Source: an archaeon
Lineage (GTDB): Archaea; Thermoproteota; Nitrososphaeria; Nitrososphaerales; UBA183
DNA length: 64,000 bases
Direction of reading: 5' to 3'
Assembly: GCA_021828185.1 (NCBI GenBank)
Contig: JAKASI010000002.1
Location: forward strand, 186,001-250,000
Shown here: one piece after another, positions 1 to 64,000 of the stretch
Numbering within the stretch: the first letter of the stretch is position 1
Layout of the letters: the number at the start of each line of letters is the position of its first letter
Notes under the pieces: model-generated
Database searches by the model: none
Seen by the model: the letters and a program-made list of their open reading frames with translations, nothing else
Told to the model about the DNA's origin: nothing
Made by a program: the position numbers and the translations under genes

Positions 1-441
1 GAGGACACGCAGAGCGGGTTCAGGGCATACTCCGAGAGGGCGTTGAGGACCCTGGACTTCACGGAGAAGGGGATGGCGGTCGAGTCCCAGACCCTCATCG
101 ACGCCGCGAAGGCCGGGCTGAAGATCGTGGGCGTCCCTGTGTCGACGACGTACGAAGGGATCAGGGCCAAGAGGAGCAGGCTGGCCCACGGGTCCGAGGT
201 GGTTGACTACGTCCTGAGCAGGACTGTCGTGGACAGCCCGCTGCTGTATCTGGGGGTGCCCGGGCTGATGGCGGTGCTCGCGGGAATCGGAGCCGGGGCC
301 TTTGTGGTGAACGCTTTCTTTCAGACGCACCTGATCGCCACGGGCACTGCGATCATCTCCGCCATCCTCATCATAGCTGGGGTCATCGCCATGGCGACCG
401 GGCTGATACTGAAGTTCCTCAAGGTGCAATCGGACAGATGA
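1..441 (+). CDS. Glycosyltransferase family 2 (dolichol-phosphate-sugar synthase-like), C-terminal part
   Basis: The frame is open at the left edge, so the N-terminal catalytic half is missing. The first visible residues read EDTQSGFRAYS, the motif that ends the catalytic domain of DPM1-like family 2 transferases (QSGFRAY). After a short stretch typical of these enzymes (VPVSTTYEG) come two predicted membrane helices at the C-terminus, as in transferases that anchor next to their lipid-phosphate acceptor. The likely role is to move a sugar onto a polyprenyl phosphate for surface glycans, which agrees with the glycosyltransferases that follow. A TTG at base 43 is not the start, because homology begins before it. 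The family is clear; the exact sugar is unknown. Confidence 0.8.
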   Translation, partial: EDTQSGFRAYSERALRTLDFTEKGMAVESQTLIDAAKAGLKIVGVPVSTTYEGIRAKRSRLAHGSEVVDYVLSRTVVDSPLLYLGVPGLMAVLAGIGAGAFVVNAFFQTHLIATGTAIISAILIIAGVIAMATGLILKFLKVQSDR

Positions 442-590
442 GGCCATGGCGGATCTGACGCTGATATCTTTCGGGCTTTCGATAGATTGGATGACCGAAT
501 GGCCTCCGAGCGGGTTAACCTCAAGGAGATAGACAGGAAGATGCATCGCAAGCTGGAGCCGCTGCCGCCGGGAGGGGGTGCCTCTTTTCC

Positions 591-616
591 TGTAACCTCT
601 GTAACACCCGTAACAT
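591..616. repeat. Three short GTAAC direct repeats
   Basis: GTAAC occurs three times in 25 bases at 9-10 base spacing (GTAACctctGTAACacccGTAAC) in the 203-base interval between the glycosyltransferase and the convergent toxin gene. One helical turn of spacing could be a protein-binding site, but there is no gene start nearby on the + strand. The rest of the interval shows nothing I can name. Confidence 0.3.
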
Positions 617-644
617 GGGAGAAAGTCGGTAAGGTGATTTCCGC

Positions 645-1184
645 TCAATGGTCGGCTGCTGGGCGTGTCTTCCTCAAGGACTTCAGCAGGGCGCCATACA
701 GTTCGGCGTCGCACCTCCAGCCTGATGAAACTAGCCTGCCGAGGGCGTCCTCTCCTTCCTCCACGGACAGGGCCCCCTTTTTCACTGCCCGGAGCACCAC
801 CCCGTACGTCCCCTCCACCCTGACTCCCTGGATCCTTGCCGCCGCCCTTGCCGCCCTGTCGTCTACCACCGCCACGGCCCTGACCTCCTTTGCCAAGGCA
901 ATGGCCTCTGCCTCCCCGGCGTGAATGTCGCGGTGGATGCGGGCCACTGACTTCGCGCCGCTCGGGGCCGGTGTTCTCACCCTGATGGTCCCCTTCTCTA
1001 TAAGGGAGGAGATTATGACCGCGTCAGGGTACTCGCGTCCCTTCCCCTCAGGCTTCCCGGCCACTTCGTTGACCACCGTGGGGACCGTGAACTTCTCCCC
1101 GTCGAGCGCCTCGATCAAGCGCGCGAGCCCAGCCTTTGAAAGGTGTATCAGAGGCGTGGCGTCGAAGACGTATCTTCTCTTCAA
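645..1184 (-). CDS. PIN-domain toxin, DUF3368 family
   Basis: This 179-residue protein starts at a TTG whose last two bases belong to the TGA of the upstream antitoxin gene. The N-terminus reads YVFDATPLIHLSKAG, the opening strand and first acidic residue of DUF3368 PIN domains. Further acidic positions follow in VVNEV, HAGEAEAIALAKE and VVDDRAAR, so the metal-binding set looks complete. PIN toxins are Mg-dependent RNases. The partner directly upstream is a UPF0175 protein, the usual mate of DUF3368. A longer in-frame extension upstream overlaps the whole antitoxin and has shadow-like composition, so I did not use it. Confidence 0.85.
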   Translation of the reverse strand: MKRRYVFDATPLIHLSKAGLARLIEALDGEKFTVPTVVNEVAGKPEGKGREYPDAVIISSLIEKGTIRVRTPAPSGAKSVARIHRDIHAGEAEAIALAKEVRAVAVVDDRAARAAARIQGVRVEGTYGVVLRAVKKGALSVEEGEDALGRLVSSGWRCDAELYGALLKSLRKTRPAADH

Positions 1185-1495
1185 TAGTCTTCGCTGTTCA
1201 GAGACTCGACTTCTCTTTCGAGTTCCGCCGGCGTCGCGCCGACGGTCACGACCTTCCTTTCGTCGAGGATCTCCATGAACTCCCTCAGAGAAAGACCCGC
1301 GGCGAGGGACGCCCTCCAGAGCGAGACCTTCCCGACCTGGAACCTTTCGACCGCCTTGTCGACCTTCCACTCCCTTATCCCGGCGTCGAGGATGCGCCTC
1401 GCGACCGTGGACCTGTCGCTCTGCTCCTCCTTTGCTATCTCCTCAAGCTGTTTCAGCTTCTCCTTCTCGACCTTCACCGACAGCACTTCGGACAT
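1181..1495 (-). CDS. UPF0175 family antitoxin
   Basis: The 104-residue protein has a charged N-terminal helix, then DRSTVARRILDAGIREWKVDKAVERF and VSLWRASLAAGLSLREFME, the helix-turn-helix pattern of UPF0175 antitoxins. It should bind its own promoter and block the DUF3368 PIN toxin that overlaps its stop codon by four bases. A TATA-like TTAAGTATAC (about 1518-1527, read on this strand) lies 26 bases before the ATG, so the transcript is probably leaderless. GTATAC and GTAT elements around the box could be the operator. Confidence 0.85.
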   Translation of the reverse strand: MSEVLSVKVEKEKLKQLEEIAKEEQSDRSTVARRILDAGIREWKVDKAVERFQVGKVSLWRASLAAGLSLREFMEILDERKVVTVGATPAELEREVESLNSEDY

Positions 1496-1612
1496 GGTAT
1501 ATTTTGTATTGAATCGTATACTTAAGGGTTGTGGCGGCGGCTCGGTGCGGCAGGCGAGGGAGGGGAAGGCGAAACCATCAACACGTCTGCGGACCGGGGA
1601 GGGCTGTCAGGG

Positions 1613-2749
1613 ATGAAGGTCTGCCTGGTCAACAGCTTCTACCCTCCGTATTTGGGAGGGGCGGAGACCTACACCAGCAGCCTCGCGAGGAACCTGGCGG
1701 AGCTGGGGCATGAGGTCACTGTGTACTGCGGCGATAGACCATCTCCAGCAGGGGAGTCCACAGACGGCGCGGTGAGAGTCGTTCGGATGAAGACTCCGTT
1801 GGCGTTCTACGGGACCCCCATCTCCTTGTTCCCACCATCTTTCATGGCAGGAAGCTTCGACGTCATTCACTGCAACTTCCCGAATCCGTACTTCGTTGCC
1901 GTTTCCGCGACAGTTGCCAAAGCGGGGGGAGTGCCGGCGGTGCTCACGTGGCACAACGACCTGCCTACAGTGACGAGCGCGGCGTCGTTCCTTGTGAGCC
2001 TGAACACCATAGCTTCAGTAGCCTACCTTGCTCCGTACTCGCGTATCATAGCCACGACTGGCATCTATGCAAGGACTTCCAAGATACTCCGAAGGAACGC
2101 CGGCAAGGTAACTGTTATCCCGAACGGGGTAGACACGGCCAGGTTCAACCCACAGGTGGACGCCGAGGAGTTGAAGGAGAAGTATCACCTGAAAGGGTAC
2201 AAGACGCTGATCTTCGTGGGTGCGCTGACCACCTGGCACACGTACAAGGGATTGGAAGAGTTACTGCAGGCTTTCTCAATGGTGAAGAAGAGCTGCGAGA
2301 GCCTGAAGCTGCTGATCGTAGGCGGAGGGAACCTACTGGGATACTATCAACGGCTCTCGCGTGGGTTGGAAGAAAGTGAGAAAGTGGTCTTCACGGGCCA
2401 GGTCGATGAGGAGACCCTGCCCAGATGCTACGCCGCGGCGGACTTCGCGGTGCTTCCGAGCAGGGACTCGTCGGAGGGATTTGGCCTGTCGCTGCTGGAG
2501 GCCAAGGCGAGCGGCAAGGCGGTGATAGGATCAGAAGTCGGGGGCATAACGGAAGTGATAGAGAACTGGAGGGACGGAGTCCTTGTCAGGCCCCGGGATC
2601 CCAACGCCCTAGCCAACGCGATACACGCACTCTATGTGGATGACGACCTGCGGCAAAAGATGGGTGATGCGGGGAGGGTATTCGCACAGTCTCACGATTG
2701 GAGGACTGTCGCTGAAAGGGTTGTCTCTCTTTACAAAGAGATTCAATGA
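1613..2749 (+). CDS. Glycosyltransferase family 4 (GT-B fold)
   Basis: The 378-residue protein begins MKVCLVNSFYPPYLGGAETY, the standard N-terminal strand and GGAE loop of family 4 retaining transferases. The C-terminal Rossmann half has VIPNGVD, LIFVGAL, LLIVGGG and the donor-binding motif EGFGLSLLEAKASGKAVIGSEVGG with the conserved glutamates. It should transfer a hexose from a nucleotide sugar in the cytoplasm. I chose the ATG at 1613 because the 28 residues before it in frame are low-complexity and lie upstream of the fold. The next gene starts four bases after its stop, so the two are an operon. Confidence 0.9.
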   Translation: MKVCLVNSFYPPYLGGAETYTSSLARNLAELGHEVTVYCGDRPSPAGESTDGAVRVVRMKTPLAFYGTPISLFPPSFMAGSFDVIHCNFPNPYFVAVSATVAKAGGVPAVLTWHNDLPTVTSAASFLVSLNTIASVAYLAPYSRIIATTGIYARTSKILRRNAGKVTVIPNGVDTARFNPQVDAEELKEKYHLKGYKTLIFVGALTTWHTYKGLEELLQAFSMVKKSCESLKLLIVGGGNLLGYYQRLSRGLEESEKVVFTGQVDEETLPRCYAAADFAVLPSRDSSEGFGLSLLEAKASGKAVIGSEVGGITEVIENWRDGVLVRPRDPNALANAIHALYVDDDLRQKMGDAGRVFAQSHDWRTVAERVVSLYKEIQ

Positions 2750-2752
2750 CAT

Positions 2753-4096
2753 TTGATTAGACCTTCAAGGCTTCGAGACGTATTGGCGATAGGGCTTGTA
2801 ATCAGGCTGGTGATGGCGCCATTCTTCGCACATCCGTTCGACATGTATTCGTTCTACACAGTTGGACAGGAATTTGTGCAAGGGGTTCACCCTCTCTTGG
2901 ACTACTTTGCTCCGTACTCGTACTCCTATTTCCTCTTTGCATTTCCGGCTGCAGCCGTCTTTAATGCTTTGACGAGCGTTATTGGTCCGTCAACAATCCC
3001 TATCTCGTCAATCAACCCTATTCTCAATCCGGTTACGCAGCCGGCGATAACTGTCATTCCTGGGCTATTGTTCGACTTCTTGGAGAAGCTTCCACTGATC
3101 GCTTCTGATACAATCATCGCCGTTTTGGTCTACAGACTTGTGTCCCTGTACATCCACGACGATAAGCAAGCAGTTACTGCCGCCGCGCTCTGGTTCCTCA
3201 ATCCGCTCACGATATGGGTGTCTTCGGGGTGGGGGATGATGGATACCCTTCCTGCACTGTTTACTGTTCTGGCCCTGTACTTCGTGCTGCAAGGGAGGTT
3301 TGCATTGTCGGGCGTCTCTACTGTCGTAGGCGTGGCGATGAAGTTCTATCCTCTGGTGCTACTCTTCCCGCTATTGCTCATCGCTTGGAGGCGAGGAGGT
3401 CGGACCGGATTCGCAGGGGCCCTCATAGGAACGTTGTTTGCCAGTCTAGTTCTGTTTCTACCGTCTCTGAATTTGGTGACTAGCAAGTTTATGTTCGTCG
3501 CAACTACCCCCTCTTTTACCAGCACCCAGTATTCGGGCATCTCTTTCTGGACTGCTTTGACGCTCTTTCTTCCGTCGTTCAATCCGATTTTACTCTCGCT
3601 TGCAATCACAGGGATACTCATGTTCGCGGCTTACGCGTGGATGTGGAGGAAGGAGCAGGCCGATGACATCCAAACTGCAGCCGCATTCTTCGCCCTCCCG
3701 GTGATTATTCTCCTCCTGTCGTATCGGTTTGTGGGGGAAAACTTCTTCGTCTGGCTCTTCCCGTTCGGTGCCATACTTGCGATGAAGGGTATTTACGTAA
3801 AGAGGCTCTTCTGGTTCTTGAGCTTGGTTGCTCTAGTTTCGAGCATCACAGACTCTCTGCTACCATACTACATGCTCCCCATGGCGCCGTGGATAGGGAA
3901 CTATCTTGCGAGCGCTCTGGCAGCCGTTGCCCCATACAGGGTCGCCCCCGGAGGGGAAGTAATCGCAGGGTTGTCCTTCGGGAAAGTGTTTTTGTCTTCT
4001 CTTGGGATTGTCACGGCGCTAGGGATCGTGCTCTCCTTCTTGGGATGTATTAAAGGTGGGACCCTCGGACTGCTTAGGAGCAGCCGGTCGGAGTGA
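2753..4096 (+). CDS. Polytopic GT-C-like mannosyltransferase family protein
   Basis: This 447-residue protein starts at TTG four bases after the preceding gene. It has about ten hydrophobic helices. Its first loop (HPFDMYSFYTVGQEF) holds an aspartate in the place where GT-C enzymes such as PIG-M and GT87 relatives keep their catalytic acid. A second marker is NPLTIWVSSGWGMMDTLPALFTVLALYF, close to the region around the second conserved acid in those families. It probably uses a lipid-phosphate-linked sugar on the outer face of the membrane, supplied by an enzyme like the one at the left edge. Substrate unknown. Confidence 0.7.
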   Translation: MIRPSRLRDVLAIGLVIRLVMAPFFAHPFDMYSFYTVGQEFVQGVHPLLDYFAPYSYSYFLFAFPAAAVFNALTSVIGPSTIPISSINPILNPVTQPAITVIPGLLFDFLEKLPLIASDTIIAVLVYRLVSLYIHDDKQAVTAAALWFLNPLTIWVSSGWGMMDTLPALFTVLALYFVLQGRFALSGVSTVVGVAMKFYPLVLLFPLLLIAWRRGGRTGFAGALIGTLFASLVLFLPSLNLVTSKFMFVATTPSFTSTQYSGISFWTALTLFLPSFNPILLSLAITGILMFAAYAWMWRKEQADDIQTAAAFFALPVIILLLSYRFVGENFFVWLFPFGAILAMKGIYVKRLFWFLSLVALVSSITDSLLPYYMLPMAPWIGNYLASALAAVAPYRVAPGGEVIAGLSFGKVFLSSLGIVTALGIVLSFLGCIKGGTLGLLRSSRSE

Positions 4097-4336
4097 TTAC
4101 ATTGAAAGTGGGGTGCACAAGCGCGTCGGTAATCGGACTCGACTACACGGGGGTTGTACACGCGAGTCAGCCCTGGTCTATACTTCGACACCTGAAGTCC
4201 GCGGAGGCACACAGATCATACCTGCCCCCGAGGCCTAGAACTTCTATGTCAGTCCTACACACGAAGCGCTATATTGGTTTCTTCAAATTGACTGAGACAC
4301 TGACTCGGCACTCCTCACAAAGCCTTTCTTGAGATT

Positions 4337-5425
4337 ATGAGCGGGGTCACAAGGATCCTTTGGTATAACTGGAAGGACATCAAGCATCCAGAAGCCGGGG
4401 GAGCCGAGGTCTTCACACATGAAGTTGCCAAGCGGCTGGCTCTTCGGGGATACAGCGTGACGTTATTCACTTCGTCGTTCCCAGGGGCCCATAACGAAGA
4501 TGTTATTGACGGGGTCAGAATCCTACGCAATGGAAGCAGGAACAGTGTCCATGGGCTCGGCAGGAAGTTCTACGAGGAGCATCCAAGTGGCTTTGACATC
4601 GTGGTTGACGAAATCAATACGAAGCCGTTTATGACACCTTTGTTCGTGAAGAAACCTAAAATCGCTCTCATACATCAGCTAGCGAGAGAGTACTGGCTGT
4701 CTGAGGTACCGTTTCCAGCAAACCTGCTTGGTTACTATTATCTTGAGAACCATTGGCTAAGAAGATACGCCAATGTGCCAACGGTCACTGTTTCGGCCAG
4801 TACGAGAAGGGACTTGGAGTCTCTCGGATTCAGCAGCATATTCATGGTGCCTGAGGGCTTGACGTATCAAGTGTTGAGCGAGACTCCACTGAAGAATGGC
4901 GTGCCGACCGTCATGTATCTAGGTCGGCTCACCAAGGCCAAGAGAGTCGAACACTTGCTCAAGGCATTCGCAAGAGTTAGGAGATCACGCTCAGACGCTC
5001 GGCTATGGGTCGTTGGAGATGGATATTTGCACGAAAGATTGAAGAAACGACTCGGAGACGGTGTCCTTCTTTTCGGCAAACTTCCGAAAAGTGATGTGTC
5101 TGAGCTTCTTAGGGAAGCGTGGGTCTTGGTCTACCCGAGTGTCAGAGAAGGTTTCGGGCTGGCGATTATAGAGGCGAATGCTCATGGAACGCCAGCCATT
5201 GGCTATGATGTAGCCGGGGTCAGGGACGCCATCCAGAACGGCGATACAGGCATACTTGTTCAAAACGGAGAAATCGCGCAACTCGCAAACGCGATTTCTT
5301 CGGTGCTCGAAGACGAGAGCCTGCGACTGCGACTCTCTAGAAACGCGCTCGCCTATTCACGCAATTTCAGCTGGGACAAGTCGGCTGACGAATTTGAAAA
5401 GGTGCTCAATCTAATACATGGGTGA
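4337..5425 (+). CDS. Glycosyltransferase family 4
   Basis: The 362-residue protein begins with ILWYNWKDIKHPEAGGAEVFTHE, the acceptor-side nucleotide-binding start seen in many family 4 enzymes. It carries VMYLGRLTKAKRVEHLLKAF and VYPSVREGFGLAIIEANAHGTPAIGYDVAG, the donor-binding E(x7)E region. It is cytoplasmic and should extend a surface glycan. The 240 bases between it and the upstream gene have no convincing frame. Codon use is more A/T-rich than in the genes to the left, which marks the start of a stretch of different composition. Confidence 0.9.
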   Translation: MSGVTRILWYNWKDIKHPEAGGAEVFTHEVAKRLALRGYSVTLFTSSFPGAHNEDVIDGVRILRNGSRNSVHGLGRKFYEEHPSGFDIVVDEINTKPFMTPLFVKKPKIALIHQLAREYWLSEVPFPANLLGYYYLENHWLRRYANVPTVTVSASTRRDLESLGFSSIFMVPEGLTYQVLSETPLKNGVPTVMYLGRLTKAKRVEHLLKAFARVRRSRSDARLWVVGDGYLHERLKKRLGDGVLLFGKLPKSDVSELLREAWVLVYPSVREGFGLAIIEANAHGTPAIGYDVAGVRDAIQNGDTGILVQNGEIAQLANAISSVLEDESLRLRLSRNALAYSRNFSWDKSADEFEKVLNLIHG

Positions 5426-5464
5426 AAGTCTTGATACTCGGTTCACATCCGGATTACGACTTGT

Positions 5465-6517
5465 CTAATGAATCAGCGTGCTGAAACCTTCAGAAATTAG
5501 CTCTCTTCCTCGAGGCTCCGTCAAGAAAGCAAAGAGCGAAGCATCAGTGAGCACCAAACCTACTAACGGCTCCAGGAGAAACACAGGGTCTCTTTGCTTA
5601 AGGTACTTCCTGAATCCTGAAATTGCCAGGGGAAGTATCAAATTCGTAAGCAGTATCCATTGTATCATTCGCTTGACAGAATGTCGGTCCGTGGTAGCGA
5701 ACCATACGAATTTCCTGTTTGGGTAACTCAACAAGTATCCTCTCTTCACATGGGTTATGCGCTTCCGAATCAAGGTCCCGATGTCGTCGGCATGGCTGTG
5801 CCTTACGCCAATTGGGACATACGCAAACGTCTGTAGCCCATTCATGACGAATGACGCAGTTAGGTCTATGTCAAAAACTCTATTCTCGTCTATTCTAACA
5901 AGCTCGAATATACGTTCAATAGTCTTGCGTCGATACAAGACCAATCCCACGGGGGGCATTCGATTCGTCGTGAATCTACAGAGCATATACTGAGTTCGCT
6001 TTTCAATGAAGGTCTCTTCAATTCCAGCGGAGAAATAAGCGAGGAAAGGATCTCTCTGAGCTTTGTCGTAAGACAAGTACCTAACTATGGCAAAATCCCG
6101 TTTGTCCGCGGTAAAGTGGGTGAATGATCCTACTATCATCGGATCTTCTACCAAAGGATATACCATTTCACGTAGCCAGGTTGAACTGGTCAGCGCGTTG
6201 TCGTCATCGAGGTAGAAAAAGACTTCACCGGTTGAGTCCTTGTACGCAGCCAGTTTCGCCTTTTCTGGATTCTTAAGATTCACTTTTAGTATCTTCACAG
6301 GAAACCTATTGGCTATTTCCAGAGTTCTGTCTCTGGATCCGTCATCCGCGACTACTACTTCTATTCGGCCGGGATAGTCTTGAGCAAAGATACTACTCAG
6401 ACACCTTTGAATATGTCTCTCCGAATTGAACGTTGGGATAGCGATCGCCACTGAAGGCCATTCGATCTCAGAAGGTACCTTACCAGTTGGATTCTGAATG
6501 GACGCTGTCTGGTTCAT
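5465..6517 (-). CDS. Glycosyltransferase family 2 with C-terminal membrane segments
   Basis: The 350-residue protein has the family 2 (GT-A) motifs in order: VAIAIPTFNSERHIQRCLSS, VVVADDGSRDRT and the metal-binding YLDDDN. C-terminal hydrophobic stretches (ILLTNLILPLAISGF and LVGLVLTDASLFAFL) suggest membrane attachment. An ATG 90 bases further upstream is possible, but a TATATATA-type box sits at 6549-6557. That puts the transcript start about ten bases before the ATG at 6517, so the longer version would begin upstream of the promoter. It converges on the family 4 gene, with 39 bases between stops. Confidence 0.88.
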   Translation of the reverse strand: MNQTASIQNPTGKVPSEIEWPSVAIAIPTFNSERHIQRCLSSIFAQDYPGRIEVVVADDGSRDRTLEIANRFPVKILKVNLKNPEKAKLAAYKDSTGEVFFYLDDDNALTSSTWLREMVYPLVEDPMIVGSFTHFTADKRDFAIVRYLSYDKAQRDPFLAYFSAGIEETFIEKRTQYMLCRFTTNRMPPVGLVLYRRKTIERIFELVRIDENRVFDIDLTASFVMNGLQTFAYVPIGVRHSHADDIGTLIRKRITHVKRGYLLSYPNRKFVWFATTDRHSVKRMIQWILLTNLILPLAISGFRKYLKQRDPVFLLEPLVGLVLTDASLFAFLTEPRGRELISEGFSTLIH

Positions 6518-6548
6518 GATGGACCTTGACTCTTGGATTTGGATCGAG

Positions 6549-6557
6549 TTATATATA
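6549..6557 (-). promoter_or_regulatory. TATA box for the family 2 glycosyltransferase
   Basis: TATATATAA on the minus strand, centred 36 bases before the chosen ATG. With the archaeal spacing of about 26 bases to the start of transcription this leaves a leader of roughly ten bases. It decides the start codon of the gene. Confidence 0.6.
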
Positions 6558-6883
6558 CTCGGCGAAGGACGCGCGTTGAGGGAGCCAAGCCTTTTGCTTT
6601 GACTCATCAGTTAGTTCGAGAGTTTTGGGCCGATGGGCTTGGTCGGTCATTGCCTTCCAGAGAAGGCATGGCTCGCCAACTGGGGAGACCCTCCGACGTC
6701 TACCACGTCCGATTCTACTGGAAAGAACTGAATAGCAAAACCTCAGGCGAGAGGAAGGGTCTTTGGAGTCTTAATGATCAGAGGGCCGAGCCTGAGGAAT
6801 GCCGTGTCATTTTCCTGCCGAACGCCTAGATGGTGACATATTCGCCGACAGCAAGGACAACAAGTAAAATCGACTGGACCTTG

Positions 6884-7672
6884 TCAACTTGACTGAGCGA
6901 CCAAGTGAAACGGTCGGTCTCCTGCCCTCTCGTCGAGGAGTCTGACTTTGAAGCCGGTTTCCTCGAAGAACGTCATGATGTCTTCCTCTGATAATCCGTA
7001 GGACTTCAGATATAAGGGATGAACTTCGCAGATTATGTTTCTCACATCCCCTCTTGAAAGACACCGAGATGCCCCCTTGAGAGCCAGATTCTCGTAGCCT
7101 TCGACGTCAATAATCATAAGTTCTACGCTGTCCAAACCATGTTGGTCAACTATGCAATCAATCGTTGTCAGTTTCACCTCCTCGGTCTGATCTTTGGCAG
7201 ACAATCTGAACGTCGAAGAAGATACCCCTCTACCAAGGTAGCCAGTCCCCGGTTGTTCGCCAACTGCCGCCGCAACAATCTCAATATTCTCGAACCCGTT
7301 AAGAGAGATGTTGGTTGCAAGTCTTGCCAAATTGTCTGATAAAGGTTCGACTGCAATTACGCGACCCTTCGAGCCAACCATCTTGGCAGCGATGAGAGAG
7401 TAGTACCCAATCCAGGCGCCTACGTCTAAGACTGTGTCATTGGGCTTCAGCAATCGAATAACCTCCTTCGTTACTCTGGGCTCAAACGCGTAGAAAGGAA
7501 TTGCCCTTTCACCTGTTTTGCTCGGATTGATCTCTATATTGATACTGTCAAATACAGTGACTCTCCTTGCGCCTTGGTCTCTCTGAAGTAGTTCATACAT
7601 TGGGACAAAGACCCGACCCAACTTGGAGTAGTAGACTTTCTCAATCACTCTTCCACGTGCGAATCTAAACAA
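6884..7672 (-). CDS. FkbM family SAM-dependent methyltransferase
   Basis: The 262-residue protein carries the SAM-binding loop VLDVGAWIGYYSLIAAKMVG, followed by VIAVEPLSDNLARLATNISLNG and the FkbM marker LMIIDVEGYENLALKGA. The C-terminal half ends with IICEVHP and FKVRLLDE. FkbM enzymes O-methylate sugars or polyketides, and here a methylated surface sugar is likely. The start is TTG at 7672, with a CTTAAAAG box about 43 bases upstream. It is transcribed in the same direction as the family 2 transferase downstream, with 366 bases between the coding regions that hold no supported gene. Confidence 0.85.
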   Translation of the reverse strand: MFRFARGRVIEKVYYSKLGRVFVPMYELLQRDQGARRVTVFDSINIEINPSKTGERAIPFYAFEPRVTKEVIRLLKPNDTVLDVGAWIGYYSLIAAKMVGSKGRVIAVEPLSDNLARLATNISLNGFENIEIVAAAVGEQPGTGYLGRGVSSSTFRLSAKDQTEEVKLTTIDCIVDQHGLDSVELMIIDVEGYENLALKGASRCLSRGDVRNIICEVHPLYLKSYGLSEEDIMTFFEETGFKVRLLDERAGDRPFHLVAQSS

Positions 7673-7799
7673 GTACGCAGTTTCTCCACCCGAAGAAGTC
7701 GCTTACCGTTCTTTTAAGCGATTCCACTCTACACCCACTGTTCCGCAAGCCCCTCCGGATAGTTATAACAGAACCACTTTATTCCAGTGTTTCGACACT

Positions 7800-7973
7800 A
7801 TGGCGTGTGTTATGGCAACAGTGCAAATATCCGACTATCGGTGGACTCCAGTTCAGGGTAGTCGAGTGAAGTCAGTGAGTGCGCCGGGTCACGAACACTC
7901 GATTTTCGGCTTGCATTTGGGTGCAGAGGGACTTTCGGAATCGACTCAGCCTCTTTGGACTCGTGAGCAATGA
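7800..7973 (+). CDS. Possible short upstream ORF, 57 residues
   Basis: An ATG at 7800 lies 35 bases after a good TATA box (AGTTATAACA, 7761-7770). It opens a 57-residue frame that ends at a TGA overlapping a possible GTG start (7963) of the large membrane protein. The protein matches nothing I know and has no clear structure. Promoter position and stop/start overlap are the only support. The region may instead simply be the 5' leader of the next gene. Confidence 0.25.
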   Translation: MACVMATVQISDYRWTPVQGSRVKSVSAPGHEHSIFGLHLGAEGLSESTQPLWTREQ

Positions 7974-10164
7974 CGCGAGGTCTCCGGTAGTGCAAAAGTG
8001 GCTTTCGGACCTCCTAGGACAAACCAACCACTATCGTGACTGGATTCCACTTGCCGTCACAACGATATTTGTTTCAGCTGCGAGCTTTAGTTGGTTTAGG
8101 TACGGATACCTGTACGCCTCCGGTGATGTCTCTACGATTCTTGATCTATCTCATGCACTCAAATTCCTTTACGCATGGGATGTAACGGGTGGTCTTGGCC
8201 ATGCCAGTTCATCAACTGTTACATTCACGTTTGCCGCATTTTTCGGTTTGCTTAAGTGTATAGGTATTCCCTTGTGGGCGAGCGAGGTTCTCTTTTACGT
8301 TCTGCTTGTCACGTGGTCCTTCATTGCGATGTTCTTCTTTACGAGATGCATAACTGGAAACTGGCTGGCCTCGCTCCTTGCATCTGTATTCTATGTTTTC
8401 AATCTCTATAATGTCGTTAACATTCTCCCGCCAGTATACACTGTCGGCCTTGCCGTCACACCAACCCTTCTATTTGCCGTCTCAAAGGGGGTCGCAAATC
8501 CAACAAACCCCCGGTTTATCCTCATTGGTCTTGTCACTGCTGTGCCACTTTCTTTCCTCTTTGCCGATCCTCCTCTGTTTTTGGCCACGCTTTTCTTGGT
8601 TTTTGCCTTCGCATTGTATCGGCTTTTCGTATCAAGGGACAGGTCTGCCAGTTTGAGATTCCTAATCGTCTTTTCTACGGTCATCACAGGAGCCAGCTTG
8701 TGGTGGCTTCTGCCCACACTGTGGAATCTTCATTCCGGATCTCTGATTGTAACTGCAGTCACGCCATTGAGCGCCAGTGCCTTCGTATGGGTTAGGGCGA
8801 CAGTCCTGAATGTTCTGAGGTTGAGCTTGGATTGGGGATGGGCCACCCAAGCCTATTGGTCCTTCTCCACCTCTTTCTATGACAATCCCTTGATGGTCGC
8901 CTTCAGTGTCGTCCCCTGTCTCATAGCGGTTCTCGCCGTCCTTACCAATTGGAACAGTCGAGCCACCAAGTCACTTGTTGGATTCTTCTCCGCAATCACA
9001 ATCCTTTCCCTAATAATGCAGATTGGACCGAACGCTCCTACCGGCGCGCTTTATGGTTTTCTTTACTCTTATGTGCCTTACTTTTGGCTATTCAGAGATC
9101 CGAAATTCGGGATACCTCTGTTGCTAGGTTATTCTGCACTAATTGCGTTGGCATTTTCTGCAACTTTTCGGTCAATGCCGCCACACTACAAGGTTGTCAC
9201 TGTCACAGTCTTCTTGGTTATTACAGTCGCCCTCTCTTATCCAATGTTCAATGGCCAAGTAATCACCCCCACCTTCACAACTGGTGCGCCCGCTTTTGTC
9301 AAGGTTCCAAGTTACTGGAATCAGGCAAGCAGTTGGCTCAGCAGCCAGAATCCTGACGCCATCATCCTGGTGCTTCCCCCTGATCAGTTCTATCAGGTGG
9401 GATTCAACTGGAATTTCTATGGCGGGGACCCAACTTCAAACTTGCTCGATGTACGAACTATTATTCCAACGCCTCCGCCCTCTCCATACGGAGGAGGATT
9501 CGTCACGAACACAGGAAGTGAGAATATTACCGGCGGGATTTACGATGCGGTCTTACACAACGACTCCGAGGCGCTCTCGGCTCTCATAGTGAAATCCGGA
9601 ATACAATTCATACTTCTCAGAGGTGATATGAACTACACCATGCTTTCATTACAAGGATTGAATACCAGTTTGACTCTGATGCAAGCCTTGGTGTCGCGTC
9701 TACCCAATATTGGGTCCCCTCAGATTTTTGGAGACCTGCTCGTTTACCCTATTACCAATCCCGCTCCGATGGTTGGAGCTGAAGGAAATGTATCAATCAC
9801 CTATGACGAACTGAACCCTACGACCTACTGCGTGAAGACGAATGCTACGTCGCCGTTCACTCTTGTATTGAGAGACTCGTACGACCCTGGTTGGCACGTC
9901 TACAATGGCACAGTTTCTTGGCCTGGTTTGCTCTTGCAGCCCTCAATCTCGAGTGAAATTACCGGAGGATTCGACAATTCATGGAAGATTGTATCTGTGC
10001 CCAGCGGGACTCTCACAGTCTACTACCAGCCAGAAGCAATCTCGACAGTCGGTGAGTTGGGTTCTGTAGTCTCTGTGGCGGTCACACTGATCGTTCTAAT
10101 TGGTCTGGAAAGGTGGCCTAGAACAGACAGGGAAAATCGTTATCATAGTCGCGTCTCGACATGA
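7879..10164 (+). CDS. Large polytopic GT-C-like membrane protein (arabinofuranosyltransferase-like)
   Basis: The protein has up to 761 residues. It has about 12 predicted membrane helices in the first 480 residues, then an extracytoplasmic domain (residues about 490-730) and a last helix. The first outside loop, YLYASGDVSTILDLSHALKF followed by a W-D pair, resembles the AftD-like GT-C family, where an early acidic residue is catalytic. The outer domain contains DSYDPGWHVYNG, seen in YfhO-type and related membrane transferases. A surface-glycan transferase is the best guess; substrate unknown. The start is uncertain: GTG at 7879, or GTG at 7963, which fits better with the short frame before it. 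Confidence 0.65.
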   Translation: MRRVTNTRFSACIWVQRDFRNRLSLFGLVSNDARSPVVQKWLSDLLGQTNHYRDWIPLAVTTIFVSAASFSWFRYGYLYASGDVSTILDLSHALKFLYAWDVTGGLGHASSSTVTFTFAAFFGLLKCIGIPLWASEVLFYVLLVTWSFIAMFFFTRCITGNWLASLLASVFYVFNLYNVVNILPPVYTVGLAVTPTLLFAVSKGVANPTNPRFILIGLVTAVPLSFLFADPPLFLATLFLVFAFALYRLFVSRDRSASLRFLIVFSTVITGASLWWLLPTLWNLHSGSLIVTAVTPLSASAFVWVRATVLNVLRLSLDWGWATQAYWSFSTSFYDNPLMVAFSVVPCLIAVLAVLTNWNSRATKSLVGFFSAITILSLIMQIGPNAPTGALYGFLYSYVPYFWLFRDPKFGIPLLLGYSALIALAFSATFRSMPPHYKVVTVTVFLVITVALSYPMFNGQVITPTFTTGAPAFVKVPSYWNQASSWLSSQNPDAIILVLPPDQFYQVGFNWNFYGGDPTSNLLDVRTIIPTPPPSPYGGGFVTNTGSENITGGIYDAVLHNDSEALSALIVKSGIQFILLRGDMNYTMLSLQGLNTSLTLMQALVSRLPNIGSPQIFGDLLVYPITNPAPMVGAEGNVSITYDELNPTTYCVKTNATSPFTLVLRDSYDPGWHVYNGTVSWPGLLLQPSISSEITGGFDNSWKIVSVPSGTLTVYYQPEAISTVGELGSVVSVAVTLIVLIGLERWPRTDRENRYHSRVST

Positions 10165-10544
10165 CATCAATCGGATTGAAGTTCCGGGGGTTGCATCTGG
10201 AGGCGCCCGACTGAATATGTTCCATAGTGCCTCTGCCGTTCTACTCCAGAGTCGAGTAGGATCAATCATGATGGAATGGTACTCTGATGTGTGGACCGAC
10301 CATATGAAACTCTTTGGAGACCTCCTCGGGAGATTCAATTTCTATCAGATTCGTTGTATCTCCGCGGCCCTGAATTTGTCCGCCGAATCTGTTCTCGCGA
10401 TGGCGAAGAAAGCAACTCTCATGCCTATCCAGAAGGACTTGCTCCTGGACCCTCGAGGGAAATAGCAACACGAATACGGTCATCGGAAGAAGACACTGTA
10501 CTCCGTCTGAGTCTGTGGATGGGGTGCCGACGCGGACGTCGATA
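10165..10544. other. 380-base interval without a supported gene
   Basis: A 121-residue frame (10100-10465) runs here on the + strand but overlaps the end of the membrane protein gene and shows no family motif. Frames on the other strand look no better. It may be the leader of the following glycosyltransferase gene or decayed coding sequence. Confidence 0.4.
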
Positions 10545-11726
10545 ATGATGATTTCCTGCCCTTCTGACTCGCTCGAGCACTATCCTGATGAGGATGGATA
10601 CTCCGTCAGATGTAGTCAGGTGCTCTTATCCTTGGTTTCACTTGAAAAGGTCAGAAACGTCTTCTCGATCGAACTCATCAGTCCACATCACCTACACCCA
10701 ACCGAATATCCCCGGAACAATCCCTCGCGGAAGTACTTGAAACTTGCATACCGCACTCCTTGGAGGATTGCGCCGTCGCGAGTAATGACATGGGCCAGTT
10801 TTGCTCGATTATCATTCAAGTTAATCACGCGCCGTAAGTATTGGAATTGGTTCAGCCACAGTCGCCTTCTGCTCGTTGAGAACGTAAACATGCTTTCTCC
10901 TCTCTTCTTGGTGACCAGTTCGATTGCCAGAATCACAAACAAGACCGTAATTGTTGACTTTCATGATGTCTTCAGCATAGGCAAACACGAGTCCAGAGCT
11001 CTCACCTTCTTGTCGAAAGCATTAGAATTCATCTATTCAAAGTTCGCAAACGTATTCATCTTTGTCGGGGGCGAAGAACGGAAATATTATGTCGAGTCGT
11101 TTCACGTCACGAAGCCCGCAAGGGTCATACCAACAGCCATAATGTTTGACTTTCACGCACATGCTATTGAAGAACCCGCGAATCTGCCGCTCCGCCCGAG
11201 CCGCATTATCCTTTTTCTGGGAAACTTGGGAACGCCTTCGAATTCCTTCGCGGTTGACTACATTCTCAATGTGTTGTCACCATCTTTCAGAGACAAAGAT
11301 GTATTGTTTGTATGTGCCGGACCTAGCTTCGAAAGGTGGACACGCTCGCTAGGAGGCGTAATCAACGGAAATGTCATCTTCACTGGACTGCTCGACAGAC
11401 AGAGCCTTGATTCGCTAATTAGGAGTGCAACTCTATGCATTGCGCCGTTGAGTTATTCGACAGGTTTGAAGACAAAGGTTTTGGATTACTGTTCACACCG
11501 TAAGCCTGCCGTCATTTCGACACAAGCCTCGTTGAATCTGCCCATTGACTCATTGCCTTCTGTGATTGTATCTGATCTCGACAGGTTCAGCGAATCGCTT
11601 TCGTATGCTCTGTCGCATGTTGACGAATTGCTGACAAAGACGGAAGCTTCGGCAGCCTATGTCCAAACAGAGTTCTCTTTCGAAAGATTCAAGTCGGAGC
11701 TTCAATCCTTAATCGAGTCGAACTGA
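10545..11726 (+). CDS. Glycosyltransferase, GT4-like (GT-B fold)
   Basis: This 393-residue protein starts at the first of two adjacent ATG codons. Its N-terminal half is divergent but contains VIVDFHDVFSIGKHESRAL, like the acceptor domain of some family 4 enzymes. The C-terminal half shows ILFLGNLGTPSNSFAVDYIL, VLFVCAGPS, NVIFTGLLDRQSLDSLI and CIAPLSYSTGLKTKVLDYCSHRKPAV, the usual donor-site order, with K in the place often held by the first glutamate. It is probably a cytoplasmic sugar transferase of the same glycan pathway. Confidence 0.75.
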   Translation: MMISCPSDSLEHYPDEDGYSVRCSQVLLSLVSLEKVRNVFSIELISPHHLHPTEYPRNNPSRKYLKLAYRTPWRIAPSRVMTWASFARLSFKLITRRKYWNWFSHSRLLLVENVNMLSPLFLVTSSIARITNKTVIVDFHDVFSIGKHESRALTFLSKALEFIYSKFANVFIFVGGEERKYYVESFHVTKPARVIPTAIMFDFHAHAIEEPANLPLRPSRIILFLGNLGTPSNSFAVDYILNVLSPSFRDKDVLFVCAGPSFERWTRSLGGVINGNVIFTGLLDRQSLDSLIRSATLCIAPLSYSTGLKTKVLDYCSHRKPAVISTQASLNLPIDSLPSVIVSDLDRFSESLSYALSHVDELLTKTEASAAYVQTEFSFERFKSELQSLIESN

Positions 11727-12103
11727 AGTAGTCATAATCCGAGCGCCCTCGCCAAAAGAATTGGCGAAAACTAACTTCATTAGAGAAAGTCTGCGCCAAA
11801 AACTTTCCGGAAGGCATATCGCGTGTAGTAGCAGTTGTAGTGACAACCATCTCGGGCGGGGCCTTCGTTGGTCGGTACTGAACAGGGCCCCCCCGGCCTC
11901 TCGTTCAGCTCCGTCGAGAACTCCTTGGCCCTGGCTTCTAGGAAGCTCAACCCAGCTTCCCCCCCTCTTGGAAGTGCGCGCCGCGCTTGGACCTCCTCCG
12001 CCCGACCAGGATGACCACCAGAGCCTCGGCGTCCGCCCCTTCTCGATCCCGACTTCATTCTAATCAAAAGTGTTCTATACCCATACAAAGTACATACTCG
12101 GCG
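11727..12103. other. 377-base interval holding a gene remnant and a promoter
   Basis: Apart from the minus-strand remnant at 11880-12042, this interval holds a likely promoter for the epimerase (TCTATACCC near 12074-12082, about 27 bases before the ATG). The runs of C at 11887 and 11960 and the higher G+C set its middle apart from both neighbours. Confidence 0.4.
11880..12042 (-). pseudogene. Frameshifted fragment of a second copy of the 28.6-kb gene
   Basis: Read on the minus strand, one frame gives ADAEALVVILVGRRRSK. After a frame change the next gives LSFLEARAKEFSTELNERPG. The protein encoded at 28611-29297 has PDAEAVMDTLVGPKRSK and then KSFLEARARAMEFSAGLKERPR in the same order and at about the same spacing. 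The match is also plain at the base level (GGCCTCTC.TTCAGC...GAGAACTCC.TGGCCCTGGCT). About 160 bases survive. It is a decayed duplicate of part of the tubulin-linked cluster, embedded in the glycan island. No other part of that cluster is visible here. Confidence 0.8.
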
Positions 12104-13102
12104 ATGGAAATGAAGTCAGCTTTGATAACTGGCGGTGCGGGTTTTGTTGGCTACCATCTTGCTTCCAAGCTCTCGCGAAATCACGTTGTGACTCTCTGCG
12201 ATAACCTGTATCGCAACAAGAGAATTGACCGCGAATTTTCAAAACTAATCAGCCATAGCAACGTTACGTTCCTCAACGTGGATCTCACCAATCACGCTAA
12301 TTGGAGCAAACTGAGAGGGACCCACTTCGATTTCGTGTATCATCTGGCTGCGGTCAATGGTACAAAGAACTTCTACGAGTCTCCGCACGAAGTGATGAGG
12401 ATCAACCTTGAATGCATGCTAAACCTGCTGAGCTGGGCTCGTACAAGCAAGGTCGGTAAGGTTCTCTATGCGTCAACATCTGAGGTATATGCGGGGGCAG
12501 CCAACCTTGGGATGCTCAAATTCCCTACCCCTGAGGAATCTCCTATCGCATTTTCGGACATTTATAATCCTCGGTGGTCATACGCCGCGACCAAATTCGT
12601 CGACGAGCTTCTGCTAATGCACTACGCAAGAGTCTTGAATTTGCGATGGAGTATCGTACGATACCACAACATATATGGCCCGAGAATGGGTTATGATCAC
12701 GTGATTCCTGAGCTTCACAAAAAGCTGCTCCAAAATCAACATGTCCTGGAACTAGACGGAGCTGATAACAGGCGGTGCTTCTGCTACATCGATGATGCAA
12801 TTCGTGCAACCATAAGTGTCGCCGAGTCGAGGAAGACAGACAAGAAGATCATCAACGTCGGGAATGACCTCGAAGAGATTGCGATCTCAGACCTAGCTGC
12901 TCTCATCTGTCAGATCATGTCTGTTCGTCCGCGTTTGAAACCAGGCAGAGCTCCTGAAGGTTCGACCTTGCGGAGAGTGCCCTCGCTGAAGAAACTGCGA
13001 ACTCTGACCGGCTACGAACCCAAGGTGGATTTGAAAACAGGTCTGAGACAAACTATAGACTGGTACAACAGGAATCCAATGCCTCTTCCTGGAAAGAAAT
13101 GA
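12104..13102 (+). CDS. NAD-dependent nucleotide-sugar epimerase/dehydratase (extended SDR)
   Basis: The 332-residue protein has the SDR cofactor loop ITGGAGFVGYHLA, the substrate-side marker VYHLAAVNG, the active-site STSEVY and YAATK (Tyr and Lys at the right spacing), and IYGPRMGYDHVIPEL. It matches UDP-glucose/UDP-GlcNAc 4-epimerase or dehydratase relatives in length. It should interconvert a nucleotide sugar for the surrounding glycosyltransferases. The ATG at 12104 fits the start of the Rossmann fold; a longer frame upstream overlaps the remnant on the other strand. The next gene begins 34 bases after its stop. Confidence 0.85.
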   Translation: MEMKSALITGGAGFVGYHLASKLSRNHVVTLCDNLYRNKRIDREFSKLISHSNVTFLNVDLTNHANWSKLRGTHFDFVYHLAAVNGTKNFYESPHEVMRINLECMLNLLSWARTSKVGKVLYASTSEVYAGAANLGMLKFPTPEESPIAFSDIYNPRWSYAATKFVDELLLMHYARVLNLRWSIVRYHNIYGPRMGYDHVIPELHKKLLQNQHVLELDGADNRRCFCYIDDAIRATISVAESRKTDKKIINVGNDLEEIAISDLAALICQIMSVRPRLKPGRAPEGSTLRRVPSLKKLRTLTGYEPKVDLKTGLRQTIDWYNRNPMPLPGKK

Positions 13103-13136
13103 TTAAGAAACCTGTGAATCTTCCTTCAGACCAGAA

Positions 13137-14423
13137 GTGCTAGCGGAAAGAGTACGGGCCAAGGAATTCGCCCTAGCAGTCGTGGGTGTTGGGCGTGTCG
13201 GCTTACCTGTGGCTGTCAAGTTCGCTTCCGTCGGCGTCGCCAAAGTCACTGGAATCGATTCAAACCTCGATCTGGTCGCGACTCTCAATCAGGGACGGGT
13301 CCCCTTCGAAGAAGAAGGCCTTGGCAGTCTGCTGACAAAGGTTCGAAAGCGCGGGAACATATCGTTTACGCATCAATACGATTCTATTTCTGGGGCGGAT
13401 GTTATCGTGATATGCGTGGGGACTCCGCTCACCCAGGACTTCCGACCACAGATTGGCCTTCTTATTTCATGCTTCATCGAAACTCTCCGGAACTTGGATA
13501 GGAAAAGAGATGTGTTGGTGATTATACGAAGTACGGTGCCCCCTGGAACTACAAGGAGTATGTTACAACCTATGGCTAAGGAATATTCAACGACTAACAT
13601 CTCATTGGCGGTGTGTCCGGAAAGAATAGTCGAGGGTCACGCGCTGGAAGAACTTGAACACCTTCCAGAGATTGTCGGAACTGACGACCCCCCCGCCAGA
13701 GAATCCGCAAGAGCGTTCTTCCAACTGCTAAATGCGAAGAAGCTGATAAACTTCACGGACCCAACTTCGGCAGAACTCGCAAAGCTCTTTTGCAATATCT
13801 ATCGATACTCGACCTTTGCACTAGCCAACGAATTTGCAATGATAGCGGAGAATCTGAAAGCGGATGGAAACGAAGCAATCCGCGTTGCGAATGAAGGCTA
13901 TTCCAGAGCAGGGATACCAAGAGCGGGACCCTCAGGAGGTCCTTGCTTGTACAAGGACGGCTATTTCATAAACGACGTCATTGCGCACGTAGGCATGGTG
14001 AGGAAATCCTGGCAGGTAAACGAATATGTTCCCCTACATATCGTCAAGACTATTGAGAAAATTGTAGGTCCCTTATTCAAAGCTAAGGTCGGAGTGCTTG
14101 GAATGACTTACAAACGTGGGTCTGATGACACAAGGTATTCTCCAGCGATGAGAATAATCGAGATATTGAAGGACCAGGGAGCCGAAGTCAGTGCACATGA
14201 CCCACATGTTCCAAACTCTGCCCCAATCGATTCAGTCTTGAAGTCAGATGTGGTGGTGGTTGCGGTGAATCATCCGGAATTCGAGAAACTTGACTTGAAT
14301 AAAATGACGCAAGCAAGTCTTGTCTATGACGTTTGTGGGACATTGTCGGGGATAAAGGCAAGACTGGATGGCCGAGGAATCCGTTACACCAATTATGGTA
14401 GTTACTCGGGCGCACAGTCATGA
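13137..14423 (+). CDS. UDP-sugar 6-dehydrogenase (UDP-glucose / UDP-ManNAc dehydrogenase family)
   Basis: The 428-residue enzyme begins at GTG. It shows VVGVGRVGLPVAVKFASVG (NAD loop), VICVGTPL, RSTVPPGTT, the middle-domain PTSAELAKLFCNIYRY, and the catalytic cysteine in GPSGGPCLYKDGYF. The third domain has VGVLGMTYKRGSDDTRYSPA. These enzymes oxidise the 6-hydroxyl of UDP-Glc, UDP-GlcNAc or UDP-ManNAc to the uronic acid in two NAD-dependent steps. The exact substrate cannot be told from sequence alone. It lies between an epimerase and a reductase of nucleotide sugars, so the surface glycan probably contains a uronic acid. Confidence 0.88.
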   Translation: MLAERVRAKEFALAVVGVGRVGLPVAVKFASVGVAKVTGIDSNLDLVATLNQGRVPFEEEGLGSLLTKVRKRGNISFTHQYDSISGADVIVICVGTPLTQDFRPQIGLLISCFIETLRNLDRKRDVLVIIRSTVPPGTTRSMLQPMAKEYSTTNISLAVCPERIVEGHALEELEHLPEIVGTDDPPARESARAFFQLLNAKKLINFTDPTSAELAKLFCNIYRYSTFALANEFAMIAENLKADGNEAIRVANEGYSRAGIPRAGPSGGPCLYKDGYFINDVIAHVGMVRKSWQVNEYVPLHIVKTIEKIVGPLFKAKVGVLGMTYKRGSDDTRYSPAMRIIEILKDQGAEVSAHDPHVPNSAPIDSVLKSDVVVVAVNHPEFEKLDLNKMTQASLVYDVCGTLSGIKARLDGRGIRYTNYGSYSGAQS

Positions 14424-14492
14424 CGTGCACTTGCAGGTTGGAACCGGCATGGCATATTCATCCATCCTTCAAGTGAAAGATCTCTGTTTGGC

Positions 14493-15386
14493 ATGCGACG
14501 ACTTCTGATTCTCGGTGCAAATGGGTTTGTTGGGAATCTCGCCGCAAGAATGGCGGCAGTTCAAGATAAAGTTGTAGGAACGTACAACGTCCGCCCTGGA
14601 CCGCTCACGAGTTGCAAGTGGGTGAAACTGAGTCTTCCAAGGGATGAGCACAAGTTGGAATCCATCGTAACAATAACAAGCCCCGATGTGGTGATCAACG
14701 CAATAGCTTATGCGAACGTTGACGAGTGCGAGACGCATAGAAGTGTTGCCTATTACCTTAACACAGCGTTTCCGGAAAAGTTGGCCGAAGTGTGCATTTC
14801 ACAAGGCATTCCCGTCTTGCACTTTTCTACTGATTACGTTTTCGATGGTGAGAGGGGTGGCTATACGGAGGAAGACGCGCCTAATCCGGTCAATTATTAT
14901 GGCAGAACGAAGAGAGATGGGGAGAAAGCTATACTTCGGGAGCCTCGGAACGTAGTTTTGAGAACTTCATCAGTGTATACTCTAGGCCCAGGGAGCCGCT
15001 TTGTCGACTTTGTCCTACATTCGTTGAAATCTGGCTCGAAGCTTAATCTATTCTCCGACATACGGAGTTCTCCTACGTATGGCCAGGACGTTGCGAAGTC
15101 AACCCTCTTACTTGTGGATAAGAAATTAGAGGGAATCTACCATGTGTCAGGCCCCTCTTGCGTTTCAAGATACGAGTTTGGGCTGCTGTTGGCACAAGAA
15201 TTTGGGTACGACACGGGGTCTATTCGAGCTGTCAGTTTTACAACGGACTCGAGATATGCCGTTCGTCCAAAGAATACTTGCCTTTCTAGCCTAAAGGCCC
15301 AAGAAGACTTGGGGGTTGAGTTGCTTGGCCTAAGAGAAGGATTGAGCGCCGCGCATCAAGACCTAAACCATACTTCTCTTAAATAG
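14493..15386 (+). CDS. RmlD-like dTDP-4-dehydrorhamnose reductase family protein
   Basis: The 297-residue SDR protein begins LLILGANGFVGNLAARMA. It has the RmlD markers VVINAIAYANVDECE, LHFSTDYVFDG, YGRTKRDGE (Tyr and Lys of the active site) and VLRTSSVY. It should reduce a 4-keto deoxysugar nucleotide, or another sugar of that type, using NAD(P)H. No RmlA, B or C is seen nearby, so L-rhamnose itself is not assured. It sits between the dehydrogenase and the C-methyltransferase in one direction of transcription. Confidence 0.8.
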   Translation: MRRLLILGANGFVGNLAARMAAVQDKVVGTYNVRPGPLTSCKWVKLSLPRDEHKLESIVTITSPDVVINAIAYANVDECETHRSVAYYLNTAFPEKLAEVCISQGIPVLHFSTDYVFDGERGGYTEEDAPNPVNYYGRTKRDGEKAILREPRNVVLRTSSVYTLGPGSRFVDFVLHSLKSGSKLNLFSDIRSSPTYGQDVAKSTLLLVDKKLEGIYHVSGPSCVSRYEFGLLLAQEFGYDTGSIRAVSFTTDSRYAVRPKNTCLSSLKAQEDLGVELLGLREGLSAAHQDLNHTSLK

Positions 15387-15409
15387 ACACCCATGGTACG
15401 TTCTTACGC

Positions 15410-16621
15410 TTGAAGTGTCAGATTTGTGCAAGCGAGAATCTGGAAGAGTTTCTGAATCTGGGGATGCATCCGCCTCCGCTGGTATTGCGACCGCTCGACC
15501 AATTAGAGCAACCTGATACAAGATATCCGTTGGCGCTCTTCCGGTGCGGTGCTTGTGGATTAATCCAGATAGGATATACTGTAGATCCAAAGCTACTGTT
15601 TATCGACTATGCGTACACTTCTGGCGCGAGTAAGAGCTTTTCAAACCATCTTCAAGAACTCTCGGAATCTGTAACCCAAAAGTTTAGCTTGACGCAGGGA
15701 GACTTGGTGGTAGACATTGGCTCGAACGACGGGACGTCACTTCAGGGATACCTGAAAAACGGAGTGAAAGCGCTAGGGGTTGAGCCTTCAAAGGTCGCGA
15801 AGTTCGCGATTGACAATGGTGTGCCAACAGTCAACAAGTTCTTTGACCTCGAGACAGCCAAATCAATTACTAAGAGCAGCGGAAAAGCGCGCATAGTGAC
15901 AGCCTTTAACGTCTTTGCCCATGTGGACAAGCTCGATTCATTCATGAAGGGAGTCGAGGTCTTACTCGCGCAAGATGGGGTTTTTCTGACCGAATCTCAT
16001 TACCTTCTCGATCTAGTCCAGAAGAACGAATTTGATGCAGTCTATCACGAACACCTTCGATACTATTCACTTAGGACTATCTCAAACCTCTTGCATCTGT
16101 ATGGTTTGGAAGTCTTCGACGCCGAAAGGATCCCAACGCATGGAGGCTCTATTCGTGTATATGCATGCAGGAAGAAATCGAAGCCGATTTCTCCTGGAGT
16201 TGAAAGTCTTCTCAAATTGGAGAACGAAGAGGGACTGGATAAGATGGACACATATCGAGATTTTGCAGCCAGAGTGGAAGCCTTCAGAATTAACTTGAAG
16301 ATCCTGCTATGGAAGCTGAAAGGTGAACATAAGAGAATAGTGGGGATAAGCGCGCCTGCTAGGTCAAGCACGCTTCTCAACTTCTGCGGTCTAGGTCCAG
16401 ATATACTGGATTATGTTGTCGAGACTAGTCCTCTCAAGATTGGCAAGTATACGCCAGGAACGTACATTCCTATTGTTGACGAGAATAGGTTCTTCGAAGA
16501 CGAACCTGACTATGCCCTGTTACTCTCGTGGCATCTCGCGGAAGACTTGATCCCGAAACTGAAAGAGGGAGGCTTCTCCGGGAGATTCATTGTTCCATTG
16601 CCACGACTAGAAATAAGATGA
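15410..16621 (+). CDS. Zinc-binding class I sugar C-methyltransferase (NovU/TylCIII-like)
   Basis: The 403-residue protein begins at TTG with a zinc-binding module (CQIC at residues 3-6 and CGACG near 45). The SAM-binding domain follows (VVDIGSNDGTSLQGYLKNG, LGVEPS). The middle part holds ESHYLLDLVQKNEFDAVYHEHLRYYSL, the TylCIII/NovU active-site region with its His-Glu-His. The C-terminal domain has VGISAPARSSTLLNFCG. This four-part layout and length fit C-methyltransferases of NDP-4-keto-deoxysugars. It is the last gene of the lower-G+C island, 23 bases after the reductase gene. Confidence 0.88.
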   Translation: MKCQICASENLEEFLNLGMHPPPLVLRPLDQLEQPDTRYPLALFRCGACGLIQIGYTVDPKLLFIDYAYTSGASKSFSNHLQELSESVTQKFSLTQGDLVVDIGSNDGTSLQGYLKNGVKALGVEPSKVAKFAIDNGVPTVNKFFDLETAKSITKSSGKARIVTAFNVFAHVDKLDSFMKGVEVLLAQDGVFLTESHYLLDLVQKNEFDAVYHEHLRYYSLRTISNLLHLYGLEVFDAERIPTHGGSIRVYACRKKSKPISPGVESLLKLENEEGLDKMDTYRDFAARVEAFRINLKILLWKLKGEHKRIVGISAPARSSTLLNFCGLGPDILDYVVETSPLKIGKYTPGTYIPIVDENRFFEDEPDYALLLSWHLAEDLIPKLKEGGFSGRFIVPLPRLEIR

Positions 16622-16820
16622 CGAATTGGCCAGCTGGCAGAAGGTGGAGCCGTCAGGAGAAACGGCAGCCCCGGCTAAACCCCTAAAAATGGCAAGACAG
16701 TCCACAAAAGTGCGGTCGAATCAGTTTATAGCCCTTGGAGGCTGTTCTGAGGGATGAGAGTTAAAACAGCGCTCCATCCGGCAGCTCAAGCTGGTTGACA
16801 TGTAACCTTCAAGGCTGTCT

Positions 16821-17217
16821 TTGCCTGGCATGGCAAAGAACACCGTCAGGGGCATCGGCTTCCCCTCCATCCAAGGCGTCCTCAGCGCATTCCTTGGTTC
16901 CGTCCTGTTGGGCTCTCTTCGTCGCTTCTTTTCCTCCCTGGCCTACGGTGCATACTCCGCACTCCAGGTCTCCATTGGTATTGCGGGCATCCTTTCCGTC
17001 TTTGGCATCAATGCCGCAGTCGTCAAGTTCCTGGCTCCCGCCGCGCCAAGCGAAGGTGCTTCCGAGTGGGGGTGCGGCCAAGGCCTCACTTTACGCACGC
17101 GCTCTGCTGCTCTTCTTCGGGTTCGCCAGGGTCCTGAGGCTCTTCAGCGCCGAGGACAGGTCGTCCGCGGGGCACCTACTGCCGGAGAGACTGCGGCGGG
17201 TCGTCCGTCTGCTCTGA
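16821..17217 (+). pseudogene. Flippase copy 1: N-terminus joined to C-terminus, middle deleted
   Basis: From 16821 the frame reads VRGIGFPSIQGVLSAFLGSV and on to NAAVVKFLAPAA, the N-terminal 80 residues of the intact flippase at 18413. Near 17065 the frame shifts, and the other frame gives AAKASLYARALLLFFGFARVLRLFSAEDR and ends RRVVRLL-stop, the C-terminus of the same protein. About 370 residues between are gone. The roughly 90 bases after the stop match the flank of flippase copy 4 near 22.95 kb, so a piece larger than the coding end was duplicated. Confidence 0.9.
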
Positions 17218-17353
17218 CTGCCTATCTCACCGCGGCGGCCAGATTCGTCAGCTTCCTCCTGGCCCCCTCCACGCTGTGTATCGACTCGTTCGCCCCCGAC
17301 GCGAAGCCGCACCCTTCATGCATGATCTATCGGGGCGGCGGGACTCCCTGCGT

Positions 17354-18217
17354 CTACTTCGCTGTCACGTTGATGCTTATCGCTATCCAAGCGCTCTGCC
17401 CGTCCGAGCTCGTCACGGTCATGTTGACGCTAGAAGGTATCGTTTGCCCTGCGGAGAACGTCCGACCAGAGCTCGCTACGCCGCTGGTCTGGACGAAGCT
17501 GTCGGACCATCGGGCCGTGGAGTCATAGGGCAGATTCCCGCCGAGAACTTACACGTACACGCTCACTATGGTCGAGTTGTCGGGCTCGTGGAGCATCCCC
17601 TGTCCACTGTTAGCGATCTCCAGCTTGGGATACGTCTGGTGAGGTAGTGTCGTCCCGAGCGGAGGCCCGGGATAGAGCACGCCCACACCAACCGATACGA
17701 AGATAATCGCTACCACCGCGACTGCCGCCAATTTCCTTCTTCTGCTCCATCTGAAACCCGCTGGCTGGGGCCTGACTTCTCCGGAAGCGACCATATCGGA
17801 GGTGCTTTCCCCGTACTTCACATAGGAAGCTACATGCAGCGCGACCCCCAGGACGAGGGCGTAGAACGCATACACGGCGATGGAATCAGCCGCATCTCGA
17901 TACGCCCAGAAGTGGACCTCGTCGAAGGGGAAGATCTCCATCATGCCTTGTTTCATCTGCTCTATGCGGTCGTGGAAAACATGTTCTGAGCTCTCGGTTT
18001 CCACCGCTGCCGCCAGATTTCGGTCGTAGTCATATGCGACGCAGTCCACCCTTCGTCCAATCTTCGGATCCTGTCTGGCGAGCGCGAAGAACCAACCCCT
18101 CGAGAGATAGTAGTCGCGGGCAGCCAGTGCTATTCCTTGCGCTTCGGGACCGCCTATCGAGGCGTAACCTTCGGCCGTAGAAGGCGGGAGGGCCTTCTCA
18201 TCGAAGAGGATGAGCAT
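17354..18217 (-). pseudogene. Nuclease-like domain fused to a membrane/Ig-like protein, with one in-frame TAA
   Basis: From the ATG at 18217 the frame runs to a TAA at 17549-17551 (222 residues), then continues open to a TAG at 17354. The part after the TAA (VLGGNLPYDSTARW, FVQTS, NMTVTSSDGQ) matches VLGGESPYNFKASW, VIQTS and NVSVTSADGQ of the gene at 42823-43467, so the stop interrupts a once longer protein. Residues 110-222 match the same paralogue (AVYAFYALVLGVALHVASYVKYGE, WSRRRK, LHEPDNST). Residues 1-107 do not. They look like a PD-(D/E)XK nuclease domain: RRVDCVAYD with D58, then VETE with E73 and E75. The join falls at RDAAD versus SDAAN. Whether the short form is still made is unknown. 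Confidence 0.75.
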
Positions 18218-18412
18218 ACCTCAGGAAGAGTGGAGAAGGAGGAGTGGCAGGAACTCCACCTCCCGAACCTAACCGTCGAGGCTTGATGCAGGATGCATCA
18301 CACTCGCAGATTCGTTGACCCGCCCTCACCGGCACCGCGACTTCATGAGACGCGTTAGGACGTTCAACCTGGTTCGCAAGGGTTAAGCCGGCGATTCCAC
18401 TGGCCTTCATAT

Positions 18413-19936
18413 TTGCAGAGGGACAAGGACGAGGCACCGCCCGGCAGGCCTGCCAGGGCAAGGAACATCGTCAGAGGGATCGGCTTTCTCTCCATCCAGG
18501 GTGTTCTCAGCGCGTTCTTGGGTTTCGTCCTCCTGGGCTCTCTCCTCCGCTTCCTTCCGTCACTCTCCTATGGTGCCTTCTCCGCCCTTCAGGTTTCGAT
18601 AGGAATTGCAGGCACTCTTTCCATCTTCGGAGTCAACGCCGCCGTCGTCAGATTCCTCGCACCTGCAGCATCCCAAGAAGGAGCTTCCGGGTGGGGCCTG
18701 GCTAAAGCCTCTCTTGGCCTCACCATCATATTCTCTACCGTGGTTTCTCTGGTCCTCGTCATCGCCGCGCCTTATCTCTCGGATTACTTCATGAAGAGCC
18801 CGTCATGGTCCTGGGTCTTCTACCTCGGCGCCCTCTGGCTGCTCACTTCGTCAGTCGCGACCGTTTTCCAGGGGATGCTCCAGGCAGTAAGGAAGTACTC
18901 ACTCCTTGCGAAGGTGCTCCTTGCTTCGAGGGCCGTCTCCGTTGTTTTTGCCGTTATTGGGTTGGTCGTCTTCCAGAGTCTGGCCGCGGCAATCCTCTCA
19001 TGGGTGGTCTACTCCGTCCTGATAATTGCGGTTGCACTCGCCACCACCTGGAGGCCTCTTCTCGCGGCGAGTTCCAAACAGCAGTACAGCCGAATCCTAA
19101 GATACGCCGTTCCCCTCGGGATGGCAGCCGTAGTCGCGTCTCTGGCCTCGAGCGCGGACATAGTCGTCGTAGGTGGTTACCTCAACCCGATTTCCCTGGG
19201 TGTCTACAACGCCACGGTCGTGATATCCAGCGTGGTCTCCTCCCTCTTCGTGGCCCCCCTCTCCACCGCCCTCTTCGCAGAAACATCGTTCAGCTCCGAG
19301 ACCCACGCAGAGGTCTCCAGGGGAGTCTCCCTCGCCCTCCGCTTCGTCCTGCTCACGGTCCTCCCTGTCTCCCTTTTCGCAGCCGCAGTCGCCCCTCAGC
19401 TATTCTACCTCTTCTCGGGGGGAGGGACCTTCGCCGAGGGTATCCCATACTTGGAGCTGATCACCCTCTTCTACCTGTTCCTCGCGGCCGAGACCACGGC
19501 CATCTACGTCCTCCAGGGGGTCGGGAAGACGCGCCAGGTCCTCATTATCGGTCTCATCACCGCCCTGGGCGAAATCGGGCTCTCCGTCTCCCTCGTCCCC
19601 TTCCTCGGCCTCGAAGGGGCAGCCATCAGCAGGGTGACGATATTCATCGTCGGGTGCGCCCTCTCGCTCTACTACATCCGGTCGTACCTCAAGGGGGCGA
19701 CTAACTTCCGCTTCCTCGCCAAGGCTGTGGTGTCAGGAGGGATACCCGGGGCGGTCGTTTTCGCGCTATCTTCGGTTGTGTCCAACAGGGTCCTCACTCT
19801 AGTGCCCTACACGATTCTGGGCGTGCTCATCTTCTTCGGGTGTGCCAGGGTCCTGCGGCTCTTCAGCGAAGAGGACAGGTCGTTCGTGGTGCACCTGTTG
19901 CCATCAAGGATGGAATGGATCGTCCGTCTGCTCTGA
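18413..19936 (+). CDS. Polysaccharide flippase, Wzx/MOP superfamily
   Basis: This 507-residue protein starts at TTG. It has about 14 predicted membrane helices in two bundles and begins GIGFLSIQGVLSAFLGFVLLG, the usual start of the polysaccharide-synthesis MOP family, with YGAFSALQVSIGIAGTLSIFGV after it. It should flip lipid-linked glycans to the outer face, the natural end of the pathway encoded to the left. Its C-terminal 33 codons (GCARVLRLFSEEDR to the stop) recur at four other places in this window. Two copies of CGGGTGYGCC inside the gene (19651 and 19837) mark the deletion seen in two of those copies. Confidence 0.88.
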   Translation: MQRDKDEAPPGRPARARNIVRGIGFLSIQGVLSAFLGFVLLGSLLRFLPSLSYGAFSALQVSIGIAGTLSIFGVNAAVVRFLAPAASQEGASGWGLAKASLGLTIIFSTVVSLVLVIAAPYLSDYFMKSPSWSWVFYLGALWLLTSSVATVFQGMLQAVRKYSLLAKVLLASRAVSVVFAVIGLVVFQSLAAAILSWVVYSVLIIAVALATTWRPLLAASSKQQYSRILRYAVPLGMAAVVASLASSADIVVVGGYLNPISLGVYNATVVISSVVSSLFVAPLSTALFAETSFSSETHAEVSRGVSLALRFVLLTVLPVSLFAAAVAPQLFYLFSGGGTFAEGIPYLELITLFYLFLAAETTAIYVLQGVGKTRQVLIIGLITALGEIGLSVSLVPFLGLEGAAISRVTIFIVGCALSLYYIRSYLKGATNFRFLAKAVVSGGIPGAVVFALSSVVSNRVLTLVPYTILGVLIFFGCARVLRLFSEEDRSFVVHLLPSRMEWIVRLL

Positions 19937-20209
19937 CTTTGCTTGACCGCGTCGGCCAGGTCGCCTCCGAGGAACAGGGTGCACCCGGCCCACACCAACA
20001 GTGCCATCCTCGGAGGCCGAACAGGATCGAAGCGGCGACGCCGGCCAGGTCCCATGGCAAGCGCCTAAGGACGACAAAGAGCGAGATCTCTGCTTCGAGA
20101 GACCTGGACTCTCGAGCACTTGGCAAATGAAAACGTTGGGGCGGAGGAATCCTGGCCATCCTCGGCAAGCACAGGAGGGACAACGATTGTCCGTGGCATC
20201 AACGGCCGT
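19937..20209. other. Interval after the flippase, no supported gene
   Basis: The minus strand gives hydrophobic pieces in different frames (LPWDLAGVAASILFGL and MALLVWAGCTLFLGGDLADAV), which could be the remains of a small membrane protein. The evidence is thin. The 3' flank here is only weakly like the flanks of copies 1 and 4. Confidence 0.3.
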
Positions 20210-20237
20210 GCCCCAGAGGTGTTAAATAACGTGGGGC
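20210..20237 (+). promoter_or_regulatory. HicB promoter with inverted repeat around the TATA box
   Basis: GCCCCA (20210-20215) and TGGGGC (20232-20237) are a perfect inverted repeat that brackets the TATA box TTAAATAA (20222-20229). The box is about 26 bases before the GTG at 20251, so the message is probably leaderless. HicB-type antitoxins commonly repress their own promoter, and this is a fitting operator. Confidence 0.6.
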
Positions 20238-20250
20238 GCCTCTCTTGATT

Positions 20251-20463
20251 GTGAAATACAGGATTTCCATCTACCAAGACGAAGACGGAATCTACATCGC
20301 GGAGTGTCCTGCCCTTCCCGGCGCCGTATCAGAAGGGAAGACGAGGAAGGAGGCGCTCACCAACATCACCGATGCCATCGAGGGTTATCTTGCGAGCCTC
20401 AAGAAGCATAACGAGCCTATCCCTCCGCCCATAGAGGAAGAACTGGTAGAAGTCAGTGCCTAA
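20251..20463 (+). CDS. hicB: HicB family antitoxin
   Basis: The 70-residue protein reads YRISIYQDEDGIYIAECPALPGAVSEGKTRKEALTNITDAIEGYL, the complete partial-RNase-H fold of HicB. The usual C-terminal DNA-binding part is short here. I chose GTG at 20251 rather than TTG at 20245 because the TATA box places the transcript start at about 20251. It should bind and block HicA, whose gene overlaps its end by eight bases. The pair stands alone between the intact flippase and flippase copy 2. Confidence 0.9.
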   Translation: MKYRISIYQDEDGIYIAECPALPGAVSEGKTRKEALTNITDAIEGYLASLKKHNEPIPPPIEEELVEVSA

Positions 20464-20680
20464 GCTGCCTGTCGTATCCGGTGTCAAGACGGTCAAGGCC
20501 CTGTCTAAGGTCGGATTCGTGGTAGACCACCAGACGGGCTCACACATGATTCTCAGGCATAGGGTCGAACCTCACCGCAGAATCACGGTCCCCAACCACA
20601 GGGAGCTGGCCAAGGGGACCTTGAGGGCGATAATCAACGATGCGGGGCTCTCCATAGAGGAGTTCGTCAACCTTCTCTAG
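20456..20680 (+). CDS. hicA: HicA family mRNA interferase toxin
   Basis: The 74-residue protein has the HicA double-stranded-RNA-binding-like fold: VSGVKTVKALSKVGFVVDHQTGSHMILRH with the catalytic histidine in GSH, then ITVPNHRELAKGTLRAIINDAGLS. HicA toxins cleave mRNA during stress. It starts at GTG inside the end of hicB, so the two are translated together. The order antitoxin then toxin is the less common of the two seen in HicAB systems. Confidence 0.92.
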   Translation: MPKLPVVSGVKTVKALSKVGFVVDHQTGSHMILRHRVEPHRRITVPNHRELAKGTLRAIINDAGLSIEEFVNLL

Positions 20681-20735
20681 GTGCGGAGACCTGTGGCCGG
20701 CGTGGGCACTTCGCAGGGTCAGTCCCGCTGACAAT

Positions 20736-20987
20736 CGGCACATACGTCCTCCAGGGGTCGAGAAGACGGGTGTGGTCCTACTCATAGGCATCATCACAGC
20801 CCTGGGGGAGATTGGGCTCTCAGTCTCTCTCGTCCCTGTGCTCGGCCTCGCCGGTGCGGCCATAAGCAGGGTGACGATATTCACCGTCGGGTGCGCCAGG
20901 GTCCTGCGGCTCATCAGCGAGGAAGACAGGGCCTTCGTGGCCCATCTCTTGCCGGCGGGGCTGGCGTGGGTCGCCCAGATGCTCTGA
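20736..20987 (+). pseudogene. Flippase copy 2: C-terminal fragment with internal in-frame deletion
   Basis: The fragment begins with an out-of-frame TYVLQG and then reads LIGIITALGEIGLSVSLVPVLGLAGAAISRVTIFTVG, joined to CARVLRLISEEDRAFVAHLLP, and ends in a stop. In the intact gene these two parts are 62 codons apart. The join lies exactly where CGGGTGCGCC recurs in the intact gene. It ends one base before the coding region of the next toxin-antitoxin pair on the other strand. Confidence 0.9.
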
Positions 20988-20988
20988 C

Positions 20989-21375
20989 TCACCACTCGGT
21001 CTCCACGATGTCTTTGATGGACGCGTCCGTGGTTATGACGCGAGAGCCTGCCTCCTTGGCCAGGGCGGCTATCAGGGAGTCGAAGTAGTCCATCCCCGTC
21101 CTCTGCAGCTCCACTGCTGCTCGGACCGAAGAGACGGTGTTGGAGACGACTTTGGCCCGCGGGACCGCGCTTTCCAAGGCCCCCCAGGACGTCTCCCTCT
21201 CGGAGTCGCTGTACCCCCTGACCTTCATCACCAGGTCTGCCTCGACAAGGGAGGTGACAGGCACGAACACCTCTTCGTCTGAGGCGACCCTCTCCATGTG
21301 GTGGACCGACCGTCTGTGCTCCCTGTCCCTGGGGTTGAGGTATCCGATCAGGGCCACGGTGTCAACGAGCTTCAT
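20989..21375 (-). CDS. VapC-like PIN-domain toxin
   Basis: The 128-residue protein has the VapC acidic residues in order: VDTVALIGYL (D5), SLVEADL, GMDYFDSLIAALAKE and VITTDASI. It should be an RNase, usually directed at tRNA or rRNA in this family. Its gene overlaps the end of the AbrB-type antitoxin gene by 14 bases. It ends directly against flippase copy 2 on the other strand. Confidence 0.88.
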   Translation of the reverse strand: MKLVDTVALIGYLNPRDREHRRSVHHMERVASDEEVFVPVTSLVEADLVMKVRGYSDSERETSWGALESAVPRAKVVSNTVSSVRAAVELQRTGMDYFDSLIAALAKEAGSRVITTDASIKDIVETEW

Positions 21376-21622
21376 TCGGTTTCTTGACCGACCTCATGAG
21401 GTACCCGGTGGCCTCGTGGCTCTCCTCGTTCCAGCCGTCGAGCTTCTTGGCGCCGATCTCTCTCGCCCTAGCTCTCAGGACCCCGGGGTCAGACAGCTCC
21501 ACCCTGCCCAGCCCGCTCGCCTTTGCCAGGAGCTCCGTCCCCACGCCAATGCCCGCCGCTTCCCTGACCTTCTTGGGGAGCACGAGCCTCCCCTTCTCGT
21601 CGACGGAGACGGTTTCACTCAC
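21362..21622 (-). CDS. AbrB/SpoVT-type antitoxin
   Basis: The 86-residue protein begins with the swapped-hairpin AbrB motif VSVDEKGRLVLPKKVREAAGI, followed by a tail that would wrap the toxin (KKLDGWNEESHEATGYLMRS). It starts at GTG; a TATA box (TTTAAAT) lies 26-30 bases upstream inside an inverted repeat, so it very probably represses its own promoter. It is paired with the PIN toxin downstream. Confidence 0.88.
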   Translation of the reverse strand: MSETVSVDEKGRLVLPKKVREAAGIGVGTELLAKASGLGRVELSDPGVLRARAREIGAKKLDGWNEESHEATGYLMRSVKKPNEAR

Positions 21623-21638
21623 GGCTGCTGGAATGAAA

Positions 21639-21662
21639 TCCCACCATTTAAAGAAGGCGGGA
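21639..21662 (-). promoter_or_regulatory. Operator-promoter of the AbrB/PIN pair
   Basis: TCCCACC (21639-21645) and GGCGGGA (21656-21662) are an inverted repeat with one mismatch, ten bases apart. The spacer is the TATA box ATTTAAAGAA. Binding of the antitoxin here would block the TATA-binding protein. Confidence 0.55.
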
Positions 21663-21747
21663 AAAGTGCTCCAAATCCGAACTCGTGACCCACCAAAGGT
21701 GTGATTGTGGGATATCCCGCCCGCGTCGTGCCCCCTCCTCTTCTCCT

Positions 21748-21835
21748 GGTGCGCCAGGGCCCTGAGGCTCTTCAGCGCCGAGGACAGGTCGTTCGTGGCC
21801 CACCTGCTGCCCGCGAGGCTAGATTGGGTTGATTC
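21748..21835 (+). pseudogene. Flippase copy 3: last 29 codons only
   Basis: GCGCCAGGGCCCTGAGGCTC opens a stretch coding CARALRLFSAEDRSFVAHLLPARLDWV, the end of the flippase. Nothing of the gene is recognisable upstream of CAR. The stop region has been altered, so the frame runs on. It lies between the AbrB/PIN pair and the aspartic-protease pair. Confidence 0.88.
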
Positions 21836-21871
21836 GCTTTCTATGAATTGCCCCAGCCCGATGCCGACCGG

Positions 21872-22258
21872 TCAGTGGAACTCCAGCACACTCTTGGGCC
21901 CGTCGAGCATCACCTTCCATCTGTTGAGGAGCTCCCTCCCCAGCAGTGGCCTCAAAACCAATGGGGTGGTATAGACACTGCAGTCGGAACTCTTCCCTTC
22001 GACGGTCGCGATGCCTTTCGATGAGCGGAGGCTGACGACGACTCCCAGGGTCGAGCGTGCGACGAAGGCACTGCCAGGCTCCTCGTATTCTTGCAGCCCC
22101 AGTGCTACGTACTGGTCGAGAGGGATCAGAAGCCCGCCGTCGAACCCGGTGTCCACCCTCGTCTGTACCTCTGCGCTGGAACGCCGAAGCGGGTCGCGGA
22201 CTCTTACCGTTACAGCCGGGCGAGGGACGCCGTCCCGCTCGTAGGGGACCGCTTTCAT
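21872..22258 (-). CDS. Retropepsin-like clan AA aspartic protease
   Basis: The 128-residue protein has the single active-site motif RVDTGFDGGLLIPLDQY (D36-T-G), flap-like strands, and a C-terminal LLGRELLNRWKVMLDG that fits the hydrophobic-hydrophobic-Gly element of these folds. Such small archaeal and bacterial proteins act as dimers, like retroviral proteases. Its ATG overlaps the TGA of the upstream gene (ATGA), so the two are one unit. An upstream in-frame GTG would extend it by nine residues into that gene. Substrates of this family are not known to me. Confidence 0.8.
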   Translation of the reverse strand: MKAVPYERDGVPRPAVTVRVRDPLRRSSAEVQTRVDTGFDGGLLIPLDQYVALGLQEYEEPGSAFVARSTLGVVVSLRSSKGIATVEGKSSDCSVYTTPLVLRPLLGRELLNRWKVMLDGPKSVLEFH

Positions 22259-22665
22259 CGTGCGACCTCTTCCAGCAGTGACCAACCAAGCTCGACCACC
22301 CGCGGTTCCTCATCTGCCAGGCGTCCCACTATGCATTGCGCGCCGCCGGATTTCGATGCCTCGCGGTATGCATCCTCCCTGTCTTTGTAGACACCTACCA
22401 ACTTCCCGGCCCTTACTACCGCATAGCTTTCTGGATGCTTGGCCTTGAGCTCGGGTCTTAGTTTCTCAAACGCTTGGTTGTTGACCCTTGCCTGTTTTTC
22501 GAGTTCGTCCCACTCGTCCAAGAGGTCCACCGTCGTCCGCTGGCTGACCCACATGGATAGGGCCTCGTTGAACGCCTCCGCCACGGTCCATCCTCTCAGC
22601 GAAGCGAGTGCCTTTACCCTCTTGTAGAGCCTGGTATCCAGGTTCTTCACTGCGACAGTGCCCAT
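22255..22665 (-). CDS. Ribbon-helix-helix-like antitoxin-type protein with a DUF5678-like tail
   Basis: The 136-residue protein begins GTVAVKNLDTRLYKRVKALASLRGWTVAEAFNEAL, the strand-helix-helix pattern of VapB-type DNA-binding antitoxins. Its second half, HPESYAVVRAGKLVGVYKDREDAYREA, resembles DUF5678. It overlaps the aspartic protease gene in the way antitoxin genes overlap toxin genes. A TATA box (CTATTAAC, near 22690-22697) lies about 29 bases before the ATG, and AGAC-N6-GTCT just after it could be an operator. The start at ATG 22665 is better than TTG 22677, which is nearer the transcript start. Confidence 0.65.
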   Translation of the reverse strand: MGTVAVKNLDTRLYKRVKALASLRGWTVAEAFNEALSMWVSQRTTVDLLDEWDELEKQARVNNQAFEKLRPELKAKHPESYAVVRAGKLVGVYKDREDAYREASKSGGAQCIVGRLADEEPRVVELGWSLLEEVAR

Positions 22666-22764
22666 GTGCTCAGACAAACAAGTCTAACTCGTTAATAGAG
22701 TTTCACCAAAAGGCATCCACTTCTCAGATTGCTCCTTCGGGAAGCGTTGCGCCGACGCGTCTCG

Positions 22765-22949
22765 GAGCTGCCCGTCCACGTGCTCTCCGCCTCCCTCGCC
22801 CCCGTCCTCGGCCTCGCCGGTGCGGCCATAAGCGGGGCGACGGTCTTCACCGTCGGGTGCGCCAGGGCCCTGAAGCTCTTTAGCGAAGACAGGTCGTTCG
22901 TTGCTCACCTGCTCCCGGAGAGACCGCGGTGGGTCGTCCTTCTGCTCTG
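22765..22949 (+). pseudogene. Flippase copy 4: C-terminal fragment with the same internal deletion as copy 2
   Basis: The frame reads VHVLSASLAPVLGLAGAAISGATVFTVG directly followed by CARALKLFSEDRSFVAHLLPERPRWVVLLL and a stop. The deletion join at CGGGTGCGCC is identical to that in copy 2. One codon is missing in SEDRS. About 90 bases after the stop match the flank of copy 1, including CCACGCTGTGT and CGACTCGTTC. Confidence 0.9.
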
Positions 22950-23102
22950 ACTGCTTGTCTCGCTGCTTCGGTAGGTTCGTCGGCTTGCTCCTGGCTCCCC
23001 CCACGCTGTGTGCCGACTCGTTCACCCCCGATGCGAACCCCCCCGGGGGGGCACCGTCACTGCTTCCGCATCTGAAGCCCGGGTCCGCCGAGTATCTTCT
23101 GG

Positions 23103-23222
23103 CTAGTCGGAGCCGCTCGGGAAGAGGCAGCTTCGGCAGCGCCGGTGTTCGAGCTCCAGCAGGTCTGCGGGATCGAGGGGTGCCTCGCACCGAACACACA
23201 GTCTTGACTCCTGGATCTGCAT
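23103..23222 (-). CDS. 39-residue zinc-ribbon protein
   Basis: The short frame from ATG 23222 codes a protein whose core is CVRCEAPLDPADLLELEH then RRCRSC, two Cys-x2-Cys knuckles 16 residues apart. This spacing is that of a zinc ribbon, and the frame ends soon after the second knuckle. An AAATAAC box lies about 25 bases upstream, as expected for a leaderless gene. It could be a real small nucleic-acid- or protein-binding factor, or the surviving end of a longer zinc-ribbon gene. Confidence 0.6.
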   Translation of the reverse strand: MQIQESRLCVRCEAPLDPADLLELEHRRCRSCLFPSGSD

Positions 23223-23275
23223 GGCCCGGACCTACCCTCATGTGTTATTTCAAGGGCTGACTCTGACGAGGTCTC

Positions 23276-23293
23276 ATTCGTCTTTTGACGAAT
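23276..23293. promoter_or_regulatory. Perfect 7-base inverted repeat
   Basis: ATTCGTC-TTTT-GACGAAT is a perfect hairpin or dyad about 30 bases upstream of the zinc-ribbon TATA box. It may be an operator for that gene. It could also be a terminator for minus-strand transcripts from the right. Confidence 0.4.
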
Positions 23294-23377
23294 AAGGAGA
23301 ATCCAGCGACAAGGCATGGGCCCCTTGACGATGTGGAGGGGCGGAGGAGAGACCGGCGGCGCCATACAGTCGCAAGA

Positions 23378-23465
23378 GAAATGACGAGCGCCCTCGGGTT
23401 CCACAGCGCGGGTCTAGAGGCTGTGGTATCCGCAAGCGACGGCCGTACGCTAGAAATGACGAGCG
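23378..23465. repeat. 13-base direct repeat GAAATGACGAGCG, twice
   Basis: The same 13 bases occur at 23378-23390 and 23453-23465, each some bases after CGCAAG. They lie in the 295-base interval between the zinc-ribbon and phosphatase genes, which has no other supported content. Confidence 0.45.
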
Positions 23466-23517
23466 GCAGTAGCCGTCGCTCTGGTCTGCCGCACGCTCTC
23501 TTCCGACTTGGACCTCG

Positions 23518-24021
23518 TCACTGCCGACCCTCCTCCTCAAGCAACTCTTCCACCCTCTGTCCAATCTGGCCTCTGATACCGACTGCGAACCTGTAGTTGG
23601 CGGGACCTATGCCATCGGCGTTGCACCGAGCCGTCCAGAGGTCGTGCCTCGCCATCGGAGGGAGCCTGGTGGGGTCGGGCCCGTCGACCAGGTCCTTCGT
23701 CGGCCACCTTCTCAGCTTCTCGCTCTTCGCAAGGTAGTCCGGCAGGTGGTCGCGGTCGGCGAGGTACACCACCAGGTCCGCCCCGTCGACCATGGCCGGG
23801 GTAAGCTGCCTGGACCTCTTCTCGCTTATGTCGATCCCGACTTCTCTCATCAGCTGTATCGTGACCATGCACTCTTCGACCACCAGGCGGCCGTCGAGTT
23901 GATGGGCCGACGCCTCGACCCCCGCGCTGGTCGCGTCGTGATCGTGGGTAAGCCGGTTGTAGAACGCCTCGGCCACCGGGCTGCGGAAGACGTTCCCCAG
24001 ACACACGAAGAGTACCTTCAT
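23518..24021 (-). CDS. Low-molecular-weight protein tyrosine phosphatase / arsenate reductase-like protein
   Basis: The 167-residue protein begins MKVLFVCLGNVFRSPVAEAFYN. This is the phosphate-binding loop C-x5-R-S of the family, with the nucleophilic cysteine at residue 7. The second cysteine usual in the loop (C-x4-C-R) is phenylalanine here. The ending region has a WPTKDLVDGPDP-type loop with the general-acid aspartate. A phosphatase acting on tyrosine-phosphate or a small phosphoester is more likely than arsenate reduction. The ATG was chosen at the first strand; TTATAACC near 24073 is a probable promoter about 50 bases upstream. Confidence 0.8.
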   Translation of the reverse strand: MKVLFVCLGNVFRSPVAEAFYNRLTHDHDATSAGVEASAHQLDGRLVVEECMVTIQLMREVGIDISEKRSRQLTPAMVDGADLVVYLADRDHLPDYLAKSEKLRRWPTKDLVDGPDPTRLPPMARHDLWTARCNADGIGPANYRFAVGIRGQIGQRVEELLEEEGRQ

Positions 24022-24277
24022 ACCGTGGTTTTCCTTGTCGGACCGTGACTGCGAGTCCCCCTTGCTCGCGCGGTTATAACAGCGCCTCACTCCGCTCCGG
24101 CTTTCTGCTGTCGCCTCGTTCGGGCCTCCGAGACTCGTTGCGCCGGTCGTGCGTCGGTCTCCCCTTGGCCGATGCATGCCAGGGTCAAGGCGGTGCAAGG
24201 GATGCGCTGCGCCTACCTCATCGAGGGGCGCAGGGATGGCAGGAATGCGAGGCGGACTATGGTCTGCTCCGATCAGG

Positions 24278-24823
24278 TCACTTGCCCTTCCCGACCATCT
24301 TCTTCACTTTGTCGAGGAGGTCGACTACGTCTGCTCTCCCTGCTTCGTCGTCAAGGTACTTCCAGTCGATCTTGTCTCCGTGGGCCTTCGCCAAGAGGAA
24401 CGCCTGGTCGATGTCCGTCGGGACTCTCCAGGACTTCGCAGACGCCAGCCGCTTCAGGATGAGGTCTTCGACCCCCATTATTGTGGCGGGGCCGTAGTCG
24501 GTCGTTATCGTTGTGACCCTCTCGTAGGAGCCGAAGTCCTCCCCCACCATGTCGACGGCGAGGCCCAACTCGTCGTTCACCCACGCCCTGAGCCCTCCTC
24601 CGAGAGCGAAGCGCCACTTGTCAAGGACGTCCTTCAGTGCACTCCTGTTGTAGATGATGTCCATGTCCCCGGTCCGCAGGGTTCCGTCGAGATAGACCTC
24701 TATCGCGGAGCCGCCTGTAAGCACAGGCTTCCTCCGCCCCTTGGGGAGGTTCGACGTGAGGAGTGCCATGAACCTGATCTTACGCTCGGTGGGGTCCTCA
24801 GTATCGAGGACGATCCTTTTCAC
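24278..24823 (-). CDS. AbiEii-like nucleotidyltransferase toxin
   Basis: The 181-residue protein has the MNT-type signature VLTGGSAIEVYLDGTLRTGDMDI (GGSA...DxD) and the AbiEii-like continuation MGVEDLILKRLASAKSW. AbiEii proteins are nucleotidyltransferases that block growth by modifying RNA. I start it at GTG 24823, four bases after the stop of the regulator gene, because in-frame residues further upstream lie inside that gene. Together they form an AbiE-type system. Confidence 0.75.
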   Translation of the reverse strand: MKRIVLDTEDPTERKIRFMALLTSNLPKGRRKPVLTGGSAIEVYLDGTLRTGDMDIIYNRSALKDVLDKWRFALGGGLRAWVNDELGLAVDMVGEDFGSYERVTTITTDYGPATIMGVEDLILKRLASAKSWRVPTDIDQAFLLAKAHGDKIDWKYLDDEAGRADVVDLLDKVKKMVGKGK

Positions 24824-24827
24824 TCGA

Positions 24828-25301
24828 TCATACGTGAACGTATTCTCTCTCCGCCTCCCTTCGGTATTTCGCGTCGAACTTCCTCCTCCCCAGGACCGCG
24901 AGATTCTCGAGCTCCCCGGGGATGCGCCTCTCACCCGGCTCCATGGCGCGGGGCTCCCCATCCAAAGAGTAAGACGGGATCTTGGCCAGCCCCATCCTGA
25001 AACGTTCCCGCTTCGCTCCTGCGCTCCGCCACGCTTCGTATGTCTGCACCCTTGAGCTCAGCCTGAGCGCGAGGTTCCTCAGATCCTTGTCCACAAGCAC
25101 GTACTCCTTCCAGCGCCTTTCTCCCGCTGTCTCCACGAGGCCGAGGCTTCCAAGCCTCTTCATCTCGGAGTACACCTTGGCGACGTTCATGTTGTACTTC
25201 CTACCTATTCGATACGCGGTCATTGGCGTGTCAGAGAGGGCGAGCGCCTCCACGATGTTCGCTCGCGTGCTGCTCCCCAGCAGTTCCCCCAAGCGGTTCA
25301 C
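24828..25301 (-). CDS. AbiEi-like winged-helix antitoxin/regulator
   Basis: The 157-residue protein opens with a winged helix-turn-helix: LGELLGSSTRANIVEALALSDTPMTAYRIGRKYNMNVAKVYSEMKRLGSLGLVE. The C-terminal part is charged and would contact the partner. AbiEi proteins repress their own promoter and neutralise AbiEii. The GTG start lies about 26 bases after a TATA box, next to a perfect 17-base palindrome, which fits autoregulation. The pair reads regulator then transferase with four bases between. Confidence 0.7.
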   Translation of the reverse strand: MNRLGELLGSSTRANIVEALALSDTPMTAYRIGRKYNMNVAKVYSEMKRLGSLGLVETAGERRWKEYVLVDKDLRNLALRLSSRVQTYEAWRSAGAKRERFRMGLAKIPSYSLDGEPRAMEPGERRIPGELENLAVLGRRKFDAKYRREAEREYVHV

Positions 25302-25321
25302 GCCCCAAACACCAGCGGAGC

Positions 25322-25348
25322 TGATAAAAGCTTATCCCTACGGGATAA
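25322..25348 (-). promoter_or_regulatory. Promoter and palindromic operator of the AbiE-like pair
   Basis: TTATCCC-TAC-GGGATAA (25332-25348) is a perfect inverted repeat with seven-base arms. Next to it, on the gene side, lies the TATA box CTTTTATC (about 25323-25331). A second dyad, GATAA-AAGC-TTATC, overlaps both. The box is 26 bases before the GTG, so a repressor bound here would cover the BRE/TATA region. Confidence 0.65.
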
Positions 25349-25403
25349 CAATCAGAGCCCGGGGGACTCGGATGACGCCCTCTGCCAGCCTGCAGCATCG
25401 GCG

Positions 25404-25414
25404 CGCGTATATTT
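25404..25414 (+). promoter_or_regulatory. TATA box of the ribbon-helix-helix/PIN pair
   Basis: GTATATTTAAT lies about 26 bases before a predicted transcript start near 25436. That is downstream of the ATG at 25420, so it favours GTG at 25459 as the start of the antitoxin. Confidence 0.5.
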
Positions 25415-25458
25415 AATTCATGACACATCTAAATACATCAGGTCCAAGATACAACCCT

Positions 25459-25704
25459 GTGGCGACCAAGATCATAACGGTGAGCGTCCGGGAGGACGTG
25501 GAGAGGAGGTTCAGGAGGGTCGCGGCCTCCAAGCACGGCAAGAAGAAGGGGTACCTCGGGAGGGCCCTTACGGACGCCATGGAGAGGTGGGCCGACCAGG
25601 AAGAGGCCTCCGACGCCACCGCCCAGACGCTGAAGATGCTCGAAGAGGGGCTGGACCTGGGCGGGCTGAAGTACTCCCACAGGGCCGAACTCCATGAGCG
25701 ATAG
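25459..25704 (+). CDS. Ribbon-helix-helix-type VapB antitoxin
   Basis: The 81-residue protein begins ATKIITVSVREDVERRFRRVAASKHGKKKGYLGRALTDAMERW, the strand and two helices of CopG/MetJ-like VapB proteins, followed by a toxin-binding tail. The GTG start is preferred because the TATA box lies too close to the upstream ATG at 25420. It overlaps the PIN toxin gene by 11 bases. Confidence 0.8.
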   Translation: MATKIITVSVREDVERRFRRVAASKHGKKKGYLGRALTDAMERWADQEEASDATAQTLKMLEEGLDLGGLKYSHRAELHER

Positions 25705-26215
25705 GACCTTCTTCGACACGAACATAATCGCCTACGCCTTCGACAGGAGCGAAAGGGCGAAGCGCCTGGTCTGCAAGGAGCTCGTCGACATGGTCTTCAG
25801 CGGTGAGTCTCCCGGTGCTCTCTCTAACCAGGTGCTCGCGGAGCTCTTCGTAGTGCTCACCCAGAAGGTCGGGAAGGCCGTCTCCAAGGCGAAAGCGGGG
25901 GCCATAGTCCGAGGTCTCTTGGACTCGTCGACCTGGAGCAAGCTCGACTGCGACTCCGGCACCGTCGCCAGGGCGGCCGCGGACTCTGCCACCATGCCGA
26001 ACCATTTCTGGGTTCTCCTGATAGCAGAGACCATGCGTGACGGCGGGGTAGGGCGGATCTACACCGAGAACGTCAGCGACTTTCAGGGGGTGCCGTGGAT
26101 AGAGGCAGTGAACCCCTTCGCGGCTCGTAGGAAGCCCGGAAAAGGAGAGACTGGCGATAGCCTGAAGGGTCTGGAAGGGTCGGCCTCCCCAGCGGGCAAG
26201 ATGCCCGGGGGCTAG
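25694..26215 (+). CDS. VapC-like PIN-domain toxin with an altered acidic site
   Basis: The 173-residue protein has FFDTNIIAYAFD (D8) and NQVLAELFVVL (E50). The third region reads NHFWVLLIAETMRDGG where related toxins have FWDALIA, so an acidic residue is replaced by valine (V107). It then reads IYTENVSDF, a common variant. The domain ends near residue 140 and about 30 low-complexity residues follow. It may be a weakened or inactive RNase. The overlap with the antitoxin gene is typical of VapBC pairs. Confidence 0.8.
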   Translation: MSDRTFFDTNIIAYAFDRSERAKRLVCKELVDMVFSGESPGALSNQVLAELFVVLTQKVGKAVSKAKAGAIVRGLLDSSTWSKLDCDSGTVARAAADSATMPNHFWVLLIAETMRDGGVGRIYTENVSDFQGVPWIEAVNPFAARRKPGKGETGDSLKGLEGSASPAGKMPGG

Positions 26216-26290
26216 GTCCGCTAGGAAACCCAGGGCCCACGTACCGGCGCCGGCAGGACCTGCCTTGAAACGTCGGAAGCTGAGCCCGGG

Positions 26291-27523
26291 CTACAGCTTC
26301 CAGCTCTTCCCGTACTCCCTCTGTTCCTCTGTCTGGGTCCCTATGGTGATTCCCATCGACTTCAGGGCAGCCCTGGCCACCTCTTCGTCCGCCTCGGCCG
26401 AGACCTCGTAGACCCTGGGCTCCATCGTCTTGTGCTCCCTGTGGAGCTTGATCGCAGCCAGGAACTGGTTCGCAAACGACATCTGCATGACCTCCGGCGG
26501 GTGCCCTTCGGCAGCGACGAGGTTCACCAGCCTCCCCTTCCCGAGCAGGTACACCTTCTTCCCTCCGGGGAGCTCCACCTCGTCCACGTTGGGCCTCACC
26601 TCCCTGACTCCCTTTGCCTTCGACAGGAGGGCCTTCACCTCTATCTCCACGTCGAAGTGCCCCGAGTTGGCCAGGAGCGCCCCTTCCTTCATCTTCTCTA
26701 TGGCAGCGTATGGTATAACGTTCTTCTGCCCGGTGGCGGTGATGAAGACGTCCCCCTTCGCCACCGCTCCCTCCAGGCTCGACACCTCGAACCCGTCCAG
26801 GTGCGCCTCCAGGGCCTTGACAGGGTCCACTTCGACCACCGTCACCCTGGCCCCCATCCCCCTGGCCCTCGCCGCTATCCCTCTCCCTACCCAGCCGTAG
26901 CCGACCACCACGACCATCATCCCGGAGACCAGCAGCGCCGTGGCCCTCATGATCCCGTCCAGGGTGCTCTGGCCGGTCCCGTAGCGGTTGTCGAAGAGGA
27001 ACTTCGTCTTGGCGTCGTTCACCGCTATGACCGGGAAAGCGAGCTTCCCGTCGGCCTCGAGGGCCTTCAGCCTCATGACCCCCGTGGTGGTCTCCTCGGA
27101 CCCCCCGACGACCCCCTTCGAATGCGAAGTGTGGGCGGCCACAGTGAGGTCGGCCCCGTCGTCGACCAGCTGCTCCGGGTGCGTGCCCAGCACCTGCCCG
27201 ATGCACCACTCGTACTCCTTCCCCGACTGCCCCCTCCACGCCCAGACGTCCGTCCTCGTCGAAAGGTAGGCGGCGATGTCGTCCTGGGTCGAGAGCGGGT
27301 TCGAGCCCGAAAGCTTCACCTCCGCGCCTGCCCTGAGGAGCGCGTCTATCAGGACCGAAGTCTCCTTCGTGACGTGCAGGCAGACCCCGAGCCTCACCCC
27401 CTCCAGGGGCTTGGTCTTCGCGTACTTCTCGGCCAGGGTGGTGAGGCCCCCCATGTGGGCCTTGGCCCAGAGGAAGTTCTTCTCCCCTTCACTGCTCAGC
27501 TTCGGGTCGGCTACCTTTGTCAC
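26291..27523 (-). CDS. ahcY: S-adenosylhomocysteine hydrolase
   Basis: The 410-residue enzyme splits S-adenosylhomocysteine into adenosine and homocysteine, which relieves product inhibition of methyltransferases. It shows LHVTKETSVLIDAL, SGSNPLSTQDDIAA, VNDAKTKFLFDNRYGTGQS (with the catalytic Lys and Asp), and the NAD loop VVVVGYGWVGRGIA. It also has ITATGQKNVI and the C-terminal NAD-contacting region near NLVAAEGHPPEVMQMSF. Its length fits archaeal forms, which lack the insertion of eukaryotic ones. The start is GTG, about 26 bases after an ATAATACC box, so it is probably leaderless. Confidence 0.95.
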   Translation of the reverse strand: MTKVADPKLSSEGEKNFLWAKAHMGGLTTLAEKYAKTKPLEGVRLGVCLHVTKETSVLIDALLRAGAEVKLSGSNPLSTQDDIAAYLSTRTDVWAWRGQSGKEYEWCIGQVLGTHPEQLVDDGADLTVAAHTSHSKGVVGGSEETTTGVMRLKALEADGKLAFPVIAVNDAKTKFLFDNRYGTGQSTLDGIMRATALLVSGMMVVVVGYGWVGRGIAARARGMGARVTVVEVDPVKALEAHLDGFEVSSLEGAVAKGDVFITATGQKNVIPYAAIEKMKEGALLANSGHFDVEIEVKALLSKAKGVREVRPNVDEVELPGGKKVYLLGKGRLVNLVAAEGHPPEVMQMSFANQFLAAIKLHREHKTMEPRVYEVSAEADEEVARAALKSMGITIGTQTEEQREYGKSWKL

Positions 27524-27699
27524 ACCAGGCCCTCCGGCTTGGCGGTATTATGATTACGCCGGATGGTCCCGACTTCGCACGCACGCTGCCATGGAATCAA
27601 GATCCAAACTCCTCGTCCATAATCGCTTTAGACGGATGGTCCCTTCCATTCTGGCATGGGGTCGGCCTTCCTCGCCGGATACGGCATTCGTGATGACCG

Positions 27700-27981
27700 A
27701 TGAGGAACGGCGACGACATCTCCTACGACTACCAGCTGACCTACCTCTACGGCGCGAAGAGAGACATCATGGGGGAGATAACGGGGAACAGGGTCAGGAT
27801 CAGCCTCCCTAGCATAGTCGACAACTTCGCCAGGAACCTGATGGACGACGTCCTGGTGACCCTCAACGTGATCCTCCTCCACGAGCTCTCGCACTGGGCA
27901 GACGGAAGGGACTACGGGCGCGACTTCCGGCACAGCCCGAAGTGGAACGCGCTGCTCAGCGAGCTGGCCTACTACCTGTGA
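27700..27981 (+). CDS. 93-residue HExxH metalloprotease-like protein
   Basis: The short protein carries LLHELSHWADGRDYG, a full HExxH zinc motif, in its last helix-rich part, and then NALLSELAYYL, where a glutamate 27 residues later could be the third zinc ligand. The size and this layout resemble minigluzincins, the very small gluzincin-type peptidases known from archaea (projannalysin). The N-terminal half (YDYQLTYLYGAKRDIMGEI) looks like a small sheet. It stands alone between ahcY and a gene on the other strand. The relationship is by motif only. Confidence 0.6.
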   Translation: MRNGDDISYDYQLTYLYGAKRDIMGEITGNRVRISLPSIVDNFARNLMDDVLVTLNVILLHELSHWADGRDYGRDFRHSPKWNALLSELAYYL

Positions 27982-28130
27982 CCTTCCCGTATCAACCTGT
28001 GCCCAACCAGAGGGTCGCGAAGGCCAGATCTCACGATGGCGATGCGATGGGCGGGAAACAAGTCTTGAAGGGGCCGCGCTGCCCGGAACTGTCGGTGCCT
28101 GCGGCGCACGGAAGCAGCGAGAGGACAGTC

Positions 28131-28391
28131 CTACGGCAGCTGCGACGGAGCCTCGACCGTTACGCGCATGAAAGCGTCGACCCCCACGGCCCCGAAGGCC
28201 TTCCTAAGGGAGTATTCGTTGATCTCCTCTATCAGGTTGCCCATCTCGAGGGTGTCGATGACCCTGACCACGGCATCGTAGACCTCTGTCAGGGCGGAAA
28301 GAGCCCAGCTCATGGGGGGAAGCTTCCCAAGCCGTCTCAGCGCCTTCGCGCCGGACCCCTCTTGGAGTTCGCCTCTAGATTTCGACTCCAT
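28131..28391 (-). CDS. Small hypothetical protein, 86 residues
   Basis: I do not recognise a family. The protein is mostly helical by composition (MSWALSALTEVYDAVVRVIDTLEMGNLIEEINEYSLRKAF). The support is a good TATA-like TTTTATC about 30 bases before the ATG, on the same strand, and codon use like its neighbours. It lies downstream of the zinc-ribbon cluster and is transcribed the same way, but 220 bases separate them. Confidence 0.5.
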   Translation of the reverse strand: MESKSRGELQEGSGAKALRRLGKLPPMSWALSALTEVYDAVVRVIDTLEMGNLIEEINEYSLRKAFGAVGVDAFMRVTVEAPSQLP

Positions 28392-28610
28392 GTTTTAGGA
28401 CCCGCGCCGACTCCGCGATAAAAGCCCTCCCGACGGAGGGGCAATCTTAGAATTCACATAGCGCTCTGGACTGCGTACTATGGGTCCTACAGTCCCTATT
28501 TGTGTCCCTTAAGGGGAACTCGGGATATAAGCTTCAGATATAAACCGCCGAAGATTTTCGGCGTCCCGGCATCCAGACGGGTCCTCCGGCATCCCCCCGC
28601 GGCCGGTCCC
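28392..28610. other. Interval downstream of the leftward cluster
   Basis: It contains the promoter of the 86-residue protein and two GATATAA motifs around 28523 and 28537 that look like TATA boxes facing right, with no gene after them on the + strand. A short transcript could start here, but nothing else supports it. Confidence 0.3.
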
Positions 28611-29297
28611 TCAGGCCGACCAGTCCTTGTCCCCAAGGGCGATCCTCGCGAACGCCCCTTGGCTCAGCCTCGCGGTCGCTTCCAAGAGCCCCAGGGGGAT
28701 CACCTCCGAGGCCGGCGGCCGTCCGTCCGGAGAAAGCTTGTCCAGGAACGCCAGGGCTTCCCCTGCCTCGTTCCCGTCCTTGGAGCGCACCGAATCCTGG
28801 ATCAGGCACATGGCGTGGACGGCCGCCCACACCTTGTTCGCCCCCGACGGGGTCAGGCCGCCCCTGTCCCCGGCCAGGAGGGTCCTGAGCGACTCGAAGG
28901 CGCCCTTCGCCTCTCCTGCCAGGGAGCTCTGCGTCGAATCGACCGACTCCTCGGCGCCGCCGGGAGACGCTACCTTCGCCCTGAAGAGGGCCTCCCGCGG
29001 CCTCTCCTTCAGCCCTGCCGAGAACTCCATGGCCCTGGCTCTGGCTTCGAGGAAGCTCTTCGCAGCGTCCCCCACCTGCTGGACGACCTTCGACCTCTTC
29101 GGCCCGACCAGGGTGTCCATCACCGCCTCGGCGTCCGGCCTGCCCAGCTTCACGGCCACCCCAGCGACGACCAGCTCGTCTCCGACGACCCTCGGCCTCG
29201 CCTCATCAAAGCCCGCCCTGGCCACCACTGCGTCCCGCTTCCTTACCCGCCCTTCTCTGCAGACCACCTCTATGGTCCTGGCCTCCTCGTCGACCAC
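28611..29297 (-). CDS. Tubulin-cluster helical protein, homologous to the C-terminus of the 519-residue zinc-ribbon protein
   Basis: The 228-residue protein has a short beta-rich start (RTIEVVCREGRVRKRDAVVARAG) and then helices. Residues about 130-220 (GAFESLRTLLAGDRGGLTP, MCLIQDSVRSKDG) align with GAFDEFVSSLAEEGMQP and VSAVQDAIYSHDK at the end of the 519-residue protein encoded at 41133. So this gene and the one before it together correspond to that single protein. It starts at GTG 50 bases after the zinc-ribbon gene; a non-standard start further upstream is possible since VESEGGLLV in frame looks folded. A decayed copy lies at 11.9 kb. Function unknown. Confidence 0.7.
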   Translation of the reverse strand: MVDEEARTIEVVCREGRVRKRDAVVARAGFDEARPRVVGDELVVAGVAVKLGRPDAEAVMDTLVGPKRSKVVQQVGDAAKSFLEARARAMEFSAGLKERPREALFRAKVASPGGAEESVDSTQSSLAGEAKGAFESLRTLLAGDRGGLTPSGANKVWAAVHAMCLIQDSVRSKDGNEAGEALAFLDKLSPDGRPPASEVIPLGLLEATARLSQGAFARIALGDKDWSA

Positions 29298-29346
29298 CAG
29301 GAGGCCGCCCTCGCTTTCGACCCCTGACTGCGTGACGCTCTGCGCC

Positions 29347-30393
29347 CTATAGGAACGCCTGAAGCCCCTCCACCCCCAGCCCCCCGTCCTTCTCTGCTAT
29401 CGTCTCGTACCCCTTCTTCACGTCTTTGCCCACCCCGAGCTTCTCCACGCCGGCCACGGCGATGATGTCGTACACGTCCCCCTCCCCTCTGACCAGGGAC
29501 ACCTTCCTGGATGCTATCAGGTCGCCGATCCCGTCGTTGAAGGCTCCGAATGCCCTCTCGAGCTCTCCAGCCTTCGCCCTCGGCCCCGACCCGACCAGGA
29601 GCACAGACGAGACCCCTTCCGCCCGCCCCAGCACGAGCCCCCTCAGGGCCTTCGCCGCTTCCGCCGGCGTCCTGTAGACCGCGTCGGAGGCCGAGACCAC
29701 CGCTGCCAGAAGGTGCGGGACCACGCCGAGCCTCGCATCGCTGTAGACCGAGTCCTGCAGCTGCGTGAGCGCCTCCATCAGCCCCGAAAGGGGACCGACG
29801 AAGGCCGGGTACCCGGTCACCAACCCCTCCTCCGCCCTGTAGCAGGTCATCCTGCTGACGTCCCCGCGCGGGACCACGACCATGGGGAGCCTCCTCCTTG
29901 ACGCTCCCTCCATCGCGACATAGGTGGCGTTCTGCTCCACGGGGGTCGAATCTCCGTCTGCGGCGATCCCCACAACGATCGCCCCGATGTCGGCCGGGAG
30001 CGAGGACACCAAGAGGACCGAGGTCGGGCCCGAGAGGTCCAGTACGACGAGCTTGCGGGGGGTGCCGAGGAACCCGTTCGCCCCCAGCCAACCCTTCACT
30101 TCGTCCCTGTAGGCCCTGCAGTAGTCGGGCCACGCCCCTCCGCTCAACTGCTTCAGCGAGAGCCGGTCCACCGCCTTCTCTCCCTTCGTGTCCACCTCCA
30201 ACCGGCAGCTGAACGCTCCCGGGGTCGGGAACTGGGGGAGCCCGGCGAACAGGACCGCCGTCTCTTCCAGTTCCACGTCGACCTTCGGGATCGAAGCCTG
30301 GTCCTGGACCGCCTTCTCGAAGAGCACAGGCGCGCCGCACGCCCCGCAGAAGAGCGCGAGCCCGGCAAGGTGCCCGTTGGCGCACCTAGGCAC
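29347..30393 (-). CDS. Zinc-ribbon protein of the tubulin-like cluster, short form
   Basis: The 348-residue protein begins MPRCANGHLAGLALFCGACG, a zinc site made by C4, H8, C16 and C19. The body is an alpha/beta domain that matches the 519-residue protein encoded at 41133 along its first 350 residues. Shared marks are STPVEQN/STPVAQN, ARRR/SRRR, DARLGV and SASD.V. It has no membrane helix and no signal peptide, so it should work in the cytoplasm, near the large membrane protein encoded just upstream (eight-base overlap). The family is not known to me. The helical C-terminal part of the longer paralogue is encoded by the next gene instead. Confidence 0.75.
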   Translation of the reverse strand: MPRCANGHLAGLALFCGACGAPVLFEKAVQDQASIPKVDVELEETAVLFAGLPQFPTPGAFSCRLEVDTKGEKAVDRLSLKQLSGGAWPDYCRAYRDEVKGWLGANGFLGTPRKLVVLDLSGPTSVLLVSSLPADIGAIVVGIAADGDSTPVEQNATYVAMEGASRRRLPMVVVPRGDVSRMTCYRAEEGLVTGYPAFVGPLSGLMEALTQLQDSVYSDARLGVVPHLLAAVVSASDAVYRTPAEAAKALRGLVLGRAEGVSSVLLVGSGPRAKAGELERAFGAFNDGIGDLIASRKVSLVRGEGDVYDIIAVAGVEKLGVGKDVKKGYETIAEKDGGLGVEGLQAFL

Positions 30394-32707
30394 GCTTCCG
30401 TTCCACCTCCTCGTTCAGGTCGTCGTACCTGAGGGACCTCTTTCCCGACGTGTAGAGCCTCGCGAACACCACGGAGGCCTCCGGGATGAAGGGGAGGTCA
30501 GCGAGCCTGACGCCCTTTCCCTCTCTGAGGGCCGCGTCCATGAGGCAAGAGGCCACGGGGTACTGCGAAAGGATCAGCATGCTCCTCGCGTCCTTCCGCC
30601 TCGCCTCCTCCACGGCGCCGAAGACCAGCGCCGCCTCCTCGGCGAACTCCCCCACCTCCTCCACCGACGGCTTCAGGCCCCCGGCCTTCCTGCCCACGGT
30701 GGCCACGGCCGCAGCCTGCCCGAGTATCTCGAACCTCACGATCCTCGCCGCCTCGGGTGATAATGACTTCGCCAGGTTCTGAAGCCGCTCCACCTCCTCC
30801 CCGATCCTCTCTGCCGAGTCCCGGAGGTCGCTCACCACCGCCTCGACCCGCTCCAGCGCCAGGGCGGGGGATATCCCCGTCTGGGAGAGGAGCTCCATGG
30901 CCTCCCCCACCCTCCGCCGAGGCTCGGCGTCCAGGGAACCACTGAGCTTCTCCATCCTCTTCACCAGCGCGGCCAGGGCGCCTTCCAGCTCGGGGAGCCT
31001 GACCGCCTGGAAGTTGGTCCAGTAGTCTTGCGTGACCAGCTTCATCGCCATGTGGTAGTCGTCGGTCTCGAGGACCCTCGCAGGGTCCACGGGCGGGACG
31101 ATTATCTCTCGCCCCATGAGGGCGTTGAATGCCCCGGTCACGTCCTTGTACTCCTTGAAGATGGCCTCGGTGTCCTCCTTCACCCTGGCGGCGACCCTCA
31201 GGTACGCGGAGATCGCCTGGTCCAGGTCCATCCCTGCCATCGCTTCAGGCCTCTCGTTGAACCTCCCCCTCGCCAGGGTCTCTTCCAGCATCGCGTTGTA
31301 GATCGAGGCCAGGGCGAGCAGAGAGTTGGCCTCCTCTATCATCCTCACCCTGAGGACCTCAGGCATCCTCTGCAGTTCCGGCAGGGTCACGTTCATGATC
31401 TCGTCGGTCCAGGCCCCGGTCTGCTTCACGTCCGCCGTCTCCAGCCCCTTCCTGATGTCCCCCGACTTCGACATCACCTCCTGGACCCTGTGCGCCAGCT
31501 CTCCCACGTCCAGCTTGGGGGCGTTGGTCTGCACCTTCTCCAGGGCGCCCTTGAGGACCTCGGACTGCTTCTCCATGGCCTCCAGGAGGGTCCCGAGCTC
31601 TGCCTTCATCCTCTGCAGCCTCTCGAGCCTCTGGAGGAGGAGCTCCCTCCCCGTGAACGCGCCCCCCACCAGGACCGAGCTCCCTATCAGCAGCCCGGCG
31701 TCTTCCGGCCTCGACACAAGGTCTGTCTGGTACCCCCCTATGCTCGCCGGGGACAGCGCCACTATGAGCAGCACGAACGCGACCGGGGTGGCCACTGCCG
31801 CGATGAGGGGGATGAACGCCCTGAGCCTCCTGGTAATCCTCCCCTTGGTGAGCCAGGCGAAGAGGGCGCTGGTGGCCCCGGCCAGAGACGCCGACGAGCT
31901 GAAGATTATCGAGAGGAGGATGAGCGGGACGATTATCACCGAGGCCCGCTCCCCTGTGATGAAGCCGACGAAGGCGCCCGAGTAGCTCGAAGCCGCGCCC
32001 GCCGGGAGCCCGGTCAGGAAGACGTTGAGGCTCCCCAGGGGCGGGATCTGGTTCTGCGCCACGTTCTGCAGCTGGGAGAAGATCACCGGCGGGAGCTCCA
32101 CGTTGAGCTGGACGTTGGCGTAGGCGATGGCGTTCTCTATCAGTATGAACGGCAGGAGGGCCGAGATGAAGGTGGATGCGACCGGCCCTATGCTCCTGGT
32201 CCCGCCCATCACCCCAGCGATCACTATCATGGCCACCGAGAGGTAATAGTACGGGGTGAGCATCAGCGAGACCGCCAGGAGCGCCAGCGCCATGGACACG
32301 GGCTGATGCCTGGCGACCGCGAGGTCCACTGCGATGAACAGCACGAGAAGCACGGCCACGATCGACCCGCCCGTCGACGCCAGCAGGCCGCCGAGTCCGA
32401 ACCCGAGCAGCTGCCAGAGGATCGTCAGGAACGCGAGGAGCCCCAGCACCCCTGACGCCCAGACTGGCCGGCTGAGCGAAGCCAGAGCCAGGCCGGCCGC
32501 GACCAGCACCGGCAGGAGCGGGGCCCCAGGGAGGAAGTGCACCGCGTCCAGAAACACGAACCCCGAGAGGGCGAGGACGAAGGCTGTGGTGTACCTGTCG
32601 GCCCTTTCCCTCGGGCCGGGCTTTTCTTGGCTCCCCACGTCAGCGTTCTGACTCCTCTCCTTTGAGAACTTGCGGGTCTCTGGCGGCCGGGTTGGATTCG
32701 AATGCAT
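30386..32707 (-). CDS. Large polytopic membrane protein with long cytoplasmic helical domain, copy A
   Basis: The protein has 773 residues from the ATG at 32707. After a charged, hydrophilic tail come about ten membrane helices (residues about 40-350), then over 400 residues of mostly helical, heptad-like sequence, for example RLERLQRMKAELGTLLEAMEKQSEVL, and a final part ILSQYPVASCLMDAALREGK. It is a paralogue along its whole length of the 750-residue protein encoded at 38888: shared marks are LTPYYYLS/LTPEYFLS, LLIENA, LNVFLTGLP and the closing domain. An ATG 60 bases further upstream is an alternative start. It may be the membrane receptor for the tubulin-like filament system. Unknown family. 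Confidence 0.75.
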   Translation of the reverse strand: MHSNPTRPPETRKFSKERSQNADVGSQEKPGPRERADRYTTAFVLALSGFVFLDAVHFLPGAPLLPVLVAAGLALASLSRPVWASGVLGLLAFLTILWQLLGFGLGGLLASTGGSIVAVLLVLFIAVDLAVARHQPVSMALALLAVSLMLTPYYYLSVAMIVIAGVMGGTRSIGPVASTFISALLPFILIENAIAYANVQLNVELPPVIFSQLQNVAQNQIPPLGSLNVFLTGLPAGAASSYSGAFVGFITGERASVIIVPLILLSIIFSSSASLAGATSALFAWLTKGRITRRLRAFIPLIAAVATPVAFVLLIVALSPASIGGYQTDLVSRPEDAGLLIGSSVLVGGAFTGRELLLQRLERLQRMKAELGTLLEAMEKQSEVLKGALEKVQTNAPKLDVGELAHRVQEVMSKSGDIRKGLETADVKQTGAWTDEIMNVTLPELQRMPEVLRVRMIEEANSLLALASIYNAMLEETLARGRFNERPEAMAGMDLDQAISAYLRVAARVKEDTEAIFKEYKDVTGAFNALMGREIIVPPVDPARVLETDDYHMAMKLVTQDYWTNFQAVRLPELEGALAALVKRMEKLSGSLDAEPRRRVGEAMELLSQTGISPALALERVEAVVSDLRDSAERIGEEVERLQNLAKSLSPEAARIVRFEILGQAAAVATVGRKAGGLKPSVEEVGEFAEEAALVFGAVEEARRKDARSMLILSQYPVASCLMDAALREGKGVRLADLPFIPEASVVFARLYTSGKRSLRYDDLNEEVERKRA

Positions 32708-32979
32708 GGCCGACCGCCTCGAGCGTCGCTCTTTGGCGCAGAGACCCGGGTGGCCATGGGGGCCCATTGGCAGCTAGGGTTGATTGGCGGACGACGGCGA
32801 AACGTCTGAGAGCGGCAGGAGCTCGTCAGCGGTCAGCCGCCTAGCGATTCTGAATCTTCCTGGCTTGCCTCTGTGTGTGAAAGAGGCAGGCGGCGACGTG
32901 ATGAAGATAGGGAGTCCAAGGGCCCATCTGGGCACGAGCATGTTTCGCGTCTAGGCCCGTGGGTCCACCGACGGAAATT
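32708..32979. other. Interval between the leftward cluster and a toxin-antitoxin pair
   Basis: No convincing gene. A TGCCTCT-N10-AGAGGCA inverted repeat lies around 32865-32888 and could form a hairpin. No clear TATA box for the leftward cluster was found, which leaves its start of transcription open. Confidence 0.35.
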
Positions 32980-33000
32980 CCCATAATTGATAAATATGGG
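32980..33000 (+). promoter_or_regulatory. Operator-promoter of the second AbrB/PIN pair
   Basis: CCCATA (32980-32985) and TATGGG (32995-33000) are a perfect inverted repeat around and into the TATA box GATAAATA (32989-32996). The box is about 28 bases before the ATG at 33021. The design is the same as upstream of the HicB gene and the first AbrB gene. Confidence 0.6.
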
Positions 33001-33020
33001 CAAGTCACTGAATCACGGGA

Positions 33021-33254
33021 ATGTCGATAGTCGAGATAGACGAAAGGGGAAGGGTCACGATCCCGAAGGAGATGAGGGTCGAGGCCGAGAGGGCCCTCGT
33101 CATCCCGATGGGGGAGACCTACATGGTGGTGCCGATACCGGTCGCGCCGGCCAAGTTGGACCTGAAGGTCAGCGGGAAGTCCGCCAAGGAGGTCGCGGAG
33201 AGGCGCCTCTCTTCCGAGGTCAGAAAGCGCTCCCAGAGACGGCAGAACAGATGA
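33021..33254 (+). CDS. AbrB/SpoVT-type antitoxin
   Basis: The 77-residue protein begins SIVEIDERGRVTIPKEMRVEAE, the AbrB DNA-binding hairpin, then a strand-rich part and a basic tail (RRLSSEVRKRSQRR). It should repress its own promoter through the dyad at 32980-33000 and bind the PIN toxin. Its TGA overlaps the toxin's ATG (ATGA). Confidence 0.88.
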   Translation: MSIVEIDERGRVTIPKEMRVEAERALVIPMGETYMVVPIPVAPAKLDLKVSGKSAKEVAERRLSSEVRKRSQRRQNR

Positions 33255-33670
33255 TCATCGAGTCTGACCTCTTCGTCGCCCACTCCAAAGAAGCCGACTG
33301 GCTCAAGCCCTTCGCCGACCCGCTTTTCGCGAAGTTGAATCAGGGCGCCCTGTCCGCCTCAACATCGGCTGCTGTCCTCATCGAACTCTACTATGTTCTA
33401 GAAGACTTCGGCCTCGACAGGTCGGCGATACTGGGCAAGCAGGCCGAGATTGCAGCCATGAGGGGGTTGACGATCCTTCCCCTGACTTCGGAGGTCCTGC
33501 TCGCCGCGCAGTCCATCATGAAGACGTTCCGGCTCCCCGGCCTGTTCGACGGCCTCTACGCCGCAGCGACCCTGAACCAAGACAAGGACAAGACCATCCT
33601 GTCCACCGATGACGTCTACGAAAGGGTCCCCGGCATTAAGAGGATAGACCCGAGGGAGTTCAAGCCGTAA
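33251..33670 (+). CDS. VapC-like PIN-domain toxin
   Basis: The 139-residue protein has IIESDLFVAHSKEADWL (D6), AAVLIELYYVLEDFG, GLFDGLYAAATLNQ and ILSTDDVYERVPGI, the four acidic positions of VapC RNases. I start it at the ATG that overlaps the antitoxin's stop; a much longer in-frame reading upstream overlaps the antitoxin and is shadow. The pair sits in the gap between the two blocks of the tubulin-like cluster. Confidence 0.88.
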   Translation: MIIESDLFVAHSKEADWLKPFADPLFAKLNQGALSASTSAAVLIELYYVLEDFGLDRSAILGKQAEIAAMRGLTILPLTSEVLLAAQSIMKTFRLPGLFDGLYAAATLNQDKDKTILSTDDVYERVPGIKRIDPREFKP

Positions 33671-34022
33671 AACCATTCGACCATACCGTGGTGTCACTTC
33701 GCGGCAGTGATGCATGACCTCGGAGAGTGGAGGCCTGATGCGGACGGAAAACCCCGAACGCTCTGGCTGCGGGATGAGGGCGACTTGCCCTGCATCTTCC
33801 TCTGTGATGCGGCCATTGGATGAAGGCCCTCACCCGAACCAAGAGCCGCAGGGGAAGGTGCTCGCCATCGTCCGAGGCTCGCTGCCATGGATGACAGTGC
33901 TCCGTCCATTGCCGATTGGCTTCGGCTCCACCCCAGACCTCCAGTCTTTTCCATGGACGTTTCATCGGTCGGCAGCTGTCCCCGCGAGACGGGCAACTCA
34001 AGATGGACTGCAACTCCATAAT
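33671..34022. other. Interval before the rightward tubulin-like cluster
   Basis: About 350 bases with no frame that looks coding on either strand and no repeat I can see. Only the last bases before 34058 carry a recognisable promoter. Confidence 0.4.
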
Positions 34023-34024
34023 GC

Positions 34025-34032
34025 TAAATATA
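34025..34032 (+). promoter_or_regulatory. TATA box of the rightward cluster
   Basis: TAAATATA, centred 29-30 bases before the TTG at 34058. It implies a very short leader and gives the coiled-coil gene its own promoter. Confidence 0.6.
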
Positions 34033-34057
34033 CTAAGACCCCCCTAACGACAAAACA

Positions 34058-35164
34058 TTGAGCCAGAATCGGCCGAAGAAGTCGAAGAACAGGCGCGCCC
34101 ACCCTGTGAACCACAAGGCCCACCCGAAGAGCCCCGCAAGGAAGCAGGCGCCGAAGAAGAGCGCGAGAAGGAGCCCGACCAGGGTCGAGCGGCTCCTCCA
34201 GCCCAAGTTCTACTCCATCAAGGGCAAGCTCTCCGAACTCGACGGCGGATACGCCTCGTTGGGCGCCAGAGTCTCGGGACTGGACGACCGGGTCACCAGC
34301 ACGGCCGATGCCCTCGGTGCAGCCATTTCGAAGTTCCAGGGCGAGCTCGCCGACAAGATAAGCGGCCTGGACCAGAAGATCGACGCTCTCGCCTCCGAGT
34401 CGAAGACCAGAGCCGACGGCATAGAGCAGAGGCTCGCTTCCGAGGAGCAGTCGGCCTCGAAGGGGGCCTCGGACCTCGGGCAGAGGGTCTCCGACCTAGA
34501 GCAGTCCGTCCCGCCCCAGCTCAAAGACCTCCAGCAGGCGGTCTCGTCCATGGAGGACTCGCTTCCATCTCATGTGTCCGATGTGGACAAGAGGCTCACC
34601 TCTCTCGAAGGGGCCTACCCGAACGAGCTATCGTCCATCCGGCAGAAGATCTCTTCGGTCGAAGGCGGCCTTTCCACTCAGCTCTCCGCACTGCAGCAGA
34701 AGCTTTCCGCGTCGGACGCGAAGTGGGGGGCGGAATTCGGGCGCCTGGAAAAGAGGGTGAACTCGCTCTTCGACAGCTCCGGCATGGCCAGCCAGAAGCT
34801 GACGAGCCTGGAGGGTTCTCTCGGCGCACTGAAGGCGCGCGTCGACTCCGCGACCTCAGAACTTACTTCCTCTGTGACCAAGGCCACGGAGAAGCTGAAC
34901 GCCCTGGAGGGGAGGATCAAGACGGAGGTGGACGGGATCTCGCGTGACCTCCGCTCGGTCGAGCAGACCATGAAGGCAGACCTGGGGAACGACTCGCAGA
35001 GGGTCGCCTCCCTCGGGGACAAGGTCGAGACCATCGACGCCAGCGTCAAGGACAGGATGGGGAAGGTGGAGACCCAGGTCGCCGAGGTCAGAGAGGAGCT
35101 GAAGGACGCCCTCAGGTCTGTGCTTAGGTCCAGCGTCGCAGAGCCCAGGGTAACATCGCCCTGA
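34058..35164 (+). CDS. Long coiled-coil protein with basic N-terminus
   Basis: The 368-residue protein starts at TTG. The first 45 residues are strongly basic (KKSKNRR, KQAPKKSARRSPTR). After VERLLQPKFYSIKGKLSEL the rest is an almost unbroken heptad pattern with few charged clusters, many S, L, K and E, and repeating units such as VSDLEQSV, LTSLEGAY, ISSVEGGL and LTSLEGSL. No signal peptide or membrane helix. It may be a filament-like or spacer protein; the basic tail could bind nucleic acid or acidic lipid. It ends 118 bases before the next gene, which has its own promoter. Confidence 0.8.
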   Translation: MSQNRPKKSKNRRAHPVNHKAHPKSPARKQAPKKSARRSPTRVERLLQPKFYSIKGKLSELDGGYASLGARVSGLDDRVTSTADALGAAISKFQGELADKISGLDQKIDALASESKTRADGIEQRLASEEQSASKGASDLGQRVSDLEQSVPPQLKDLQQAVSSMEDSLPSHVSDVDKRLTSLEGAYPNELSSIRQKISSVEGGLSTQLSALQQKLSASDAKWGAEFGRLEKRVNSLFDSSGMASQKLTSLEGSLGALKARVDSATSELTSSVTKATEKLNALEGRIKTEVDGISRDLRSVEQTMKADLGNDSQRVASLGDKVETIDASVKDRMGKVETQVAEVREELKDALRSVLRSSVAEPRVTSP

Positions 35165-35250
35165 TCCCTGTCGCAGGTCCCGGCGCATGACCAATGTCCG
35201 AGGATAGATAGGGAATACTTATCATGTGCACAGATTTTTACCTCTCTCAC

Positions 35251-35260
35251 CTTTTAAAAG
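35251..35260 (+). promoter_or_regulatory. TATA box that fixes the start of the secreted-domain protein
   Basis: CTTTTAAAAG, centred 27-28 bases before GTG 35283. Leaderless transcription from here makes GTG 35283 the start rather than the upstream GTG at 35226. Confidence 0.6.
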
Positions 35261-35282
35261 AGAAGTTCAGAGGCGTGCAACA

Positions 35283-36233
35283 GTGAGAGTGGATATGAGG
35301 GCCGGCTCAGCAGTGATTATTGCCCTGCTCCTGACAGTGTCATTTGTAGGCGCCGGGGCCGCCTCCGCCCAGACGAGCAACTGGGTGAGCGTCGTCTCGG
35401 TCAGGGACCTGACAGGTGGCCAGACGCTGACTCCTCTGGCTCCGCTCGTGGCCGGCCATACCTACAACACGACGATTAGAATCGATGTCCCGGTGGGCAC
35501 CACCGGAGCGACCTTCAGGGTCGCGCTAAACTCCAAGGTTGACGCGAACGGCTCCCAGTTCTGGTACCTGGAGACCCCAAGCTATGCGGGGTACAACCGT
35601 TCGACCTTCACCAGCTCCCTGAGGACTGTCCAGTTCAACTGGATCCAGGGGACCCTGGAGCTTTCGGCCATCTACAGGATCCCGCTCAACCTCACCACGG
35701 TCGCGACCAACGGCCTGACCCTGCACCTCACCCAGGGAGACTTCGGCCTCATCTTGGTGACCGTCAGCGGAGGGGGCGCAGGCGGGGTGACAGCGGTCGT
35801 CGAGGACCAGTCCATCCAGACGTACCTGAACGAGTACCATACCGCCTCCGGCCTGATCTCTTCGGGGCAGGTGAGCTCGTCCTACACATCCCTGCTGAAC
35901 GGGGTCCTGAATCTGTCGCAGACCCTGTACAAGGCGGGGCTGACAGACCAGGCGACGGCCCTTCTCGGGGACGTCTCGCCGAGCGTCCTCCCGGTGCCCC
36001 CCAGCTCGTCCAACTACTTCTACCTCGTTGTGGCTGTCATACTGGTCGCAGTGGTGGCGGCCCTGTTCGCCGTCGGGTACATCAGAGGGAGGGGCAAGTC
36101 AGGCTATGCCTCCGCGGTGATCAACGAGACGAACCGGGAGCTGGCCTCGTTCGAAGTCGTCGCCAGCAGGTACGACAGGAACCTGGCCGACCAGCTGAAG
36201 AAGCTGAGGGACAAGCTTACGGAGGCGTCCTAG
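35283..36233 (+). CDS. Signal-peptide protein with extracellular beta domain and C-terminal membrane anchor
   Basis: The 316-residue protein has a clear signal peptide (MRAGSAVIIALLLTVSF, cut likely after ASA). A beta-rich outer domain follows (residues about 30-240, with many S/T/N-x-S/T sites), then a membrane helix LVVAVILVAVVAALFAVGYI and a cytoplasmic tail of about 50 residues rich in charges (NRELASFEVVASRYDRNLA). It is a type I layout: outside sensor or adhesion domain, inside tail. Its stop is followed at once by the TTG of the tubulin-like gene, so the two proteins are probably made together and may meet through the tail. Confidence 0.75.
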   Translation: MRVDMRAGSAVIIALLLTVSFVGAGAASAQTSNWVSVVSVRDLTGGQTLTPLAPLVAGHTYNTTIRIDVPVGTTGATFRVALNSKVDANGSQFWYLETPSYAGYNRSTFTSSLRTVQFNWIQGTLELSAIYRIPLNLTTVATNGLTLHLTQGDFGLILVTVSGGGAGGVTAVVEDQSIQTYLNEYHTASGLISSGQVSSSYTSLLNGVLNLSQTLYKAGLTDQATALLGDVSPSVLPVPPSSSNYFYLVVAVILVAVVAALFAVGYIRGRGKSGYASAVINETNRELASFEVVASRYDRNLADQLKKLRDKLTEAS

Positions 36234-38873
36234 TTGAGCAGCAGGACCTATTCGAGCGTCCACCTCATCGGGCTCGGGGGGACGGGGACCAACATCATCC
36301 AGTCCCTGGTGGAGAGCGACAGGCTCTCGAGGCTCCTCCCATCGGAGGACTTCCACCTCGCGTGCCTTGCCCTTGACGTGGCCGACGGCGACCTGGCCTC
36401 CCTGGACTCGGCGGTGAAGAAGAGGACGACCCAGCTCCAGAAGAGCGGGGTGTCGGTCGACAGGCTCTGGGTCAAGGGGCTCAACGTGAAGTTCAACTCC
36501 CCTGACGCCCTCTTCGAGTTCATGGAGCGCTACAACACCTACCTCATGAAGGAGGGGGTCGTTGTCAACAGCTACAAGCCCTGGATAAGCTCGTCCATGT
36601 CCATCCCCCCGCTCGCCGGAGGGGTCGGGAGGATGCGCGCCCTCAGCAAGGCGGTCTACGACCTGAACTACTACCACTACATGGAGCTGAACAACGTCCT
36701 GTCGGTCTTCAAGGACAGGGTGCTGTCATCCAAGTTCCAGCCCATAGTCGTCCTGGTCTTCGGGCTCGGAGGGGGGACCGGGAGCGGCATGGTCTTCGAC
36801 TTCGCGCGGCACCTCAGGAAGAAGCTCGGCACCTCGGTCCCGATCGTGGGGGTGGCGGTCCTCCCGTCCACAGCTGACGACCTCCTCGCCCGCGGCCCTG
36901 CGCCGTACACGTCCCTGATGGAGGCGGAGCTCATGTTCAACAGAGGGCTCAACGAGTCGGTCGTCGAGAAGTTCGGGGAGGCGTACAGGAACCCGTTCAC
37001 GTCCCTCTTCTTCCTCGCCCTGGACCCGGTCTACAACAACAAGAACAGCCTGCTGTCGGCGAGGCAGGAGCTGGACGAGGCGCTCATAGACGTCCTCTAC
37101 ACCTTCATGAACTTCGACCTGGCCGACCTGCTGAGCAGGGTCGGAACCAACAACGACTTCGGCCCCAACTGGGTCCACGCCATGGCCTACCTGAGGATAA
37201 GATATCCCGTCCACGACTACGTCTCCTACCTCCACAAGTACCTGCTGCACACGGAGAACGTGGGGAACTTCATGGCCTCCAAGCGGGAGGCGGTGACGAG
37301 GATCAACGGGTTCCTGGCCAACAGGATGGAGCACCTGAAGGTGCTCTTCAGGGACAGCCTCACCCGCATGAACATCTACAGGCCGGACACCTTCGAGACA
37401 GAGGTGGAGGACGTCGTCAACAGGGCCGGCAAGTACGAGGTTGAGCTGAGGAAGCAGATCAAGGGGCTCTCCGACTTCGCGCTCTACTACAACGGGAAGT
37501 GGGAGCGGGTCCTCAAGGCCATGGACTTCGACGAGGACACCGTGGAGAACGGGATCGTCCAGCTCCTGATGCAGTGGGAGGTGCAGATCAACCAGCTCCC
37601 GAAGACCTACGAGGAGTTCCAGAGGGGGCTCCCCAGCGCCGTCGCCGAGCTCGAGGAGAGCATGACCGCTGCCAAGCTCCTCACGGCCACCCAGGTCCGC
37701 CAGGTGCGCGCCTACCTCAACTTCGTCCAGCTCGTGAACGACGCCCTCGAGACCCTGAAGCTCTACATCCGGGCCAAGGCCCTGGCAGACAACGTGGCCA
37801 TCAGGTACGCCAAGGACGCCAGCGTGGAAGGGAAGAGGGCCGCGGCCCTGGGGGAGGCGGAGATAGTCCCCCTCTTCAAGGCGGCTGGGTACGTGATGAG
37901 CAAGCCGGAGATCGAGGCCAAGGCCTCGGACCAGTACATCCCCGGCATACGGGTGATCAAGAAGAGCGTCGAGGACCGCTTCAAGGACTCGTCCTCCGAG
38001 GCGGAGTCCTTCGAGAGGCTCCTGGCCCAGAAGGAGACCGAGGTCTCCAGGCTGAAGAAGGAGATGGACAAGGTGAAGGTGGACTTCTCAGGGAAGAAGA
38101 AGCTCATGATGAAGAACTACGAGTCCCTCGAGACCGAGGCGACCGCCATCCGCACCAGGCTCGACCAGCTGAGGGAGGCTAACAAGACCTTCTCCAAGGA
38201 GCTGGAGATGGTGAAGGAGCTGGAGAAGGGGCTCGAGCTCACGTCCCAGTACAGGAAGATACTGAACACCGTCGCCGCCCAGACGACGGACCTGAACGAG
38301 GCCATGAGCAGGATGACCACCACCGGGAGCTACTACGAGCGGGTGGTGGAGCTCAGCCAGAGCGAGCAGACCAAGATACTGGGGAAGATACTCACCGAGC
38401 AGGAGGAGAGCCTGAAGGGGGAGGAGATTCTCAAGGAGATCCTCGACAGGGACCGGTTCAAGAGCCTGGTGAAGAGCTACCTGCGGGTCTTCGGGCTCCC
38501 TAACTACTGCGGCCTGGCCGACACCTACAGGACCGACATGATCTGGACCACAGTGGGGATACCTCCGGGGCTCTGGGACCAGGACCTCCAGGGGACCCTG
38601 TCCAGCGTCCTCAACTCCTACTCGAGCGTCGAGGCGAGCAAGAGCATCTCCATCCGCCAGACCCCGCAGCTCGACCCCTGGACCATAACCTTCCTCGTGG
38701 TCCTGGCGAAGGCGAACGTCGACCAGATCGAGAGCTTCTCGTCCATGAAGAACGACGCGGACGCGGTCAGGAAGTCGGAGAAGTCGCTATTCAGGAGCCT
38801 CCTCCTCGAGCAGGGGTACAAAGTGATCGACGACCTCGTCGCCGCCGTCGAGGGCGGGAAGCAGTCGAAGTAG
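36234..38873 (+). CDS. Tubulin/FtsZ-superfamily GTPase with long coiled-coil extension
   Basis: The 879-residue protein begins VHLIGLGGTGTNIIQSL (residues 9-25), the first nucleotide-binding loop of tubulin-like proteins. It has the defining tubulin signature GGGTGSG at residues 179-185, preceded by VVLVFGL. VPIVGVAVLPS and a helical part with ARQELDEALIDVLYTF follow. After about residue 370 comes a long helical region with coiled coil (AQKETEVSRLKKEMDKVKVDF, near 600-700), then a compact C-terminal part. Ordinary FtsZ or CetZ is about 350-400 residues; the size and motifs point to the Tubulin_2/FtsZl-like group, which is reported beside membrane proteins. It should bind GTP and polymerise. 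It is cytoplasmic, starts at TTG directly after the previous stop, and is followed after 14 bases by a large membrane protein gene. Confidence 0.88.
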   Translation: MSSRTYSSVHLIGLGGTGTNIIQSLVESDRLSRLLPSEDFHLACLALDVADGDLASLDSAVKKRTTQLQKSGVSVDRLWVKGLNVKFNSPDALFEFMERYNTYLMKEGVVVNSYKPWISSSMSIPPLAGGVGRMRALSKAVYDLNYYHYMELNNVLSVFKDRVLSSKFQPIVVLVFGLGGGTGSGMVFDFARHLRKKLGTSVPIVGVAVLPSTADDLLARGPAPYTSLMEAELMFNRGLNESVVEKFGEAYRNPFTSLFFLALDPVYNNKNSLLSARQELDEALIDVLYTFMNFDLADLLSRVGTNNDFGPNWVHAMAYLRIRYPVHDYVSYLHKYLLHTENVGNFMASKREAVTRINGFLANRMEHLKVLFRDSLTRMNIYRPDTFETEVEDVVNRAGKYEVELRKQIKGLSDFALYYNGKWERVLKAMDFDEDTVENGIVQLLMQWEVQINQLPKTYEEFQRGLPSAVAELEESMTAAKLLTATQVRQVRAYLNFVQLVNDALETLKLYIRAKALADNVAIRYAKDASVEGKRAAALGEAEIVPLFKAAGYVMSKPEIEAKASDQYIPGIRVIKKSVEDRFKDSSSEAESFERLLAQKETEVSRLKKEMDKVKVDFSGKKKLMMKNYESLETEATAIRTRLDQLREANKTFSKELEMVKELEKGLELTSQYRKILNTVAAQTTDLNEAMSRMTTTGSYYERVVELSQSEQTKILGKILTEQEESLKGEEILKEILDRDRFKSLVKSYLRVFGLPNYCGLADTYRTDMIWTTVGIPPGLWDQDLQGTLSSVLNSYSSVEASKSISIRQTPQLDPWTITFLVVLAKANVDQIESFSSMKNDADAVRKSEKSLFRSLLLEQGYKVIDDLVAAVEGGKQSK

Positions 38874-38887
38874 AGGTCCAAGGCTCC

Positions 38888-41140
38888 TTGGCAGAGTCCC
38901 CCAGGGAGGTGCTCGCGAGGCGGATAGACAGGTACCTCAACCCCGTCCTCACCGCGGTCTGCTCCTTCTTCTTCCTCCTGCTCGTCCCCATGATGCCCGG
39001 CTCCCCGGTCCTCCCCCTCCTGGTGGCTGCGGCGCTCGGGCTCTACTCCGTCCGTTCCTCCAGGAGGGCGTCCTATGTCTTCTACCTCTTCGTCTTCGCT
39101 TCGATTGTGTGGCAGTTCCTGGGGTTCGGCCTGCAGTCCCTCCTCTCCACCCCCCTCGGCCTGCTGGCCTCGTTCCTGCTACTGGTCCCGCTGGCGATGA
39201 ACGCGGCGAACCCGAGGATGTCTCCGTCCTCCCTGGCGCTGACCTTCCTCGCAGTGGCCCTGATGCTCACCCCGGAGTACTTCCTTTCAATCCCGCTCAT
39301 AGCCGCTGCAGTCGCCCTCGACGGCCTCGGGAGCGTTGCCACAACAGTCGTGACCTTCATCCTGACCCTCGCCCCCTTCCTCCTCATAGAGAACGCCCTC
39401 TTCTACGGGACCCTCGCAGCCGGGGCCACGGCTCCCCCCATCGTCTTCGGGGAGCTCGCCCACCTGGCAGCGAACATGCGCCCTCCCCTCCAGGGGCTCA
39501 ACGTGTTCCTCACCGGGCTCCCCCAGGACTTCGTCTCCCCCCAGAGCGCCCAGGTGGTGTCCTTCCTGACCGGGGAGGCCTACCTCATGCTCGTCCCCGT
39601 AGCCGTATTCGCGGTGATCTTCGGGGCGTCGGCCTCCATGGCGGGGGTCCTCACGAAGGTTAAGGACAAGCTGACCGCCTTCGCAAGGCTGTCGAAGGTC
39701 CTCAGGACGGTCTGGCCCGTGGTAGTCACAGTCACCATGACCGCGGTCTTCTCGGTCCTGCTCGTCCTCCTCTCGTCCGGGAGCGTGGGCGGGTATCAGA
39801 TCGCGCTCGGGGTCGACCCCCTCATCGCGGTGGGGGCGATGGTCGCCGGGGCCCTGGTGATGGGGACGGCCCTCTCCGCGAGGGTGTACCTTGACGAAGG
39901 GCTCACGGCCGCGACCACCTCCAGGGAAAGGCTGTCTGCCGTCCTTGCAGAGTCCAAGAAGCTCCTGGAGGAGATCAGGAAGGTCTCGGAGAAGGTGGAC
40001 GCGGTCGCCCCCTCCGTGGGGCTGCGGGTGGAGGAGGGCCTCGTCGATCAGTACTCCTCGTACCTCTCCGACGTCGAGAGGCAGATGGACACGGCCGGGG
40101 CCGTGGCCATGAACACCTGGGAAGGCGAAATCCAGGTCCGGATCCTCCCCACCCTGAAGAGCCTCCCGGACCAGATCAGGGTCAAGGTGGTCAACGAAGT
40201 GAGCTCTGTAACCTCCCTGGCCGAGTCCCTCAACGGGACATTGGAGCACCTCGGGATAGCCACCCGGTTCCCCACCGCGGGAGACCAGGTGACCGCCATG
40301 GACACCGAGCAGGCCCTGGAGGCCTACGCCCAGTTCACAGGCAAGCTGAAGTCGACCGTCGCCGAGCTCTACGGGTTCTACCTCGAGGCCGCGAAGGCCC
40401 TCGACAAGCTCCTGGACAAGACGGTCTCGGAACCCCCGGTCAACCCGAGCGTCCTCCTCAGCACCAGCGACTACGTCACCGCCATGAGGCTCCTCGGTGA
40501 GGAGTACAGCATGAACCTGAACGCCCAGTTCTCCGAGGACTTGAAGCAGAAGCTCTCGGACGTGCGCGGGAGGCTGCGCCGGATGTCCGAGGCGCTCGGA
40601 GACGAGGGGAAGGGGGTCGAGGGGTACATGGACCTGGGGAGCCCGAACCCGCTGGAGTCCCCGCAGATCCTGAAGAAGGTGGAGGCCCTGATCGCCTACC
40701 TGCAGTCGGAGGCAGGGCGGGCCGTCGACGAATCGGTGAGGCTCGGCAGCATGATCGGGACTATGATGCCGGCAGCGACCACGGTCCTGAAGTTCGCGAC
40801 CCTGGCCGAGCTGGAGAGCCTGAGAGAGCTCAGGCATGAGTCGAAGGCGCTGGGACCGAGCCTGGAGGGGCTGTCGCAGTTCGTGGGGAAGGCCACCAAG
40901 GTCCTCGTGATCCACAGCGAGTCCCGCAAGAAGGACGAAGAAAACATGATCATAGTTGCCCAGTACCCGCTGGCGCGCAGGCTCATCCACGGCCTCGCCT
41001 CCAGGAGGCAGGTCATCTCCCTCCGGGAGCTCCCGTTCCAGCCGGACGCCACGCACTTCTACGCGAAGATCTACGCAGCCCAAGAGCCCGCGGCGAGGTA
41101 TGACGAGCAGGGCGAGGCCCTCCTGATCGCCCATGCCTAG
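38888..41140 (+). CDS. Large polytopic membrane protein with long cytoplasmic helical domain, copy B
   Basis: The 750-residue protein starts at TTG with a short charged tail, then about ten membrane helices (residues 18-340) and over 400 residues of helices with heptad character (SRERLSAVLAESKKLLEEIRKVSEKVDAV). It closes with ENMIIVAQYPLARRLIHGLASRRQVISLRELPFQPDA. It is a full-length paralogue of the protein encoded at 30386-32707. The gene overlaps the next by eight bases. The inside domain is well placed to meet the tubulin-like protein; no transport or enzyme motif is seen. Confidence 0.8.
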   Translation: MAESPREVLARRIDRYLNPVLTAVCSFFFLLLVPMMPGSPVLPLLVAAALGLYSVRSSRRASYVFYLFVFASIVWQFLGFGLQSLLSTPLGLLASFLLLVPLAMNAANPRMSPSSLALTFLAVALMLTPEYFLSIPLIAAAVALDGLGSVATTVVTFILTLAPFLLIENALFYGTLAAGATAPPIVFGELAHLAANMRPPLQGLNVFLTGLPQDFVSPQSAQVVSFLTGEAYLMLVPVAVFAVIFGASASMAGVLTKVKDKLTAFARLSKVLRTVWPVVVTVTMTAVFSVLLVLLSSGSVGGYQIALGVDPLIAVGAMVAGALVMGTALSARVYLDEGLTAATTSRERLSAVLAESKKLLEEIRKVSEKVDAVAPSVGLRVEEGLVDQYSSYLSDVERQMDTAGAVAMNTWEGEIQVRILPTLKSLPDQIRVKVVNEVSSVTSLAESLNGTLEHLGIATRFPTAGDQVTAMDTEQALEAYAQFTGKLKSTVAELYGFYLEAAKALDKLLDKTVSEPPVNPSVLLSTSDYVTAMRLLGEEYSMNLNAQFSEDLKQKLSDVRGRLRRMSEALGDEGKGVEGYMDLGSPNPLESPQILKKVEALIAYLQSEAGRAVDESVRLGSMIGTMMPAATTVLKFATLAELESLRELRHESKALGPSLEGLSQFVGKATKVLVIHSESRKKDEENMIIVAQYPLARRLIHGLASRRQVISLRELPFQPDATHFYAKIYAAQEPAARYDEQGEALLIAHA

Positions 41141-42692
41141 GTGCGCCAGGGGGCACGAGGCCGGGCTCGCCTACAGGTGCCCGACGTGCGGGGCCGACGT
41201 CTTCTTCAGGGAGAGCCTCCCGGACCTCCTGAAGCTCCCCTCCCCCAACCTGAAGCTCGAGGACGTCGCGGTCCTCTTCGTCGGCCAGGCGCCCTTCGAC
41301 ATACCAGGGGTGTACACAGCCGAGGCCATCCTCGGCAAAGGGAAGCCCACGTCGAAGCAGTTCATAGCCGAGAGGCTCGAAGGGGGGACCTGGCTCGACT
41401 ACAACTCCAGGTACTCGGAGCAGTTCAAGAGGTGGCTGAGGCTGGTCGGGTTCGGGAAGTCGAAGCACAGGGTCCTCGTACTGGACACCACCTACCCCCT
41501 GGCGGTCCTGGCGGTGAACAACGTCCCCCTCCCGGACAACACCGTGGTCATGGCGTCGGTCCCCGGGGCCAAGTCGACCCCGGTGGCGCAGAACTCCAGC
41601 TACGCGACCCTCCAGCTCGCGAGGAGGAGGGGGATGCACGTCGTGCTCGCCCTGGACTCGTTCATCGCCGGGCTCGCAGCGTTCACAGAGGGGAAGGGCT
41701 TGGCCACCGGGGACAGCGCCTACGAGCAGGCGATAGCCTACATCCTCTCGTTCGTCTCGGACCTGGCCGACCTGACCCAGAAGGACGCCAGGCTCGGGGT
41801 GGGGGCCCACTTCTTCTCCATCCTCCTCTCCGCCTCGGACCGGGTCTTCAAGAGCGTCGAGAGCGCCCTCGAAGTCCAGCTGACGCAGACCTCCCTGGAA
41901 GGGGCTCCCGAGAAGGTAATCACCGCCCACCTGTTCGCCACCGGCCCCTCTGACAGGCAGGACGAGCTGCGCGCCTCCTTCGAGCGCATGTCGTCCGGGG
42001 ACCACTGGAACCTCCTTAACGCCGAGTCGACTGTGAGGTCCATGCCCTCCTCCCACGGGCTCTACGACGTCTTCCTCCTCTACGGGGTGAAGGAGCCCAC
42101 TGTGCTGGACGCGCTGAGGGCCGGCTACCAGACCGTCGCCTCGACAGCGCCGGAGCTGAGCCTTGAAGGTGGGCTGTCTCCTTCTCCCGAGCCCCCGCAA
42201 GAAACCGCCATGGAGGTGGAGGAGGAAGGAGAGGAGAGGGACGCGAAGGCGGCGCCGAAGCAGCTCCTGCTGATGGAAGACTTCGTCATGGCGAGGGGGG
42301 AGATGGTCGGCCTCCTGCTCCAGATGAGGGGCGACGTGAGGGAGGCGGTGCTCCGCTACCAGGCGGAGGTCCCCCATGACAAGGACCCGGTCGAGGGGCT
42401 GCTCGCAACCTACGGCGACTGGCTGAACGGGGCCTTCGACGAGTTCGTTTCATCGCTCGCGGAGGAAGGGATGCAGCCGGCGGCGATCCAGAAGCTCTGC
42501 GCCGTCGCCTACTACGTCTCTGCTGTGCAGGACGCGATCTACTCCCATGACAAGGAAGGGAAGGCGAGGGCCGAGAAGGCTCTCCAGGATGTCAAGGTCC
42601 AGCACAAGGACCTCGAGGGGCTCAGCCTGGTGGCGGCCACGGACGCGCTGCTCCGGGCAGCCGAGCCCCTTTTCATCGCCGCGAAGGCCTGA
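41133..42692 (+). CDS. Zinc-ribbon protein of the tubulin-like cluster, long form
   Basis: The 519-residue protein begins MPRCARGHEAGLAYRCPTCG with the zinc site C4, H8, C16, C19. An alpha/beta domain of about 330 residues follows, then an acidic linker (EVEEEGEERDAKA) and a helical C-terminal domain (residues about 375-519). The first two parts match the 348-residue protein at 29347, the last part the 228-residue protein at 28611. No membrane helix. Conserved positions between the copies (STPVxQN, DARLGV, SASDxV, the zinc ligands) show what matters to the fold. It is the last gene of the rightward block and ends in front of a convergent gene. Confidence 0.78.
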   Translation: MPRCARGHEAGLAYRCPTCGADVFFRESLPDLLKLPSPNLKLEDVAVLFVGQAPFDIPGVYTAEAILGKGKPTSKQFIAERLEGGTWLDYNSRYSEQFKRWLRLVGFGKSKHRVLVLDTTYPLAVLAVNNVPLPDNTVVMASVPGAKSTPVAQNSSYATLQLARRRGMHVVLALDSFIAGLAAFTEGKGLATGDSAYEQAIAYILSFVSDLADLTQKDARLGVGAHFFSILLSASDRVFKSVESALEVQLTQTSLEGAPEKVITAHLFATGPSDRQDELRASFERMSSGDHWNLLNAESTVRSMPSSHGLYDVFLLYGVKEPTVLDALRAGYQTVASTAPELSLEGGLSPSPEPPQETAMEVEEEGEERDAKAAPKQLLLMEDFVMARGEMVGLLLQMRGDVREAVLRYQAEVPHDKDPVEGLLATYGDWLNGAFDEFVSSLAEEGMQPAAIQKLCAVAYYVSAVQDAIYSHDKEGKARAEKALQDVKVQHKDLEGLSLVAATDALLRAAEPLFIAAKA

Positions 42693-42822
42693 GGGACCCA
42701 TTCCGTTTCGAGACGGCTCAAGAGGCTGGCTGAGTTGAACGGCGAATTCCCCCGGCCGAAAGAGCGCCTCTGCAAGTCCGACCCGAGGCCTGTGTCGGAT
42801 TGCCAGCCGTGCGGCCGCTCCG

Positions 42823-43467
42823 CTACGCTGTCGAATTGACGCTGACCTGAATCTGGCTTCTTTGGCCGTCCGCGCTCGTGACTGAGACGTTAGCAGTCAC
42901 GAGCACCGTCTGGTTCGAGAGGAACGCCCTCGAGAATATCCCTGTCGTGCTCGTCTGTATGACGTTGTCAGGCCAGCTCGCTTTGAAGTTGTAGGGTGAT
43001 TCTCCTCCGAGAACGTTCACCCCGAACGCGACGACCGTCGAGCCATCAGGCTCATGCAGTTCGTTGGCGAAGCTGACGGTGGTCGAGAGCTTGGGGTATG
43101 ACTGGTGGAACACCGTCAAGTGCGACCCGGGGTAAATGAACGCCGTCCCCGCTACCATGACCACTACTATCAGTGCGGCCGCTGCCATCTTCCGTCTTCT
43201 GCTCCATTGAAACACGACCTGCTCCTGCGGTTCCAGCCGGATTGGCTCTTCGCGTTCGACCTCCCCGTACTTGACGTACGACGCAATCTGCAGGGCGACT
43301 CCTATGACGAGGCTGTAGAACGCGTAGACTGCCGTCGAGTTGGCCGCATCTGAAAGGCCTTCGCTGAGCTCGGCTGCCGATGCCACAAGTAGGACCATGA
43401 ACGCGACCACGAAGGGGGCGCCCCAGTTCTCCTTCAGGTACCTTAGTGCTCTCTCCCGGGTTCTCAA
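42823..43467 (-). CDS. Membrane protein with outer Ig-like domain
   Basis: The 214-residue protein has three hydrophobic helices (VVAFMVLLVASAAELS, AVYAFYSLVIGVALQIASYV, KMAAAALIVVVMVAGTAFIY) and then about 95 residues of beta sequence outside the cell that resemble a PKD/Ig-like domain (VLGGESPYNFKASW, NVSVTSADG). It starts at TTG, 29 bases after an ACTTTATCTC promoter (43491-43500), so it is leaderless. The nuclease chimera at 17354-18217 carries a second copy of its last two thirds. Function unknown; the place suggests the cell surface. Confidence 0.75.
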   Translation of the reverse strand: MRTRERALRYLKENWGAPFVVAFMVLLVASAAELSEGLSDAANSTAVYAFYSLVIGVALQIASYVKYGEVEREEPIRLEPQEQVVFQWSRRRKMAAAALIVVVMVAGTAFIYPGSHLTVFHQSYPKLSTTVSFANELHEPDGSTVVAFGVNVLGGESPYNFKASWPDNVIQTSTTGIFSRAFLSNQTVLVTANVSVTSADGQRSQIQVSVNSTA

Positions 43468-43577
43468 CGCCTCCGACTTGCGGCTGAATGGAGATAAAGT
43501 TAGGGCGGGTCAGGTGGACGGCCTTCCGCAACCGCGATTCCGTTAAATCCTGAACGGAACCCGGGTGTCCCGGGGCC

Positions 43578-45377
43578 TTGCCACCCGAGCCTAGTCTCCT
43601 GGGATACTTCGTCTTCCTGCTGTTCATATTCGTCCCCGGCATCGGGGTCGGCGAACTCCTCGGGGTGTGGCGCGGCGATGACAGCCTCATGGAGAGGGTA
43701 GGAATCTCCTTCGGCCTTGGGCTCGCCATCGACACGGTCGTCCTCGTGGTGAGGACATCGGGCCTGAGCGCCTTCGGCCTCGTCCTCCGCGGTATCGAAG
43801 TCGAAACGGTCTATTTCCCGATTCTCGTAGGGGTTGCAGCGTTCGGCGTGTCGCTCGGGGTGAGACGGAAGGTCAGCTTCCTGACCAGGCCGAAGGCAGC
43901 CGACTTCCTGCTCTCGCTTGTCGTGCTTGCCATGGCCGCCATGCTCCTCCTCTACTTCCAAAAATACCCGATCTTTCCCGAGTACCTGAGCCCGGATTTC
44001 GCCGCCCACGTCCAGTTTTCCCAGAGCCTGATCTCTGGTTCGGCCTCCTCCATACCTGCGGGGATCCTCTACTACGGTGTCCAGTACCAGCTGGCAGCGT
44101 CTCTTCTCCTGGTCGGCGGAGACCCGCTCGTCACAGTTCAGAGGACAATGGCGCTCCTCGTCGTCCTATCGCCGGTGCTCGTCTATACGGCCGCGAGCAG
44201 GCTCTCCTCGAGCAGGGGAGGAGCGCTTGTCGCGACTGCGATATTCTTTGTGTCAGGCACAATCTGGTTCGCCAGCGTCTTCAACGCGGGTCTTTACGCC
44301 AACTACTTCGGCATCCTGGCCTCCCTCTTTCTCGTCGCAGTGGTCGTCGATGTCATCAAGAGCCCCGGCTCCGCCCGGGTCTGGTTCGTCTTCCTGCTTG
44401 GCTTGGTGGCCGCCTACTTCTCGCACTACACCGTGATCACCCTCCTCCCGGCGCTCTTCGTCCTTCCGCTTGCGAAGTTCCTGAAGGACAGAACCGACTA
44501 TGTCCGCTACCTGGCCCCGGCCGCAGTCTCCGTCGTCCCGGGCGCGATCGCGTTTCTTGCCTCGCCAGGTCTCCTCACCGTTGTCCTCGCGCTCGCGTCA
44601 GGGGGCGGTGGGAACCTCGTCGGCTCGACCACCCTCTCGTCTGTCTTCGCACCCTGGCCGGTCCTCGGCTACATGGCTCTGGAGGTCCTCAGCGATGTCG
44701 GCTTCGTCTTCCTGCTTCTGTTCGCGGCGGTCTGGGTCTATAGGATGCCTAGATCGGACAACGTGCTTCCCTTCTTCCTCCTCGCGTGGCTGGTTTCCTT
44801 GCTCGTCGCCTCACCGTTCAACGTCTCCGCCTGGCGTTTCTCTTTCGAAGCCCTTGTCCCACTTGTCCTGATGGCCGGCTACGGAGTTCACTCCCTCCTC
44901 CCCAAGCTGGAGGTCCACAGGCGAGGGAAGACGACAGGCCACTGGAAGGTCGTCCTCGTGCTCATCATACTGCTGTCCCCTCTGCTCGTCGGTTCCTGGG
45001 GGCAGACAGCGGCGTCCGACTCGTTGACGAATACCCAGCTCACCGCTTCGGCCCAGCAGGACGTGTACGCGGCGATTCAGTGGCTAGGGAATCACACCAC
45101 GAGCAACGCGAGGTATCTCTCGGTGTCGGATTTCCGCTTCACATACACCTCGTTGTTGATCGGGCGGACCACGGACTATGCCTACTTCGCCCAGCCCTCC
45201 GTGGCCATACAAGCCGCCAGGACTAGCGGGGACGACTACGTCATAGTGACTAACCTCGTCACCCTAGCCCTCCCGCCCGACCCGTCTCTCTTCCCATGGA
45301 ACAACTTCCAGCAGTCCTCCAACCTGACCCTTGCATACAGCAATGACGACGTAAGGATCTTCCAGATCATCGGATGA
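43578..45377 (+). CDS. Polytopic GT-C-like membrane protein, 599 residues
   Basis: The protein starts at TTG and has about 13 membrane helices followed by an outer domain of about 120 residues (DVYAAIQWLGNHTTSNARYLSVSDFRF). A loop after the fourth helix reads YLSPDFAAHVQFSQSLI; an acidic and His-containing first outer loop is a mark of GT-C sugar transferases and of archaeal oligosaccharide-handling proteins. A role in surface-protein glycosylation is plausible because the S-layer genes follow, but no substrate can be named. Confidence 0.6.
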   Translation: MPPEPSLLGYFVFLLFIFVPGIGVGELLGVWRGDDSLMERVGISFGLGLAIDTVVLVVRTSGLSAFGLVLRGIEVETVYFPILVGVAAFGVSLGVRRKVSFLTRPKAADFLLSLVVLAMAAMLLLYFQKYPIFPEYLSPDFAAHVQFSQSLISGSASSIPAGILYYGVQYQLAASLLLVGGDPLVTVQRTMALLVVLSPVLVYTAASRLSSSRGGALVATAIFFVSGTIWFASVFNAGLYANYFGILASLFLVAVVVDVIKSPGSARVWFVFLLGLVAAYFSHYTVITLLPALFVLPLAKFLKDRTDYVRYLAPAAVSVVPGAIAFLASPGLLTVVLALASGGGGNLVGSTTLSSVFAPWPVLGYMALEVLSDVGFVFLLLFAAVWVYRMPRSDNVLPFFLLAWLVSLLVASPFNVSAWRFSFEALVPLVLMAGYGVHSLLPKLEVHRRGKTTGHWKVVLVLIILLSPLLVGSWGQTAASDSLTNTQLTASAQQDVYAAIQWLGNHTTSNARYLSVSDFRFTYTSLLIGRTTDYAYFAQPSVAIQAARTSGDDYVIVTNLVTLALPPDPSLFPWNNFQQSSNLTLAYSNDDVRIFQIIG

Positions 45378-45462
45378 CCCTTGCTCTCCCAACTTCGAGG
45401 CTTCATCCGGGACCTGCAATAGGGATATTACCCCAGCTTAGCGACTGGGTAGTTCCCAGCGA

Positions 45463-46056
45463 ATGAATTCGAAGCGGTCGAGGCGCAAGACCAGGTTCGG
45501 CAACATCATCTTCTGGCTGCCGATAGCTGTAGTGATCGGCCTTGTGGTCGTCGGCCTGTTAGCCTATTCCCCCGTTCGGTCGGGAACCCTTGTGGTCCAG
45601 GCCGTCAGCTCCTCCAGATATGCGCCACCCGTGCAGCTCCAAGTCTCGGCCACTGTCGGCTCGGTGACGAAGTCCACCCCCTTCAACCTCACCCTGGGCC
45701 TGGGGCAGTTCACAGTTGTCTATAGCGCCGTGTCCTGGTACTACACTCCTCCGCCGAAGGTCGTGACTGTCTCCGGAGGTAAGACAACCTTCTCGATTGG
45801 AACATACGACCCCATCCTGCGAGCCGTATCCATCACCGGCCAGGGTTTCAACTCGACAGCCGTTTCTGCGCTTCACGGGGTGACCCCTGTGGTCTGGACA
45901 AATGAGGAGAGCACCTTCGAGGTCCTGGAAATCACCAGTTTCGGCCACTACATCCTGCAGCCCGGCCAAAACCACACCCAGATCTTCCCCTCGAGGGGGA
46001 ACTTCAGCTTCGACATATTCAACACCGGCTTCACGGGCTATGTACAGTCCCTGTGA
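45463..46056 (+). CDS. Membrane-anchored cupredoxin-like surface protein without copper ligands
   Basis: The 197-residue protein has a basic start (SKRSRRKTRF), one membrane helix (IIFWLPIAVVIGLVVVGLLAY) and an outer beta domain. The last 70 residues read PVVWTNEESTFEVLEITSFGHYILQPGQNHTQIFPSRGNFSFDIF, the strand order of a plastocyanin-like fold. The Cys/His/Met set for copper is not present at the usual loop, so an electron role is unlikely. It may be a structural or adhesive surface protein. Its gene lies between the GT-C-like protein and the S-layer genes. Confidence 0.6.
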   Translation: MNSKRSRRKTRFGNIIFWLPIAVVIGLVVVGLLAYSPVRSGTLVVQAVSSSRYAPPVQLQVSATVGSVTKSTPFNLTLGLGQFTVVYSAVSWYYTPPPKVVTVSGGKTTFSIGTYDPILRAVSITGQGFNSTAVSALHGVTPVVWTNEESTFEVLEITSFGHYILQPGQNHTQIFPSRGNFSFDIFNTGFTGYVQSL

Positions 46057-46238
46057 GCCATCGGTCTTCCCTCCCCGGGCAATCAGGCATCTTCGGATTC
46101 CCGGATGCGTCGCCAGATTCCCATCATTTGGACTCGGATTTGCTTGTTTGCTTCTAGAACCTTCTTCCTATTCCAGAAAGAAGAAAAATCTACTCAAAAC
46201 CTGAATCCTGACTCTATCTTAGAGCCTATTCAGAGAAA

Positions 46239-46279
46239 TTCCATGGAAATGAACAATTCGTCCATCCCATTTATATAGA
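46239..46279 (+). promoter_or_regulatory. Strong promoter of the S-layer operon
   Basis: ATTTATATAG (46269-46278) is a near-ideal TATA box, about 33 bases before the TTG at 46307. The palindrome TTCCATGGAA (46239-46248) lies 25 bases upstream of it, in the place of an activator site. The 250 bases before the gene are the most A+T-rich stretch of this part, as expected for a highly used promoter. Confidence 0.65.
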
Positions 46280-46306
46280 CAATCAAGGCTGCTTCCCTCG
46301 AAAATA

Positions 46307-49300
46307 TTGAATACGCTTTCGAATGCGTATGTAACGAAATTTAGCTCAGGACTAATGCTGGCACTTCTGGCGGTCTCAGGGCTCCTCGTCCTGGTGCCGC
46401 TGGCAGCGCCAACCTTTGCAGCACAGAACGCAGCCTCACCAACATACACGGCAACACCCAACGTGGTAGTCGGAGGGTCGGCTACAGCCTTCTCTGTGAA
46501 GGTAGCCAACCCATCGACGAACGCTTATGCGATCAGTTCGGTCACCTTCACGGTACCGAACAGCAACTGGGCCTTCAGTAGCCCGCCAGCAACTTGCGCA
46601 ACGGGATGGGCGATCACTCCCTCCGCTTCGGCGATTCAGTGCTCGGGTGGCAGCTTGTCACCTGGGTTCTCTGTCACCTTCAGCCTGGGATCTTTGACTG
46701 GCCCTACCGTTGCTGCCACATCTCCGCCCAATGTGGGCACCTTCACAACCTCAGTGGTTGACGGCGGTTCTTCACCTGCGGCCTACGCAGGTTCGACCTT
46801 CAAGGTCACTTCCATCGCCACTACGACCGTCGCAGTGGCCCTATCGACCCCCACCACCTACGTGGCTGGGAGCACACCCGAGACTGTCACCGTGACTCTA
46901 AGCTCCGGGCAGGCGGGCGTGCCGATAGTGTTGACCGCACCTGGTTACCCGTCCACAGCGACCTACAGCTTCTCGCCATCGTCTGGTTCGTCTGGTGCCT
47001 CTGGCACTCTGACGAGCACCTTCCAGCCGAGCAACGCGGAGGGCAACAACAGCATCGTGACGGCGACCATCGGCACGTCAGGCACAGCCGGTTCATCCGG
47101 ACTGCTGACCACCGCGCCCGCGGCACCGTCCACTGTGACCTTCCACTATGCTGCTGCTCTGGCGAGCAACGGCAACGACTACTCTACCACCACGGCATCC
47201 ACGGCCTCTACCCCACCCGCGGCCATCTCTGGTGACGCGGAGTTCCCAGGGTCTGGGATACTCTTCTCACTGTCCGACAAGTTCTCCAACGCCATCGCAC
47301 TCAACACCGCGGGCCTCACAGCCTACACCATCACCCTGACGGCCCTCTCGGGCGGCGGGTTCTTCGACGCTTCCTACGCGGGAGCATTGGCCCATCCGTC
47401 CGTGATTGCCTGCAGCGTATCCGGTTCCGGTGCAACAATCGGCAACTGGAACTCGTCGGGGACGGTCCTAACGTCGCCGGCCACAACCGCATGCGCGAGT
47501 GGCGGCGGCAGTTCGGGTCAATACGCTCTCCCGTTCAACTACTTCCAGAGCGGCATCTACGGCACCATTGGTAAGCTCGGTGCAACGCTCACCGGGACGT
47601 ACTCCAGCGGTGCGTTCAGCGGCTCAGGGAGCAGCGCCAACCTGGTGACCTCGACCTTCTCAACTTCATCCCCGACCCCATCGGTCGCAGTCCCAACGGG
47701 TGCGACCTACACGCTTGCAGCCGTCCCGGCTGGCACCAGCGTCACGGTCTCGGCGACCCTGGGTACCCCACAAGCGGGGGTCCCGGTGACGCTGTACCTT
47801 GACCGCGCGACCAGCTTCGAGACGGCCCCGGGCGCCAAGGACTACTCGACGACAGCGGCCTTCACCAACGGAGCTCAGGCGATAACGCTGGCAAGCGCAA
47901 CAGGGACAGGCTCACTGGGCCTCGGCGTAGTGTCCAGCACATTCGCTGTCGACACTCTGGCTATGGCGAACGCCTTCTTCCTGACGGCGGTGGCGCAGCC
48001 GACGAACACGAACCCGGCGGCCTTCCTCGCCAACAGCAGTGACTCCGCGACAGCGGCGGTCACGGTCGCAGGCCCAGCGGCCTCGTTCGTGATCACGGGC
48101 TGCCTCGTCGCGACGTCCACACCATCCACTTGCAGCGCGGCCAACACGCTCGGCACCAAGATAGTCAACGGGTCGACCGCATACATCGACGTCTCCGTGG
48201 CTGACGCCTACGGAAACGCGGCGACTAACCCCGGGCCGAACCAGTTCCAGATCACCCTCTCGGCTCCTGGTAGCGTCCTAAGCGCCACCACGGCCTACAT
48301 CACCTCAGGCAACCCTGACACCTACACAGGCACAGGCTGGGTCGCTTGGACGCTCCCGGCCACCATCGGGACGAGCATAACGCTCTCCGCGACGGGCGTG
48401 CTGAACGGCCAGGTAGCCTCCGCAACGTTCAAAGTCACGACAGTAAGCGGAACACCCACCTTCGCCATCACCTCGCCGGCACCGCTCAACGGTGTCATCT
48501 ACAGCTCGTCTACCGCGGTGGTCTTCAGCGGCCAGGCCAACGCCTCGGTCGGCTACCCCGCCACGGTGACCATCAACTCCATCGGGTACAAGGTCGACTC
48601 GGGCACCTGGCAGTCTGGAGTGGTCTCAGCCGCCAACAAGGTGATATTCAGCCTGGCCGCCTCCATGACGGTAGGGCTGCACACTGTCACCTTCAACGCG
48701 ACTGACTCGAATGGCAACACCTTCGTCAGCTCCACCTTCACGGTCCTCGTCGACACCACTGCCCCGACGGTCAAGTTCGTCACTGCCAACAACGCCAACC
48801 TCACCAACGGCGCCGCAGTCATGGCTCAGGTCAACGACACCTTCGGCGACCTGAACGCGACGAGCGTCGTGGCGACCGCCACCAACATAGACACCGCGGC
48901 TACGGCGACACCCACGGTCAGCATAACCGGGTCCAACAACCCAGGCCATGCTGTCTCGTACAGCGTATCGATCTCCGGCCTCACCTCTGGCAACTGGAGC
49001 ATCCTACTCACCGCAGCCGACCTGGCAGGGAACACAGTCACGTCTTCGGCTCTGACCGTCCACGTGAGCGTGCCTCTTGGCCAGTCCTTCGTGGTCGTAG
49101 GGACGCCGACAAAGGCGACCCTCGCCGGCTACTCCGGTGTCAACGCCACGTACACCAACCTCAACCCAACCAGCGAGTCTGTGGTAGTCTTCGCAGTCTG
49201 GAAGACCGGCGCAGTACCAGTCGGGGTCAGCGCGGGCAGCGCGACGGTGGGAGCTGGGGCGACCCAGTCCATCTTCGTCCCTGCACCGATCGGCCTCCCC

Positions 49301-49387
49301 TCTGGGACCTACACCGTCCAGATCTTCGTCGTGACCACAGGCAACCTGCCTGTATCAGTAACAACAACCATCACCGTAACCATCTAG
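46307..49387 (+). CDS. Large secreted S-layer-like protein, 1026 residues
   Basis: The protein has a signal peptide (GLMLALLAVSGLLVLVPLAAPTFA, cut near AAQNA). About 980 residues follow, rich in S, T, A, G and V, nearly without lysine, built of repeated Ig-like beta domains (for example FSVKVANPSTNAY, FNATDSNGNTFVSSTFTVLVD). There is no C-terminal membrane helix. N-x-S/T sites are many. The composition, length, strong promoter and place in an operon fit the outer lattice protein of a two-component S-layer. The last domain (GYSGVNATYTN to VTTTITVTI) recurs in the small protein at 51526. TTG start. Confidence 0.8.
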   Translation: MNTLSNAYVTKFSSGLMLALLAVSGLLVLVPLAAPTFAAQNAASPTYTATPNVVVGGSATAFSVKVANPSTNAYAISSVTFTVPNSNWAFSSPPATCATGWAITPSASAIQCSGGSLSPGFSVTFSLGSLTGPTVAATSPPNVGTFTTSVVDGGSSPAAYAGSTFKVTSIATTTVAVALSTPTTYVAGSTPETVTVTLSSGQAGVPIVLTAPGYPSTATYSFSPSSGSSGASGTLTSTFQPSNAEGNNSIVTATIGTSGTAGSSGLLTTAPAAPSTVTFHYAAALASNGNDYSTTTASTASTPPAAISGDAEFPGSGILFSLSDKFSNAIALNTAGLTAYTITLTALSGGGFFDASYAGALAHPSVIACSVSGSGATIGNWNSSGTVLTSPATTACASGGGSSGQYALPFNYFQSGIYGTIGKLGATLTGTYSSGAFSGSGSSANLVTSTFSTSSPTPSVAVPTGATYTLAAVPAGTSVTVSATLGTPQAGVPVTLYLDRATSFETAPGAKDYSTTAAFTNGAQAITLASATGTGSLGLGVVSSTFAVDTLAMANAFFLTAVAQPTNTNPAAFLANSSDSATAAVTVAGPAASFVITGCLVATSTPSTCSAANTLGTKIVNGSTAYIDVSVADAYGNAATNPGPNQFQITLSAPGSVLSATTAYITSGNPDTYTGTGWVAWTLPATIGTSITLSATGVLNGQVASATFKVTTVSGTPTFAITSPAPLNGVIYSSSTAVVFSGQANASVGYPATVTINSIGYKVDSGTWQSGVVSAANKVIFSLAASMTVGLHTVTFNATDSNGNTFVSSTFTVLVDTTAPTVKFVTANNANLTNGAAVMAQVNDTFGDLNATSVVATATNIDTAATATPTVSITGSNNPGHAVSYSVSISGLTSGNWSILLTAADLAGNTVTSSALTVHVSVPLGQSFVVVGTPTKATLAGYSGVNATYTNLNPTSESVVVFAVWKTGAVPVGVSAGSATVGAGATQSIFVPAPIGLPSGTYTVQIFVVTTGNLPVSVTTTITVTI

Positions 49388-49399
49388 CCAGGTGGCACC

Positions 49400-50134
49400 T
49401 TGAAGACACTTCCAGCCATAGCAGCGACCGGCATCGTGCTCGTCCTGCTCCTCTCACCTCTGGTGGCGGCCGCGGGGACCATAACGTTCTCCAGCCCCAC
49501 CGCGGGCGCGAGTGAGTCGGGCGCATACACCATAGCCGGCACAACGTCCAACGCGGGCGCGACCGTGTTCATCCAGGTGAAGAACCCATCAGGGGCAGTC
49601 GTCGACGCAGACAATGCGCTGGCGAGCTCCACTGGGGCGTTCTCCTACTCGACGAGCACGGGCACCAGCTCCGCCTGGACCACTGGAACCTACACAGTAT
49701 CTGCCACCGACTCAGCCGGTGCTACGGGTTCGACATCCTTCACCTTCACCGCACCAGCATCCAAGTTCTTCAACGAGACCCAGGCCTGGATCAACATCCA
49801 GGGGAACCTGACTCTCATAGAGCAGCAGATCCAGAAGATCAACAGCACCGTCAACGCCAACCACGCGACCCTGGCGTCCCTCCAGACCGCCATCGGCGGC
49901 TTGGCGACCCAGGTCGGTACCATCCAGAACTCGGTGAGTTCGATGTCCACGACTCTGAGTTCCATCACCCAGGCAGCCAACAGCGCAGCGACGGCAGCGG
50001 GCAACGCAGCGACTCAGGCGCAAAACGCCGCGAACGCTGTGTCGAGCACGCAGACCTATGTGTTGGTCGTCGCCGTGTTGGCAGCTATAACTCTCGTCCT
50101 CGAGCTAGCAATATTGGTAAGAAAGGTATCCTAA
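49400..50134 (+). CDS. Secreted coiled-coil protein with C-terminal membrane anchor (SlaB-like)
   Basis: The 244-residue protein, starting at TTG 12 bases after the S-layer gene, has a signal peptide (TGIVLVLLLSPLVAAAG), one beta domain of about 95 residues and a coiled-coil stalk (WINIQGNLTLIEQQIQKINSTV, IQNSVSSMSTTLSSI). It ends in a membrane helix YVLVVAVLAAITLVLELAILV with a short basic tail. This is the layout of SlaB, the stalk that holds the SlaA lattice of Sulfolobales, though shorter. It should anchor the 1026-residue protein to the membrane. Confidence 0.75.
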   Translation: MKTLPAIAATGIVLVLLLSPLVAAAGTITFSSPTAGASESGAYTIAGTTSNAGATVFIQVKNPSGAVVDADNALASSTGAFSYSTSTGTSSAWTTGTYTVSATDSAGATGSTSFTFTAPASKFFNETQAWINIQGNLTLIEQQIQKINSTVNANHATLASLQTAIGGLATQVGTIQNSVSSMSTTLSSITQAANSAATAAGNAATQAQNAANAVSSTQTYVLVVAVLAAITLVLELAILVRKVS

Positions 50135-50166
50135 ACCGATACCTTTCCTTCCTTTTCTTTTTCTCG
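50121..50166 (+). terminator. Hairpin terminator of the S-layer operon
   Basis: GAAAGGTATC (50121-50130) and GATACCTTTC (50138-50147) form a perfect ten-base stem with a seven-base loop that includes the stop codon of the anchor gene. A pyrimidine tract rich in T (50148-50164) follows. The stem and T-tract are what a strong terminator needs. Confidence 0.75.
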
Positions 50167-50207
50167 CGATAGCCAGGCCTTACTCCGCACCTTCATTTTC
50201 AATCATT

Positions 50208-50234
50208 CCGCCCCGCCGTGAAGCGGCGGGGCGG
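50208..50234 (-). ncRNA. Right-end hairpin, probable part of the TnpB guide RNA
   Basis: CCGCCCCGCCG and CGGCGGGGCGG form a perfect 11-base stem with a five-base loop, about 70 bases after the tnpB stop. Guide (omega) RNAs of TnpB come from the 3' end of the gene and this flank, and the guide segment lies just outside the element. The true end of the RNA cannot be set by eye. Confidence 0.5.
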
Positions 50235-50302
50235 CGCTGCAATTACGCTTTGATCCTTCCTCCAGGTCACTACGCGTGCCCTGGTGGATGATTCGCATCG
50301 AC

Positions 50303-51427
50303 TCAGGCGCTGGGCTCCCCTTGCGAGGGCTTACCGCCTTTCATTGCTTCATTTGCGAACCCTGCTGGCACGGACCTCGCGCCTCGTTTCAGTATGTTCT
50401 TCGCCCCGTTGAGGTCGCGGTCGACGACCAGTCCGCAGTTGAGGCAGACTACAGAGTCCACTTCGACCGGGGGCGTCTCCATGCTTCCTCCGCACTCTGA
50501 GCACTTCTCCGATGTCCATTCTGGGCTGATGACGACGACCGGGAGCCCGACCCATTCCGCCTTGTACGCTATCTGATGGAGGATCTGGCGGAACGGCCAC
50601 GCATTCATCTTTGAGAGATAGTACGCGCTGCTTCCGCTTTCTCTCGTGTAAATCTCTCTCAGCCCCCTGAGGTCTTCGAGCACGATGGCTTGTCGGCTGG
50701 CAAGCGCCTGGTTGACAATCTGCGATGAAACCCTGTGGATGATGGCGCTTTTCCTGTTCCACTCGATGGCAGCGTACTTGCGAAACAGCTTTCCCTTTAT
50801 TCGGAAGTCCCTCCTCCTGAACTTCGACTTCACCCTCCGATATGTTTCGTGAAGCTTTGTCAGCTCCTCGATGTCATACGCGGCCGAAATCCCACTGGTG
50901 TCGAAGGTCGATATTTTGTCGACGTTAAGGTCCACCGCAACCATCCCCTTGGGTACGACTCTCACGACGGACTTGCAATATATCACCGAAATGGTGCTTG
51001 GAGTGAGTGTTGCCGAGACGACTGTAATGCCATCCTGCTCTATTATGGAGACTGTGTGGCGGTTGAGCTTGACGGGGGCGACCTGAGGGAGCCGGAGCTC
51101 GTCTCCTGCCACCCTCACGGCGATGGAGACCGCGAAATAGGGGCGACCGACCCTCGGAGGGCTGACCTTCTTCTTCGTCGAGTCGGTCCTGAACTTCTTG
51201 AGGAGGTTGGACGCCTCGAACATCGCTGAAATCCTGTAGCCGTCGTGGACGGCGTACTGCATCATGGCGGGATAGCAGACGTGCTTGACGTCGTTGTAGG
51301 AGTGAACCTTGTTGGCGAGGCCCAGCCTGAGGCAGTCGTTGACCATCGCCCTGAAGACCTCGAACACGCGGGAAATCTCTGGCGTGGGGGTGAAGCGCTG
51401 GACTACCGATCGGTAGAGAAGGGCCAT
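50303..51427 (-). CDS. tnpB: TnpB RNA-guided endonuclease
   Basis: The 374-residue protein has the split RuvC site: AVDLNVDKIST (D166), IVLEDLRGL (E251) and VVDRDLNGAKNI (D338). It also has the zinc finger CSEC...CLNC (C309, C312, C328, C331). All catalytic residues are present, so it may be active. TnpB cuts DNA that matches its guide RNA and so helps keep the element in place. Its ATG is 24 bases after a TTATAA box, so it is leaderless. Confidence 0.92.
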   Translation of the reverse strand: MALLYRSVVQRFTPTPEISRVFEVFRAMVNDCLRLGLANKVHSYNDVKHVCYPAMMQYAVHDGYRISAMFEASNLLKKFRTDSTKKKVSPPRVGRPYFAVSIAVRVAGDELRLPQVAPVKLNRHTVSIIEQDGITVVSATLTPSTISVIYCKSVVRVVPKGMVAVDLNVDKISTFDTSGISAAYDIEELTKLHETYRRVKSKFRRRDFRIKGKLFRKYAAIEWNRKSAIIHRVSSQIVNQALASRQAIVLEDLRGLREIYTRESGSSAYYLSKMNAWPFRQILHQIAYKAEWVGLPVVVISPEWTSEKCSECGGSMETPPVEVDSVVCLNCGLVVDRDLNGAKNILKRGARSVPAGFANEAMKGGKPSQGEPSA

Positions 51428-51490
51428 ACAAGTAGACGCCGCTCGGGCTTATAACGCCCACCCCTCTGATGGGGCTACGCAAAATTGGTA

Positions 51491-51501
51491 GAATTATATA
51501 C
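51491..51501 (+). promoter_or_regulatory. TATA box of the small exported protein
   Basis: GAATTATATAC, centred about 30 bases before TTG 51526. The upstream in-frame start at 51469 lies before this box and so cannot be used from it. Confidence 0.55.
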
Positions 51502-51525
51502 CAAGACGAGGTCCATTCTATCGAC

Positions 51526-51936
51526 TTGACTGGCGGGGGCTCGAAGCTGATGATTGCGGTGGCCATAGGCCTTCTCGCATTCTCAATGGCGGGCCCGATG
51601 GCAAACGGCGCCGCCACCAGGTACCTCACCAACGGCATCGTCCTGACCGGAATGGAGCAGAGGTCGATCAGCGGGTACGTCGGCGTGCTGGCGAACTATA
51701 CCAACACCCTCTCTTCCCCGATGAACACGCTGGTATACCTGACCTTGGTCAACTCCGCTGGCCAGACCGTCTATTGGAACTACGATTCTTGCAGCTTCGC
51801 GGCGAATCAGAAAGTACAGTGCTTCGTCCTCATCGCTTCCACAGTGCCAAAGGGGGTCTACGCTGCCTACACCTTCGTCACGACAAGTACTAGCGTCCCG
51901 ATCTCGGTTACCAAGGGAATCCAAGTCACCGTCTGA
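51526..51936 (+). CDS. Small exported protein, stand-alone S-layer C-terminal domain
   Basis: The 136-residue protein starts at TTG with a signal peptide (KLMIAVAIGLLAFSMAGPMANG). Its single beta domain aligns with the end of the 1026-residue S-layer-like protein: GYVGVLANYTN versus GYSGVNATYTN, then VPKGVYAAYTFVTTSTSVPISVT versus LPSGTYTVQIFVVTTGNLPVSVT, both ending in VTV/VTI. Two cysteines (DSCSFAANQKVQC) could form a disulphide. It may cap or fill the lattice, or compete for the same binding site. Confidence 0.7.
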   Translation: MTGGGSKLMIAVAIGLLAFSMAGPMANGAATRYLTNGIVLTGMEQRSISGYVGVLANYTNTLSSPMNTLVYLTLVNSAGQTVYWNYDSCSFAANQKVQCFVLIASTVPKGVYAAYTFVTTSTSVPISVTKGIQVTV

Positions 51937-52017
51937 CTAGGCTTCGCTTCACCTACGTCATTCGGGGGAAGGTATTTATCACGTAGAGCCCCGTGCAGAA
52001 ACGGTCGGAAGCTGAGC

Positions 52018-52713
52018 ATGAAAGCGATACTCCTCGCAGGAGGCCAAGGGATGCGACTTCGTCCCCTGACTGAAGACCGCCCCAAGGCCCTCGTCCCAGT
52101 GCACGGCATACCGATTTCTGAGTACCAGATCGAGTGGCTGATGAAGGAAGGGAGCATCGACGGAGTCACCTTCGCCTGCGGCTACAAGTGGGAGAGGCTG
52201 AGGGAGCACTTCGGCTCCAGCTTTCACGGTCTATCAGTCGACTATTCGGTCGAAGAAGCGCCTCTGGGCACGGGCGGAGCCATCAAGCAAGCGCTCGCGG
52301 CGAATAACCCTGGGGACCTCGTCGTCGTCGCCAACGGGGACATCATCACCGACCTGCCTCTCAGGAGGATGATCGAGGCGCACAAGCAAGCTGGGGAGAT
52401 ATCGGCATCCATGCTGGTGGTGCCCTATCGCTCCAGGTTCGGGGTAGTCAGGATTGACAAGCTGAGAATGGTCAGGGGGTTCGAAGAGAAGCCAGCGTTC
52501 CCGGACACTTGGATCAACGGCGGGGTCTACCTGTTGAACACCAGGAAGATCATGAAGAACCTCCCCGACAAGGGCGACATCGAGAGAGAGACCTTCCCCA
52601 AGCTGGTTACGCACGGCGAACTTATGTCGTATCCCCACTATGGCGAATGGTATTTCCTCGATTCGATGAAAGACCTGCAGGAGCTCGAGGAGTACATTCC
52701 CGCCAAGGCCTAG
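52018..52713 (+). CDS. Sugar-phosphate nucleotidyltransferase (mannose-1-P guanylyltransferase family)
   Basis: The 231-residue enzyme begins MKAILLAGGQGMRLRPLTEDRPKALVPV, the NTP-binding loop of sugar-nucleotide transferases. It has VDYSVEEAPLGTGGAI, VVANGDII (metal aspartate) and FEEKP...INGGVYLL. It has no C-terminal left-handed helix domain, as in short GDP-mannose or related pyrophosphorylases. It makes an NDP-sugar from sugar-1-phosphate. The base cannot be told surely. A TATTTATC box lies about 43 bases before the ATG. Confidence 0.85.
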   Translation: MKAILLAGGQGMRLRPLTEDRPKALVPVHGIPISEYQIEWLMKEGSIDGVTFACGYKWERLREHFGSSFHGLSVDYSVEEAPLGTGGAIKQALAANNPGDLVVVANGDIITDLPLRRMIEAHKQAGEISASMLVVPYRSRFGVVRIDKLRMVRGFEEKPAFPDTWINGGVYLLNTRKIMKNLPDKGDIERETFPKLVTHGELMSYPHYGEWYFLDSMKDLQELEEYIPAKA

Positions 52714-52753
52714 GGCGAGAGTTTATCTCGCGCTCCCCATGATTTCGAGGCAC

Positions 52754-53068
52754 ATGGCAGACTTCATGAAAGCTGTCGAAGCCTCCAAGGTCCCTCCCGA
52801 CTCCATGCTCACAGTCGAGGTGGGGGGCGAGTCGGTGCTCATCGTGAACGTCGACGGGAAGTACTACGGGATGGGCGCCATCTGCACCCACGCGGAGTGG
52901 GACCTGTCAGAGGGGACCCTCGCGGAAACGGAGGTAACCTGCGCAGGCCACGGCACGGTCTGGGACCTCAGGACCGGAAAGGGGGTCTTCGACGAGCCGG
53001 TGGCGGATGAGCCCCTCTATGACGTGAAGGAGGAGGGCGGGTTCCTCTACGTGAGGAAACGAGACTAG
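52754..53068 (+). CDS. Rieske-type [2Fe-2S] protein
   Basis: The 104-residue protein has the cluster ligands C-T-H and C-A-G-H in ICTHAEWDLSEG and VTCAGHGTVWDLRTGKG at usual spacing. It is soluble, with no membrane helix, like Rieske ferredoxins that serve oxygenases or reductases, or the small subunit of nitrite reductase. GTTTATCTC (about 52717-52725) places the transcript start just before the ATG at 52754, so the in-frame start at 52739 is unlikely. No partner enzyme lies next to it. Confidence 0.9.
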   Translation: MADFMKAVEASKVPPDSMLTVEVGGESVLIVNVDGKYYGMGAICTHAEWDLSEGTLAETEVTCAGHGTVWDLRTGKGVFDEPVADEPLYDVKEEGGFLYVRKRD

Positions 53069-53108
53069 GTTCAAGGCATATTTACGTACGCATTGAGCCC
53101 CGGTTTGA

Positions 53109-56063
53109 TTGACCTCAGGAGGTTCTAGTTCTCCGCATCCCACCCCGTTCAGGCGGCTGGGGGGGTTCGTGCATCGGAGGCGGAGATACGTTGTGGTCGC
53201 CTGGATTCTCGCACTTGTCCTTCTGGTCCCAGTCATAATCCAGGCGGGGAACTCCACGTCGCTCAACGAAGGGACCGCGTCCGGGAGCCAGCTGCAGTCG
53301 GTGCAGGCTTCGAACCTGATCTCGGCGGAGTTCGCGAAGACCGTAGCCAACAGCACCCTCCTCGTCGTGGTGGAAGGGAGCAACGTGAGCTCTCCGGCCA
53401 CGCAGGCCTTCGTCGCCGACCTGGTGAAACAGATTGATGGCGACTCGGGCATCAAAGGTCTCAACCAGACGACCGATGTGTATTCGCCCCTTTACACCGC
53501 CGTGAAGGGGGTCAACCAGGCCACCTACGCTGCGGCCAAGGGGGCCAACAGCTCGCTCAAGCTCCTGCTGGGGGTCCCGGCACTATACCTCGGTGCATGG
53601 CAGCAGGCGTACGCACAATCCCACAACGTGACCCAGGCCGACGGCGCCGCAAATGCATACGCGGCGACCACGCTGTCGAGCGCCAACGCCACAACCTACC
53701 GGGACTACTCTTCTCATGTCCTCACGCTCTTCGATTCCGCATGGTCCTCATCATGGTCTGACCCCGGTCTGGCCAACGCGAGCCTCCTCGCAAGGGGCTC
53801 CATTGCGGCCGAATCCGCAGGAATCGACTACGCCGACGCCTTCGCGCCGGCCTCGAAGCAGTTCGACTCCGCCCTACTGAGCACGGTGAGCCTGGCCGAA
53901 TATCTTACCGACACGAGCGCCCAGGCGAATTCGAGGGTCGTCTCCTTCGCCGAAGGCTACGTTTCGAACTCGACCGGGTTCTCGCAGACTTTCGTGGGCT
54001 CGACCTACGCCCTCGGCCAGAAGTTCGACAACTCGTCTCTCTACAATCTTGTCGGGAACATCATCTGGAACCCGTCCGAATACGACATCGGGAGGACCCT
54101 TTCGACCCTGATTTCATCTCTCGTTTCACCAGCCCGCGACCTGTCCCTGGTCTCTCTAAGCCTCAACGAGTCTTCCAACTCCAACGTGATTGCCCTAAGG
54201 TCCGCGGTGTCGTCGGCCCTTGGCGGCGCCGACCATGCATCGGGCATAAAGTCCGCTGCAGTGACAGGAGCCGACGCCATCTCCTATGACTTCGGCCAGT
54301 CGGCCGAATCCGACCTGACCCTGATCCTCCCGATAACAATCATCCTCCTGATCGTCGCCACCGGCCTCTTCTTCCGTTCGATCCTGACCCCGTTCATGAC
54401 CCTCGGGGCCATCGGGGTGGCCCTGGGGATATCCCAGGTGTTCATCGTCCTGGTCGCGATCCTCCTCGCCAAGGTCGACTTCACCGTCCCGACGATCCTC
54501 CTGACGGTGCTCATAGGGGTGGGGACCGACTACAGCGTCTTCGTCCTCGCGAGGTACAGGGAAGAGAGGGTCAACGGCGCCTCCGTGCGGGCGGCCGTCG
54601 AGACTTCGGTCACCTGGGCCGGTGAGAGCATCGCGACGAGCGGAGCCACCGTCATCATCTCCTTCCTGGCCCTGACCTTCACCTCCGTCGTCCTCCTCCG
54701 GACCATCGGCTATGTCGTCGGACTCGGGGTCCTCGTGGCCCTCCTGATCGCCCTGACCATGGTCCCAGCCATCGTCAGCATGGTGGGCGAACGGACGTTC
54801 TGGCCCTACTCGGGGGACCGCTTCGCCAGATATTCGAAGTCTGTGACCGGGAAGCTGAAGGGCGGGAGGGGATACTTCTCCAGAAGCGGTAACTTCGCGG
54901 TCAAGAGGGCCTGGGTGCTCATCGTCCTGGCGCTGGTAGCGACGGGACCCGCCCTGTACGTGTACGCCAACTCCACCCCCAATTTCGACCTCCTGTCAGC
55001 AGCTCCCCCCAACCTCGAGTCTGTCAAGGCGTCCAACCAGGTTGCCGCCGCCTTCGGGAGCGGGACCCTCTACCCCACCTATGTCGTGATGACGTTCTCC
55101 CAGCCGGTGGTGGAGGCTCACTCCTTCAACTCCCAGGAGATGTCCACGGTGCAGGCGGTGACGTCCTACCTTGCCGGCTCTCCTGACATAAAGAACGTCA
55201 CCAGCCCGACGATGATGTACGGGGAGACCGTCCCCTACGACGGGATCAACTACTCCACCACCGCCGGGGCGAGAACCTTCTCCGAAGTCCTTCAGAACAT
55301 CGGCAAGGACAACAAGACTGTCCTCTTCACGATCAACTTCGCGATCGACCCCAACTCCGCCAGGGCGCTCTCCGACGCCCAGTCAATCCGCCAGACCCTG
55401 CACTCCCAGTACGGCTCGGCCGCCGGGGTCACAGGGATATACCTGGGGGGCGAGACGGGCTCGATCCTCGACACCAGGGACGTGTTCGACTCCCAGTTCA
55501 ACACCATCGTCCCCATCGTGGCCGCCGGGGTCGCCATCGTCCTGCTCGTGGTGCTCGGGTCCCTGATCCTCCCGGTCTTCGCGGTCCTCTCCGTCCTGAT
55601 GAGCATCGTCTGGACCCTGGCCACGACAGCGCTGCTGTTCAAGCAGTTCTACAACTATCAGATGATCTTCATCATCCCGTTCTTCCTCTTCGTGGTCCTC
55701 CTCGGCCTGGGGATGGACTACAACATCTTCATCCTGACCAGGGTGCGCGAGGAGGCCACCAAGGGGAAGCACCTCGACGCCGCCATAGTCAGCGCCGTGG
55801 AGCAGACCGGAGCGGTCATCACCGCTGCCGCGATCATCCTCGCCGGCTCTCTTGGCTCGCTCATGATCTCCAGCGACCTCCTCCTCAAGGAGATCGGGTT
55901 CGCCTTGGCATTTGCGATCCTCATCGACGCGCTGGTTGTGAGGACGTACATCGTCCCCGCCGTGATGTCGAAGCTGGGGAAGTGGAACTGGTACAGCCCC
56001 ATTCCCTACCTGAACAGGTCCATGCGCCTCTTCAGGAGCGAGACCCAGCCCAGCACGGCTTAA
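53109..56063 (+). CDS. MMPL/RND family transporter, 984 residues
   Basis: The protein starts at TTG 29 bases after a CATATTTAC box. It has the two-fold MmpL layout: one helix, a large outer domain, five helices, then the same again. The paired motifs GVGTDYSVFVLARYREE and GLGMDYNIFILTRVREE carry the Asp-Tyr pairs of the proton relay in MmpL3-like proteins. It should use the proton gradient to export lipids or other hydrophobic molecules. Many archaea have such proteins with unknown cargo. It lies alone between the Rieske gene and small DNA-binding genes. Confidence 0.9.
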   Translation: MTSGGSSSPHPTPFRRLGGFVHRRRRYVVVAWILALVLLVPVIIQAGNSTSLNEGTASGSQLQSVQASNLISAEFAKTVANSTLLVVVEGSNVSSPATQAFVADLVKQIDGDSGIKGLNQTTDVYSPLYTAVKGVNQATYAAAKGANSSLKLLLGVPALYLGAWQQAYAQSHNVTQADGAANAYAATTLSSANATTYRDYSSHVLTLFDSAWSSSWSDPGLANASLLARGSIAAESAGIDYADAFAPASKQFDSALLSTVSLAEYLTDTSAQANSRVVSFAEGYVSNSTGFSQTFVGSTYALGQKFDNSSLYNLVGNIIWNPSEYDIGRTLSTLISSLVSPARDLSLVSLSLNESSNSNVIALRSAVSSALGGADHASGIKSAAVTGADAISYDFGQSAESDLTLILPITIILLIVATGLFFRSILTPFMTLGAIGVALGISQVFIVLVAILLAKVDFTVPTILLTVLIGVGTDYSVFVLARYREERVNGASVRAAVETSVTWAGESIATSGATVIISFLALTFTSVVLLRTIGYVVGLGVLVALLIALTMVPAIVSMVGERTFWPYSGDRFARYSKSVTGKLKGGRGYFSRSGNFAVKRAWVLIVLALVATGPALYVYANSTPNFDLLSAAPPNLESVKASNQVAAAFGSGTLYPTYVVMTFSQPVVEAHSFNSQEMSTVQAVTSYLAGSPDIKNVTSPTMMYGETVPYDGINYSTTAGARTFSEVLQNIGKDNKTVLFTINFAIDPNSARALSDAQSIRQTLHSQYGSAAGVTGIYLGGETGSILDTRDVFDSQFNTIVPIVAAGVAIVLLVVLGSLILPVFAVLSVLMSIVWTLATTALLFKQFYNYQMIFIIPFFLFVVLLGLGMDYNIFILTRVREEATKGKHLDAAIVSAVEQTGAVITAAAIILAGSLGSLMISSDLLLKEIGFALAFAILIDALVVRTYIVPAVMSKLGKWNWYSPIPYLNRSMRLFRSETQPSTA

Positions 56064-56088
56064 AGCGCGGCTGCAGGCGACTCCTCCG

Positions 56089-56592
56089 TTGCCGAAGCTG
56101 GACCCGGAAGTGGACGACGAGATCCTGGAGGAAGGGTGCTATCACCTTTCGCAGCTCGGGCTCTCGACCGACCAGCTGGCGGCCCACTTTGAGATCACTC
56201 CCCCCCGTGTCAGGTCGCTCATCGAGTCCTATGAGGCGAAGCTGAAGTCAGGGAAGGCGGCGCCCGGGGACTTCGACAGGGTCTTCTGGGAGGACGTCAA
56301 GAAGGAGGCCGAAGGGGACGTCAAGCTGACCTTCCTGTCCGAGAAGGGGTTTCATCACGCTTGGAGGTCGGAGCTGAAGAAGCTAGACGGGCCGGCGCTC
56401 ATGTCGATATACGAGGCCAGCAAAGACTTCCTGAATGCAGACCCGAACCAGAAGTTTCTGGATTTCCCTCCGCCGAAGGGCTACGACCCTCTCGCATTGG
56501 AACGAGAAGTGAGAAAGGCGGTCGAAATTCTGGGCCAACTCCTGGAAGAAAAGTGGAGGGAAGAAAAGGGCTCGGACCAAAGGAAGGCCTAA
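56089..56592 (+). CDS. Hypothetical helix-turn-helix protein, 167 residues
   Basis: I do not recognise the family. The first 50 residues hold a likely helix-turn-helix (YHLSQLGLSTDQLAAHFEITPPRVRSLIESYEAKL). The rest is helical and charged (FDRVFWEDVKKEAEGDVKLTFLSEKGFHHAWRSELKKL), with a proline-rich turn DFPPPKGYDPLALE. TTG start, 25 bases after the transporter gene, so the two may share a message. A DNA-binding role is inferred from the first part only. Confidence 0.6.
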   Translation: MPKLDPEVDDEILEEGCYHLSQLGLSTDQLAAHFEITPPRVRSLIESYEAKLKSGKAAPGDFDRVFWEDVKKEAEGDVKLTFLSEKGFHHAWRSELKKLDGPALMSIYEASKDFLNADPNQKFLDFPPPKGYDPLALEREVRKAVEILGQLLEEKWREEKGSDQRKA

Positions 56593-56617
56593 GTCTCGTA
56601 CGCGCTTGTCATGTTGT

Positions 56618-56857
56618 GTGGATACCAAGGACATCGCGACATCTGACGAGGCCTATGAGAGGCTGAAGTCGCTCAGGAAGCCGGGTGAGGGTTTCACGGA
56701 GCTCGTAGAGCGCATGACCAGGAGCGGGGGAGTGGTCGATTTGGCCGGCCCCCTTACAAAGTCCGAGGGACCAGAGATGAAGAAGACGGCGTCTGAGCTG
56801 AGGAAGGCAAATTCCAGGCCTGACCGAGAAACAGGAGAAGGGCCCGGGCCGAGATGA
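56618..56857 (+). CDS. Orphan VapB-type antitoxin (DUF217-like)
   Basis: The protein reads DTKDIATSDEAYERLKSLRKPGEGFTELVERMTRSGGVVDLAG, the ribbon-helix-helix start of DUF217 antitoxins (usually TKTIAISDEAYERLK...PGESF). No PIN gene follows; a sugar kinase gene begins 49 bases on. It may be a left-over of a VapBC pair or serve a toxin elsewhere. A GTG at 56618 matches the usual family start; TTG at 56606 would add four residues, two of them cysteines. Confidence 0.65.
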   Translation: MDTKDIATSDEAYERLKSLRKPGEGFTELVERMTRSGGVVDLAGPLTKSEGPEMKKTASELRKANSRPDRETGEGPGPR

Positions 56858-56906
56858 TTCCGCCAAACCTTAAAGAGCCCAACGCGGCGAGCGAAATCGA
56901 AAAAGA

Positions 56907-57947
56907 ATGCCCCTGGACTCGGTTGAAAGGGACAAGCTCACAGGGGTCCTCCGCCAGTTCCAGGGACGCAGGATTCTTGTCGTCGGAGACCTGATAGTCT
57001 CCAGATTTGTCGATATAGCTGCGCGCAAGCTCGCACGCGAGGCTCCGGTCCCTGCCGGTGACTTCGTGGGGCAGACCCTCCTCCCAGGCGGCGCAGCCAA
57101 CCTCGCGAGGGAGCTGGCGTCGCTGGGCGCTTCCGTCAGCGTGGTCGGCCTATACGGCTCCGACGAGTACAGCGCCTGGCTGAAATCGGAGTTCTCGAAG
57201 TACGGCGTTTCGTCGGAGGGGGTGGTCGCCGACCCGACCAGGCCGACGTCTCTCAGGACCTGGTACATGGTCAACTCCTACCACGTGCTCAGGGTCGACC
57301 GGGAAGACAGAAGGGACGTCCCCCTGGGGATGGCCAAGAAGCTCCTGGCCCAGGCGGAGCCCCACATCAAGGAGGTCGACTGCGTCGTCATCTCAGACTA
57401 CGACCGCGGAGCGATAACAAGCTACCTCATCAGCGGGATAGTCGCGTCTGCGAAATCCGCCGGCAAGATAGTCGTCGGCCAGCCGAAGATGCACCACTAC
57501 ATCGACTTCTCCGGGGTGACCTACGTGAAGTCGAACCTCGAGGAGGCGGAGCACGCGACCGGGATGGCCATGGTCAACGAGACGAGCCTCAGGAACATGG
57601 GGGTCAACCTCCTGAGCCGGCTCGAGTCGAAGGCGATCCTCATCACCAGGGGGGAAGCCGGCATCACGCTGTTCGACAGGGAGAACGTCACGCTCTTTCC
57701 GCCAATCGGCGGGAAGAAGAACCTCTTCAGCAAGGTGGGCGTCAGAGACGCCATGACCGGGGTCTTCGGACTCGCGCTCGCCTCCGGAGGGAACCCCTAC
57801 CAGGCAGCGATACTCAGCAACGTCGCCGGGGAGGTCAGGAGCGGGCTTCCGAGGATCGCGACCCTTTCGCTGCACGACCTGGAAGCGAAGACCCAGGGGG
57901 TCGAGGAGTTCGTGCACAGCATAGTGCAGGTGCCGGTGAGGAGATGA
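56907..57947 (+). CDS. PfkB-family sugar kinase, RfaE/HldE N-domain-like, with altered active-site loop
   Basis: The 346-residue protein follows the heptose-7-phosphate kinase pattern: ILVVGDLIVSRFVD, ARKLAREAPVPAGDFV, LLPGGAANLARELASLGASVSVVGLYGSDE, VLRVDRED and VISDYDRGAITSYL. The general-base loop of PfkB kinases is GAGD; here it is GVRD (residues 278-281). The aspartate remains but the glycine of the anion hole is arginine. It overlaps the transketolase gene by four bases. Its partners make sedoheptulose-7-phosphate, so a heptose or related sugar phosphate is a fitting substrate; activity is uncertain. Confidence 0.75.
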   Translation: MPLDSVERDKLTGVLRQFQGRRILVVGDLIVSRFVDIAARKLAREAPVPAGDFVGQTLLPGGAANLARELASLGASVSVVGLYGSDEYSAWLKSEFSKYGVSSEGVVADPTRPTSLRTWYMVNSYHVLRVDREDRRDVPLGMAKKLLAQAEPHIKEVDCVVISDYDRGAITSYLISGIVASAKSAGKIVVGQPKMHHYIDFSGVTYVKSNLEEAEHATGMAMVNETSLRNMGVNLLSRLESKAILITRGEAGITLFDRENVTLFPPIGGKKNLFSKVGVRDAMTGVFGLALASGGNPYQAAILSNVAGEVRSGLPRIATLSLHDLEAKTQGVEEFVHSIVQVPVRR

Positions 57948-58765
57948 TGGAGACAGCGCAGGAGGTCGTCAGGCTGAAGGAGATCGCGAGGAACACGAGG
58001 AAGCTGATCCTGCAGAGCCTCGCAGAAGCAGGCTCCGGCCACCCTGGAGGGTCGCTTTCGGCGGTGGAACTCCTCGTCACGCTCTACTTCCACGTCATGC
58101 ACCACGAGCCGAAGGACCCCAAGTGGCCCGACAGGGACAGGTTCTTCCTCAGCAAGGGGCACGCGGCACCGCTGCTATACTCCATATTGGCCCAGGCGGG
58201 GTACTTCCCGGTCGAGGAGCTGATGACCCTTAGGAAGACCGGCTCCAGGCTTCAGGGGCACCCTTCGATGGGGATCCCCGGGGTCGAGGCCCCTGCGGGG
58301 TCGGAAGGGATCGGCCTCTCGCTGGGGGTGGGGACTTCTCTAGCTGCCAAGCTCGACGGGAAGTCGTACAGGACCTACGTGCTCATGGGGGACGGGGAGC
58401 AGCAGGAGGGGCAGGTGTGGGAGGCTGCCATGTCAGCGTCGAAGTTCAGGCTCGACAACCTCACGGCGATCATAGACAGGAACGGGATACAGCAAGACGG
58501 CCTCACAGAGCAAATCATGCCCCTCGAGCCGTTGGCCGCCAAGTGGAGGGCCTTCAACTGGAACGTGATCGAGGTCGACGGCTACGACCTGAACCAGCTC
58601 ATGGACGGGTTCGACCTCGCCATGAGCACCAGGAACAGGCCGACCGTGATCATAGCCCACACGGTGAAGGGGAAAGGGATCTCCTTCATGGAGTGGTCCC
58701 CGCACTACCACGGGACGGCGCCGTCGAAGGACAAGCTTTCAGACGTCCTCAGCGAGCTGAAGTAG
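57944..58765 (+). CDS. Transketolase, N-terminal subunit
   Basis: The 273-residue protein is the thiamine-diphosphate-binding half: SGHPGGSLSAVELLVTLYF, LSKGHAAPLLYSILAQAGYF, GSEGIGLSLGVGTSLAAKL and the cofactor motif MGDGEQQEGQVWEAA...IIDRNGIQQDG. It works with the separate C-terminal subunit encoded at 59453. Split transketolase is usual in archaea. It moves two-carbon units between sugar phosphates and so makes pentoses without an oxidative branch. Start codons overlap as ATGATG with the end of the kinase gene. Confidence 0.93.
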   Translation: MMETAQEVVRLKEIARNTRKLILQSLAEAGSGHPGGSLSAVELLVTLYFHVMHHEPKDPKWPDRDRFFLSKGHAAPLLYSILAQAGYFPVEELMTLRKTGSRLQGHPSMGIPGVEAPAGSEGIGLSLGVGTSLAAKLDGKSYRTYVLMGDGEQQEGQVWEAAMSASKFRLDNLTAIIDRNGIQQDGLTEQIMPLEPLAAKWRAFNWNVIEVDGYDLNQLMDGFDLAMSTRNRPTVIIAHTVKGKGISFMEWSPHYHGTAPSKDKLSDVLSELK

Positions 58766-58766
58766 A

Positions 58767-59456
58767 GTGAGGGAGATTCGGATCGCCCCTTCGATCCTCG
58801 CCTGGGACCTGGGGGACCTGGAGAAGGCGGTGGAGATCTCGGTGAACGGCGGAGCCGACCAGGTGCACCTGGACGTGATCGACGGCCACTTCGCCCCCAA
58901 CATCACCTTCGGGCCCGGGACGGTGAAGGCGCTCAGGCGCCGGACCGACCTAAAGTTCGACACTCACCTGATGATCGAAGACCCGCAGAAGTACGCCGAG
59001 AAGTTCCTCGAGGCAGGGTCAGACCTTCTCAGCGTGCACGCGGAGGTGATGAACGGGGCCCGCTTCGACGACTTCCACCGGCTGGTGCATTCGCGCGGCA
59101 AGGAGGTCGGGCTCGCCATCAAGCCCCAGACCCAGCTCCCGAAGTGGGCCTCTGACCGCCTCGACAGAATCTCGACCCTCGTCGTGATGACAGTCAACCC
59201 CGGCTTCAGCGGCCAGACGATGGACATGTCAGTCATGCCCAAGCTCCAGAAGGTGAGCGAGCTGGTCGAGGACAAGGGAGTCGGGACGGACATAGAAATA
59301 GACGGAGGGGTGGAACCGGAGAACGTGCAGGAAGTGGTCAAGAGGGGCGGGAACGTCCTCGTGGCAGGAGCCGGGGTCTACGCCAAGAAGGACCCTGTGA
59401 GTGCGATAGCGGCCCTTAGGGAGAAGGCCGAAAGCGCAAGGAGGCCCAGACCATGA
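58767..59456 (+). CDS. rpe: Ribulose-phosphate 3-epimerase
   Basis: The 229-residue TIM-barrel enzyme has IAPSILAWDLGDLEKAVE, QVHLDVIDGHFAPNITFGP (metal His and Asp), FDTHLMIEDP, VMTVNPGFSGQ and IEIDGGVEPENV. It interconverts ribulose-5- and xylulose-5-phosphate. It lies between the two transketolase subunit genes, with GTG one base after the first and a four-base overlap with the second, which leaves no doubt about the pathway. Confidence 0.92.
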   Translation: MREIRIAPSILAWDLGDLEKAVEISVNGGADQVHLDVIDGHFAPNITFGPGTVKALRRRTDLKFDTHLMIEDPQKYAEKFLEAGSDLLSVHAEVMNGARFDDFHRLVHSRGKEVGLAIKPQTQLPKWASDRLDRISTLVVMTVNPGFSGQTMDMSVMPKLQKVSELVEDKGVGTDIEIDGGVEPENVQEVVKRGGNVLVAGAGVYAKKDPVSAIAALREKAESARRPRP

Positions 59457-60394
59457 TGTCCAAGCAGGCTGCGATGAGGGACGCCTACGGCGAAGCCCTG
59501 CTCGAGCTCGGCGCAGCGAGCAAGGACGTGGTGGTCGTCGGTGCGGACACCACCAGCTCACTGAAGTCAGCGGTCTTTGCAACGAAGTTCCCGGAGCGCT
59601 TCTTCAACGTCGGGATAGCGGAGCAGAACCTCGTTTCGATAGCAGCCGGCCTGGCCCTCGCGGGGAAGATTGCCTACGTCGGGACCTACGCCATCTTCGT
59701 CCCCGGCAAGTCTGTGGACCAGATACGCAACAACATCGCGTACCCGAACCTCAATGTGAAGATCGTCTGCTCACACGGCGGGATATCCGTCGGACCCGAT
59801 GGCGCGTCCCACCAGCAGGTGGAGGACATCGCCATAATGAGGGCCATCCCGAAGATGAAGGTGATCGTTCCTGCGGATGCGCCATCGACCAAGGGGGTTG
59901 TCATGGCCATCGCGGCGATCCCCGGCCCGTTCTATGTCAGGCTGACGAGGCCGTCAACTCCAATCGTCTATGAAAACGGGTTCGAATACAGGTTCGGCGA
60001 GGCGAACGTCCTACGAGACGGCTCTGATGTCGCGGTGCTCGCCTGCGGCATAATGGTCCCAGAGGCTCTGAAAGCCGCCGACAGCCTGAAGGCGAAAGGC
60101 GTCTCGGCCGCAGTCGTCGACGTCCACACCATCAAGCCCATCGACGTAGCCACGGTCACCAAGCTCGCCCAGAAGTGCGGGAGGGTCGTCACTGCGGAGG
60201 AGCATAACGTGATGGGCGGCATGGGCTCTGCCGTGGCCGAGGTCCTCGGCGAGAACAGGCCGACACCGATGAAGAGGGTCGGGGTGATGGACACCTTCGG
60301 GGAGAGCGGAGACGCCGGGGAGCTCCTGAAGAAGTACGGGCTGACGGCGGCGAACATCGAGCAGGCGGCTGAAGCCCTCGCACGAGCGCGCTAG
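59453..60394 (+). CDS. Transketolase, C-terminal subunit
   Basis: The 313-residue protein holds the pyrimidine-binding and C-terminal domains: VVVGADTTSSLKSAVFATKFPERFFNVGIAEQNLVSIAAGLALAG with the catalytic glutamate in GIAEQN, then CSHGGISVGPDGASHQQVEDIA and YVRLTRPSTP. It pairs with the N-terminal subunit encoded two genes before. The operon order kinase, N-subunit, rpe, C-subunit is tight, with overlaps at each junction. Confidence 0.93.
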   Translation: MMSKQAAMRDAYGEALLELGAASKDVVVVGADTTSSLKSAVFATKFPERFFNVGIAEQNLVSIAAGLALAGKIAYVGTYAIFVPGKSVDQIRNNIAYPNLNVKIVCSHGGISVGPDGASHQQVEDIAIMRAIPKMKVIVPADAPSTKGVVMAIAAIPGPFYVRLTRPSTPIVYENGFEYRFGEANVLRDGSDVAVLACGIMVPEALKAADSLKAKGVSAAVVDVHTIKPIDVATVTKLAQKCGRVVTAEEHNVMGGMGSAVAEVLGENRPTPMKRVGVMDTFGESGDAGELLKKYGLTAANIEQAAEALARAR

Positions 60395-60431
60395 GCTTTT
60401 AATACCGAACTGGGAGAATTAGGGGGACAGC

Positions 60432-61097
60432 TTGAAGCTTTTCCTCGACACAGCCAACCTCGATCAGATTAGGAAGCTCAACGCCATGGGCGTGGTTGAC
60501 GGCGTGACCACCAACCCGACCCTGGTGGCGAAAGAGCCAGGAGAGTTCGAGGAGATCATCAAGGCGATCTGCAAGGAAGTGAAGGGGGACGTCAGCGCGG
60601 AAGTCGTCAGCACCAACTTCGACGGGATGGTGACGGAGGCGAAGCACCTCTCGAAGCTGGCGACCAACGTCGTGGTCAAGGTCCCGATGATCCCCGAGGG
60701 GCTCCGGGCGACAAAGACGCTCAGCGGCACTGGCATCAGGGTGAACATGACCCTCGTCTTCTCCGCTAACCAGGGGCTGCTCGCGGCCAAGGCGGGGGCT
60801 TCCTTCATCAGCCCATTCATCGGGCGCCTGGACGACATCGGCCAGAGGGGGATGGAGGTCGTCGAAGACCTCGTGAAGATCAGGGACAACTACGGCCTGA
60901 AGGCAGAGGTCCTCGTGGGGAGCATCAGGCACCCCCAGCACGTCCTCGAGGCTGCGAAAATAGGCGCAGACATAGCCACCATGCCTCCTGAGGTGATGGA
61001 GAAGATGATGCATCACCCGCTGACCGACGCGGGGTTGAAGAGATTCCTGGAAGACTGGGAGAAAGCCAAGAAAACGAAGGCTTCCATAACTGTTTAG
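60432..61097 (+). CDS. Transaldolase (small, TalB/FSA-like)
   Basis: The 221-residue enzyme has [49 protein letters not shown] with the Schiff-base lysine, [31 protein letters not shown] and [11 protein letters not shown]. This is the short transaldolase/fructose-6-phosphate aldolase family. It starts at TTG with a purine-rich GGGGGA eight bases upstream and a CTTTTAATA promoter of its own at about 60395-60403. With the operon upstream it completes the non-oxidative pentose phosphate pathway. Confidence 0.9.
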
Positions 61098-61134
61098 CAA
61101 CAAGTTTTTACATCATGGGCATTGGCTGCCACCC

Positions 61135-61740
61135 ATGAAGAACTACACACTTCCACCACTGCCATATGCGTACGACGCGCTCGAACCGCACATCTCGAAG
61201 CAGATCATGACCCTGCACCACGACAAGCACCACCAGGGCTACGTCAACGGAGCCAACGCTGCCATGGAGAAGCTCGAAAAGGCCAGGAAGGGCGAGATAC
61301 AAATCGACATCAAGGCCATCCTTCGTGACTTCGGCTTCAACGCCGACGGGCACATCCTCCATTCGCTATTCTGGCCGAACATGGCGCCAGCCGGCAAGGG
61401 AGGAGGAACTCCTGGCGGGAAGCTTGCAGACCAGATCAAGAAGGACTTCGGCGGGTTCGACAAGTTCAAGGCTCAGTTCTCGGACGCCTCCAAGACGGTC
61501 GAAGGTAGCGGCTGGGCGATGCTGATCTATGAGCCGGTCAGCGAGCAACTGATCATCTCGCAGGTCGAGAAGCATAACCTCAATCACATAGCCCAATCAA
61601 CCGTCATCATCGCAAGCGACCTCTGGGAGCATAGCTGGTACTTGGACTACCTTAACGACAAAGCGAAGTACGTTGATGCATGGTGGAATGTCGTAAACTG
61701 GTCCGAAGCTGACTCAAGACTGGGGAAAGTCTCCAAGTGA
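61135..61740 (+). CDS. sod: Iron/manganese superoxide dismutase
   Basis: The 201-residue protein has the four metal ligands: H28 in MTLHHDKHHQGYV, H76 in ILHSLFWPNM, and Asp and His in SDLWEHSWYLDY. GGTPGGKLADQIKKDFGGFDKFK and GSGWAMLIYE are typical of the family. It turns superoxide into oxygen and peroxide, so the organism meets oxygen. Whether Fe or Mn is used cannot be said from these motifs alone. A TTTTTACATC box lies about 30 bases before the ATG. Confidence 0.93.
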   Translation: MKNYTLPPLPYAYDALEPHISKQIMTLHHDKHHQGYVNGANAAMEKLEKARKGEIQIDIKAILRDFGFNADGHILHSLFWPNMAPAGKGGGTPGGKLADQIKKDFGGFDKFKAQFSDASKTVEGSGWAMLIYEPVSEQLIISQVEKHNLNHIAQSTVIIASDLWEHSWYLDYLNDKAKYVDAWWNVVNWSEADSRLGKVSK

Positions 61741-61748
61741 GCTTCCCC

Positions 61749-62560
61749 TACAGTCTTTTTGCAAGCCAAGCATTCAAGAGATGCGATTTTTCCGCAGTCA
61801 ACTTCGACGTTGGACTCATCCTGAAGAATTCCTTGACCGCGCTTTTCGATTAGATTCTGAGATGGTAAGCGGTCTTCCCTGGCGGAGCGGTTTTCTGCGC
61901 GGATATGCCGGCTCCTGTGCCCAGTTGCTGCTTCACGACCGTCCTCACCATATCGAGCAGTTCGTAATTGGTGTTGCAAAGGTCGAGACACACCTTAGGC
62001 GTCTTCCTCTCTTTTCCACCTATGATTTTCACGCACCCCTCGGCATCAAAGAAGCCTTCGACGAACTGAAGCCATCCTCCAGCAGGATTGATCTCGTCTA
62101 CCAGGCTCTTGATTTTGGAATTATCGGTCCTGACTGACTGGAACAGGAAGAAGAGTTCGGCATTGTCCACTCTTACGAACCACGCATTCTTCGAGGCGTA
62201 CTTGTATCTCTTGACTTCCCTACCAAGGCAGACGGACAATTTGAGCGCGAACTTCACTGTGAATGCCTCCTCCCCCGCAAGCCAGACTTGGAAGTGATTG
62301 CGCCAATGGTATGCACACCCATCGCCGAGTAACGCACCCAACACGTACAGTAACTCGCTAACTCTCGCTATCCTGCCCGCCCGCCGTCCGATTGGGGTCT
62401 GTCCCCTGTACCACTGGTAGACGGTCGACTTTGTCACTCCCTACGCTTCCGAGACGCTCTCCACCACTTCCTTTCTCGTCATGGTGGGCCGCAAGTGCTG
62501 GAACTCTTCGTGCGCCCTGATTCGTTCTACCAGAGGCGGAATTCGACGTGAAAGTGGCAA
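61749..62560 (-). pseudogene. LAGLIDADG homing endonuclease-like gene with two in-frame stops
   Basis: The frame opens near a TTG at 62560 and reads LPLSRRIPPLVERIRAHEEF to TRKEVVESVSEA, a TAG (62441-62443), then GVTKSTVYQWYRGQTPIGRRAG, so the stop falls inside a helix-turn-helix. The nuclease part has both LAGLIDADG motifs, YVLGALLGDG (D39 counted from the GTG at 62437) and FVEGFFDAEG (E133). After AYHLRI comes TAA (61850-61852), and the frame goes on as SKSAVKEFF to KRL and a final TAG at 61749. No frameshift is seen. The protein between the stops is 195 residues and still has both motifs. No intron or intein surrounds it. Confidence 0.8.
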
Positions 62561-62666
62561 TCCCCCACTGCAGGGACGACCTGCTTTTTGAGCCAATTCG
62601 CTGCCGAACGAGTCCAGGTGGGGAGAGTGTGGCGAAACTGTTGTGGATCGCGGCCAGGTTCCCGTG

Positions 62667-63971
62667 CTATCGCCTAGGCTTCAGCGCCTCGGCCAATTTC
62701 CCGCTCTGTGTGACCAGGTTCCCGACATCCTTGGCAGTATGGCTCGTCGAAATGCCTCCAGGATGGCCAGGAAGCAGGAATATCCCTGCGTTTATCAAAC
62801 CCAAGGCGTAGTCCAGTTTCGTCTTCCTCTCTTCCTTCGCTGCTTCTTCGGCGTTCTTCGGGTCGGGCCCGAAGTGCGTGAGGAAGAGAGAACCCAGTCC
62901 CGTCGTATGGGACTCGACGCCACGTTCGCTGAACTCACGGTCGATGCCGGCCCTCGCCCTCTTGCCCAATGAGTCGAGCGCCGGGTAAATCTGCGGTGCG
63001 TTCTTCCTGAGGTGCCGGACCGTCGCGATCCCTGCGACCATCGTCAGCGGGTTTTCGGAGAACGTCCCTCCTCCGATCGACACGAACTTCTCTTTCCTGG
63101 TGGGGTCGGACAGGTCGAGGATCTCCTTTCTCCCACAGACGAGCCCGATCGGCAACCCTCCTCCTGCCACCTTCCCGAAGGTAGCAAGGTCGGGGGTCAC
63201 CCCATAGTGCTCCTGGGCTCCTCCGAGGGAGAGCCTGAACCCGGTGATTATCTCGTCGAAGGCCAGGAGCGCCCCGCTCCTGTCCGCGAGCTCCCTCAGC
63301 CCCTTCAGGTACTCCCTGTCGGCGGGTATGCACCCGCCCGCTCCGAGCACCGGCTCGAGGAATATCGCCGCCACATCCCCACCTGCCTCTCTGACTTCGT
63401 TCTCCGCCGCCTCCAGGTCGTTGAACCTGACGTTCTCCACAAACGCCTGCTCCTCCTCGAGTATCCCCGCGCTCTCCGTCCTGTCGAAGGGCCTGTGCAC
63501 CCCTTTGTTGAGCTCGGTGTTGTATCCGTGCCACCCCCCAGCCATCTTGATCACCACCCGCCTGCCGGTGTAGGCCCTCGCCAGCCTGACGAGGTACATC
63601 GTCGCCTCGGCACCGGTGTTGCAGAACCTCATCTCCTCGGCGCAGGGGACCGCCTTCTGTATCTCCTCCCCGAGCTCGACGGAATACCTGCTCCCCATGC
63701 CGAAGTGGGTCCCCCTCCCAATCTGGGAGCGGAGCGCCTCGACGACGACCGCGGGTGAGTGCCCCAGTATCAGCGCCATGTGCCCCATCCAGTAATCGGT
63801 GTACCTGTTCCCGTCCTCGTCCCAGACGTGCTGGCCCTTCGCCTTTGAGACGAATATAGGGTACGGCTCGTAGAACCTCGCGTTGTGGCTGACCCCGCCG
63901 GCGAAGACCTTCCTCGCCCTTTCGTAGAGCCGCCGGGACCCCTTCGTCTTCGCTTCATATGGTGCCGGCAT
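62667..63971 (-). CDS. Glutamate-1-semialdehyde 2,1-aminomutase family (class III aminotransferase)
   Basis: The 434-residue PLP enzyme has FAGGVSHNARFYEPYPIFV, FCNTGAEATMYLVRLARAYTGR, GGWHGYNTELNKGV, LLAFDEIITGFRLSLGG and ATFGKVAGGGLPIGLVCG with the PLP lysine. It resembles HemL, which forms 5-aminolevulinate for haem, but several archaeal relatives act on other substrates, and no other haem gene is in view. I start it at ATG 63971 because a TATA-like ATATA lies 26 bases upstream at the window edge; GTG 63986 is the alternative. Confidence 0.85.
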   Translation of the reverse strand: MPAPYEAKTKGSRRLYERARKVFAGGVSHNARFYEPYPIFVSKAKGQHVWDEDGNRYTDYWMGHMALILGHSPAVVVEALRSQIGRGTHFGMGSRYSVELGEEIQKAVPCAEEMRFCNTGAEATMYLVRLARAYTGRRVVIKMAGGWHGYNTELNKGVHRPFDRTESAGILEEEQAFVENVRFNDLEAAENEVREAGGDVAAIFLEPVLGAGGCIPADREYLKGLRELADRSGALLAFDEIITGFRLSLGGAQEHYGVTPDLATFGKVAGGGLPIGLVCGRKEILDLSDPTRKEKFVSIGGGTFSENPLTMVAGIATVRHLRKNAPQIYPALDSLGKRARAGIDREFSERGVESHTTGLGSLFLTHFGPDPKNAEEAAKEERKTKLDYALGLINAGIFLLPGHPGGISTSHTAKDVGNLVTQSGKLAEALKPRR

Positions 63972-64000
63972 CTTCACCGAGGCCACGGCTCCCGCTATAT

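Follow-up and report, generated by a model that had tools for sequence, protein, structure and literature searches.

What does a tubulin-like protein build in an archaeon when its gene lies in a tight run with genes for membrane proteins, and is such a run a new system? The question was raised by a cluster at positions 34058–42692 of a 64,000-nucleotide stretch of archaeal DNA, which is the whole stretch analysed here (the window). The original prediction described the cluster as an undescribed, five-part tubulin-like system linked to the membrane. Its tubulin core, its link to the membrane and a conserved neighbourhood were borne out, but the system could not be called undescribed and its conserved part did not number five.

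Gene cluster and its conservation

The five open reading frames were present as predicted, all on the plus strand. Their tight spacing was also reproduced, with 0 bases between sp and tub, 14 bases between tub and mem, and an overlap of 8 bases between mem and zr. The genes are as follows.

34058..35164, plus strand: cc, coiled-coil protein of 368 residues (open reading frame)
35226..36233, plus strand: sp, signal peptide, outer domain, one transmembrane helix and short inner tail (hydropathy, alignment)
36234..38873, plus strand: tub, FtsZl1/Tubulin_2 GTPase of 879 residues
38888..41140, plus strand: mem, polytopic membrane domain (about 8 transmembrane helices) and inner helical domain of about 400 residues (hydropathy, alignment)
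41133..42692, plus strand: zr, zinc ribbon, predicted tubulin-fold domain without GTP motifs, and C-terminal helical domain

GC3 was 0.82–0.95, which is coding-type, in all five frames and in the mirror module described below, and the three long opposite-strand frames tested showed a shadow pattern in GC3. The hydrophobic stretches of sp were located by hydropathy at residues ~30–48 and 265–283, with a weaker one at 174–192; the sp alignment held 19 of the 20 members, the partial L042 being left out. The mem protein had been called a ten-helix protein. It was indeed polytopic, but the count is approximate, with 8 hydrophobic segments by a rough Kyte–Doolittle count; its alignment held 17 of the 19 members and the L001 copy, without the partial L048 and L054.

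The coiled-coil protein cc was rejected as a core part of the set. No homologue was found in the 21 neighbour loci searched, several of which end at contig ends; therefore, the conserved set has four parts, with a small fifth part resembling zr2b (below) in some loci. The Pfam matches of cc looked like generic coiled coil (25 of 73 matches listed), and its match to mem (as win_cc, E 1e-28 among ~300 proteins) was set aside as noise from coiled coils.

An even sample of 398 genomes from the phylum of genome G002 was searched, using tub itself and mem, zr, and sp profiles built from the neighbours of tub. Strong matches were found in 21 genomes for tub, 20 for zr, 19 for mem, and 19 for sp, and no strong zr, mem, or sp match fell outside the 21 tub genomes. 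The neighbourhood was conserved across diverged genomes. A naive hypergeometric calculation gave 8e-33 for the nesting of zr, which overstates independence because the genomes share ancestry and the profiles were derived from the very loci concerned. The counts leave out weak matches at E<=0.001 (9 of 30 genomes for tub, 8 of 27 for mem, 14 of 34 for zr, and 3 of 22 for sp). The weak tub matches L030–L032 and L034 were FtsZ-type frames of 359–368 residues, the weak mem matches were short and lay in the inner helical region, and in 12 of the 14 weak-zr genomes the match fell in frames of 320–333 residues (two scanned, both PF00091). Further weak tub matches in frames of 980–1060 residues (G090:C1, L026; G274:C1, L033; G361:C32, L029) may be more distant FtsZl1 members.

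The neighbourhoods were read in all 21 genomes (L002, L035–L054, L060, and L061), several of them cut by contig ends. The sp gene directly preceded tub in 19 genomes, and the order and strand of the window, sp-tub-mem-zr, were found in five. Of the 20 zr genomes, 12 had this gene on the opposite strand between tub and mem, which suggests a separate dosage. In G168, zr followed tub at a contig end as a partial gene and mem was missing; in G132, zr adjoined mem on another contig. In G338, zr was at the end of the contig of tub with other frames between them, and mem was at the end of another contig. G287 was without sp, its contig ending inside tub. A tub without any partner was found in one of the 21 genomes, G021, where a 960-residue tub relative (L044, 8408–11290) stood in a genome with no strong sp, mem, or zr match.

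A paralogous mem/zr module, missed by the original prediction, was located upstream of the main operon at 28611–32767. It is divergently placed and has no tub of its own.

30386..32767, minus strand: mem2, diverged mem paralogue (33% over 741 residues, E 1.6e-119)
29347..30393, minus strand: zr2a, diverged paralogue of zr residues 1–346, with zinc ribbon (31% over 347 residues, E 1.7e-54)
28611..29297, minus strand: zr2b, small partner weakly related to frames after zr in two other loci

A search with mem2 gave one mem-type match each in G001 (1.4 Mb) and G002, with no second mem copy seen in either. A small frame followed zr in four loci of window-like order (L002, L035, L036, and L047), and L037 ends at this point. 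In a six-sequence BLASTP comparison, zr2b matched the L047 frame (E 1.3e-4) and the L002 frame (E 0.002), with no match to the L035 and L036 frames, which match each other only. A separate comparison gave E 0.017 between zr2b and the C-terminus of zr. The C-terminal domain of zr in turn matched the L002 frame at 16169–16975 (26% over 101 residues, E 3e-5, six-sequence comparison). Because the L002 and L047 frames are thus weakly related to zr2b or to the zr C-terminal domain, the window zr may contain the small gene in fused form.

Several other genes of the window were recorded. A PIN-domain frame (32987–33670) separates the mirror module from the main operon. At 46307–50134, a 1026-residue protein with an N-terminal hydrophobic stretch, Ser/Thr-rich by eye, is followed by a 244-residue protein that is hydrophobic at both ends; the two are presumably S-layer-like. 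A GT-C AftD-like glycosyltransferase and a group 1 glycosyltransferase at 7879–11726 are perhaps surface glycan genes. Transketolase is encoded as two separate halves at 57944–60394, with a PfkB-type kinase adjoining at 56907.

The tub family and its predicted split fold

The tub protein matched the Pfam family Tubulin_2 (PF13809) with an E-value of 1.2e-13 and 51.5 bits, above the curated cut-off of 27, over residues 11–213 (profile positions 2–208 of 356). Tubulin (PF00091) gave 31.7 bits, just below its cut-off of 33, while the cell-division FtsZ model TIGR00065 gave 16.9 bits against a cut-off of 295.2, far below the level of that family. The sequence showed the FtsZl1 pattern, in which the GGG signature class is followed by a long coiled coil and a helical C-terminal region. 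FtsZl1 was described in 2010 by Makarova and Koonin, who already proposed it as the core of membrane-remodelling complexes (PMC2875224), so the protein family was not new. The published features agree: an N-terminal tubulin GTPase with GGGTG(S/T)G, a long coiled coil, a helical C-terminal region, and membrane-protein neighbours.

The motifs and predicted regions of tub are listed below; motif counts refer to an alignment of 38 of the 120 tub proteins listed among 452 found.

36270..36293, plus strand: T1 loop GLGGTGTN, residues 13–20 (38 of 38 sequences)
36768..36788, plus strand: T4 loop GGGTGSG, residues 179–185 (GG[GA][TS]G[TSG]G in 38 of 38)
37113..37127, plus strand: FDxxD, residues 294–298, T7-like loop between two helices (38 of 38)
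37209..38528, plus strand: helical or coiled-coil insertion in the tubulin fold, residues ~326–765 (model)
38529..38843, plus strand: C-terminal part predicted to complete the tubulin C-terminal domain, residues ~766–870 (model)

The AlphaFold model of tub had a mean pLDDT of 87.6 from a shallow input alignment of 38 sequences, and was of the tubulin type. It matched CetZ, FtsZ, and TubZ, with CetZ as the best structural match, in a VIA-align match list that does not exclude other families. The alignment to CetZ1 ran from residue 7 to 847 and included 323 of the 330 CetZ1 residues. In the model, FDxxD falls between helices 273–292 and 296–303; it was assigned to T7 by position and motif. Helices were located at residues 326–694, and residues 324–700 held one of the 62 invariant columns, with a mean conservation of 0.45–0.50. 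The mean conservation was 0.61–0.68 over residues 701–860, where the predicted strands 770–775, 805–810, and 817–827 are located. The tubulin fold of tub is thus predicted to be split by its helical arm. The original prediction had named two outcomes that would speak against it, a fold without the tubulin GTPase core and neighbours that change freely between related genomes, and neither occurred.

The model differs from FtsZl1 as published. In the 2010 paper, T6-H7 was not confidently identified and no tubulin similarity was seen in the C-terminal domain (PMC2875224), whereas here FDxxD can be recognised and the fold is predicted to be completed by the C-terminal part. Neighbours with vWA, protein kinase, GTPase, or OmpA domains are reported there as frequent, though not required; the eight module proteins gave no Pfam match to them. 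A divergent FtsZl1 member was noted in Sulfolobus solfataricus (PMC2875224), and FtsZL1 was reported from two Sulfolobales representatives in a 2022 paper on Culexarchaeia (PMC9723716). A 2023 study of FtsZ and tubulin set Tubulin_2 aside as divergent (PMC9871819).

Among the tub matches listed, a protein labelled Nitrososphaerota archaeon was 86% identical, and proteins labelled Dehalococcoidia were 34–35% identical; Sulfolobus tengchongensis was listed as well. The copy in the archaeon isolate FK4.bin31 (L001) was 86% identical, and that in a Nitrososphaerales MAG (L002) 61%. A viral origin was considered and dropped: one scan of viral contigs gave a single short match (L064), which was 38% identical across 65 residues near the T4 loop. 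In L047 (8514–11170; G331, 2.35 Mb contig), tub was found in two frames of 417 and 454 residues, either by sequencing error or by a real split.

A second protein of predicted tubulin shape

The zr gene product had been described as a zinc-ribbon protein. The ribbon, CxxGH...CxxCG, is present; the original prediction missed that zr is itself predicted to have a tubulin fold, without the motifs, and so to be the second tubulin-fold protein of the set.

41259..42185, plus strand: predicted tubulin-fold domain, residues 43–351 (range of structural matches)
42258..42686, plus strand: C-terminal helical domain, weakly related to the separate small frame after zr in L002

The model was made from window-type zr alone, with a shallow input alignment of 19 sequences. 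It contained a GTPase-type domain, a core helix, and a C-terminal domain, the parts by which a tubulin fold is recognised, and matched CetZ, FtsZ, TubZ, and OdinTubulin. The GTP signature GG[G/A][T/S]G[S/T/G]G was present in 0 of 19 sequences of one alignment (18 of the 20 zr proteins and zr2a) and in 0 of 20 of the other (20 of 21 members, without the partial L040), and FDxxD was absent as well. Since the signature is lacking, zr is called here a tubulin-fold protein or pseudo-tubulin, not a tubulin GTPase.

At the sequence level, 12 of the 20 zr proteins matched PF00091 at E<=1 (best 21.2 bits, cut-off 33), and the window's own zr gave no PF00091 match. The link to tubulins came mostly from WDG-type members, which are 11–15% identical to the window zr in the alignment of 20 and are tied to window-type zr by iterative profile search, hhalign (81%), and gene position. 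Against canonical FtsZ alone, WDG-type zr gave 0.5%, and against a pooled FtsZ set 34%, for a subgroup picked after the alignment had been seen; all zr pooled gave 0.4–6.8%. The comparison of the tub profile with the 19-sequence zr profile gave nothing significant, as did a PDB sequence search with the latter (best E 1.1). A protein search with a broadened zr profile did not extend beyond 22 close relatives. The idea that zr is a vWA-like protein, the usual FtsZl1 partner, had no Pfam support, and its predicted fold is that of tubulin.

The zr profile also matched 316-residue frames in other genomes of the phylum (L055–L058), which are FtsZ-like with NLAGK[A/T]GSA in place of GGGTGSG; two of the four were scanned, and both were PF00091.

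The predicted fold is shared by tub and zr with CetZ, FtsZ, TubZ, and OdinTubulin; compared with these, tub has a helical insertion of ~440 residues and zr is without GTP motifs. The BtubAB and AtubAB pairs are nucleotide-binding tubulins. BtubAB and the Asgard AtubAB (PMC13394414) are likewise two tubulin-fold proteins encoded together, whereas in the present set the signature is missing from one partner and membrane proteins are included. FtsZl1 as published differs in that a motif-less tubulin accompanies tub here. The FtsZl1 family and its remodelling proposal are thus already known, while a literature search outside preprints and most subscription journals turned up, among the papers listed, no account of the sp-mem-zr set or of FtsZl1 accompanied by a motif-less tubulin.

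Proposed mechanism and alternatives

The reading preferred here, held with about even confidence, is a membrane-tethered filament system of the tubulin superfamily in Nitrososphaerota/Thermoproteota-type archaea, with zr as a non-hydrolysing partner, cap, or nucleator. The tub protein would bind GTP and polymerise into GTP-driven protofilaments, the T7-like acids driving hydrolysis in the neighbouring subunit. The long helical arm would project from the filament and space or cross-link filaments. The pseudo-tubulin zr, having kept the fold and lost GTP binding, would join or cap the filament, and sp and mem would anchor it at the membrane, linking it to membrane shape or to a signal from outside. 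The system would probably serve shape, remodelling, or signalling and not division; its output may be a change of shape, the formation of vesicles, growth of the envelope, or a signal. A more specific version is tentative: ESCRT-III archaea, many without canonical FtsZ in their assemblies, may keep a membrane-bound cytomotive obligate pair of an active tubulin with an inserted arm and a pseudo-tubulin, coupled to the outside by sp and mem.

It is rather doubtful that zr, in place of being a regular filament subunit, caps the ends of tub filaments, nucleates them, or inhibits their assembly, a role like that of gamma-tubulin or MciZ. The loss of both GTP signature and FDxxD from a predicted fold that is kept would suit this role, as would the separate dosage suggested by the opposite-strand zr genes; in the window, however, tub and zr point the same way within a single operon-like run.

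An unlikely alternative to the filament system is a signalling or conflict system, in which tub and zr would be assembly-competent sensors or effectors triggered via the membrane proteins, with no membrane shaping. Bacterial GTPase conflict systems include proteins with tubulin and coiled-coil or helical regions, sometimes two per locus, with membrane and vWA proteins nearby (Kaur et al. 2020, PMC7159879), and the set has a patchy distribution, with 21 of 398 genomes. The membrane and coiled-coil parts would suit a role in conflict or transport equally well. However, no convincing vWA, non-tubulin GTPase, or HSP70 domain and no linked GTPase, vWA, or FNIII partner was found among the eight module proteins scanned, and the set was constant in the loci read. 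The PADLOC matches of the seven proteins scanned were confined to helical or coiled-coil stretches, and anti-phage defence was dropped on this ground.

A cell-division accessory system beside ESCRT-III is less probable still. An Snf7 (ESCRT-III) match at E<=0.001 was found in 20 of the 22 tub genomes (the 21 and G001), 14 of them over the cut-off; in the control Sulfolobus acidocaldarius, the match was likewise only below the cut-off. In G198, one contig carries both tub and, ~10 kb away, a sub-cut-off Snf7 match. Against this, 377 of the 398 genomes were without strong tub, and many of these are inferred to divide by ESCRT-III too. A PF00091 frame over the cut-off that was neither tub nor zr was found in G001, G002, G342, G233, and G330. 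Because only these five of the 22 had one, a role of the system solely as an FtsZ helper is unlikely. In the other 17 assemblies, whose completeness is not stated, no other tubulin or FtsZ frame exceeded the Pfam cut-off, so that FtsZ absence is provisional. The two further PF00091 frames of G001, a close relative of the window, are on contigs C71 and C7 (348 and 486 residues).

Finally, a generic Rossmann-like match in place of tubulin kinship of zr is very improbable; in its favour, window-type zr gave no sequence match to FtsZ or tub.

Since 2010, FtsZl1 has counted as one of the tubulin families that have diverged furthest, and no surface for polymerisation was evident in it. An ability of FtsZl1 to polymerise is suggested by the predicted split fold together with the invariant FDxxD, which also give residues to mutate. 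The origin of unlike tubulin pairs outside the alpha/beta line could be studied naturally on tub and its co-conserved pseudo-tubulin. In the cells of the 17 assemblies, the system may be the sole tubulin-based structure. If the obligate unlike pair is real, tubulin polymers would be built in a third way, in addition to those of alpha/beta-type pairs and of FtsZ/CetZ with their single subunit.
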